From assembly GCA_024278215.1 (NCBI GenBank), contig JAJRTR010000163.1, positions 1-33,824 on the forward strand: a stretch of DNA of 33,824 bases, in the 5' to 3' direction. The position numbers were made by a program, and so were the translations under genes. Source of the DNA: a bacterium. GTDB lineage: Bacteria; UBP15; UBA6099; JAJRTR01. Under the pieces are notes generated by a model that was not told the DNA's origin, did not search any database, and was given only the letters and a program-made list of their open reading frames with translations. This document shows positions 1 to 33,824 of the stretch, in pieces. Numbering within the stretch: the first letter of the stretch is position 1; each line of letters starts with the position of its first letter.

Positions 1-362
1 CATTCTTATGCGATACTGTGCGAAAAATGTGCGCTATAGTTCGCCATAATACCCCATTTCGCGCTTAAGTTAACGCTTATGGTTACCAGTCCCTGTTTTT
101 CGCACATTAAAAATGTGGTTGTTTTTAACCCACTTTTATGTCGCACACCCAATATGCGGCTTAACAATTGACACACCCGGCCAATGTGTGTTATCATGTA
201 GTCAATAATGTTAAAATAATAATATTAAAGAACTTCAACTCGACAATCTTCAAAAGAGCAAAGCAATCGGTGGCACATACCATGTCAATATTTTGTCGCG
301 CGGTCACGGCTAAGCATTACATATAAACCGCGCATCGGCTGAATTAACAGGAGGAGTGCCTT
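1..362. other. Intergenic region and fliW leader
   Basis: No gene is supported here. The segment has an 11-bp inverted pair, TGTGCGAAAAA at 17-27 and TTTTTCGCACA at 96-106, which could form a large stem-loop or be paired binding sites. A sigma70-like promoter follows at 168-197. The fliW leader contains a hairpin with arms GCGCGGT (298-304) and ACCGCGC (327-333), ending 15 nt before the fliW Shine-Dalgarno AGGAGG (349-354). A 63-residue minus-strand reading frame at 6-197 has no recognisable content and overlaps the promoter, so I do not call it. Confidence 0.5.
168..197 (+). promoter_or_regulatory. sigma70-like promoter upstream of fliW
   Basis: A perfect -35 TTGACA (168-173) lies 18 nt before TATCAT (192-197), and the -10 is preceded by TG at 189-190 (an extended -10). 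Transcription would start near 204, giving fliW a leader of about 160 nt. This is not a sigma28 or sigma54 flagellar promoter, so fliW seems to be driven by the housekeeping factor here. The call rests on consensus matching only. Confidence 0.6.
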
Positions 363-848
363 ATGAACGTAGCTACCGAGCGTTTTGGCGTTATCGATGT
401 ACCCCGGAAAGATGTTTTCGAACTTTCCACACCACTGCTGGGAATACCCGACACAACCAGTTTTTTCTTTATGCAGGAGGAAAGTATCGCGCCGTTTTTC
501 TGGATACAATCCGTGGATGATCCCGAGATGACGCTTATAGTGGTCGAACCGCACCACTTTTTCAGGCATTACAGCCCGCGCCTGCAACTCAGCGACCTGA
601 AAGATGTCGGCGCGAGCCACCCGGGCGAAGTCCGGATTTTTGCCATCGTTGTACTGCCAGACGACATGTCGAAAATGACAGCCAACCTTCGCCGCCCTCT
701 CATCGTCAACTTCCGCACAGGAAAAATGAAACAGGTTCGCCGCAGCTTCCGGGAGTACTCTTTCGAGGAATCAATCGTCGAGGGCATCAAACGCAGCGAA
801 ACCGCCAGGGCCGATGTCGGAGACCGCTTTGAAGTTTCTCTTAACTGA
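363..848 (+). CDS. fliW: Flagellar assembly factor FliW
   Basis: A 161-residue cytoplasmic protein matching the FliW family over its whole length: an N-terminal ETERFG-like strand (ATERFGVIDV), the FFWIQSVDDPEM core near residues 45-57, and the MTANLRRPLIVNFRTGKMKQ segment near residues 103-124. In characterised bacteria FliW binds the RNA-binding protein CsrA and flagellin, so that flagellin translation follows secretion. The start is set by a strong AGGAGG (349-354), 8 nt before ATG. The frequent neighbour csrA is not downstream; it may lie upstream of the window or elsewhere. The acidic/polar C-terminal tail (about residues 130-161) is family-typical but variable. Confidence 0.95.
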   Translation: MNVATERFGVIDVPRKDVFELSTPLLGIPDTTSFFFMQEESIAPFFWIQSVDDPEMTLIVVEPHHFFRHYSPRLQLSDLKDVGASHPGEVRIFAIVVLPDDMSKMTANLRRPLIVNFRTGKMKQVRRSFREYSFEESIVEGIKRSETARADVGDRFEVSLN

Positions 849-873
849 CTGAGCCGGATTTCATTATCATCTC

Positions 874-904
874 AGCTCGGATTTCTTTGTGAGAAATCCG
901 GGCT
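874..904 (+). terminator. Hairpin after fliW, possible terminator
   Basis: CGGATTTCT (878-886) pairs perfectly with AGAAATCCG (892-900) around the loop TTGTG, and AGCT/GGCT extends the stem with one G-T wobble. No T-run follows, so it is not a textbook intrinsic terminator. An alternative partner for the right arm, GAGCCGGATTTC, lies upstream at 851-862, so two folds compete. Confidence 0.35.
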
Positions 905-909
905 CGATG

Positions 910-1087
910 GAGCCAATTGCAAAATTACGTTCGTAGCGAGGTCGAGCGAAATTGTTCGGAGCAAGGCGGAGGTGTAAAATCTTCGCAGGCGTACTTGTAG
1001 AGTACGTCGAGGACGATTTTGCGCCGACAACGCAGCTATGGACAATTGCAGCCGACCGCAGCAGAATCAGAATTTTGCAATTGTCTC
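910..1087 (+). mobile_element. 178-bp palindromic MITE-like repeat, copy 1
   Basis: This 178-bp segment recurs in inverted orientation at 10825-11002 with only 7 differences (about 96% identity). Its ends are inverted repeats, GAGnCAATTGCAAAAtt and the complement, and it is flanked by the direct repeat GATG (906-909 and 1088-1091; GATGG if one terminal base is shared). The two halves are imperfect complements of each other over about 70 nt, with CGTACT/AGTACG at the centre (990-1006), so the whole unit can fold into one long hairpin. It encodes no protein and no transposase lies in the window. A non-autonomous MITE is the best reading; a structured RNA repeat is the alternative. Confidence 0.8.
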
Positions 1088-1148
1088 GATGGAAGAGTCA
1101 TTTTAAAAACAACTTCCAACAAATGGTTTTTCCTCATAAAATATTCTT

Positions 1149-1871
1149 ATGAATAAAATACGTAAATGTTTGCCGCTGTATACTGTTGCAAGCGAGCTGA
1201 TTGTCTTCATTTCGTTGATGATAACTTTATGCGGCGTTTATGCTTATGCGCAGGATAAAAACGATAAGAACGAAGGCGACCTGTTCGCGATTGCGCAAAT
1301 ACACTACGGTGGTGGCGGCGACTGGTATGAGGACCGCACCTCGATGATACGTCTGCAAGCAAGGATCGAGAAAGAGTTTGGCCTGCGCGCCGCGCCCGGG
1401 CGCAGGGTGGTCAGAATCATGGACGACGACTTGTTTTCATATCCGATGCTGTTTATGACCGGGCATGGAAACATTGTTTTTTCGCCTGAAGAGGTTGAAA
1501 GGCTGAAAGAGTATTTCGACCGCGGCGGTTTCCTGTGGGCGTGTGACGACTATGGTATGGACGAATCGTTCAGACGCGAGATGAAGAAGGTTATTCCCGG
1601 TTCGGAATTTGTCGAGTTGCCGTTCGATCATCCGATCTACAGGAAACCGTACAGGTTCGACAGGGGCCTGCCGAAGATTCACGAACACGCGGGCGGTCCG
1701 CCTCACGGCTACGCGATGTTCCTCGGGCCGCGTATGATTGTCTTCTACGATTTCAACACAGATATCGGCGACGGGCTGGAAGCGCCGAGCATACACAATG
1801 ACCCGGAAGAAGTCAGGGAACAGGCATTCAAAATGGCTGTCAATATTGCTTATTTCGCACTGACACAGTAA
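1149..1871 (+). CDS. Secreted DUF4159 domain protein
   Basis: A 240-residue protein with an N-terminal hydrophobic segment (about residues 15-33) ending in AYAQD, consistent with a signal peptide cleaved near residue 34. The rest fits DUF4159: FAIAQIHYGGGGDWY near residues 46-60, then a ThuA/GATase-like fold with MLFMTGHGN near residue 100, GGFLWACDDYG near 129, and a C-terminal AFKMAVNIAYFALTQ helix. DUF4159 proteins often accompany MoxR/DUF58/von Willebrand-type membrane operons; none is here, and the biochemical role is unknown. It stands alone between a MITE-like repeat and the sugar operon. No clear Shine-Dalgarno precedes ATG 1149; the upstream 50 bases are AT-rich. Confidence 0.8.
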   Translation: MNKIRKCLPLYTVASELIVFISLMITLCGVYAYAQDKNDKNEGDLFAIAQIHYGGGGDWYEDRTSMIRLQARIEKEFGLRAAPGRRVVRIMDDDLFSYPMLFMTGHGNIVFSPEEVERLKEYFDRGGFLWACDDYGMDESFRREMKKVIPGSEFVELPFDHPIYRKPYRFDRGLPKIHEHAGGPPHGYAMFLGPRMIVFYDFNTDIGDGLEAPSIHNDPEEVREQAFKMAVNIAYFALTQ

Positions 1872-1967
1872 ACTGGTTCATTGTTTCAGTGTTGTAAAAT
1901 GAGAGTGTGCAGAATTTATAAACGAGGGTATCGGTTTGAACCTTGCAGGATAAACGGAGGGTAAATG

Positions 1968-1991
1968 ATGCCGGTCTGGAGGAATGGATGA
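1968..1991 (+). other. Possible 7-codon leader ORF coupled to the SDR gene
   Basis: ATG 1968 follows GGAGG (1956-1960) at 7 nt and encodes only MPVWRNG before TGA 1989-1991, which overlaps the ATG of the next gene (1988-1990) as ATGA. An in-frame ATG at 1965 would add one Met. This could couple translation of the downstream gene. It may equally be chance, because the main gene has its own GGAGGA at 1978-1983. Confidence 0.25.
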
Positions 1992-2944
1992 AAGCGCTTA
2001 TCACAGGAATCACAGGTTTTGCGGGAAGCCATCTGGCAGAATTGCTGTTGGGCGAAAATATTGAAGTTTTCGGGGCGGCGAGGCAAAGGAGTCCGATGGA
2101 GAACATCACTCCGCAGGTGAAGAAAAACGTTGCTTTCATCGAGTGTGAACTCCGCGACAGCGTGCCTGTCAAGAACATGCTCAAGCAGGTTGAACCCGAC
2201 CTGATATTTCACCTTGCAGCCCAGAGCTTTGTGCCTACATCATGGGTTTCGCCGGCAGATACGATTACGAACAATATCATAAGCCAGCTTAACCTTTTTG
2301 AGGCGATGAGAGACCTTGGACTGAAGGAAACACGGATTCAGCTTGCGTGCTCGAGTGAGGAATACGGGATGGTGCACGAGGACGAAGTGCCGATCAGGGA
2401 AACGAATCCGCTGCGACCTCTGAGTCCCTATGCTGTGAGCAAAATAGCCCAGGACATGATGGGCTACCAGTATCACGAAAGTTACGGGATAAAAGCGATA
2501 CGCACGAGGGCGTTCAATCATACGGGTCCGCGGCGCGGCGAGATTTTCGTCACGTCGGCGTTCGCAAAACAGATAGCAATGATCGAAAAGGGCAGGCAGG
2601 AGCCGGTGATGAAAGTCGGCAACCTCGAGGCGAGGCGCGACTTCACCGATGTGCGCGACACTGTGCGCGCGTATCTTGAGATTATTCAGAAAGGCGAGCC
2701 CGGCGATGTCTACAATATATGCACCGGCACTTCGATCTCGATGCAGGAACTGCTGGACGGGCTCCTCGCGCTTTCGGATGTCGACATAAAAGTGGAAACC
2801 GACCCGGACAGGCTGCGCCCCTCGGATGTGATGATTCTCGAAGGCGATTGCTCGAAACTCAAGGCCGCGACAGGCTGGCAGCCGCGGATACCGTTCGACC
2901 GGACATTGAAAGATACACTTGATTACTGGAGAGAGCGTGTGTGA
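1988..2944 (+). CDS. GDP-mannose dehydratase/RMD-like extended SDR
   Basis: A 318-residue NAD(P)-dependent nucleotide-sugar dehydratase/reductase. The Rossmann glycine motif GITGFAGSHL is at residues 6-15, the catalytic Ser region is CSSEEYG, and the YxxxK pair is in SPYAVSK near residue 146. The C-terminal RLRPSDVMILEGDCSKLKA segment is typical of the GDP-mannose 4,6-dehydratase and GDP-4-keto-6-deoxymannose reductase (RMD) group. The length fits RMD (about 300-320) better than GMD (about 345 or more). It likely makes a deoxyhexose donor for surface polysaccharide in the cytoplasm. ATG 1988 is preferred over upstream in-frame codons because GGAGGA ends 4 nt before it. Its stop overlaps the GTG start of cimA (GTGA), so the two are translationally linked. 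Exact substrate is not determined. Confidence 0.85.
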   Translation: MKALITGITGFAGSHLAELLLGENIEVFGAARQRSPMENITPQVKKNVAFIECELRDSVPVKNMLKQVEPDLIFHLAAQSFVPTSWVSPADTITNNIISQLNLFEAMRDLGLKETRIQLACSSEEYGMVHEDEVPIRETNPLRPLSPYAVSKIAQDMMGYQYHESYGIKAIRTRAFNHTGPRRGEIFVTSAFAKQIAMIEKGRQEPVMKVGNLEARRDFTDVRDTVRAYLEIIQKGEPGDVYNICTGTSISMQELLDGLLALSDVDIKVETDPDRLRPSDVMILEGDCSKLKAATGWQPRIPFDRTLKDTLDYWRERV

Positions 2945-4524
2945 GCGCGAAAAAAACTGAAATAGAGATATACGATACCACCCTTCGAGACGGTGCCCAG
3001 AGCAGGGGGATAAACTTTTCTCTCGAAGACAAGGTCCGCATCACAAAGAGGCTGGACGATTTCGGCGTCCATTTTATCGAGGCCGGCTGGCCGGATTCCA
3101 ATCCGACAGACGGCGAATACTTCAAACGTATAAAAAAACACAAGATAAAAAACGCGCGCATCGTCGCTTTCGGTCGAACGAGGGCGAAGGGCAGAACCTG
3201 TGCGAAGGATGCGACGATACAGGCGCTGTTGAGGGCCGAACCTGATGCTTTGACGATTTTCGGAAAAAGCTGGGACTTGCAGGCCGAGCAGGTGCTGAAG
3301 GTATCTCTGAAGGAAAACCTCAAGATAATATCCGATACGGTGAAGTACCTCAAGAAAAAAGGATTCTTTGTATTATATGATGCGGAACACTTTTTCGACG
3401 GATATATTTCAAACGCGGGCTACGCAGTCGACACCATCATGGCGGCGGCGGACGCGGGCGCGGACCGCATAGTGCTGTGCGACACCAACGGCGGATCGCT
3501 GCCGTCGTTTATCGCCGCTCTGGTGTGCGAAGCCGTCTCGAAAACCGGCGCGGTCATCGGCGTGCATGCCCACAACGATTCCGAACTCGCGGTGGCGAAC
3601 ACGCTGGCGGCGGTCGAGGCGGGCGCGACACATGTTCACGGTACAATAAACGGTTACGGCGAGCGGGCTGGAAACGCTAACCTCTGTTCCATCATCCCGA
3701 ACCTCATGCTGAAGATGAACTTCAAGTGCATCCCGAAAAAGAACCTTGCACGGCTGCGTGAGCTTGCCCGCTTTGTGTGCGAACTCGCCAACGTGCCCAT
3801 GCCCGGCAACCTGCCTTATGTGGGCGACTACGCATTCACACACAAGGCCGGTGCGCACATGGACGCGATGAAAAAGATGGCTCATTCCTACGAGCATATA
3901 AAACCGTTGCTCGTCGGCGGCAGCACAGGCACAGTCGTGTCGGACGTCTCGGGACGCAGCAATGTGATAGAACTCGCGGGCCAGCTCGGCATCGACATCA
4001 CCGGCGATGCGCACAAGCGGACCGTTCGCGCCGTACTCAAGGAACTGAAAGAACTCGGCTACGGCGGCTACCGTTTCGAGGGCGCCGAAGGTTCTTTCGA
4101 ACTCCTTGTGAGAAAACATCTCGGAGTGAGAAAAGAATTTTTCAGTCTCGAAGGATTCAGGGTAGTGGTCGACAAGAGGGCGAGTGAGAAGATATATTCC
4201 GAAGCGACTATAAGGATAGAAGTACCGGACGGGAAGGAATTTATGGTGGCCGAGGGAAACGGTCCTGTGGACGCGCTGGATAACGCGCTGAAAAAAGCTT
4301 TGCTGCGTTTTTATCCTTCACTGGGTGAAATGCGTCTAATAGACTATAAAGTCAGGGTTCTGGACGAACGGGACGGCACGGCCGCGTCGGTCAGGGTTCT
4401 GATAACTTCGACGGATGGTAAAGGCGTCTGGGGTACGGTCGGGGTTTCGGAAAACGTGATACAGGCAAGCTGGAAGGCGCTGGTGGACAGCATAGAGTAC
4501 AAACTGCTCAAGGACGGGCTTTGA
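2941..4524 (+). CDS. cimA: Citramalate synthase, CimA family
   Basis: A 527-residue member of the DRE-TIM acyltransferase family that condenses pyruvate and acetyl-CoA to (R)-citramalate, the start of the threonine-independent isoleucine route. Seen: YDTTLRDGAQ at residues 11-20 (catalytic Arg/Asp), metal-binding HAHND at 209-213, the GTINGYGERAGN signature just after, and a C-terminal LeuA-type allosteric dimer domain from about residue 400 (feedback by isoleucine in known members). Length fits CimA type rather than LeuA. The start is GTG 2941, overlapping the previous stop. It is embedded in a sugar-nucleotide operon, but ilvB-ilvN lie 3.8 kb downstream on the same strand and would continue the same pathway. 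Homocitrate synthase-like specificity is less likely. Confidence 0.92.
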   Translation: MSAKKTEIEIYDTTLRDGAQSRGINFSLEDKVRITKRLDDFGVHFIEAGWPDSNPTDGEYFKRIKKHKIKNARIVAFGRTRAKGRTCAKDATIQALLRAEPDALTIFGKSWDLQAEQVLKVSLKENLKIISDTVKYLKKKGFFVLYDAEHFFDGYISNAGYAVDTIMAAADAGADRIVLCDTNGGSLPSFIAALVCEAVSKTGAVIGVHAHNDSELAVANTLAAVEAGATHVHGTINGYGERAGNANLCSIIPNLMLKMNFKCIPKKNLARLRELARFVCELANVPMPGNLPYVGDYAFTHKAGAHMDAMKKMAHSYEHIKPLLVGGSTGTVVSDVSGRSNVIELAGQLGIDITGDAHKRTVRAVLKELKELGYGGYRFEGAEGSFELLVRKHLGVRKEFFSLEGFRVVVDKRASEKIYSEATIRIEVPDGKEFMVAEGNGPVDALDNALKKALLRFYPSLGEMRLIDYKVRVLDERDGTAASVRVLITSTDGKGVWGTVGVSENVIQASWKALVDSIEYKLLKDGL

Positions 4525-4764
4525 ACTGCGCGCGCGACATACGGTAATGGTTCGGGGACAGACACCTGAGGAAAACAAGAGAAATAATGCTGTCCGCCGC
4601 GAGTATCCGGACTTGTACGCCGGTCTTGATTTTTGCGGAAATGATGATATGTTGTATTAAGGTCAATCTGAGCCGGATGCAATGGAACGTAGTTGTTCAT
4701 TCTATTCATTTGATGCATTATTGACATCAGCGTCCGATCACAGGAAATTCGGTAAACGATAATA
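4525..4764. other. Intergenic region before the broken epimerase
   Basis: 240 bases with no gene. It contains GGTTCGGGGACAGACACC at 4545-4562, which resembles short repeats I associate with REP-type (RAYT) transposase elements in other genomes; it occurs once here, so this is only a resemblance. A TTGACA at 4721-4726 lacks a -10 at proper spacing. No clear Shine-Dalgarno precedes ATG 4765. Confidence 0.35.
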
Positions 4765-5739
4765 ATGAAAAATATATTGATAACGGGTGGCAGCGGAGTT
4801 ATAGGATCGCATCTCGCAGACGCTCTTCTTGCCGCCGGATACTCGGTCACAATAATTGATAATCTCGTCACCGGTAAAATAAAGAATGTCGAACACAATC
4901 TTCATAATCCGGATTTCAGGATAATCAACGATACGATAATGAATGAAGAACTCATGGACTAACTGATTCGTGAGTGCCACATGGTCTATCACCTGGCGGC
5001 GGCAGTCGGCGTAAAATACATTGTCGACGACCCGCTTCAGGGTATTCTCACCAATGTCAAGGGCACTGAAATTGTTCTCGAACATTCCTTTAAATACTGG
5101 AAGCGCGTCGTGTTCGCCTCGACGTCCGAAATCTACGGCAAGTCCGAAAAAGTCCCATTCGAGGAAGATTCGGAGAGGATACTTGGTTCTACGAAGGTTG
5201 ACCGCTGGTCTTATTCCACGGCAAAGGCGCTCGACGAGCATTTATGTTTCGCCTATTCCGCCAAGGGGCTCCCTGTTTCGATCGTGCGGTATTTCAACTC
5301 CTACGGTCCGCGCATCGACGAACGCGGCTACGGCAGTGTCGTCGCAAACTTCATCAGCCAGGCCATGCGCAACGAGCCGATAACAGTGCATGGAGACGGC
5401 AAACAGACGAGATGTTTTACATACATAGAGGACACGATAAGGGGCACGCTGCTTGTGGGCGAAAAGGAAGAAGCGCTCGGCAATGCCTTTAACATAGGCA
5501 ACAACACGGAGACAACAATATGGCGGCTTGCGGAGATGATCGTGGAGCTTACCGGCTCGAGATCGGAACTGACGCTTGTACCATACGAAGACGCGTACGG
5601 AAGCAGCTACGAAGATACAAGGCGAAGGATTCCCATGATTGAAAAAGCGAATAATTTACTCGGGTTCACGCCCGCGGTTGAACTATCGGAAGGATTGAAA
5701 AAAACAATTGAGTGGGCAAAAGAAAACTACAACAGATAA
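4765..5739 (+). pseudogene. NAD-dependent nucleotide-sugar epimerase with internal stop
   Basis: Two pieces of one extended SDR in the same frame, separated by a single TAA (4960-4962) at codon 66. Piece 1 (4765-4959) has the Rossmann motif GGSGVIGSHLA and the beta-2 end IIDNLVTG. Piece 2 carries VYHLAAAVGV, the STSEIYG strand, YSTAK (YxxxK), RYFNSYGPR and the C-terminal substrate domain up to KENYNR. There is no frameshift and the reading continues without lost residues, so a CAA, AAA or GAA to TAA change explains it. A restart at ATG 4981 would lack the NAD-binding site. The intact enzyme would be a UDP-glucose 4-epimerase or UDP-glucuronate decarboxylase-like protein of polysaccharide synthesis. 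It is either a recent pseudogene, a strain polymorphism or a sequencing/assembly error. Confidence 0.85.
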
Positions 5740-7075
5740 TATCACGCTGACGGCTATCAAAAAGAAAAAATGCAAGATAGCCGTGCTGGGGCTGGGATAT
5801 GTCGGGCTGCCGCTCGCGCTCGAGTTTGCGCGCGCGAATTTTTTCGTAACCGGTATCGACCCGGACGTTAAAAAGGTGGAAGCCATATACGATGGACACA
5901 GCTATATTTCGGATATTTCAGACGAGGAACTTAAAGCGGTAGTTTCGCAGGGATACATGAAATCGACAGCGGACTTCGCGACGCTCGAGGAGATGGATGT
6001 GGTCTTTATTTGTGTGCCGACACCATTCTCGAAGTACAAAGAACCGGACGTTTCCTATGTGATCGCTTCCGCGCACAATATCGTCGAGCACATGAAAAAG
6101 AAACAGCTTATTATCCTCGAGAGCACAACTTTTCCGGGCACTACGGAAGAGGTGGTACTGCCGATTCTCGAGAGCACCGGGCTCGAAGCCGGCAAAGACT
6201 TCTATCTTGTTTTCTCGCCGGAGCGTGTCGATCCCGGCAACCGCAAGTTTGCCATCAGGAACACACCCAAGGTCATCGGCGGCCTCGGTGAGAAAAGCAC
6301 AAAACTTGCAAAAACCCTGTATTCGAAAATTATCGCCGAGAATCTTGTCATTCCCGTCTCGGCGCCGCGCATTGCCGAAATGACCAAGTTGCTGGAAAAT
6401 ATTTTCCGCAGCGTCAACATAGCTCTTATCAACGAACTTACCTTCCTGTGCGACAGGATGAAGCTGGATATATGGGAAGTAATCGACGCCGCATCCTCGA
6501 AACCATTCGGGTTCATGCCGTTCTATCCGGGGCCCGGCGTTGGCGGACACTGCATACCTGTTGATCCCTACTATCTTTCATGGAAGGCGCGCGAGTACGA
6601 CTTCTACACGAAATTTATCGAACTCGCGGCGGAAATCAATCTGAGCATGCCGCGATATGTCCTGTCGAAGGTCATCGACACGCTGAACGATGAAGGCAAG
6701 AGCCTCAGAGGCTCCAGTATTCTCGCACTCGGTGTCGCGTTTAAGCCGAACATCAACGATGCCAGGAACTCGCCCGCGATAAAAGTTATCGAGGAACTCA
6801 CCTGCAAGGGCGCGAAAGTGGATTACTCGGACCCTTACATACCGAGCATCGGAAACGGAAGCACATATTTTTCCGTGGCCAGTAAGATCGGCTTCCACAA
6901 GTCGACGAAAATCACTGCTAAAAAATTGAAAGAGTACGATCTTGTCGTGATTCTTGTCGAGCACGATAAATTCGATTTCCCGTTCGTCGTGCGGCACTCG
7001 AAGCTGATTGTCGACACAAAAAATGTATGCAAGAATATTACGCCGGGCAAAGGTTGCAGGATTGTAAAAATCTGA
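5708..7075 (+). CDS. UDP-glucose/GDP-mannose dehydrogenase family (UDP-HexNAcA-type)
   Basis: A 455-residue nucleotide-sugar dehydrogenase that oxidises the sugar C6 alcohol to a uronic acid with NAD. Seen: the NAD motif AVLGLGYVGLPLA (residues 25-37), the domain-linking SPERVDPGN region, the catalytic Cys282 in GVGGHCIPVDP, and the C-terminal LGVAFKPNINDARNSPA segment typical of the UDP-N-acetyl-mannosaminuronate/UDP-GlcNAc dehydrogenase branch (WecC/WbpA/TviB-like). With the UDP-GlcNAc 2-epimerase fragment at the right edge of the window, UDP-ManNAcA synthesis is plausible. The only available starts are TTG 5708 and other non-ATG codons; TTG 5708 has GGAAGG (5688-5693) upstream and lies inside the 3' end of the broken epimerase, so translation may be coupled to it. 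Confidence 0.9.
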   Translation: MSGQKKTTTDNITLTAIKKKKCKIAVLGLGYVGLPLALEFARANFFVTGIDPDVKKVEAIYDGHSYISDISDEELKAVVSQGYMKSTADFATLEEMDVVFICVPTPFSKYKEPDVSYVIASAHNIVEHMKKKQLIILESTTFPGTTEEVVLPILESTGLEAGKDFYLVFSPERVDPGNRKFAIRNTPKVIGGLGEKSTKLAKTLYSKIIAENLVIPVSAPRIAEMTKLLENIFRSVNIALINELTFLCDRMKLDIWEVIDAASSKPFGFMPFYPGPGVGGHCIPVDPYYLSWKAREYDFYTKFIELAAEINLSMPRYVLSKVIDTLNDEGKSLRGSSILALGVAFKPNINDARNSPAIKVIEELTCKGAKVDYSDPYIPSIGNGSTYFSVASKIGFHKSTKITAKKLKEYDLVVILVEHDKFDFPFVVRHSKLIVDTKNVCKNITPGKGCRIVKI

Positions 7076-7114
7076 TTGTCGTTGCACCGTCGAATCTCTC
7101 ACCGGGGTGATGAA

Positions 7115-8161
7115 TTGTTGCCGGAGAGCTTTATTCCCAACATCAGAGGAAGCTACATCTTCTGGTTTATCCTCGCGTTTGCGGTATGCCTTGTCCTGAC
7201 GCCGCTTTTTGGCCGTATCGCATACTGGGTCGGCATTATCGATCATCCGTCAAAGAGGAGATTCCACCTGACATCCATGCCTATGCTGGGTGGGGTGGCC
7301 GTCGCGCTGACTATGATTACACTCAGCTTAACGGCACTCAAAGGCGGCATAACAAAAGAGGTGGCGGGAGTGCTTGCGGCCGGCGGGCTGCTCATGGCGC
7401 TCGGACTGCTCGACGACATCAAGTCGATAACTCCGCGGTTCAAACTTGCGGGCCAGATAATCGCCGGCACAATCATTATCGCCTGTGGGCTGCATATCCG
7501 TCTGACCGGGCTTTTCTTCGTCGATTATCCTCTGACTTATCTTTGGATCATCGGCATTATCAACTGCCAGAATCTGCTCGACAACATCGACGGTCTTTCG
7601 GGCGGTACGGCGGCAATATCCGCCTGTTTCTTCTTTATCATCGCTATATTTACAGGCAACGCGGCCATGGCGGTTTTCGCCATAATTTTTTCCGGCGCCT
7701 GTCTCGGATTTCTCTTCCACAACTTCCATCCCGCAACGATTTTCTCGGGTGATGCCGGCAGCATGTGCATGGGCAGTATGCTAGTGGGCCTGGGCCTCAT
7801 GGCCATGAAACCCCACGATCTTGTTTCCTTCCTTATTCCCAATCTCATTCTCGGTCTGCTGATCTTCGATACGGGACTTGTTTCCCTGTGCAGGGTCATG
7901 AACGGCCTGCATGTCACGGACGGCGGCAGGGACCACACCTCACACAGGCTCTGCAACCTCGGCATGAGCATCCAGGGGTCCGTCACCAGCCTCTTTGTTG
8001 TCTGCTTCGCTTTCGGGCTCGCCGGGACCGTCATGATGTTTATGGAACCCGGAAAAGCTTTGATGATTCCTCTGATTCTTTTCTTCTTATCTATCACAAG
8101 CTGGTTCCTGATGAAGAATCTCTACGACTATTCAAACCATCCGGTTGCCGGAAGGCGGTAA
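7115..8161 (+). CDS. Polyprenyl-phosphate sugar-1-phosphate transferase, WecA/MraY family
   Basis: A multi-spanning membrane enzyme of about 348 residues that transfers a sugar-1-phosphate (usually GlcNAc or a related HexNAc) from a UDP sugar to undecaprenyl phosphate, the first membrane step of O-antigen, ECA or teichoic-type polymers. Seen: the first helix FWFILAFAVCLVL, the cytoplasmic loop HPSKRRFH, the metal motif GLLDDIKS, NLLDNIDGLSGG, SGDAGSM and the terminal loop GGRDHTSHRL (equivalent of HIHH/HLHH). No ATG exists at the N-terminus. TTG 7115 or 7118 follows GGGGTGA (7104-7110); TTG 7076, directly after the previous stop, would add 13 residues. It completes the sugar operon. Confidence 0.88.
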   Translation: MLPESFIPNIRGSYIFWFILAFAVCLVLTPLFGRIAYWVGIIDHPSKRRFHLTSMPMLGGVAVALTMITLSLTALKGGITKEVAGVLAAGGLLMALGLLDDIKSITPRFKLAGQIIAGTIIIACGLHIRLTGLFFVDYPLTYLWIIGIINCQNLLDNIDGLSGGTAAISACFFFIIAIFTGNAAMAVFAIIFSGACLGFLFHNFHPATIFSGDAGSMCMGSMLVGLGLMAMKPHDLVSFLIPNLILGLLIFDTGLVSLCRVMNGLHVTDGGRDHTSHRLCNLGMSIQGSVTSLFVVCFAFGLAGTVMMFMEPGKALMIPLILFFLSITSWFLMKNLYDYSNHPVAGRR

Positions 8162-8217
8162 AAACTATAGAATATCTTTTCCCGCGCGCGTTTTGTTTCT
8201 TGCGCTGTGGCGCGTGT

Positions 8218-8248
8218 TTGTCTGTAAAACGGAAGCTGATGCTATAAT
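8218..8248 (+). promoter_or_regulatory. Extended -10 promoter for ilvBN
   Basis: TATAAT at 8243-8248 is preceded by TGC, giving a perfect extended -10 (TGnTATAAT). A TTGTCT at 8218-8223 is a weak -35 at a long spacing of 19. Transcription would begin near 8255, leaving a leader of about 110 nt with a hairpin. Consensus match only. Confidence 0.55.
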
Positions 8249-8275
8249 AATGAGAATATATAGCGGTTGATCGGA

Positions 8276-8304
8276 GCAGGTTGCTGGCATTGCCACTAAC
8301 CTGC
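8276..8304 (+). promoter_or_regulatory. Hairpin in the ilvB leader
   Basis: GCAGGTT (8276-8282) pairs with AACCTGC (8298-8304), and inside them TGGC pairs with GCCA around ATT. No T-run follows, so it is not a terminator by itself. Its right arm overlaps a minus-strand copy of the recurrent GAAATATGC motif (8297-8313). I see no T-box or leucine-rich leader peptide. It could regulate ilvB or be part of the repeated motif. Confidence 0.4.
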
Positions 8305-8313
8305 ATATTTCGC
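8297..8313 (-). repeat. Recurrent GAAATATGC motif, site 1
   Basis: On the minus strand this reads GCGAAATATGCAGGTTA, sharing GAAATATGC and GGTTA with the three other intergenic sites. It forms the right side of the ilvB leader hairpin. Confidence 0.4.
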
Positions 8314-8365
8314 AAACGCGGGTGAAATAATTATTACAGGGGTTGGGCGTATTGGACCCCGGGAC

Positions 8366-10051
8366 ATGGAGTACGAAATGACTGGAGCAAAAGCCCTTAT
8401 CGACGGGCTGATCCACGAAGGAACAGAAGTGATATTCGGCATCCCCGGCGGTGTGGTGCTGCCGATTTTCGACGAAATCTACGACTCGAAAATGAAAGTG
8501 ATATTGACACGCCACGAGCAGGGCGCGATACACGCTGCCGACGGCTACGCGCGGGTAACGGGGAAAGCCGGCGTCTGCATCGCGACTTCCGGCCCCGGCG
8601 CCACCAACCTCGTAACCGGGCTCGCCAACGCGCACATGGACTCGATCCCGCTTGTAGCCGTCACCGGACAGGTCGGAACCGGCTCCATCGGTCGCGACGC
8701 TTTTCAGGAAGCCGACATCACCGGTATCACTATGCCCGTCACCAAACACAACTATCTGGTGAAAGACCCTGAGTCGCTGCTGCGCATTATCCAGGAAGCA
8801 TTCCATATCGCCACCACAGGCAGGCCGGGCCCCGTCCTGATAGATGTGCCCGCGGACATTACCACCATGTCTGTTGAATCCGGTTTCCCGAAGGAGATAA
8901 ATCTCGAAGGCTATAAGCCGACTATTATCGGACATAGAAAACAGATAAAAAACGCTGTAAAAGCTATAGAAAAAGCCGAAAGGCCCCTTCTGTACATCGG
9001 CGGCGGCATAATTATTGCCGGGGCTGCGGAAGAACTGCGCAGACTTGTCGATATCCTGAAATGTCCCGTAACCCACACACTCATGGGCAAAGGCGCGTTC
9101 CCTGAAGACCACGAACTGTCGGTCGGTATGCTCGGGATGCACGGCACATGGGCGGCCAACACTGCGATTTCAAATGCCGACACGGTGATAGCAATCGGTG
9201 TGCGATTCGACGACAGGGTTACCGGCCGCCTCGACAAGTTTGCGGGCGATACCACTTTCATTCACATTGATATCGACCCGGCTGAGATCGGGAAAAATGT
9301 TGCCGTCCATATCCCCATTGTCGGTGATGCTAAAAATGTGCTGGAAACACTGATAAAAGAAATGCCTAAGGATTACGCGCCGCGCAACGCATGGCTGCGG
9401 ACGGTCGAGGGGTGGAAGAAATCGCATCCCCTGACTTATAACGGCGACTCCGGCTCGGATATCATGCCTCAATATGTTGTCGAGCGACTCTATGAGATAA
9501 CAAAAGGCGAAGCGATAATCTCCACGGAAGTCGGCCAGAACCAGATGTGGGCGGCACAGTATTATAAAATGTCGAAACCGCGCACCTGGATATCTTCGGG
9601 CGGGCTCGGCACGATGGGTTTCGGGTTCCCGGCGGCGATAGGCGCGCAGGTAGGACGCCCCGACGCGCTCGTGATCGACATAGCAGGCGACGGCAGCCTC
9701 ATGATGAATATCCAGGAACTCGCCACCGCCGTCTGCCACGATCTGCCTGTAAAAATCGTCGTGCTCAACAATGGCTACCTCGGTATGGTCCGCCAGTGGC
9801 AGCAGATGTTCTACAAGGGCCGCTACTCGAGCACCGACCTTTGCGGGAATCCCGATTTCGCACCCATCGCCGAAGCCTTCGGCGCGGCAGGCATCACTGT
9901 CACTGCGAAAGACGAACTCGACGACGCTCTCGCCGAGGGGATGAACAACGGCAGACCTACGATTATCGATGTCAAAGTTTCACGGGAAGCCAACGTGTTC
10001 CCGATGGTTCCCAAGGGCAAGGCGCTCGACGAAATGATAGAGGAGTATTGA
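8366..10051 (+). CDS. ilvB: Acetolactate synthase, large (catalytic) subunit
   Basis: A 561-residue ThDP-dependent enzyme that makes 2-acetolactate or 2-aceto-2-hydroxybutyrate for valine, leucine and isoleucine. Seen: the N-terminal MTGAKALIDGL, the catalytic Glu in RHEQGAIHAADGYAR near residue 50, SGPGATN, QEADITGITMPVTKHN, the FAD-binding central domain, and the ThDP motif GDGSLMMNIQELATA...NN near residues 438-470. Full family length. ATG 8366 and ATG 8378 are both possible; 8378 has GGAG 6 nt upstream and starts exactly at MTGAKAL, so it may be the true start. The small subunit follows 71 nt later. With CimA upstream it supports isoleucine synthesis from pyruvate. Confidence 0.96.
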   Translation: MEYEMTGAKALIDGLIHEGTEVIFGIPGGVVLPIFDEIYDSKMKVILTRHEQGAIHAADGYARVTGKAGVCIATSGPGATNLVTGLANAHMDSIPLVAVTGQVGTGSIGRDAFQEADITGITMPVTKHNYLVKDPESLLRIIQEAFHIATTGRPGPVLIDVPADITTMSVESGFPKEINLEGYKPTIIGHRKQIKNAVKAIEKAERPLLYIGGGIIIAGAAEELRRLVDILKCPVTHTLMGKGAFPEDHELSVGMLGMHGTWAANTAISNADTVIAIGVRFDDRVTGRLDKFAGDTTFIHIDIDPAEIGKNVAVHIPIVGDAKNVLETLIKEMPKDYAPRNAWLRTVEGWKKSHPLTYNGDSGSDIMPQYVVERLYEITKGEAIISTEVGQNQMWAAQYYKMSKPRTWISSGGLGTMGFGFPAAIGAQVGRPDALVIDIAGDGSLMMNIQELATAVCHDLPVKIVVLNNGYLGMVRQWQQMFYKGRYSSTDLCGNPDFAPIAEAFGAAGITVTAKDELDDALAEGMNNGRPTIIDVKVSREANVFPMVPKGKALDEMIEEY

Positions 10052-10052
10052 C

Positions 10053-10110
10053 CCCGGATTATTCGCGTTTTGCGAATATTCCGGGTTGACTTTAATAAAT
10101 CCGAATAATC
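10053..10110 (+). promoter_or_regulatory. Competing hairpins between ilvB and ilvN
   Basis: Arm 1 (10053-10066) pairs with arm 2 (10072-10085) over 14 positions with one mismatch and a 5-nt loop, right after the ilvB stop. The inner part of arm 1, GATTATTCG (10057-10065), is also perfectly complementary to CGAATAATC (10102-10110), which abuts the ilvN ribosome site AGGTGA (10111-10116). The two pairings exclude each other. This looks like a translational or processing control of the IlvB:IlvN ratio, though no T-run is present for termination. Confidence 0.5.
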
Positions 10111-10122
10111 AGGTGACCAACA

Positions 10123-10623
10123 ATGGAAATCAGCGAACACAAACACATAATATCGGTTCTCGTGACGAATAAGCCCGGTGTGCTTGCGCGTGTATCGGGC
10201 CTTTTCAGCCGTCGCGGATTCAACATCGAAAGCCTCGCGGTCGGCACTACGAACGACCCGGCTTATTCTCGCATAAGTCTCGTCGTTCATGGAGACGACA
10301 GGGTTATCGAGCAGGTCACAAAACAGCTCAACAAACTCATCGATGTGATAAAAGTCAGCGACATCACTCACAGCGAAACCGTTCTCCGCGAACTCGTGCT
10401 CGTGAAAATCAGCGCGAAACCCGAGCAACGCACCGAGATACTCACTGTCTCAAATACATTCCGCGGCAAAGTCATCGACATCGGAGACTCGAGTATGATC
10501 GTCGAGATCACCGGACATGACGAAAAGATAGACGCTTTTATCCGGCTGATGAAGAAATACGGCATAATCGAGATCGTGCGTACAGGAAAAGTGGTTCTCG
10601 TGAGGGGTGCGGCCACTACATGA
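10123..10623 (+). CDS. ilvN: Acetolactate synthase, small regulatory subunit
   Basis: A 166-residue protein. An N-terminal ACT domain (residues about 8-80: HIISVLVTNKPGVLARVSGLF, FNIESLAVG) binds the feedback inhibitor valine in known enzymes, and the C-terminal IlvH-type domain (about 84-160: LVLVKISA, FRGKVIDI, GIIEIVRTG) follows. It activates and regulates IlvB. Length fits the short IlvH/IlvN class. The start ATG 10123 follows AGGTGA at 6 nt. It is co-transcribed with ilvB, with a structured spacer between them. It is the last gene of the operon; no clear terminator follows. Confidence 0.95.
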   Translation: MEISEHKHIISVLVTNKPGVLARVSGLFSRRGFNIESLAVGTTNDPAYSRISLVVHGDDRVIEQVTKQLNKLIDVIKVSDITHSETVLRELVLVKISAKPEQRTEILTVSNTFRGKVIDIGDSSMIVEITGHDEKIDAFIRLMKKYGIIEIVRTGKVVLVRGAATT

Positions 10624-11129
10624 TCCGCAGGCGCAGGGACCATACCGGAAGCCGGGATTCGGCAAACAACAAAACCCTCGAGCCGTTTGCATTATTATGA
10701 TAACCGGTCACTGAATCCACTTTCATACCGGAAATTGCCAGTTCAGACTATTTCATTACATCCTGTGAATGGTAACAATAATTATTTTGCAATAGGCTCG
10801 CAGAAAAAGTTCAGTCCCTTGAAGGAGCCAATTGCAAAAATCTGATTCTGCTGCGGTCGGCTGCTATTGTCCATAGCTGCGTTGTCGGCGCAAAATCGTC
10901 CTCGACGTACTCTACAAGTACGCCTGCGAGGATTTTACACCCCCGCCTTGCTCCGAACAATTTCGCTCGACCTCGCTACGAACATAATTTTGCAATTGCC
11001 TCGAAGGTTTATGATTTTTTTTTAGTTGTGGAAATAATAGGATTATCATGTTATGATTTATTGGCTTTAGCAGGAGACTTGTTATTCGATGTATCTTTTA
11101 GAATAAATGCTACAGGGAACATCTACGGT
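10624..11129. other. Intergenic region holding MITE copy 2
   Basis: 506 bases without a supported gene. 10624-10820 shows nothing I recognise beyond AT-rich sequence toward its end. 10825-11002 is the inverted 178-bp repeat. 11003-11129 is an AT-rich leader for the cytochrome gene with no convincing promoter; an open frame extends upstream of the cytochrome ATG to 11028 but lacks a signal-peptide-like start. Confidence 0.5.
10825..11002 (-). mobile_element. 178-bp palindromic MITE-like repeat, copy 2
   Basis: Same length as copy 1 (910-1087), opposite orientation, 7 differences. It is flanked by its own direct repeat, GAAG (10821-10824 and 11003-11006; GAAGG if one terminal base is shared), different from the GATG around copy 1, which argues for independent insertion rather than a segmental duplication. 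It lies between ilvN and the cytochrome gene. Confidence 0.8.
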
Positions 11130-12950
11130 ATGAAAAACATCAAGATTACAGTATCCATATTGCTTTTCACAACAACGCTTTTTTACGGTCTGATCCTGAG
11201 CGCGGCGGGTGGCGAGCACGGCAGCGAGCAGGCAGCGGTGCAGAATGCCGTCATCAGTGAGAAATCCGCATGTGATGTTTCGGACGACACACTAAGGTTT
11301 CTCTCGCCGGGCTGGCAGGAGGCGCACAAGGGTCTGGTCGAGGCCGGCAAACTTGATGGCTGTGACCGGAAGCAGTGTTACGCATGCCACATCTCGGCTG
11401 CGCCCCACGATTTCTCCGCACACCAGAGTAAGTATAAGGAAGATAGCAAATCCTGCCTGAGCTGCCATGACTACGATTCGTGCAACGAATGCCACCAGGC
11501 GTTCCGAGCCCATGGCGGCAATAAGGACTTTCTCGATCACGGCAAGTTTCTCGAAAAGTCGATGTCTTCGTCTTGCAAACAGTGCCACAGTGTCGACTGG
11601 TGCAACAAGTGCCACACCGAAAAGGGCGTCGACCTGCTGACAAACCACAGCCCGAATTTCAGACAGATGCACCCGGTTTTTCTCCCCAAGAAGCAATATA
11701 AGGAAAAAATCGAGAGTTGCACGCAATGCCACGGCCAGAAGTTCTGCATTCAATGCCATGAAAACCAGGGTAAGGATGTGCATCCGTACAAGTGGTACGT
11801 GGGACACGGCAGAAGAATGTCCGAACTGGCGGCGGGCGCGAAACCTGGCGAGATGGACCGATGCCTCGACTGCCACAAGACGGGCTTCTGCTCGACTTGC
11901 CACAAGAGCAGCGGCCTCGTCCGCACCGCGCACGAACCCAACTGGGTAGAGACACACAAGAGCGACCCGAAGTCGAAGAGTCCGATGTGCGTTTCATGCC
12001 ACACACCCGGCTACTGCTCGCGATGCCACGACATATCACTGCCGCACTCCGCGGAGTTTGCCGCCGACCACAAGAAGGCTGTTCTCGAAAAACCGGACAC
12101 CTGCAAGTCCTGCCACGAGCCGTCTTTCTGCGCGACATGCCACACGAAAAAGCTGAAACCCGCATCACACACGCCGGTCGAGTGGTACAAGAGCCACAAC
12201 AAAATGGCCGGCAAGTCGAAAGATTACTGCACTACTTGTCACAGCGACAAGAAGTTCTGCGGCTGGTGCCACGAAACTTCCACGATGAAGGTGACGCATA
12301 CGCCCGGCTGGAAAGAAAAACATGCGGACACGACAAATATGTCCGAACTCAAGGGCTGTGCTTACTGCCACGATAAAAGCTCATGCGATGAAAAATGCCA
12401 CAAAGACATCGAAGACAAGGCGAACGTCTCGGCCAGGCCGGACCACAGGATATGTTCCAACTGCCACGTCGACGACAAATGGACGTTCGCCGGTTCGGAC
12501 GCATGTGTCAAATGCCACAAGGATGCCACTCACCAGAATGACGAATCGAAACACGCGGGCGACTGCACCGACTGCCACACTGCGCATAAATGGAAGATAC
12601 CGAAGAAGGGCAACACGTGCGCGAGCGCGGCGTGTCACAAGCCCTATGCTGAAGAAGTCGCGAAAATAAAGGATCATGTTTCCGACAACTGCTCGAGCTG
12701 CCACAAGCCTCACGACTGGGGCGACAAGAGCAACTTCGATGTTTGCGGCGACTGCCACAAGATCGACGAATACGACAAGAACGGCATCAAAGCGCTTCAC
12801 CTGACCGGTGCCCACCAGATGTGCGGCGACTGCCATGATGCCCACAACGGCACGGTCAACGAACCCGACTCGTGCCTGCGTTGCCACGAGAAACTGCCGG
12901 ACGTCTGTGATCCCGACAAGCTCTGCACGGATTGCCATAAATTCAAATAA
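11130..12950 (+). CDS. Secreted multihaem c-type cytochrome, 24 CxxCH plus two variant sites
   Basis: A 606-residue exported electron carrier. An N-terminal signal (residues about 1-26, ending LILSAAGG) is followed by 24 CxxCH haem motifs by my count, one CX3CH (CDEKCH, 12384-12401) and one CX4CH (CASAACH, 12618-12638). Eight tandem diheme units (CxxCH-X4/5-CxxCH, then His-x-Pro-x-Trp/Phe-like and a further His) fill 11454-12401; the C-terminal third has single, more spaced sites. It probably moves electrons in the periplasm or outside the cell. No other respiratory or cytochrome maturation gene is adjacent. The ATG 11130 start is chosen because it begins the signal peptide and has AGGGAA (11114-11119) upstream. 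I do not recognise a named family. Confidence 0.93.
   Translation: MKNIKITVSILLFTTTLFYGLILSAAGGEHGSEQAAVQNAVISEKSACDVSDDTLRFLSPGWQEAHKGLVEAGKLDGCDRKQCYACHISAAPHDFSAHQSKYKEDSKSCLSCHDYDSCNECHQAFRAHGGNKDFLDHGKFLEKSMSSSCKQCHSVDWCNKCHTEKGVDLLTNHSPNFRQMHPVFLPKKQYKEKIESCTQCHGQKFCIQCHENQGKDVHPYKWYVGHGRRMSELAAGAKPGEMDRCLDCHKTGFCSTCHKSSGLVRTAHEPNWVETHKSDPKSKSPMCVSCHTPGYCSRCHDISLPHSAEFAADHKKAVLEKPDTCKSCHEPSFCATCHTKKLKPASHTPVEWYKSHNKMAGKSKDYCTTCHSDKKFCGWCHETSTMKVTHTPGWKEKHADTTNMSELKGCAYCHDKSSCDEKCHKDIEDKANVSARPDHRICSNCHVDDKWTFAGSDACVKCHKDATHQNDESKHAGDCTDCHTAHKWKIPKKGNTCASAACHKPYAEEVAKIKDHVSDNCSSCHKPHDWGDKSNFDVCGDCHKIDEYDKNGIKALHLTGAHQMCGDCHDAHNGTVNEPDSCLRCHEKLPDVCDPDKLCTDCHKFK
11454..12401 (+). repeat. 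Eight tandem diheme coding repeats
   Basis: Each unit of roughly 35-50 codons encodes CxxCH, four or five residues, CxxCH, then a basic/polar linker with a His-Pro-aromatic turn (for example SHTPVEW, THTPGW, AHEPNW) and another His that could be a distal haem ligand. Unit 8 has the second site altered to CX3CH. The pattern suggests growth by internal duplication. Confidence 0.75.
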
Positions 12951-12978
12951 ACAGCTTCGAAAATATCGACACGACAAG

Positions 12979-13010
12979 AGATGCGGTTCCGGCCGCATCT
13001 TTTTTCTTTT
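12979..13010 (+). terminator. Intrinsic terminator after the cytochrome gene
   Basis: AGATGCGG (12979-12986) pairs perfectly with CCGCATCT (12993-13000) around a 6-nt loop, followed by a T-rich tract to 13010. It lies 29 nt after the cytochrome stop codon and is the clearest rho-independent terminator in the window. Confidence 0.88.
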
Positions 13011-13021
13011 AGCGCGGGATA

Positions 13022-13051
13022 TTGACATTCGCAGACAACAGGGAATATCTT
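13022..13051 (+). promoter_or_regulatory. sigma70-like promoter for the oxidoreductase-SCP2 gene
   Basis: TTGACA (13022-13027) lies 18 nt before TATCTT (13046-13051), directly after the preceding terminator. Transcription would begin near 13058, 36 nt before the preferred ATG at 13094. This argues against the longer reading frame that begins within the -35 box. Confidence 0.5.
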
Positions 13052-13093
13052 CTTGATGAAGAACATTCTTCGGAAATGAAAGAGGGAAACGAT

Positions 13094-14698
13094 ATGTACA
13101 ACATAGGAATAATCGGTCTGGGCGACAACGGAACCATGCACCTGCGCGGATTCGACCGTCTCGAGGAGACGCGTGTGGCGGCGATATGCGACAGGAAAAC
13201 AAAGGCGCGCGAACGCGCACTGGCGCTGCTCGACGACCCGGATGTCGTATCCACTTCAAGTTGGAAAAAGGTGTGCCGCATGAAAGAGATCGACGCGATT
13301 TGCGTCAGTGTGCCGACATATCTTCATGCGGACGTCACTGTGCTCGCGCTCGAAAACGGTAAAGACGTTTTTCTCGAAAAGCCGATATGTCCGACGATGG
13401 AGGAAACCGACACCCTGATACTTAAAGCCTTCCGGACCGACAGGATCGTGCAGGTAGGGCTTGTCTACAGGTATTGCAATCTCTACAGAACACTCGGCCG
13501 GATGGTGGAACGGGGCGACTTCGGTGACGTGATGATGGCTTTCGGCAAAGAGTATCGCGACAACTTTCCCGTGCAGTGGTTCTTCGAGACGGAGAAATCG
13601 GGTGGCGCGCTTTTGGACAAGGACTGCCATCACTTCGATCTCTTTTCATGGTTTATCCGCCGCAAACCCGTGAAGGTATATGCGATGGGCGGACAGCATG
13701 TCGTCAGGGGTAAAAGCGTGAAAATAAATTGCCACTACGCGCCCGACAGGAACCTGATGATCAAGCGGCCCGACATAATCGACCACGCCTTTGTGATCGT
13801 GCAGTACGACAACGGCGCTCTCGCCAACCTGGGCCTTTGCATGTACCAGAAAGAACCGCTGCACGGGCTGGAAATAGGAATAAACGGGAGCAACGGAGCA
13901 CACGCCGTAGCCCGGCGCGACGTTGTTCTCAACGCCGGGGGCGGCCCGCTCGGCGACATAGCGGAGGTTCCTGTTGATTACGAAAAAGACAATTGCGGTA
14001 TCGGCCACATCGGTGCCGACCGCCAGCATGTCGAGTTCGTCGAGTGCATGAAAACACGTGCGATGCCCTATGCCAACCTGTTGCTGGCACGCGAGTCGAT
14101 GGTCATATCGCTGGCTGCCGAAAGGTCTGTCAGGGAAGGCCGCGAAGTGCTGATAGAGGAGTTCGACAACCCGAAAATCAACAAACTTATCGAAAAACAC
14201 TGCATGGAAGTCTATCGCGACACACCCGCGCCGCTCCCGCCTCCCAGGCCAAAAAAGGAGAAAAAGAAATCACGCGAGAAAAAGATAATTGATACGTTTG
14301 TGGACCTCGTAAGGTTGCTGATGGGCAAACGCCCCCGCAGCGAAGCGTTGCCGTTCGGCCCCGAAGCGTTCGAGCAGGCGGCAGCCTCGATTGCAGATGA
14401 AAAACGATTCGGGAAACTCGCGAAAGGGCTCGAAGCGAATATTTCATTCCATCATTCCGGCGAGCCGCCGGTATTCGTGTCGATAAAGGACGGCAAACTC
14501 GCGGTTGCCGACAAAGCCTTTGATGCGGATGAAACGAAAATAGTATTCACCGAAAGCGGCTGGCAGGGACTCCAGACCGGTGACAGTATCCAGAAACTTC
14601 TCGTCACCGGCCAGGTGCGCGCCGAAGGAAAAATCGACCACCTTAAACCCTACACCGAGGCTCTCATCGAATTGACAAAGGCGCTTGGAAAGGTATAG
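13094..14698 (+). CDS. Gfo/Idh/MocA oxidoreductase fused to SCP2 lipid-carrier domain
   Basis: A 534-residue two-domain protein. Residues 1 to about 380 are a Gfo/Idh/MocA NAD(P)-dependent oxidoreductase: Rossmann start YNIGIIGLGDNGTMHLRGF, the family's EKPICPTMEE, the active-site-like GGALLDKDCHHFDLF, and the alpha/beta C-terminal domain. A Pro/Lys-rich linker (PAPLPPPRPKKEKKKSREKK) joins it to an SCP2-type sterol/lipid-carrier domain of about 110 residues (FEQAAASIADEKRFGKLAKG to the end). Such domains bind hydrophobic ligands. I know no characterised enzyme with this pairing. ATG 13094 has AGAGGG 7 nt upstream; ATG 13076 and TTG 13022 are alternatives. It converges on the minus-strand radical SAM operon, which suggests but does not prove a shared lipid-related pathway. 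Confidence 0.82.
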   Translation: MYNIGIIGLGDNGTMHLRGFDRLEETRVAAICDRKTKARERALALLDDPDVVSTSSWKKVCRMKEIDAICVSVPTYLHADVTVLALENGKDVFLEKPICPTMEETDTLILKAFRTDRIVQVGLVYRYCNLYRTLGRMVERGDFGDVMMAFGKEYRDNFPVQWFFETEKSGGALLDKDCHHFDLFSWFIRRKPVKVYAMGGQHVVRGKSVKINCHYAPDRNLMIKRPDIIDHAFVIVQYDNGALANLGLCMYQKEPLHGLEIGINGSNGAHAVARRDVVLNAGGGPLGDIAEVPVDYEKDNCGIGHIGADRQHVEFVECMKTRAMPYANLLLARESMVISLAAERSVREGREVLIEEFDNPKINKLIEKHCMEVYRDTPAPLPPPRPKKEKKKSREKKIIDTFVDLVRLLMGKRPRSEALPFGPEAFEQAAASIADEKRFGKLAKGLEANISFHHSGEPPVFVSIKDGKLAVADKAFDADETKIVFTESGWQGLQTGDSIQKLLVTGQVRAEGKIDHLKPYTEALIELTKALGKV

Positions 14699-14740
14699 GC
14701 GACGGACGCTGAATGAGGCTCACGGAAGCTATCCCGCGCT

Positions 14741-14758
14741 GGTGAAATATGCGGGTAA
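14741..14758 (+). repeat. Recurrent GAAATATGC motif, site 2
   Basis: GGTGAAATATGCGGGTAA in the gap between convergent genes, near-identical to the site at 31236-31254. Confidence 0.45.
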
Positions 14759-14775
14759 TCCGCGGAGCAGCGGAG

Positions 14776-14806
14776 ACTCGTCTTTTCGCGAAGGCGGAAG
14801 TCGAGT
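14776..14806. terminator. Possible bidirectional terminator between convergent genes
   Basis: ACTCG-T-CTT (14776-14784) pairs with AAG-T-CGAGT (14798-14806) with one central mismatch, in the gap between the convergent genes ending at 14698 (+) and 14844 (-). T-rich tracts are short. The recurrent motif GGTGAAATATGCGGGTAA lies just upstream at 14741-14758. Confidence 0.3.
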
Positions 14807-14843
14807 GTCTTATGCAGAGGCCAAATGGAGAAACATCTGCCGG

Positions 14844-16436
14844 TTACCTTTTTTTCCGCATCAGCGAAAGCAAGTATTTCCACGATTGAACCCTTGTCAT
14901 ATTACCCAGATAGAAACGAGCGAGTTCGCCGATGACGGCAATCCGGCTGACGGGCATGTCGAGACGGTAAGTTTCGGAAAAGCTGCCGGGGAGAAGGTCC
15001 GTTCGGAGTGTGCCATCGCTGTTGTAGAGTCCTTCTTCGGCCTTTTCGAGAAATGGGATATAGTATTTGTATGTTGCCTGGATCGGGTGATACTGATAGA
15101 AGGATTTTTTATTTTTGCCGTAGAAGATTCTGTATGATTCGGACATCTTTCTTTGCAGTGTGCTGGGGCGCATCTTCGCCGGATAGTGCACTACAAAATT
15201 TCCCGAGTAGAAACGCCAGTCGCGGTGTATGAACCTGTCGTCGGGCAGCGCCTGGGGCGCGCCGAGTACCCGTTCCCTTGTGGGGAAATCGTAGAGACTG
15301 CCGAAACCCCAGTTGTAAACACCGTGTTTCAGCACGAGAGCGAGTGCGCGGTCGATTGTGTTTTCATCGTCGTCGTCGGAGCCGAAAATAAAAAGCGGTT
15401 GTAGTTTGACATCGAAGCGACCAAATATTTCGAGGCACTCCTCGATGTCGCCGATGGACTGTTTTTTCTCGAAAAAGTCAAGAGTGGACGATTGCAGCGA
15501 CTCGATGCCGACGCCGATGCAGGCGCGGCCCGCGCGTTCGATGGCGTGCATCAGTTCTTCGTCGCGCGCGATGAAAATGCGGGCGAAGAAAAACATGTCG
15601 ACATCGCCGCCGAAACGCTGTTCCATGAGCCGAAATATTTCGAGCGCGCGTTCACGGTCGAGCGTGACATCGTTGTCGGCGAAGAAAACATATTTCGTTT
15701 TCAACCTGGAAAAAGACAACTCGATCTCGCGCACCACGAGTTCCGGCTCTTTTGTCCTGTACTTGCGGCCCAGTTCGTGTTTTACAAAACAGAACCTGCA
15801 CTCGAAAGGACATCCGCGCGAAGATTGTACGACAGCAATGTTGAAGCGCAGAACACCGTTGTGAATAGTGTCCTTGAGATAATACAACAGGCTCCTCGGA
15901 GTGTATCCTTCGACGATTCCCGGATCGGCGATCATGTCGAGTTTAGACACAAAACCGGCTGACGGGTTGTGCACCGCGCGGTCGTTGCTTCCGATATACG
16001 ACACGCCTTTGACGCCGGAAACGTCGCCGCCGTTTTTCAGCGTTTCGAGCAGTTCGAGGATTATCGCTTCGCCTTCGTTCCTGATAACATAATCGCAATG
16101 TTTCAGGCAGTCTTCGGGAAGTACACTGGCGTGCGAGCCGCCGAAAACAATCGGTGTGTCCGGACTCTCCGCGCGTATCCGATCCGCGTAGGCGTAGCCT
16201 TTGTGGGATGAAAACGACATGAGTGAAAAGCAGACGATGTCGGAATCCGCCACCCGCCGCCAGTCGATTTTACTACCGGATAATTCGCAATAAGTTTTGA
16301 CGTCGTAGCCAGCTTCGATCAGTGCGGTCGCGACGACGAGCAGTCCGTATCTTGGCATGAAAGCGCGGTAGGACGTCACCTGCAGGGGCAGGCTGTCGTC
16401 ATAAGGGCATATAATTGTGATTTTGTGTATTTCCAT
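14844..16436 (-). CDS. B12-binding-domain radical SAM protein (tandem copy B)
   Basis: A 530-residue class-B-type radical SAM protein. Residues about 1-140 form a cobalamin-binding-like Rossmann domain (SLMSFSSHKGY, GGSHASVLPEDC, RNEGEAII); the canonical DxHxxG loop is not evident. The [4Fe-4S] motif is Cys209/Cys213/Cys216 (RGCPFECRFC), followed by a TIM-barrel half with YVFFADNDVTLDRERA and CIGVGIESLQ. A C-terminal segment of about 150 residues (FYSGNFVVHYPAKMRP onward) is shared with its neighbour. These proteins use SAM, and often cobalamin, for methylation or C-C chemistry; the substrate is unknown. ATG 16436 lies inside the 3' end of the upstream paralogue (38-nt overlap), so the two are coupled. 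It is the last gene of the minus operon. Confidence 0.88.
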   Translation of the reverse strand: MEIHKITIICPYDDSLPLQVTSYRAFMPRYGLLVVATALIEAGYDVKTYCELSGSKIDWRRVADSDIVCFSLMSFSSHKGYAYADRIRAESPDTPIVFGGSHASVLPEDCLKHCDYVIRNEGEAIILELLETLKNGGDVSGVKGVSYIGSNDRAVHNPSAGFVSKLDMIADPGIVEGYTPRSLLYYLKDTIHNGVLRFNIAVVQSSRGCPFECRFCFVKHELGRKYRTKEPELVVREIELSFSRLKTKYVFFADNDVTLDRERALEIFRLMEQRFGGDVDMFFFARIFIARDEELMHAIERAGRACIGVGIESLQSSTLDFFEKKQSIGDIEECLEIFGRFDVKLQPLFIFGSDDDDENTIDRALALVLKHGVYNWGFGSLYDFPTRERVLGAPQALPDDRFIHRDWRFYSGNFVVHYPAKMRPSTLQRKMSESYRIFYGKNKKSFYQYHPIQATYKYYIPFLEKAEEGLYNSDGTLRTDLLPGSFSETYRLDMPVSRIAVIGELARFYLGNMTRVQSWKYLLSLMRKKR

Positions 16437-18054
16437 TATATGTCGGATTGGTACGCACTTTGTAGCTGCTGTTTGTTACAAGCGAAGCGAGTTGTTTCCA
16501 TGATTGTGGCCGCAGTATGTTCCCGGCATAAAAACGAGCGATTTCAACAAGCAGAGCCAGTCGGTTGACGGACACGCCGATATCGAATGTATCATACATG
16601 GGGCCGGGCAGCAAATGTTCCCGGAGTGTTCCATCATTATTGTACAATCCTGCTTCAGCCTTTTCCAGAAAGGATATATAGTTTCTGTAGGTCGCCCTGA
16701 TAGGATAATACTGATAAAAAGTGTTTCTGTTAAGGCTGTAGAACTTTCTGAGCACCGTTTCCATTTCCCTCTGCAACACGCTGGGGCGCATTTTTGCCGG
16801 GTAATGAACAACGAAATTTCCAGTATAGAAACGCCAGTCGCGATGGATGAACCTGTCGTCGGGCAAGACCTGCGGGTAGCCGAGGACTTTCCCCCTCGTC
16901 GGGAAATCGAAAAGGCTGCTGAAGCCCCAGTTGTAAACTTTGTGTTTCAGGACGAAAGCGAGGCTACGGCGCAGTGTCTTCTCCTCGACATTGTCCGAAC
17001 CGAAAATAAAAAGCGGTTGAATTTTTACATTGTATCTGCTGAATTCTTCGAGACAATATTCGATGTCGTGTATAGTTTGTTTTTTATTGAAATCTTCGAG
17101 CGTCTCAGGGGCTATAGATTCTATACCCACGCCTATACATGCTCTGCCTGCACGCTCGATAAGCCCCATCAGTTCTTGGTCGAGCGCGGTGGCGGCGCGA
17201 GTGAAAAAAAACATGTCTATGTCGCCGTGAAAACGTTGCTCGATGAGACTGAAAAGCTTGAGAGCATGCTTTCTGTTGACGGCGACATCGTTGTCTGCGA
17301 AAAAAACATAACGAGTTTTGAGCCTGTCCAGCGCAAGTTCGATTTCCCTGAGGACAAGTGCAGGTGATTTCGTGCGGTATCTCCGGCCAAGTTCTTGTTT
17401 GACAAAGCAGAATCTGCACTCGAACGGGCAGCCGCGGGATGTTTGCGCCACGGCGAAGTTAAAACGCAGAACGCCGTTTTTTAAAGTATCTCCGAAATAG
17501 GAAGTGAGGGTTCTCGGGGAATAACCTTCGATGAGCCCGGGATCAGCCACAATATCCAGGCTTTTGATAAAATCCGCCGGTGGGTTATGGACCGGTGTGC
17601 CGTCAGTGCCGATATACGATATGCCTTTCACTTCGGAAACATCGCCGCCGTTTTCAATCGCTTCAAGCAATTCGACAATTATCGCTTCGCCCTCATTTCT
17701 CACAACGTAGTCGAAGTGATCGAGACATTCTTCAGGCAGTACACTCGCATGCGCTCCGCCGACGATAATCGGTATTTCCGGGTTCATGCGCCTGATACGC
17801 GCCACGAACTCATAGCCCCTGCGCGATGAAAAGGACATGAGTGAGAAACATATAACATCCGATTCGGCAACCCGGCGCCAGTCCACCTTGCTACCGGAAG
17901 CTTCGCAATATGCTTTTACTTCATATCCGACATTTCGCAGTGTTGTGGCGATGGAAAGAAAACCGTAACATGGAAGATAGGCCCGATATGAGGCGACCTG
18001 TAATGGTATGCGCTTTTCGTATGGGCTTATCATGGTGATTTTATTAATGAACAA
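16399..18054 (-). CDS. B12-binding-domain radical SAM protein (tandem copy A)
   Basis: A 551-residue paralogue of the next gene downstream, 144 of the first 220 residues identical by hand count (65%), with the same Cys209/Cys213/Cys216 positions (RGCPFECRFC), the same YVFFADNDVAVNRKHA and the same C-terminal extension. The start is TTG 18054: it aligns with the Met of the paralogue (FINKITMISPY against EIHKITIICPY). The last 20 or so residues, after WKQLASLV, are polar and have no match in the paralogue, and run into the next gene. Two related but diverged copies suggest two successive or alternative reactions on similar substrates. Substrate unknown. Confidence 0.88.
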   Translation of the reverse strand: MFINKITMISPYEKRIPLQVASYRAYLPCYGFLSIATTLRNVGYEVKAYCEASGSKVDWRRVAESDVICFSLMSFSSRRGYEFVARIRRMNPEIPIIVGGAHASVLPEECLDHFDYVVRNEGEAIIVELLEAIENGGDVSEVKGISYIGTDGTPVHNPPADFIKSLDIVADPGLIEGYSPRTLTSYFGDTLKNGVLRFNFAVAQTSRGCPFECRFCFVKQELGRRYRTKSPALVLREIELALDRLKTRYVFFADNDVAVNRKHALKLFSLIEQRFHGDIDMFFFTRAATALDQELMGLIERAGRACIGVGIESIAPETLEDFNKKQTIHDIEYCLEEFSRYNVKIQPLFIFGSDNVEEKTLRRSLAFVLKHKVYNWGFSSLFDFPTRGKVLGYPQVLPDDRFIHRDWRFYTGNFVVHYPAKMRPSVLQREMETVLRKFYSLNRNTFYQYYPIRATYRNYISFLEKAEAGLYNNDGTLREHLLPGPMYDTFDIGVSVNRLALLVEIARFYAGNILRPQSWKQLASLVTNSSYKVRTNPTYNGNTQNHNYMPL

Positions 18055-18105
18055 AAGATACCCGGAACCTTTCGTTATTTTTCAGTTCGCACAATATGCA
18101 AACGG

Positions 18106-19224
18106 TCATATAATAATGTTCTCAAATGCTTCTTTCCAGCATATTTTTGAAAGCGGTGCGTCGAGCAGGTCGGCCAGCACGTGTTCGTCGTGCCTGTAGC
18201 AGCCTTTGCAGCCCGACAGTATCGTTCGATATTCGCTGCGGTTGTGCTCCATGAGGTCCGAAGCGCGGCGCACTGTTCGCAGTTCGCTGGGGTAGAAGCA
18301 GCACAGCGAGAAGACGCCTGCGGGTGAGATTACTATGTGCGCGGCGGATTCCGCTATGCAGCCTGCGTCGCTGCCTCCGCAAAGATAAGCGACCATGCCG
18401 GTCAGGAAACTTTCAGGGCCGACGACAAATCGCGGATGTTTCCTTTTCATATCGAGAAGTGCGGGCAGTCCGGCTGCGGCCTCTTCTGCACCCGGCTGTA
18501 GCTCCGGCAGATAGTTTAATTGGAACTTGACGCCGTCGACGCCGATGCTTTTCATCTCTTCGACGAATTGGGGCAACGTATCCATATTGTGGCGGTTGAC
18601 GACACACGCAATGATCACGGGGATACGTTTTCTTTTCTCAAGCAGCCGGCCGACACCTGCGACGGCTTTCGCGTAGCTGCCTTCGCCCCTGATTATATCG
18701 TTCGCTCTTTCGGTGCCGTCGATGGAGACCACACACCTGTGGAACCCCGTTTCGATGTCCGCGATGTTGTCGTAATCCAGCAGGGTGCCGTTCGTTATCA
18801 GGATCGTGAACATGCCGCCCGCACGTGAGGCGGCGGACAGGTCGAAAAGGTCCTCGCGCAGCAGGGGCTCTCCACCTGCAATAATGAGCATCGGTGTGCG
18901 AATGCGCGCGAATCCACGGATGAGTTCCAGCGCGTCGGCCGTTCCGAGTTCATCGTCGCTCCCGCGCCGGTCGACGCCTCTGAACATCCTGTCGAACGAA
19001 CACCCCGCACAATGCAGATTGCAACTCGACGTCACCAGGTAGCTGCAAGCGACAGGCAGCATTCTGCCGGTCCTGTGTTCGACGAGCTTCAATAAAAATC
19101 TGGCGGCTGTTTTCAAAGGAAGCATTTCTATGCGCCCGGCTCCGGATACGACATTATCATCGGCGCTTCCGCGCCAATCGGATACTACATGTGAATTATA
19201 GCGATATTCACCGAACTTGTGCAT
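18106..19224 (-). CDS. Radical SAM protein with SPASM-like C-terminal cysteines
   Basis: A 372-residue enzyme without a B12 domain. The cluster motif is Cys68/Cys72/Cys75 (SSCNLHCAGC), followed by IIAGGEPLLRED (the SAM-binding GGE), VVSIDGTERANDIIRG and, at the C-terminus, clustered cysteines (CGGSDAGC, CC, CKGC) suggesting auxiliary Fe-S binding as in SPASM/twitch proteins. The CNLxCAGC core also recalls HpnH-type enzymes. It is the first gene of the minus operon, 51 nt before the next. ATG 19224 lacks a Shine-Dalgarno; ATG 19125 (MLPLKTAARFL) is an alternative start. A perfect inverted repeat lies 10 nt upstream of ATG 19224. Substrate unknown. Confidence 0.85.
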   Translation of the reverse strand: MHKFGEYRYNSHVVSDWRGSADDNVVSGAGRIEMLPLKTAARFLLKLVEHRTGRMLPVACSYLVTSSCNLHCAGCSFDRMFRGVDRRGSDDELGTADALELIRGFARIRTPMLIIAGGEPLLREDLFDLSAASRAGGMFTILITNGTLLDYDNIADIETGFHRCVVSIDGTERANDIIRGEGSYAKAVAGVGRLLEKRKRIPVIIACVVNRHNMDTLPQFVEEMKSIGVDGVKFQLNYLPELQPGAEEAAAGLPALLDMKRKHPRFVVGPESFLTGMVAYLCGGSDAGCIAESAAHIVISPAGVFSLCCFYPSELRTVRRASDLMEHNRSEYRTILSGCKGCYRHDEHVLADLLDAPLSKICWKEAFENIII

Positions 19225-19234
19225 TTGCGAACAT

Positions 19235-19258
19235 CAAACAGTAAAACCATACTGTTTG
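19235..19258. promoter_or_regulatory. Perfect palindrome in divergent promoter region
   Basis: CAAACAGTA (19235-19243) and TACTGTTTG (19250-19258) are exact complements separated by six bases, between the minus-strand start at 19224 and the plus-strand start at 19366. It could be a repressor operator serving both operons, or a hairpin in the minus-strand mRNA only 10 nt before its start codon. The order of half-sites is opposite to the E. coli LexA box. Confidence 0.5.
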
Positions 19259-19329
19259 TATCGTGTATTAGCGAGGCCGGCGCACCGGTGTTGTCCCTTT
19301 TCGTTTCATGCCGCGCCGCTGCCGCGAAA

Positions 19330-19359
19330 TTACAATATGCGCAACATATCAGTTATAAT
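19330..19359 (+). promoter_or_regulatory. Promoter for the plus-strand rSAM/GT-C operon, possibly leaderless
   Basis: A perfect TATAAT (19354-19359) has TTACAA (19330-19335) 18 nt upstream. The expected start of transcription coincides with ATG 19366, and no Shine-Dalgarno precedes this ATG, so the mRNA may be leaderless. Confidence 0.42.
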
Positions 19360-19365
19360 TGTATT

Positions 19366-20781
19366 ATGAGTTCTCCGGATATGCTGCTTGTCGTGCCGCC
19401 GTTTGATTTCTCTGTAATCAATTCGGCAACGGAGCGCAGTTCGAAGCAGGCGGGCTACTACTTGTATTACCCACCGGCCGGACTGTGTTCCATCGCGGCT
19501 GTGCTCGAAGGCGCCGGTTTCGGCGTCGAGATAATCGACGGGCAGGTGGACGCAGGTACGGAAGGCCGTTTTATAGACATGATAGTCGCGGCGCGGCCCT
19601 CGATTATAGGGATCGGGGTGACGACGCCCGCGCTGCCGGTCGTCCGCCGGGTGATCGGCGCGATAAAAAGCCGCCTGGATGTACCGATAGTTGCGGGCGG
19701 GCCACACGTTTCGTGCGATCCGGAGATCGTTGCGCCGCTGGGTGCTGATTATGGTGTCGCGGGCGACGGCGAATATGCGATGAGGGCAATCGCCGAATCG
19801 CTGTTGCGCGGCCTGCCACTCGCGGCGGGTGAGCCCGGTGTTGTTGTGCCCGGTGCTGATTTCACGGGGGGGCCCGCGCTCGTCGATCTCCATTCGCTGC
19901 CGTTTCCTGCGCGCCATAAACTGAAAAACCCCGACGCTTATTTCAATCCCTTTGTCGGATCGCGCACGACGACGCTGCTTACCGCGCGGGGCTGCCCGTT
20001 CCACTGTTCTTTCTGCTCGCGCAATGCCTCGATGGGCGCGTACAGGCCGCTGGAACCCGGGCGCGCGCTCGAAGAGATGGAGCTTGTCGACAGTGAGGGC
20101 TATGGATTCGTTTCTATTCTGGATGAAACATTCACCTTCGAGCGCGACCGGGTGATGGAACTGGCGCGTGAGATGACGAAAAGAGACATAAAATTCCTGT
20201 GGTCGTGCCAGACACGCGCCGACCTCGTCGACGAAGAACTGATGAGAACGTTGCGGGCAGCGGGTTGCATAAATATTTCTTTCGGTGTCGAGGCGGGCGA
20301 CCCGGATGTGCGTGACAGTCTGGATAAGAGGATCAACGACGATGCCTACGACAGAGCCTTCCGCGCCTGCCGTGCAGCTGGTGTCAGCATAAACGCATTT
20401 GTAATCATCGGCAGCCCCGACGAAACGAGGGCGCAGGTCGAGCGGAGCATCGAGCGGGTGATCGAACTCGAACCCGACTACGCTGTCTATAATGTCGGCA
20501 CCCTGTTTCCCGGCACAAAAGAATATGACGCAAGGGTGGAGCGCGGGGAGTGCGAACGCGGGATATGGAACGCTTACATGCGTGGCGGGGAGCCGCTTCG
20601 CGTGCTGTCGCGCACGATGGGCCGTGCCGAGCTGGCGGCGCTGTTGCGGCACGGCTACACGCGATTCTACATGAGACCCGCGTATATGCTGAGGAGATTG
20701 TTGAGGATAAGGTCTCTGCTCGACATCTCCGTGCTTTTTCGTCAGGCACGCACGGTGATTTCCGATTATGTCGTGTCATGA
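19366..20781 (+). CDS. B12-binding-domain radical SAM protein
   Basis: A 471-residue protein. The N-terminal cobalamin-binding-like domain spans about residues 5-145 (LLVVPPFDF, GLCSIAAVLEGAGFGVEIIDG, IIGIGVTTPA, IVAGGPHVSCDPE, GDGEYAMRAI). The radical SAM core has Cys210/Cys214/Cys217 (RGCPFHCSFC), then SILDETFTFERDRV and INISFGVEAGDPDVRDSLDK. The C-terminus (from about residue 400) is a short basic helical segment. It is distant from both tandem pairs nearby. ATG 19366 is chosen over the open frame beginning at 19219, because the family N-terminus begins here and a TATAAT sits just upstream. First gene of the plus-strand operon. Substrate unknown. Confidence 0.88.
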   Translation: MSSPDMLLVVPPFDFSVINSATERSSKQAGYYLYYPPAGLCSIAAVLEGAGFGVEIIDGQVDAGTEGRFIDMIVAARPSIIGIGVTTPALPVVRRVIGAIKSRLDVPIVAGGPHVSCDPEIVAPLGADYGVAGDGEYAMRAIAESLLRGLPLAAGEPGVVVPGADFTGGPALVDLHSLPFPARHKLKNPDAYFNPFVGSRTTTLLTARGCPFHCSFCSRNASMGAYRPLEPGRALEEMELVDSEGYGFVSILDETFTFERDRVMELAREMTKRDIKFLWSCQTRADLVDEELMRTLRAAGCINISFGVEAGDPDVRDSLDKRINDDAYDRAFRACRAAGVSINAFVIIGSPDETRAQVERSIERVIELEPDYAVYNVGTLFPGTKEYDARVERGECERGIWNAYMRGGEPLRVLSRTMGRAELAALLRHGYTRFYMRPAYMLRRLLRIRSLLDISVLFRQARTVISDYVVS

Positions 20782-20844
20782 ACAGAAAATGGTACAAAGT
20801 GCGAAAAATTATTATTTGCAGCGAACGAAAGAGATACTTCTGAA

Positions 20845-22776
20845 TTGACACCACGGGAAAACACACAACGATACGGAATCGGAAGACGCAACAGTGTTAT
20901 CGCGGCGCTTGTGTTTCTGGTGGCGGCGTGTGTGTACATGTGGGGCGCTGCTCCCGATGTTGGATGGGGCGACGGCGCGGACTTTGTGCTCACCGCCCAT
21001 TATCTCGGTGTGCCGCATCCGACAGGGTATCCGCTTATCGCATTACTGGGCAAGCTTGCGGAATATATCCCGGTCGGCACGCTCGCGTTTCGTGTCGGCC
21101 TGATGAGCGTTTTCGCGGGCGCGGCAGCGGCATCCCTGTTTTTTATGCTCGCCGCGTCACTTTCGCGACAGACCGGCGGCGGCACGATATTTCCCCTTTA
21201 CGCCACTGTCGTAATGATCCTTTCGTCTTTCCTTCTCGATCAGGCGATTACTATCGAGGTCTACACGATAAACCTGTTTTTCTGCCTGTGTATTCTCGCG
21301 CTTTCCGGACCGCTGACAGGCGGCGGATCACTGCGCACACTGATGATGCTCGTGATTGTCGCGTGCATCGGGCTGGGCAATCACGGCACCCTCATTTTTC
21401 CAGCGGTGCTGCTCGGCTTCATCGGGCTGTTTGCGTTAAGGCGCGGCAGAATTGTTGCGGTCGCGACTGCCTCTTTCCTTGTTCTGACAGGGTTCACACT
21501 GTATTTGTGCCTGCCGTTGTTCTCGGCGCGCACAGATATATTCGACTGGAATTCACCAGCGAACCCCGCGAACCTGCCGACGCTTTTGAGCGGATACGAC
21601 TTCTGGGTTGTCGGCGAATACAGGACGGCGCTGATGTGGCTGAACACGAAGCTGCTGGCGGGCTCGATAGCGCGACAAACGTGGCCGCTGCTGATGGCAG
21701 GCGCGCTGTTTTTCGCTTTCGCGAAAAGCGTCGCGCGCGGTGCGAAGTGGACGCTTGCAGGTGTATTCGCGCTGTCCGCTTTTTTCCCGGTTTTGTATCC
21801 GACGCACGAGAAGGAAGCGTTTTTTCTCATTGCATACGCGGTGTTCCTGCTTGCGGCGGCTGTCGGGGGCGCGGCGGCACTGGGCGTGGTGAAGCGCAGG
21901 CATGGCGGGGCGGGCCGCGCGGGCTCTATAACTGCGTTTGTGGTGATTATTGCGCTTGCGCATGTTTATGTTTTGAGCGCGAATCTTACAACCGGAAAAG
22001 CGTCGGCAAACAGGACCGACACGACGCCGGAAACCTACTCGAAGCTCATATTTAAAAGCGCGCGGCGCGACGCGCTCATTTTCGTCGACCACGTCGCCGA
22101 CGACGCGATAGCGCCGCCTCTGTATTTCCAGTTCGAGGGCGGCGCGCGGCGCGACACATTCATTTTCTACCGCCTGTATCTGGCTTTTCCGTGGTGGCGG
22201 GCGAACATGAGAGCACGCGCCGCGCAACTGGGCGACGGTGTCATTATTCCGGAAATAGATTTCGATGCGGAGAAGTTGAAAAATTATAAGATTTCGGTCG
22301 AAGAATATGAGCGGCTGCATGAGGGGAAGACGCTGAATACGGTCAGCATAGATATACAGACAAAGAAAATATATGAGGCGAATGTGAGGCGGCGACCGGT
22401 GTATATCAATACCCCGGCGCGTTTCCGCCGCTCGGTGATCAGCGAGGACGTGCCGATTCTGCTCGATGGTTTCCTGTTCAGGCTGGGGGGCTCGAAGGCG
22501 CGGGGTGAGTTTGACAGGCCGGTGCCGGCGCACGGTGTTTTTGACTCGGTAATATTCGATTATTTCACGGAGCGGGCGTACAATTATTACAGCAGGGACG
22601 ATACGAAGGGCTTTGCCGCCGCTCTCGAGGACGCACTGAAATATGAAGATAAGTGCTGGGTTTTCGGAGAACTCGCCGGTGCGTACAGGCAGCTTGGAGA
22701 AAGGGAGAAGTCGGAACGATTCCTGGACAGATATGAGGGATGCGGAGCGCGTGACATATTAAATGATATTTATTAA
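20845..22776 (+). CDS. DUF2723 GT-C-type membrane glycosyltransferase
   Basis: A 643-residue membrane protein. After the first helix (about 18-38), GWGDGADFVLTAHYLGVPHPTGYPL (in two parts, residues about 40-65) is the DUF2723 signature with acidic residues in the first extracytoplasmic loop, as in lipid-sugar-dependent GT-C enzymes. About ten hydrophobic segments follow to residue 380, then a soluble domain to the end. The family is expected to transfer sugar from a polyprenyl-phosphate donor outside the cytoplasmic membrane; donor and acceptor are unknown here. TTG 20845 is the only reasonable start; no in-frame ATG precedes the first helix. Its last 14 bases overlap the next radical SAM gene. 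Confidence 0.83.
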   Translation: MTPRENTQRYGIGRRNSVIAALVFLVAACVYMWGAAPDVGWGDGADFVLTAHYLGVPHPTGYPLIALLGKLAEYIPVGTLAFRVGLMSVFAGAAAASLFFMLAASLSRQTGGGTIFPLYATVVMILSSFLLDQAITIEVYTINLFFCLCILALSGPLTGGGSLRTLMMLVIVACIGLGNHGTLIFPAVLLGFIGLFALRRGRIVAVATASFLVLTGFTLYLCLPLFSARTDIFDWNSPANPANLPTLLSGYDFWVVGEYRTALMWLNTKLLAGSIARQTWPLLMAGALFFAFAKSVARGAKWTLAGVFALSAFFPVLYPTHEKEAFFLIAYAVFLLAAAVGGAAALGVVKRRHGGAGRAGSITAFVVIIALAHVYVLSANLTTGKASANRTDTTPETYSKLIFKSARRDALIFVDHVADDAIAPPLYFQFEGGARRDTFIFYRLYLAFPWWRANMRARAAQLGDGVIIPEIDFDAEKLKNYKISVEEYERLHEGKTLNTVSIDIQTKKIYEANVRRRPVYINTPARFRRSVISEDVPILLDGFLFRLGGSKARGEFDRPVPAHGVFDSVIFDYFTERAYNYYSRDDTKGFAAALEDALKYEDKCWVFGELAGAYRQLGEREKSERFLDRYEGCGARDILNDIY

Positions 22777-24136
22777 CCCTGATTGTTTTCACATATACAG
22801 ATTCCCGTCGATGGGCATGATGTACATCGCTTCGCATCTCGCGGCGCGGGGGCGGCGGGTGAAATATGTGGACCCGAATTTCGACCGCAACTGGTGCGAC
22901 ACACTCGACGCCGAGGTGGACAAACACGAGTGGGTGGGCATCACCGCGAATGTGCTGTCGATTATGCCGGCGATGGAAATGGTGAAATATGTCCGGGAGA
23001 AGTATCCGGAAAAGAAAATCATTATGGGAGGTCCATACCCGGCGATAAACCGTGAGGAAATACTTGACGAGTATGCGGACGCCGTCGCTTTCGGCGAAGC
23101 GGAAACGACATGCGCGGAACTGGAAGCCGGGACGGAATTGAAAGACATAAAAGGACTGGCCTGGCGCGACAACGGCGCGGCACATATCAACGAAGCGAGG
23201 CCGCTGCACGAGGACCTCGACGCGCTCGCGTTCCCCGACTGGTCGATGGGGCATGTCGACAGATATGTTATCGACCACTCGAAGCGAAACCCGGTGCTGC
23301 CGCTGCTCACGAGCCGCGGCTGTCCGTTCAACTGCATATTCTGCGCGTCGGATGTGACATTCGGCAACCGCATAAGATACCGCTCGATAGACAACGTGAC
23401 GGCGGAAGTCGAGGAGCTTGTCGGGAAGCACGGAGGGCGCGAGATACATATATGGGACGACAATTTCACACTGCGCCGAAAGCGCGTTATGGAGTTCTGC
23501 GAAGCGCTTATGAAATTGAAACTGCGAGGTATAAGTTTCAAAGTGCCCGCAGGGATCAAGCCGGATATCGGCGACTACGAGATGTTCCGCGCGATGAAGA
23601 GGGCCGGTTTCTATTCTGTTTGTGTGGCGGTGGAGACGGGTGACCAGGAGATAATGAAAAAACTCGGCAAAAAGGTCCGGGTGGACAAAGTTAAAGACGT
23701 CGTCGCCGCAGCGCGGCGCGCCGGGCTGCTGGTGAACGGCTTTTTTATGCTCGGCCTGCCGTTCGACACGGAAGAGACGATGCGGCGCAACATCGACCAC
23801 GCCTGTGCGCTGCCGCTGCACGAGGCGAACTTTTTTATTACGGTTCCTTTCCCCGGCACCGAGTTGTACGACATCGTGCGCGAGGAAGGGAAATTCCTTT
23901 TCCATAACGAACAGAATCTATACGAGGACGGCTACCTGCTGGGACGCGCGACGTGCGAGATGCCGGGTTTCGACGCTGAGACGGTCGAGCGAATGTTCAA
24001 GCTGGCAAACCGCCGCTTCTATTTCAGGCCGCTGGTGATCGTCGCGCTCATTTTTAAACGGATATATTCGCCGATGCACTTTTTCGTCATGGTTCGAAAT
24101 GCGTTTCGCATCTTGTTCAGGGGGCGTAAATTCTGA
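22763..24136 (+). CDS. B12-binding-domain radical SAM protein (tandem copy C)
   Basis: A 457-residue protein. It starts MIFINPDCF, then a B12-binding-like domain (HEWVGITANVLS, KKIIMGGPYPAI, ADAVAFGEAE), the cluster motif Cys187/Cys191/Cys194 (RGCPFNCIFC), IHIWDDNFTLRRKRVMEFC, and FYSVCVAVETGDQEIMKKLGKK. A C-terminal helical piece with basic and hydrophobic residues (FRPLVIVALIFKRIYSP) may touch the membrane. Family members methylate or couple carbon centres; many act on lipids or lipid-linked substrates. The start overlaps the DUF2723 gene by 14 nt, and the stop abuts the next start (TGAATG). Substrate unknown. Confidence 0.88.
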   Translation: MIFINPDCFHIYRFPSMGMMYIASHLAARGRRVKYVDPNFDRNWCDTLDAEVDKHEWVGITANVLSIMPAMEMVKYVREKYPEKKIIMGGPYPAINREEILDEYADAVAFGEAETTCAELEAGTELKDIKGLAWRDNGAAHINEARPLHEDLDALAFPDWSMGHVDRYVIDHSKRNPVLPLLTSRGCPFNCIFCASDVTFGNRIRYRSIDNVTAEVEELVGKHGGREIHIWDDNFTLRRKRVMEFCEALMKLKLRGISFKVPAGIKPDIGDYEMFRAMKRAGFYSVCVAVETGDQEIMKKLGKKVRVDKVKDVVAAARRAGLLVNGFFMLGLPFDTEETMRRNIDHACALPLHEANFFITVPFPGTELYDIVREEGKFLFHNEQNLYEDGYLLGRATCEMPGFDAETVERMFKLANRRFYFRPLVIVALIFKRIYSPMHFFVMVRNAFRILFRGRKF

Positions 24137-25510
24137 ATGATTTTCATCAACCCGGACTGCTTCCAGGGATACCGTTTCCCCTCTATCGGCCTGCTGTATA
24201 TGGCCGCCGCGCTCGAGCGGAACGGGATGCCTGTCGAGTATATCGACCCGAACTACGACCCCGCGTGGCGGCGGCGACTCGACGACGCCGCGCCACGCCA
24301 CGAGTGGATCGGGATTACTGCCAACATCCTTTCACTCAAGCCGGCGCTGGAGTTGTCGGCGCTGGTGCGCGCGGAATATCCCGGCAAAAAAATCATAATG
24401 GGAGGACCGTATCCGTCGATAAAGTATGCGGACCTGATACCGGAACACGCCGACGCGGTGGCTGTAGGCGAGTCGGAAGAAACAATAATCGATGTTGCGA
24501 ACGGGCGTCCGTCAGGTGAAATAAAAGGCGTCGCGTGGAGCGACGGCGGCACGGTTATTTTCAATGGGCGGCGCGACCTGATAAAAGATATAGACACGAT
24601 AGCGCCACCCGCGTGGCGCCTGGGCCATGTGAAGAAATACCGGCTCGAGCACACGAAGAGAAACCCGGTGCTTCCGCTGCTCACCAGCCGGGGATGCCCG
24701 TTCAAATGTATATTCTGCGCGTCGCGCGTAATATTCGAGTCGCGTATACGGTACCGTTCCATCGACAGAGTCATCGAGGAGTTCGACGAGCTCACAGTGG
24801 AGCACGGAGCGCGGGAAGTGCATATCTGGGACGACAACTTCACGCTGCGGCGCGACCGAGTGATGGAGTTCTGCGAGCGGCTGGCGACGCGCCGTAAGAG
24901 AGGCGTGAGCCTGATGATACCGTCGGGCATAAAGCCGGATATTGGCGATTACGAGATGTTCCGGGCGATGCGCCGGGCGGGTTTCTATTCTGTGTGCATC
25001 GCGGTGGAGTCTGGCGACCGAGAGATAATGAAGAGCCTTGGGAAGAAGGTGGACGTGGGAAAGGTGCGCGGAGTGATCTCCGCCGCGCGGCGCGCGGGGT
25101 TGTTGCTGAACGGTTTTTTCATGCTCGGGCTGCCTGATGATACTGAAGAAACGATGCGGCGCAATATCGAACATGCCTGTTCGCTGCCGCTGCACCAGGC
25201 GCTGTTTTTTGTGACGATACCGTTTCCGGGCACCGAACTTTACGATATTGTAAAAGAGAAGGGGAAATTGCTGTATGATAATGAGGTAGAGTTGTACGAA
25301 CGCGGCTACTTCCAGGGACGCGCGACGTGCGAGATGCCGGGCTTCGACGCCGGGACGCTCGAGAAGATGTACAGGCTGGCGAACCGCAGGTTCTATTTCA
25401 GGCCGGCGGTGCTGGCGGCGCTGTTCTTTAAGAAACTGCACAGTCCGCTGCAATTATTTTTCATGATGCGGAAGTGGTTCAGGGTAGTGATGAGAGGCAG
25501 ACAATTCTGA
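24137..25510 (+). CDS. B12-binding-domain radical SAM protein (tandem copy D)
   Basis: A paralogue of the preceding gene with exactly the same length (457 residues) and cysteine positions (187/191/194, RGCPFKCIFC); 103 of the first 190 residues are identical by hand count (54%), and the core and C-terminus look closer. It keeps MIFINPDCF, HIWDDNFTLRRDRVMEFC, MIPSGIKPDIGDYEMFRAM and GFFMLGLPDDTEETMRRNI. ATG 24137 directly follows the previous stop. Its own stop shares a base with the next ATG (TGATG), so the operon is tightly coupled. Two copies with no length change suggest selection for two related reactions. Substrate unknown. Confidence 0.88.
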   Translation: MIFINPDCFQGYRFPSIGLLYMAAALERNGMPVEYIDPNYDPAWRRRLDDAAPRHEWIGITANILSLKPALELSALVRAEYPGKKIIMGGPYPSIKYADLIPEHADAVAVGESEETIIDVANGRPSGEIKGVAWSDGGTVIFNGRRDLIKDIDTIAPPAWRLGHVKKYRLEHTKRNPVLPLLTSRGCPFKCIFCASRVIFESRIRYRSIDRVIEEFDELTVEHGAREVHIWDDNFTLRRDRVMEFCERLATRRKRGVSLMIPSGIKPDIGDYEMFRAMRRAGFYSVCIAVESGDREIMKSLGKKVDVGKVRGVISAARRAGLLLNGFFMLGLPDDTEETMRRNIEHACSLPLHQALFFVTIPFPGTELYDIVKEKGKLLYDNEVELYERGYFQGRATCEMPGFDAGTLEKMYRLANRRFYFRPAVLAALFFKKLHSPLQLFFMMRKWFRVVMRGRQF

Positions 25511-28500
25511 TGACGGAGCTGAAAAAGAAGAAATTGCCGGTCGACCGCTGGGTGCCGCCGCTGCTGTTTATCGCCGTGTTCGGTTACATGCTGCTGTGCG
25601 CCGTGCCCGATCTGTACTGGGGCGACAGCGCGGAGATGACGGCGGTCTCGTGCGATATGGGTGTCGCGCATTCACCGGGCTACCCGCTGTATATAATGAT
25701 ATCGAAGTTGTTCGGCGCGCTTCCCTTTGCGACCTATCCGTTCCGTATAAACGTCATGAGCGCGTTTTTCGCGGCGCTGGCAGTGGTGCTTATATACAGG
25801 CTGGCGACGATGCTGATAGGGGGTTCACGAGTCGCCGGGCTCGTGGCGGCGGTCGGGCTGATGGGGTGCCGTGAGTTCGTGCGTTTCGGGCTGTACGCGG
25901 AAGTCTACGCGCTGCATATAGCGCTGTTGGCGGGGGTGCTGCTGCTTGTGGCCGGTCACTACAGGCGCGGTGGCGACCTGCGAATAGTTTTCGCGCTCAT
26001 GCTGGCGGGTATCGGGATGACGCACCACATAATGATGATATTCGTGCTGGGCGCGGTGCTGTTCTACATGCTGATCGCGCCGGGGCACAGGCTGCGGATC
26101 GCGGCCGGAGTGCCGGTGCTGTTGTGCGGCGAGGGAGTCATACTGATATTCCGCACACACGCGACAGCGCTTCAGACGATGCAGTATTTCCAATACGGGC
26201 TGTATGCAGCGGTCGCGCTCTTTGCAATATACACGGGTATAGTCTTCTGGAAGAAAAAGAATGCCGCGTCGACGCTGAAACTCGCGTTCGCCGCGCTCTT
26301 CATCCCCGCGCTGTGCCTGTTGCTGTTTGTCTATATCCCGTTCGCTGCTTCGCGCAGGCCGGTATCCGACTGGTGGGCACCGAGTTCCGCCGCGAACTTC
26401 ATCAGCCTGCTGCTTGTGCAGGGTTACGCTTCGACATTCCCGGCGAGCGGTCTCGAATGGCTGCAAAGATTGAACCTGATGGGAGTGCTGCTGCAAGTGC
26501 CATTTCTGATTATGCTCGTGGCGCTGCCGGGGCTGGTATATCTGCTGTGGAAAAAGACGCGCGCGGGCCTGTTCCTGCTCGTGTTCATGGTGGCGGCGTT
26601 CGCCGGTTCGCTGCTGGTGGCGCACGGCAAGCCGGACGCGCTGAGGCTGCCGGTGTACGTGACGATATACGTCATGGCGGGCGTCGGCGCGGGCACGATA
26701 ATCGGCTGGCGGTTTCTCCAGGGAAGTGTGTTCAAGAGGGTGTTGAGAACGGTTGCGCTGGTTATTGTGGGCGTGATTCTCGCGCTGAATCTCGCCGACA
26801 CCGATCTGCGATACATGAACCGCAGCGGCGGCTCGCGCGAACTGGGCGAGGCTATTATCAACCAGGTGCTGCCGGGCAGTTTCCTTTTCATCGGCACCAA
26901 CTCGCCCAGCATCATGGGCTACCTCGAATCATGTGAGCCGGAAAAGGTGTCGGATAAAGATATTACCATGATCCCCGTCTCTTTCCTTCCTTTCGAGTGG
27001 AAGCTCGATCAGTTGCGGCGGAAGTATCCGGATGTGATTTTCCCGGCACCGCCCGCCGAATGGGACAACAACCCCATCTTCAGGGTCGACGATCCCCTGC
27101 GCGCAAGATATGCCGAGGAGATTCTCGAAAGCAACAGCAAGAAGACCGGCGTGTACTCGGACTTTCAGTTCCTGACCGACGAATACGGGCGGTTCACGAT
27201 TCCACACGGTGCCGCCTACCAGCTTGTGCCCACTGACGTATCCCCTGATCGTATCAAGGAAATGATGGACGCCGATGTGCCGCCGGAATGGAATAAAGAG
27301 CAATATCGCGACGTTGTCAGCGCTACCAATATCGCTTCGGTATACAACGAGCGCGGAAAGATATTTTTCGAATATGCGCTGAGCGACATGGACGAAACGC
27401 TGGTCCGCAGGGCACTGGACGAATTTAAAAAAGCGTTGGGAATTATTGACACCGCGCTCGACAAGTATGATCGCGCTCTAAGAGTCGAAAAAGCCGCCAT
27501 AGATACTATGAGCAATGTTCTCGACAGGAAGAAAACCGGTACGGAAGATGAGCCCGGTATCGACGTAAATATTCAATTGGACCTTGTGGGCGAAAAAGAC
27601 GAAGATGAAGACAAATGGAGAGTGTTTTACGGCCAGTTGCGCGAGTTGCTCGACCTGCGCGCCGAAGTGATGTCCAACAGGGGCCAGTGCCGCATCTTTT
27701 ACGGGCAGTCGAGAGAAGGGCTGAAGCTTATGCAGAAGGCGATCCGGCTCTCGCCGCTGAACCCCCGCCTGTACGAAACACTCGCCACGGCTTACTACCG
27801 CACCCAGTCGGCCGCCGGGTCGACCAGGGCCATCGCGCTCTGGAGCGCCGTCACAAAACTCGACCCGAACAACGCGCGCGCCTACCACAACATAGGGAGC
27901 GCGCTGGTCGGAATACGTCAGGCGGAAAAAGCGATACCTTATTATACGAAAGCTATCAGCATCGACCCGGACTACAAATCCGCTTACATCAACCTCGGGC
28001 GCGTCTTCAACAAGCTGGGCAACTGCGCCATGGCCGCCACCACGCTCGAACAGGCGAAAAAACAATTGCCGCAGGACCTCACGATCAGGAGCGAGCTCGT
28101 GCAGCAATATGCCGAGTGCGGCATGCAGCACCTTTACGCGGCGGAAGTCGAATCCATGATCGCCGATTTCCCGCGCAATAAAGAACTCTTCTACACACTC
28201 GGCATCATTTTCAGGAACGTCAAACAGGTGGGCAACCTCGCTAAAGCTATCGAGGCGCTCAAGGACCTCGACCCGGACTTCCCCGTCCGTACACTTTTTA
28301 CCTCCATGCAGGATTGCCGCGAAGCGATTCCACTGATCGAGGACCTCCTGAAATACGTTTCCGACGATCCGTACCTGCGGCTCGAGTTGAGCCTGCGCTA
28401 CGGGGCGTGCGGAGAAGTCGATAAAGCTATAAAGGTGATGGAATATATCGTCGACAATTACCCGTCCCTTACGGCGGCCCCGATAATGCTCGAAAGAATG

Positions 28501-28599
28501 AAAGACCCGAATGCCAAAACCCTGCTCGCGCCCGACATGCCGGACATCGGCGACGGGGCTGCGGATTATTACGAAAAGTACAAGTTGCAGCAACCGTGA
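25510..28599 (+). CDS. DUF2723 GT-C membrane protein with C-terminal TPR domain
   Basis: A 1029-residue protein. The N-terminal half is DUF2723: YWGDSAEMTAVSCDMGVAH and SPGYPLYIMI near residues 35-65, then about a dozen hydrophobic segments to about residue 440. A soluble region follows, with an acidic stretch (VGEKDEDEDKW near residue 700), then at least four TPR-like helical repeats (RLYETLATAYYRT, ARAYHNIGSALVG, KSAYINLGRVFNK, KELFYTLGIIFRN) to about residue 920. The TPR part probably faces the extracytoplasmic side and binds a partner or acceptor. Start ATG 25510 shares a base with the preceding stop; ATG 25474 would lie inside the upstream gene. Second GT-C of the operon, with the rSAM pair between the two. 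Confidence 0.85.
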   Translation: MTELKKKKLPVDRWVPPLLFIAVFGYMLLCAVPDLYWGDSAEMTAVSCDMGVAHSPGYPLYIMISKLFGALPFATYPFRINVMSAFFAALAVVLIYRLATMLIGGSRVAGLVAAVGLMGCREFVRFGLYAEVYALHIALLAGVLLLVAGHYRRGGDLRIVFALMLAGIGMTHHIMMIFVLGAVLFYMLIAPGHRLRIAAGVPVLLCGEGVILIFRTHATALQTMQYFQYGLYAAVALFAIYTGIVFWKKKNAASTLKLAFAALFIPALCLLLFVYIPFAASRRPVSDWWAPSSAANFISLLLVQGYASTFPASGLEWLQRLNLMGVLLQVPFLIMLVALPGLVYLLWKKTRAGLFLLVFMVAAFAGSLLVAHGKPDALRLPVYVTIYVMAGVGAGTIIGWRFLQGSVFKRVLRTVALVIVGVILALNLADTDLRYMNRSGGSRELGEAIINQVLPGSFLFIGTNSPSIMGYLESCEPEKVSDKDITMIPVSFLPFEWKLDQLRRKYPDVIFPAPPAEWDNNPIFRVDDPLRARYAEEILESNSKKTGVYSDFQFLTDEYGRFTIPHGAAYQLVPTDVSPDRIKEMMDADVPPEWNKEQYRDVVSATNIASVYNERGKIFFEYALSDMDETLVRRALDEFKKALGIIDTALDKYDRALRVEKAAIDTMSNVLDRKKTGTEDEPGIDVNIQLDLVGEKDEDEDKWRVFYGQLRELLDLRAEVMSNRGQCRIFYGQSREGLKLMQKAIRLSPLNPRLYETLATAYYRTQSAAGSTRAIALWSAVTKLDPNNARAYHNIGSALVGIRQAEKAIPYYTKAISIDPDYKSAYINLGRVFNKLGNCAMAATTLEQAKKQLPQDLTIRSELVQQYAECGMQHLYAAEVESMIADFPRNKELFYTLGIIFRNVKQVGNLAKAIEALKDLDPDFPVRTLFTSMQDCREAIPLIEDLLKYVSDDPYLRLELSLRYGACGEVDKAIKVMEYIVDNYPSLTAAPIMLERMKDPNAKTLLAPDMPDIGDGAADYYEKYKLQQP

Positions 28600-28683
28600 G
28601 CTGTGGCAACAGCATCGAAAAGTTGCAGGCATTCAGAGGTCCACAACGGCAGCCCCGCACCGCGAAGAGAGGAGAGGATATCG

Positions 28684-31170
28684 TTGTCCGAGAATAACGA
28701 CAGCAGAAAACGCGCTACAGTAATCGAACTGATCAGCCGGGTCGGGCAGACACTTCAGTCGTCCCGCGGCCTCGAATCTATCCTAAAAGACATCATTGAA
28801 ATCATCATCGAGCTGATGGCTGCCGATGCATGCTCGATATACCTCTACGAAGACGGCTTGCTGAGGCTCAAGTCGACAAAGGGCATGGGATTCACCGAAG
28901 ACGAGAAGATCACCATCGGACTGGGCGAAGGAATAACGGGTCTCACGGCACTCGATAAAAAGCCATACGCGATTCGCGATATCGACGCCAGGGAAGACCT
29001 TGGAAATATCCCCATAAGAGGATCGAAGAAATTCCGCGCGCTGCTGAGTGTCCCAATGTTGGACGGCGATAAACTTATCGGCGTTATGAACGTGTGGAAA
29101 AAGGAACCTTACGAGCACACCGAAACAGAAAAGAATTTCATAATGTTCATCGCAACACAGCTCGTGGGTTCGATACGCATCACACAGCTTTACGAAGAAG
29201 TCATTCGCGGTTTCAGGGAGATAGCGACAATTCACCAGGTCGGGCAGATCGTATCGTCGGTGCTCGAACTCGACGAATTGCTGCCCGTGATCGCGAGAAC
29301 GATATGCGAACACCTTTCGGCGCGCGGTTGTGTCGTGCGGCTGCTCAATCCCGACAACGGCCTGCTCGAGATACGGGGCTACTACGGCATAACCCCCGAG
29401 CAGGCCGCCGGCAGGGGCCTCGAGCCGGGAGAAGGCATCCCCGGACAGGTCGTTTCGTCAAGTGCACCGGTGATAAGAAAAGAACCTTGCGAGTTCGATG
29501 ACGAACAACCCCGCGATCTCGAAAACATGCAATGTTCGATAATATGCGTTCCACTGACATACAAAAACAAGGTCATCGGCACACTCGGCGTCTTCGATAA
29601 AATACTGCCTTTCAGCAACGAACCAGCGCTCTTCGAGAACGAAGACATCGGGCTCGTGTCCATGATCGGCAACCAGGTCGCTATGGCCATCGACAACGCC
29701 CACCTCTACAACGCCGCAAAACAATACGCTCAGGAAAAAGACCTTCGCATCAAGGAACTGTCGCTGCTGCTCGAGATAACAAACGTAATGCGCAGTTCCA
29801 CAGACCTCGACGAACTTCTCTACATGATACTTACAAGTGTCACGATGGGCGAAGGACTCGGCTTCAACAGGGCGCTGCTCTTCCTCACGGATGACAACGA
29901 CAGAGTCCTCGACGGGAAAATGGCTGTCGGGCCGCTAAGGCCTGAAGATGCCGAACGGCACTGGAACGCCATCGTAGACAAATCGAACAAAACATTATAC
30001 GAAAAGGTCAAGGAATACGGTCGCCTCAACATGGAAATGGGTTTCGAGATCGACAGGCGCATCAAGTCCGCTTCCATACCGCTCTCCGCCGAAAAAGGCG
30101 TCATCGCCAGAACAGCACTCGAGCGCAGTACTTTCAATGTTACTGATTACTGTCCGCCCGAACACAGCGAGGAACAGATCATCGCGCAACTCGGCTTTTC
30201 TACTTTCGTTTCCGTGCCCCTGATAGCGAAAGACAGGGTGATCGGCGTGGTAGTCGTCGACAACCTTATCACGAAAGAACCTATCACCGACGACCTGGTG
30301 AAGTTCCTGAAGCTGTTTGCAAACCAGGCGGCAAGCGCCATCGAAATGGGCTGGGTATATAAAAACCTCGAGCGCACGAACCGCCACCTCATCGACGCGC
30401 GCGACCTGCTTGTGCGCACGAAAACACTCGCCACTCTCGGCGAGTTCTCCGCCGGGGTCGCCCACGAACTGCGCAACCCGCTCGTCGCTATCGGCGGCTT
30501 CTCGAAACGCCTTGCGAAGATGCTCGACGGCGAATCGAAAGAAGCCCGCTATGCCGCTATTATTTCACGAGAGGTCGAAGGCCTCGAAAAAATACTCAAC
30601 CAGATACTCGATTTCGTCGGCGGCGCGAAACCCTCCTTCAAACGCGCCGACATGGTGAATCTTATCGAACAGGTACTCAGGCTGTTTAACGCGAGTTTCC
30701 GCGAAAATAATATCGAAGTGCTTACAGATTACGACAGTCGCGTCAACGAACTTGTTGTCGACGAGGTGCAGATGCGGCAACTGTTCATCAACCTCGTGAA
30801 AAACGCGATCGAGGCGATGAAAGGCGAAGGCGGCACGCTGAGTATTGCCTCCGCGCTTGTCGAGGAAGGCGCAGGCGGCGTCGGATTCGAGATATCCGAC
30901 ACTGGAAGCGGAATCCATGCCGAGGACCTCGAACACATTTTCGATCCTTTTTTCACAAAAAAGGAAGAAGGTACAGGACTCGGGCTGCCGATGTGCTCGC
31001 GCATTGTCGAAGGCAGCCACGGCGGCCGCATTTTCGTCGACAGCAAAATAGGGCGCGGCACAAATATCCTCGTATGGCTGCCCGTCGATACCATCCCGGC
31101 CGAGGGCAGACTGAACTTCGAAGACGCTCAGAAAATGCAGGAACACAACCGGTTGCCGACAAACTTATAA
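28684..31170 (+). CDS. Triple-GAF sensor histidine kinase
   Basis: An 828-residue soluble two-component kinase. Three GAF-type sensor domains are at about residues 25-165 (ADACSIYLYEDGLLRLKS), 185-345 (RGCVVRLLNPDNGLLEIRG, YYG) and 355-560 (FNRALLFLTDDNDRVL, FSTFVSVPLIAKDRVIGVVVVD). HisKA follows with phospho-acceptor His594 in GEFSAGVAHELRNPL, then a HATPase domain with N box NLVKNAIEAM, DTGSGIHAEDLEHIFDPFF and GTGLGLPMC. There is no transmembrane segment and no response regulator next to it. TTG 28684 is preferred over GTG 28603 because GGAGAGG (28671-28677) lies 6 nt upstream and the extra N-terminus is low-complexity. It follows the GT-C gene by 84 nt on the same strand and could regulate it. 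Confidence 0.9.
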   Translation: MSENNDSRKRATVIELISRVGQTLQSSRGLESILKDIIEIIIELMAADACSIYLYEDGLLRLKSTKGMGFTEDEKITIGLGEGITGLTALDKKPYAIRDIDAREDLGNIPIRGSKKFRALLSVPMLDGDKLIGVMNVWKKEPYEHTETEKNFIMFIATQLVGSIRITQLYEEVIRGFREIATIHQVGQIVSSVLELDELLPVIARTICEHLSARGCVVRLLNPDNGLLEIRGYYGITPEQAAGRGLEPGEGIPGQVVSSSAPVIRKEPCEFDDEQPRDLENMQCSIICVPLTYKNKVIGTLGVFDKILPFSNEPALFENEDIGLVSMIGNQVAMAIDNAHLYNAAKQYAQEKDLRIKELSLLLEITNVMRSSTDLDELLYMILTSVTMGEGLGFNRALLFLTDDNDRVLDGKMAVGPLRPEDAERHWNAIVDKSNKTLYEKVKEYGRLNMEMGFEIDRRIKSASIPLSAEKGVIARTALERSTFNVTDYCPPEHSEEQIIAQLGFSTFVSVPLIAKDRVIGVVVVDNLITKEPITDDLVKFLKLFANQAASAIEMGWVYKNLERTNRHLIDARDLLVRTKTLATLGEFSAGVAHELRNPLVAIGGFSKRLAKMLDGESKEARYAAIISREVEGLEKILNQILDFVGGAKPSFKRADMVNLIEQVLRLFNASFRENNIEVLTDYDSRVNELVVDEVQMRQLFINLVKNAIEAMKGEGGTLSIASALVEEGAGGVGFEISDTGSGIHAEDLEHIFDPFFTKKEEGTGLGLPMCSRIVEGSHGGRIFVDSKIGRGTNILVWLPVDTIPAEGRLNFEDAQKMQEHNRLPTNL

Positions 31171-31235
31171 CACAAACCGAGTTGCGTATAGTAGGCTTAC
31201 CCATTTTCCCCATAAACTCCCTTTTTAACCAGATT

Positions 31236-31254
31236 GGTGAAATATGCGGGGTAA
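31236..31254 (+). repeat. Recurrent GAAATATGC motif, site 3
   Basis: GGTGAAATATGCGGGGTAA, one inserted G relative to site 2, 66 nt after the histidine kinase stop. Confidence 0.45.
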
Positions 31255-31474
31255 CGACTGAAGCTTTATTCGAGGCAGTTGCATCAAAACCATTCCCACA
31301 AAACATAAATTTGCAACAGACTCCTTGCTTTTTCACCATATTCGTCCTATGATGAATATGTAACATTATTTATTGCCGTTTTGTGTGCGGAATCAAAGTA
31401 ATAAGTGTAGTGTTATGTCAACAAGGGAAAGACGTAACATTGGTTAGCGTAACAACAATAAAATAAAAATGTAG

Positions 31475-31496
31475 GGCGGGTTCAGCGTACCCCGCC
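31475..31496 (+). repeat. GC-rich hairpin in AT-rich spacer
   Basis: GGCGGG (31475-31480) and CCCGCC (31491-31496) form a stem with a 10-nt loop, in otherwise AT-rich sequence. No T-run follows. It may be a remnant of a dispersed repeat or a weak processing hairpin. Confidence 0.35.
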
Positions 31497-31643
31497 TCAG
31501 CTTGTGCCGGTAAAAACCGTTTTCGCGGGAAATATGATTAGACAGGGTATGGTGATTCCGCCCTTGTCTACACATCTTGCGCATTTACAAGTGTACATGA
31601 CAGAAGGTGCCGAACAACAGGCGGCGCGGGAGGAACAGATAAA

Positions 31644-32837
31644 ATGCAGATACTTGATTTGAAAGGCAGTGCCTACGAGCGCGGGCTCGCCCAGGGAGAG
31701 CACAACGGCGACGCGTACAGGGAAATGCTCGATATGTTTTTCTCGTCCGAGATGTGGAAAGAAAACAAACCCAAACTGCTGCCCACGTCACTTATAAAAG
31801 TGGCACTGGGGCTGCTCGGCACCCACTACACAAAAAAAGCGGTCGCGGAGTATATGCCGGTCCAGCTCGATCGAGTGCGCGGGCTCGGCGAAGCCCTCGA
31901 CGCGGGCAAAGGTTTTATCTGGGGCATACAGTTTATGGAAATAATGTTCTGCGAAGCCGGTTCCAGCCTCGTCGCACCCAGCATGGGATGTTCGCAGGCA
32001 CACGCCACACCGAAGGCCACACGCGACAACGTGCCGCTCATCGGCAGAAACTACGATTTCCCGAACATGCTCCGCGACTACCAGATGGTGCGCCGCGAGC
32101 AGCCGTCCGAACCCGGCAGACTCGCCACGATATGCGTATCCCAGATACCGCTCGCCGGTCCGCACATGGGGATCAACGAGGCCGGACTCGTCGTCTGCGC
32201 CAATAACGCGCGTCTCTGGAAAGGCGACGACCTCAAATATTCAGGCATACCGTACCAGTTGCTGATGCTCGAAATACTCGAAACCTGCCGCACGGTGAAG
32301 GAAGCGTCGGATTTTGTCGTAAACTTCCCCGCCCGCGCGAACGCCGGTTTCATCGGCCTGATGGACGCTTCAGGCGACGACTGCGTCGTCGAGTTCACAG
32401 CCGCCCGCACAGCCGTTCGCCGTCCGAATGAAAAAGGTGTCATGGCACAGACCAACCACTTCCACGCCATGCCCGAAGCCAACCTGCCCGACGGCACTTA
32501 CTGGACCGTAAAGGGCATGGAAGGACTCGAATACGCCACATCAACAAAAACACGCTTCGCCGCCGCCGACAGGCTTCTCAACGAATATGCCGGTGACATC
32601 GGCATAGACACACTGAAAACGATCCTCTCCGATCACAGCGGCAACAACGGTGTCGGAAGCGACAACACTGTCTGCTGCCACGGCGACGCGGGCAGCACAC
32701 TTTGCAGCATGATAATGGATATAAAGAACAGGCGCATGCTCATCGCCGAAGGCAACCCCTGCTCGAGCGAATACATTGAAGTGTCCTTCGACAGGATCGA
32801 CACAGGCGCGAAGCTCGAACAGGCCGCAAGCAGATAA
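31644..32837 (+). CDS. C45-type Ntn hydrolase / acyl-CoA:6-APA acyltransferase-like protein
   Basis: A 397-residue member of the C45 peptidase (isopenicillin-N acyltransferase-like, linear amide hydrolase) superfamily. The N-terminal region (LKGSAYERGLAQGEHNG) matches the family start. The likely nucleophile is Cys116 in MGCSQAHA, which becomes N-terminal after self-cleavage in known members; PLIGRNYDFP and the AGLVVCANN strand follow, then TNHFHAMPE near residue 275. The 115-residue pro-segment is long but within range. No signal peptide is visible. Known relatives cleave amide bonds in acylated amines, bile salts or penicillin precursors; the substrate here is unknown. GGGAGG (31628-31633) lies 10 nt before ATG 31644. 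It stands alone. Confidence 0.82.
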   Translation: MQILDLKGSAYERGLAQGEHNGDAYREMLDMFFSSEMWKENKPKLLPTSLIKVALGLLGTHYTKKAVAEYMPVQLDRVRGLGEALDAGKGFIWGIQFMEIMFCEAGSSLVAPSMGCSQAHATPKATRDNVPLIGRNYDFPNMLRDYQMVRREQPSEPGRLATICVSQIPLAGPHMGINEAGLVVCANNARLWKGDDLKYSGIPYQLLMLEILETCRTVKEASDFVVNFPARANAGFIGLMDASGDDCVVEFTAARTAVRRPNEKGVMAQTNHFHAMPEANLPDGTYWTVKGMEGLEYATSTKTRFAAADRLLNEYAGDIGIDTLKTILSDHSGNNGVGSDNTVCCHGDAGSTLCSMIMDIKNRRMLIAEGNPCSSEYIEVSFDRIDTGAKLEQAASR

Positions 32838-33104
32838 GAGTACGTCCGCGAAGATTCTACGCGAACTTGCACGGAAATAATTTTGCAGGCGGTTCTGCAA
32901 CTTGAACCCGCATTGGTGAGAGATCCGGTGGAATCGCGATAACGCCTGTTCTACGCCCGTTGCGGCAGCGATTCGGGATCGACCGCATGTCGGCATTTTG
33001 TGCAAGAGGCCGGTAGACCGGCTGCTCTCTCACCTCTCGCTTGTCGTGCTTTGTATTATAAGCGTTCTTCCGATTTTTGAACCCGTGTTTGTGAAATATG
33101 CAAG
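32838..33104. other. Gap between convergent genes
   Basis: No gene is supported. It contains a stable hairpin, GCCGG-TAGA-CCGGC (33009-33022) with AGAG/CTCT outside it, and the recurrent motif GTGAAATATGCAAGTTA at 33091-33107, which overlaps the stop of the minus-strand gene. No T-run follows the hairpin on either strand. Confidence 0.4.
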
Positions 33105-33107
33105 TTA
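33091..33107 (+). repeat. Recurrent GAAATATGC motif, site 4
   Basis: GTGAAATATGCAAGTTA, overlapping the 3' end of the small minus-strand gene. Confidence 0.4.
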
Positions 33108-33482
33108 CGCGCGGTAAAACTTTTCAAGATGGTCTTCGATGGTCTTTTTGGGGAGCAGACCTGTTTCGAGAAGCAACTCGGGCGGCAGGTCGGCGTCATG
33201 TTTTTGTTCTATCAGCACACTTTCTATCTGTTCGCCCGTCATGTAGCCTTTGCGTTGCATGAGTTCGCCGACAAGCAACTCATCGTTGGCCGCGGCTTTC
33301 TCTTCGAGCACTTCCTGAAGTTGCTCGAAAGTGATATAGCCCTTCCGCAGCGCTATCACGCCGAACAGCAGGCGCGTCCTCCCGATAGTATGAAAAGTCT
33401 CAGCCTTTGTAGCGTCAATAACGCCTTCACTGTGAAGGTACTGGATGAAGTCGTGCACTGTTTTTTTCCTGTCCGCCCTCAT
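33105..33482 (-). CDS. Small protein with two GspE-N-like helical repeats
   Basis: A 125-residue soluble protein (135 if TTG 33512 is used). Two copies of a repeat are visible: RLLFGVIALRKGYITFEQLQEVLEEK and ELLVGELMQRKGYMTGEQIESVLIEQK (each quoted in part by key residues: LGxxLxxKGYIT-xEQL-xxxLxEQ). This pattern is seen in the N-terminal domain of type II/IV secretion ATPases (GspE/PilB/MshE-N), which binds cyclic di-GMP in MshE. A third, weaker LPPELLLETGLLPKKTIEDHL follows. No ATPase domain is attached. Start ATG 33482 lacks a close ribosome site. Function unknown; a c-di-GMP- or pilus-linked adaptor is one possibility. Confidence 0.7.
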   Translation of the reverse strand: MRADRKKTVHDFIQYLHSEGVIDATKAETFHTIGRTRLLFGVIALRKGYITFEQLQEVLEEKAAANDELLVGELMQRKGYMTGEQIESVLIEQKHDADLPPELLLETGLLPKKTIEDHLEKFYRA

Positions 33483-33640
33483 TGTATATAGCTTTATTTC
33501 CTCACGGGGCAATTCTTATACATTTTGTGCATACCCCCCGAACGGTTCTTTCAAACATCGCATCCGGAGAAAAATGATTCGAGAATATACCTGATTATTT
33601 CTTATCTGTCCGTTAGATTCCTGTTCTGGATAGGTTAATT

Positions 33641-33824
33641 CTACCCCTTTATTAGCTGTCTGACAACGATTTCCGCCATTCTTTCCGCCGCGCCGGGTGT
33701 GCCGAATATGTCCGGCCTGCTTTTTTTCGGGCTGAAATTATTTATTGCATCCGCTATTTTCCGTCGATCCGCGCCCACAAGCACGTTCCAGCCTTCATCG
33801 ACGGTTTCCGTCCATTCCGTGCGC
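33641..33824 (-). CDS. wecB: UDP-N-acetylglucosamine 2-epimerase, C-terminal fragment (cut by window edge)
   Basis: The minus strand reads open from the window edge to TAG at 33641-33643, giving 60 residues without a start. RTEWTETVDEGWNVLVGADR matches the conserved end of non-hydrolysing UDP-GlcNAc 2-epimerases, where this segment closes the active site; FGTPGAAERMAEIV is the terminal helix. The enzyme converts UDP-GlcNAc to UDP-ManNAc, the substrate of the dehydrogenase type seen at 5708-7075. The gene continues beyond the window, so I cannot say whether it is intact. Confidence 0.85.
   Translation of the reverse strand, partial: RTEWTETVDEGWNVLVGADRRKIADAINNFSPKKSRPDIFGTPGAAERMAEIVVRQLIKG

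Follow-up and report, generated by a model that had tools for sequence, protein, structure and literature searches.

The cytochrome gene and its surroundings

The window, by which we mean the whole stretch of 33,824 nucleotides analyzed, carries on its plus strand an open reading frame (ORF) at positions 11130 to 12950 that starts with ATG, codes for 606 amino acids plus a stop, and lies between ilvB and ilvH on one side and a Gfo/Idh/MocA gene on the other. An in-frame GTG at 11028 is an alternative start that would add 34 residues, but the start at 11130 was favored because the N terminus that it gives (MKNIKITVSILLFTTTLFYGLILSAA) resembles a signal peptide. According to hydropathy, this signal-peptide-like segment comprises residues 1 to 26 (11130 to 11207, plus strand), the cleavage point being approximate. 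The hydropathy of the protein peaked at residue 6 (1.91) and reached 0.19 beyond residue 60, and the scan revealed no second hydrophobic helix downstream of the signal-peptide-like start.

Recounting from the ORF gave 24 CxxCH motifs, one CX3CH, and one CX4CH in the 606 residues, exactly the figures of the original prediction. All 26 CH dipeptides of the protein end a haem motif, with a cysteine 3 to 5 residues upstream, and three further cysteines (48, 78, and 593) lie outside the motifs. By chance, the mature part would be expected to hold a mean of 0.47 CxxCH (maximum of 5 in 20,000 shuffles). Without residues 1 to 26, the chain has one haem motif for roughly every 22 residues, and the histidines outside the motifs number 26 versus 26 motifs, a count that leaves out H30, which is near the signal peptide. 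The protein has what characterizes a multihaem c-type cytochrome, namely, an export signal and a series of CxnCH motifs, for each of which a distal ligand is potentially available.

Among the Pfam models, Cytochrome_C7 (PF14522) matched in three stretches with 52.1 bits (cut-off, 24.8), which places the protein in the c7/c3 superfamily, while the match to domains II/IV of MtrC/MtrF stayed under its cut-off (26 versus 30). The sole NCBIfam match, to the DmsE/MtrA decahaem family (TIGR03508), reached 18.8 bits versus a cut-off of 192.2, and membership in that family was ruled out by this score. No Pfam or NCBIfam model over its own cut-off spanned the diheme array described below; the best PF14522 stretch (residues 536 to 587) is C terminal to it.

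Two other features of the window were recorded. A repeat of some 178 bp, dispersed through the genome, occurs at 10825 to 11002 (plus strand), ending 127 bases upstream of the cytochrome start, and again at 910 to 1087 (minus strand). At least 41 matches were found in the genome, comprising the query, 39 copies at 92 to 98% identity (the second window copy included), and one short piece; this number comes from the 40 of 457 initial candidates that were scored, and the true one may be higher. Several copies lie at contig ends. As single-stranded DNA, the repeat folds better than 200 of 200 shuffles (z = −3.9); it was absent from the seven loci of relatives, and an Rfam scan of the window gave no match, the repeat included. 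Farther downstream, positions 14844 to 25507 hold six radical SAM genes, five of them with a B12-binding domain, with one TMEM260-like gene in their midst (20845 to 22773) and another after them (25474 to 28596).

Architecture, homologs, and variant haem sites

The cytochrome family was present in six of the seven genomes of the phylum in the collection searched. The closest homolog is encoded in G002, a genome from another family of the same order (contig C6; L039:2294-4579, minus strand), and is identical to the window protein at 204 of 507 positions (40%) over window residues 63 to 588. All 25 alignable haem motifs are kept in it; the 26th (residues 599 to 603) lies outside the alignment, the G002 protein ending without it. 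Likewise kept are 25 of the 26 non-motif histidines, H468 being lost. Since motifs and histidines are conserved in this way, the window protein is likely, to judge from its sequence, to bind 26 bis-His haems. The G002 protein itself has 32 motifs (27 CX2CH, one CX3CH, and four CX4CH), with extra haem sites at the front and an N-terminal hydrophobic helix (hydropathy, 2.68); a scan of this protein that began at residue 19, counted from the predicted start, gave no match to NapC/NirT (PF03264) at an E value of ≤0.001.

Eight tandem diheme units occupy residues 109 to 424 (11454 to 12401, plus strand), each built around a CxxCH-x4/5-CxxCH pair, with the first cysteines at 109, 149, 197, 245, 287, 325, 367, and 410. 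In units 1 to 7 each pair is followed by two histidines (e.g., H268/H276 and H347/H356), which are likely the distal ligands; in unit 8 it is followed by a single one (H439). The nine sites after the array (residues 442 to 603; 12453 to 12938, plus strand) are spaced differently from the pairs and in a c7/c3-like manner. This bore out the predicted layout of eight diheme units and a differently spaced C-terminal part, with one refinement, a single haem site ahead of the array (CYACH, residues 83 to 87; 11376 to 11390, plus strand). Alignment showed that the G002 homolog has a full pair there (CSKCH-x4-CWGCH), with C78 of the window protein in the place of the first motif of that pair; the first unit of the window cytochrome is therefore a degenerate ninth pair.

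Growth by duplication, as had been proposed from the layout, is supported by best matches of 35 to 56% identity between units within the window protein. Units 3 to 8 best match units 4 to 9 of the G002 homolog, in order, and the sequences thus speak for an ancient, collinear array and against a recent one; for unit 1 as for unit 2, the best score is with G002 unit 2, which in the case of unit 2 is tied with unit 3. Relative to the G001 homolog, the order holds for units 1 to 3 and not throughout, so the number or order of units has changed since. AlphaFold2 models were unusable, both for the full mature protein with one relative (L026; mean pLDDT, 32.8; pTM, 0.18) and for a pair of diheme units modeled from an alignment with the remaining six (mean pLDDT, 54.5; pTM, 0.34).

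The homologs in genus g2 (genomes G001, G003, G004, and G006) have 22 CxxCH motifs (23 motifs in total in G001), and in G001 the diheme units continue to the C-terminal end. Purifying selection was evident in this genus: its four genomes form six possible pairs, three of which gave a dN/dS of 0.04.

The two variant motifs are CDEKCH (residues 419 to 424; 12384 to 12401, plus strand), seen in the ORF as the second site of unit 8, and CASAACH (residues 497 to 503; 12618 to 12638, plus strand), a later site; in both the final CH is intact, as predicted. Whether orthologs keep them received a split answer: G002, at about 40% identity, has CSQTCH and CASKDCH, while the genus g2 homolog of G001 has CX2CH at both places. 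The g2 state, together with the unusual nature of both motifs, would suit a protein with only 24 haems, in which the two sites are dead or are sequencing errors. We give this reading next to no credence, as the G002 homolog keeps both variants at 40% identity, by which sequencing errors were ruled out as their source, and as haem is attached to both types of motif in MmcA of Methanosarcina acetivorans (in the accessible part of PMC11024163). The predicted maximum of 26 is hence the better count. The remark that CX3CH is rare was fair, but the site need not be a special one: three more sites that are CxxCH in the window protein are CX4CH in the G002 homolog, and loop length therefore varies at equivalent haems. 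CX3CH is also known in ImcH and some CymA homologs (PMC6295460, available part). Most likely, CX3CH and CX4CH are haem sites of the usual kind whose loop is longer. Since CX2CH, CX3CH, and CX4CH replace one another at equivalent haems among the homologs, these proteins provide a clean natural test of haem attachment to the longer motifs.

Genome G002 holds further genes of this kind. A second diheme-repeat cytochrome (L041:5088-6914, contig C325) has 28 haem motifs, nine diheme units, and an N-terminal hydrophobic helix, and no rnf genes were seen on its 9.6-kb contig. On contig C512 (L042:1144-11943) there are six multihaem cytochrome genes with 4, 9, 24, 11, 28, and 4 CxxCH, which include one cytochrome b561 domain and one NapC/NirT domain and have a CcmF-like gene nearby.

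The diheme unit beyond the phylum

A profile of three homologs (A4) run on 386 genomes at an E value of ≤1e-12 matched 27 of them. Six of these belong to the phylum (E ≤ 1e-190), and the other 21, from elsewhere, reach 4e-19 at best. The diheme-unit ORFs outside the phylum have 8 to 14 haems and at most four units (23 loci, including L026 and the second locus of one genome); three other ORFs, with 18 to 23 haems, have no diheme unit by the pattern used. As to long diheme arrays, 9 of 12 genomes in the phylum of G250 were matched, none better than an E value of 6e-18 and all in open frames of 275 to 345 amino acids. A search of genome contigs added one relative, from a Geobacteraceae metagenome-assembled genome (9 haems), and none was found in viral contigs.

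In 17 of 19 flanked regions outside the phylum, an ORF of 398 to 504 amino acids lies directly upstream of the short diheme cytochrome and on the same strand (ORFs picked by eye; the regions assessed were all but L097 and L101). Sixteen of these 17 ORFs resemble one or more of the others (phmmer, E ≤ 1e-3); among the 10 scanned, 4 gave weak matches to porin or outer-membrane families, none over the cut-off. Because of these porin-like ORFs, the diheme unit appears to reside elsewhere mostly in porin-cytochrome-like gene sets. The short homologs beside porin-like and cytochrome genes have a layout similar to that of the Geobacter dodecahaem cytochromes ExtA/ExtG; compared by description, the window protein contains roughly double their number of haems and lacks a porin neighbor (PMC6148476, as far as accessible).

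The family profile gave nine matches to PDB entries up to an E value of 0.01, among them 6r2q_A (E = 2.3e-6), which we take to be MtrA of the MtrCAB complex, although the match table labels it otherwise. This match and the upstream ORFs could indicate that the window cytochrome is likewise the periplasmic or trans-outer-membrane part of a conduit of the porin-cytochrome type that serves extracellular electron transfer. Such a role seems improbable, however, since the window locus has ilvBH and the Gfo/Idh/MocA gene in place of an adjacent outer-membrane porin gene, the DmsE family score is far below its cut-off, and neither MtrB_PioB nor the diheme-linked porin profile A5 was found in any of the seven genomes of the phylum (for A5 a weak zero, with no positive control).

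A subunit of a polymerizing extracellular filament, like the OmcS or OmcZ nanowires, might also be expected to have an export signal and many closely spaced haem sites. In cytochrome filaments, haem ligands can be shared between subunits; here, with one non-motif histidine per haem, there is no missing ligand for a neighbor to supply. None of the nine PDB matches is a nanowire cytochrome (OmcS, OmcE, or OmcZ), and the hydrophobic N-terminal helix of the G002 homolog suits an inner-membrane anchor. We therefore regard a filament as very improbable.

Linkage to rnf and a proposed role

Rnf is usually described as a ferredoxin:NAD ion pump. In the relatives, the gene order is rnfC, -D, -G, -E, -A, and -B, then rseC on the opposite strand, and then the cytochrome, which was found just beyond rnfB-rseC in five of the six genomes that hold it, the exception being the window genome. 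The order was checked by domains in G001 (all but rnfD) and G002 and read from ORF order in G003 and G004, with rseC domain scanned in G003 and G006; in G006, a contig that starts inside the rnf operon carries rnfE (part)-A-B-rseC-cytochrome, with rnfC on another contig. Because rseC intervenes on the opposite strand, rnf and the cytochrome probably do not form one transcript in the relatives. RnfC and the cytochrome were both present in six of the seven genomes and both missing from G005, whose genome is 80% complete.

The window genome has a complete rnfCDGEAB operon on another contig (C90, L056:6597-12958), unlinked to the cytochrome (C139), and tblastn against the C90 stretch detected no cytochrome or remnant beside it. 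There, rnf is followed by 1.3 kb, a flagellin gene (L056:14286-15581), and then rseC, while in the relatives rseC comes next and the cytochrome after it. In all three genomes scanned for domains, RnfB has 699 amino acids and includes, as a fusion, an NAD(P)-linked flavoprotein (Fer4_20 plus Pyr_redox_2), at L056:10862-12958 (window genome, C90), L039:5301-7400, and L040:5440-7536.

Known systems offer several points of comparison, here drawn from the accessible parts of the sources. By analogy, the closest working precedent for an Rnf-linked cytochrome is MmcA, from the M. acetivorans rnf operon, whose seven sites (five CxxCH plus a CX3CH and a CX4CH) were all shown by liquid chromatography-tandem mass spectrometry to bear haem and which passes Rnf electrons to methanophenazine, AQDS (anthraquinone-2,6-disulfonate), or Fe3+ (PMC11024163). 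Like the window protein, it is exported and has, besides canonical sites, a single CX3CH and a single CX4CH; like the genes of the relatives, its gene is linked to rnf. Compared by description, it differs in having 7 haems in 476 amino acids, in being archaeal, and in being encoded by the first gene of the operon (PMC11024163). Multihaem cytochromes linked to rnf are also known from a bacterial genus, Desulfovibrio (PMC4287179, PMC11434368), and resemble the window family in this respect. They have about 10 haems, however, and by description no clear Rnf role in Desulfovibrio alaskensis, where DhcA, the decahaem cytochrome encoded in the rnf operon, barely affected fitness and was considered unnecessary for Rnf electron transport (PMC4215793). 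For this reason, rnf synteny is no proof of partnership. Finally, the PCC3 giant cytochromes of iron oxidizers, with up to 85 haem sites, share with the window protein repeat units and a haem density (22 to 39 residues per haem) for which a function as wires was proposed but, compared by description, are accompanied by a porin and a protein of the inner membrane (PMC5566968). Large haem numbers as such are already known, the reported maximum having been 45 in 2010 and 85 in 2017 (PMC5566968).

We propose, with a probability of about one-half, that the protein is an exported periplasmic 26-haem bis-His cytochrome that serves Rnf by conducting electrons across the periplasm and by storing charge. 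Electrons would exit Rnf on its periplasmic face, which bears the flavins (or enter there if Rnf reverses), hop along the haem chain, and be passed on at its far end. Haem spacing in a linear chain is 8 to 10 Å per haem, at which a linear chain of 26 haems would measure 20 to 26 nm, about the width of the periplasm. The occupancy of every site by haem, the continuous and linear chain, the partnership with Rnf in this organism, the direction of flow, and the terminal acceptor are points that we infer. The motif count, the conserved motifs with a further conserved histidine for each haem, the export signal, the synteny with rnf-rseC in the relatives, and the joint absence in one genome argue for the proposal; the unlinked position in the window genome, and the fact that the joint absence comes from a single incomplete genome, argue against it. 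An extracellular acceptor is unsupported, since no electron-exporting porin was found in the phylum.

Alternatively, the cytochrome could be a general periplasmic store and exchanger of electrons, a capacitor like the large c3/Hmc-type cytochromes, fed by several donors (quinol, Rnf, and an octahaem/four-haem NrfH-like pair of the window genome) with no dedicated partnership with Rnf. That pair (contig C58, L043:7183-9133) presumably resembles the hydroxylamine-oxidoreductase type. The isolation of the window gene between ilvBH and Gfo/Idh/MocA, a haem density at the storage or wire extreme, and other multihaem cytochromes in the genome (15 haems on C109 and 6 on C120, besides the 8- and 4-haem pair) are in keeping with this idea, as is the DhcA precedent (PMC4215793, accessible part). 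The order-wide rnf-rseC synteny in five of six genomes with the cytochrome and its shared absence with RnfC from the seventh speak against it, and we hold it to be possible but somewhat doubtful.

The Rnf-serving conduit may be extended, as a distinctly tentative suggestion, to a bacterial variant of Rnf that bears on its periplasmic side a single-chain, periplasm-spanning wire of 22 to 32 haems. Through this wire, the ferredoxin- or NAD(P)H-driven ion pump would exchange electrons directly with an acceptor far from it, at the outer membrane or outside, and would need neither soluble carriers nor quinone nor a porin conduit. No rnf-linked cytochrome with more than 10 haems was found in the literature, of which subscription papers were mostly outside the search, and this is weak evidence of novelty. 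If conserved throughout this small phylum, a link of Rnf to cytochromes of 22 to 32 haems would give bacteria one more path by which ferredoxin electrons reach the periplasm or the outside.

Follow-up and report, generated by a model that had tools for sequence, protein, structure and literature searches.

A conserved bacterial operon pairs B12-binding radical SAM enzymes with TMEM260-like GT-C glycosyltransferases and may serve glycan tailoring

Radical SAM enzymes are cytoplasmic, and GT-C glycosyltransferases use polyprenyl-phosphate sugars on the outer face of the membrane. The class B radical SAM fold can serve non-methylating chemistry, as exemplified by AprD4, and no class B enzyme is known to us whose substrate is the sugar donor used by a membrane glycosyltransferase. 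Among the closest described enzymes, aminoglycoside sugars are the substrates of AprD4 and of two methylases, GenK and GenD1 (PMC5461906), and a hopanoid (lipid-linked) glucosamine is that of HpnJ (PMC12583986). For the human GT-C enzymes of O-mannosylation, TMEM260 and the TMTC proteins, the donor is dolichol-phosphate mannose, acidic residues in the first loop are thought to be used, and the TPRs probably recruit the protein (PMC11292533). Our literature searches for DUF2723 with radical SAM, for DUF2723 alone, and for B12 radical SAM with GT-C or polyprenyl found nothing, nor was a published function found for bacterial members of the TMEM260 family in the literature searched. The enzyme kinds described below are thus known and their conserved pairing itself appears to be undescribed, the negative literature result being weak evidence, as subscription journals were mostly outside the scope of the searches and the TMEM260-like family (PF11028) has other names.

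We analyzed a window of 33,824 bases, which is an entire contig (C139) of a draft bacterial genome of 4.55 Mb (G000). Pfam analysis identified five genes for proteins with B12-binding and Radical_SAM domains, one for a Radical_SAM protein that has no B12-binding domain, and two for proteins of family PF11028 (the same as DUF2723), as listed in Table 1. The gene content is therefore as given in the original prediction, which counted five B12-type and one SPASM-like radical SAM genes beside two DUF2723 genes, with the modification that two radical SAM pairs (rB1/rB2 and rA1/rA2) are tandem paralogues, so that there are four distinct radical SAM families (rB, rSPASM, rC, and rA) and not six. The remaining B12-type proteins are only 24–29% alike, and GTC1 and GTC2 are distant relatives (25–32% locally). 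The CxxxCxxC motif is intact in all radical SAM genes of the locus, and the combination of an N-terminal B12-binding domain with a CxxxCxxC radical SAM core, as indicated by Pfam, the motifs, and an rA model compared by Foldseek, places the B12-type proteins in class B. The curated NCBIfam cut-offs were missed by all six. For rC, the open reading frame was annotated from 19219, and the likely start is at about 19366, since the methionine common to the orthologues (54–59% identical) is residue 50 of that frame. Likewise, the frame of GTC2 was listed from 25474, inside the preceding gene, but translation more likely begins at 25510, where an ATG forms a TGATG overlap. The plus-strand overlaps and abutment that had been predicted are also real: in addition to this TGATG, GTC1 and rA1 overlap by 14 bp (22763/22776), and rA1 directly abuts rA2 (24136/24137). 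The statement that the locus has no regulator was not strictly right, as a GAF-GAF-GAF-HisKA-HATPase sensor kinase gene (28603–31170) begins 3 bp past GTC2; in relatives, it is not a same-strand neighbour of the operon. Elsewhere in the window, between 1943 and 10623, there are sugar-nucleotide genes, comprising two epimerases, a dehydrogenase of the UDP-glucose/GDP-mannose type, and a WecA/MraY-type GT4, which adjoin LeuA-like and acetolactate-synthase-like genes and are unlinked to the operon in relatives.

Table 1. Features of the locus, with corrected gene starts for rC and GTC2 (module 1, plus-strand operon; module 2, minus-strand genes).
Feature	Position	Strand	Basis
rC: B12-binding radical SAM, operon gene 1	19366..20781	+	Pfam B12-binding 1.6e-20, Radical_SAM 1.4e-23
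GTC1: TMEM260-like GT-C, short TPR-like C-terminal tail (by eye)	20845..22776	+	PF11028 1.9e-14
rA1: B12-binding radical SAM, HpnJ/AprD4-like, tandem copy 1	22763..24136	+	Pfam, NCBIfam, AF2 model
rA2: tandem copy 2 of rA, 64% identical to rA1	24137..25510	+	Pfam; single copy in relatives
GTC2: TMEM260-like GT-C, long C-terminal TPR domain	25510..28599	+	PF11028 1.3e-19, TPR models
rSPASM: radical SAM, C-terminal Cx13Gx4C...CxxC auxiliary-cluster-like motif, module 2	18106..19224	-	Pfam
rB2: B12-binding radical SAM, module 2	16399..18054	-	Pfam, tree
rB1: B12-binding radical SAM, module 2	14844..16436	-	Pfam; 66% identical to rB2
Divergent intergenic region, module 1/module 2	19125..19365	.	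Corrected gene starts, alignments with relatives

Comparison with six other genomes of the same order (G001–G006; seven genomes in total) indicated that the plus-strand genes form a conserved operon. All four genes of the set rC-GTC1-rA-GTC2 are present, in this order, in G001, G003, and G004, where the overlaps measure 14, 14, and 4 bp, respectively. In G005, contig ends divide the operon into two parts, rC-GTC1' and 'GTC1-rA-GTC2, and in G006, rA-GTC2 fill a contig of 4.3 kb. In G002, which belongs to a third family, the C-terminus of a GTC1-like protein overlaps the start of rA, as judged by eye, and no GTC2 follows rA. The gene order is thus kept in two bacterial families, and its retention at a protein identity of 41–65% in the other family excludes chance. 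The left and right neighbours of the operon, which were compared by position and annotated in part, differ among the genomes, and because the flanks vary while the four genes are constant, the pattern points to rC-GTC1-rA-GTC2 as a self-contained unit. The same positional comparison of partly annotated neighbours revealed no conserved gene for a polyprenyl-phosphate sugar synthase or flippase next to the operon. The rA orthologues of the other genomes are single-copy and 52–62% identical to rA1, and those of GTC2 are 44–45% identical; the tree favours a duplication of rA inside this lineage, with moderate support (85/91). The conserved synteny between radical SAM and DUF2723 genes that the original prediction had proposed as its check thus holds for the plus-strand operon and fails for the locus as a six-gene radical SAM unit, so that the prediction is partly supported.

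The minus-strand genes are separable from the operon. In G001 (contig C147) and G006 (contig C370), rSPASM and rB are adjacent, far from the operon, and have other neighbours, with rSPASM being 45–46% identical with conserved cysteines and rB1 being 67–68% identical to the single rB copies. Because rSPASM-rB is found elsewhere in relatives, the head-to-head locus is a local joining of two units, and rSPASM-rB would constitute a second radical SAM module. That all six radical SAM and both GT-C proteins serve one pathway expressed from a shared divergent promoter region is very improbable: the two modules do lie head to head, their corrected starts some 240 bp apart, which agrees with it, but it is weakened by this separability of the modules, and G003, which has the operon and rB, has no rSPASM orthologue at the threshold used. 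We accordingly rejected a single pathway of six radical SAM enzymes. In G001 and G006, rSPASM-rB lies within a small radical SAM island (L086, 4416–17694, and L087), after a protein of 1,328 residues with cytochrome/haem-binding domains. With respect to its own relationships, rSPASM has NirJ as its top NCBIfam match, at 96 bits, far under the cut-off, and the top families also include AhbC/AhbD and the SPASM/twitch peptide maturases, with scores likewise far under their cut-offs. By eye, it has the Cx13Gx4C and CxxC parts of the full seven-cysteine SPASM motif and lacks the Cx5Cx3C part, so that only half of the SPASM cysteines are present. RiPP biosynthesis was also rejected as a candidate, since a non-exhaustive search found no plausible conserved small precursor in the divergent gap or beside the operon in relatives.

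The two GT-C proteins belong to the TMEM260-like family, with PF11028 scores of 54.2 and 71.1 bits against a curated cut-off of 24.2 bits. A profile of GTC1 matched the solved human TMEM260 (9rql) with an E-value of 5e-26 over 424 columns, including the WGDxAD...GVxHPTGYPL motif, and GTC2 matched it with an E-value of 1e-24. The acidic GDxAD/E of the first extracytoplasmic loop is kept in all orthologues and aligned with the human GDSGE. The human protein O-mannosyltransferases TMEM260 (GT117) and TMTC1-4 thus share with GTC1 and GTC2 the GT-C family, a GDS.(D/E)...GVxHPxGYPL first loop, and a C-terminal TPR; unlike them, GTC1 and GTC2 are bacterial and paired with radical SAM genes, and the kinship is one of sequence.

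For the radical SAM partners, the relationships are broader. An AF2 model of rA (pLDDT 90.2) was compared by Foldseek, and MgmA was the best match (E 1.6e-22), followed by TsrM and AprD4, with AprD4 giving the best TM-score (0.77). AprD4 is also the nearest PDB match by sequence profile for both rA and rC. By fold, rA is equally near to the peptide/amino-acid methylases MgmA and TsrM and to sugar enzymes. The cobalamin methylases TokK, CysS, OxsB, TsrM, and MgmA share the domain order and fold of rA (E down to 1.6e-22), although they are only 15–22% identical and have other substrates. In rA, the B12 domain is covered by the alignments with the true cobalamin enzymes TokK, OxsB, and CysS, but the match to AprD4 starts after that domain, a pattern that leans toward the use of cobalamin by rA. 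AprD4, the paromamine C3' dehydratase, is, together with GenK/GenD1, a sugar-acting radical SAM enzyme; however, it is 20% identical to rA, which has a cobalamin-type B12 domain, and its reductase partner AprD3 was not identified beside the operon. At the level of curated families, AprD4 (NF033070) scored 94 bits for rA1, 89 for rA2, and 121 for rC against a cut-off of 500, and the top match of rA1 and rA2, HpnJ (TIGR03471), which acts in hopanoid cyclitol ether formation, scored 214.1 and 175.3 bits, respectively, against 577.6. The similarities of rA to HpnJ and AprD4 are hence leads, not membership. On the basis of the Foldseek E-values, which are led by the peptide/amino-acid methylases, and of the TPR domains, which would suit protein recruitment, one could suppose that the radical SAM enzymes modify an acceptor protein in the cytoplasm, by C-methylation or crosslinking, and that the GT-C enzymes glycosylate the same protein after its export. 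This is quite unlikely, as no conserved gene for a precursor or target protein lies beside the operon in relatives and the best TM-score belongs to AprD4.

Also unlikely, if somewhat less so, is the reading of the original prediction, in which a membrane lipid or polyprenol is methylated or cross-linked by the radical SAM enzymes and then glycosylated outside by the GT-C enzymes. The top NCBIfam matches do include HpnJ, BchE, and the lipid-biosynthesis family TIGR04072, and GT-C enzymes use lipid carriers; however, every curated lipid-enzyme cut-off was missed by a wide margin, BchE (TIGR02026) scored 121–146 bits against 481.35, and the nearest solved relative of the GT-C proteins is a protein O-mannosyltransferase. 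Squalene-hopene cyclase was not detected in any of the seven genomes, and a hopanoid pathway was rejected on this ground. The original prediction had taken an oxidoreductase with an SCP2 domain (13022–14698) as a clue to a hydrophobic substrate. This gene does adjoin the locus in the present genome; in relatives, no such linkage with the operon is seen. Its SCP2 domain is borderline, scoring 21.2 bits where the cut-off is 21.3. Between the two possibilities, we consider a lipid-linked sugar donor likelier than a lipid end product.

To place the operon in a wider context, the neighbourhoods of the 150 best B12-binding radical SAM matches in the seven genomes were compared with the positions of PF11028 and PMT_2 matches. 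A same-strand GT-C gene was present within 1 kb of 20 of these 150 matches, compared with 1.4 expected under uniform placement, in a count in which orthologues were counted repeatedly, contig ends were ignored, and positions were transcribed by hand. The radical SAM gene was upstream of the GT-C gene in all 20, and the same 150 matches gave a single opposite-strand case. Eleven of the pairs represent the TMEM260 operon; the other nine involve the second GT-C family, PMT_2, against an expected 1.1, and fall into about five arrangements. A coupling of B12-type radical SAM and GT-C genes is thus general in the order. It is not obligatory for the glycosyltransferases, because most TMEM260 genes have no radical SAM neighbour (15 of 26 within the order and each of the 13 examined from other groups), indicating that TMEM260 activity does not generally depend on radical SAM enzymes. 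The radical SAM repertoire is large, with at least 45 B12-type profile matches in the 4.5 Mb of G000 and 24–42 in the other genomes. Such a repertoire, and the fact that one radical SAM-PMT_2 pair in relatives ends an apparent heme-biosynthesis operon, would fit mere co-regulation of the two enzyme kinds in a wider cell-envelope or anaerobic-stress programme, with no shared intermediate. We nevertheless consider this improbable, since the genes overlap translationally and keep a constant order in two families while all neighbours change, and since the enrichment is limited to the same strand, with the radical SAM gene always upstream.

Given that the radical SAM enzymes are cytoplasmic and the GT-C enzymes act outside, a shared intermediate should be a donor that crosses the membrane, and the one-to-one coupling of the genes would be explained most simply if the radical SAM enzyme makes, or leads to, the lipid-linked sugar of its partner GT-C. 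Our preferred reading, which we put forward tentatively, is therefore that the product of each radical SAM enzyme is, or becomes, the lipid-linked sugar donor that the partner GT-C transfers outside. The glycan-tailoring operon would then consist of two pairs, rC with GTC1 and rA, duplicated in G000, with GTC2. In the cytoplasm, the cobalamin radical SAM enzyme may alter a polyprenyl-phosphate sugar by C-methylation or by radical deoxygenation or rearrangement; the altered lipid-linked sugar would be flipped across the membrane; and, on the outside, the TMEM260-type GT-C would move it to an acceptor, for which a protein bound through the TPR domain is the likeliest candidate. The proposal draws on the conservation of the operon, the gene coupling, the match of GTC1 to TMEM260, the sugar substrates of AprD4 and HpnJ, and the glycosyltransferase neighbourhoods of some radical SAM relatives outside the order. 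Weighing against it are the HpnJ and AprD4 cut-offs that were missed, the equal nearness of the rA fold to peptide/amino-acid methylases, the lack of a conserved sugar synthase or flippase gene at the operon, the many TMEM260 genes with no radical SAM neighbour, and the abundance of B12-type radical SAM genes in G000. With one radical SAM gene for each GT-C gene, the four-gene unit is a small testable system. If the proposal is true, it would link radical enzymology to protein O-glycosylation and provide functions for a part of the very large uncharacterized radical SAM family.

Beyond the order, rA-like genes lie among GT2 and PMT_2 genes in Omnitrophota (L040) and Helarchaeota (L038) and beside a GT2 gene in Elusimicrobiales (L035), and those of Lentisphaerae and Kiritimatiellota (L031–L033) have no such glycosyltransferase neighbourhood. 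No radical SAM gene was found in the flanks of about 1.5 kb of 13 TMEM260 genes from outside the order, which were relatives of GTC1 from 386 sampled genomes. A more general proposition, which is rather doubtful at present, is a hitherto undescribed route of glycosylation: polyprenyl-phosphate sugars would be C-modified by cobalamin radical SAM enzymes, one for each TMEM260-type GT-C, to yield bacterial glycoproteins with unusual branched or deoxy sugars, and the radical SAM-then-GT-C gene pair would be its signature across several phyla. In the Helarchaeota locus, from an Asgard archaeon, four B12-type radical SAM genes stand with GT2, methyltransferase-like, and PMT_2 genes (L038, 8116–17407). 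Within the order, TMEM260 paralogues that have no radical SAM neighbour have constant upstream partners, either thioredoxin/AhpC-TSA (three genomes; L054, L095, and L096) or GGDEF (two genomes; L055 and L094) genes. A second conserved pair, of a B12-type radical SAM gene followed by PMT_2, was also observed in G001:C57 (L112, 8996–12374), G003:C15 (L113, 7111–10525), G004:C58, G006:C27, and G002:C434, and in L112 and L113, it follows an apparent siroheme-dependent heme biosynthesis operon, which was recognized by length and motif and is partly annotated.
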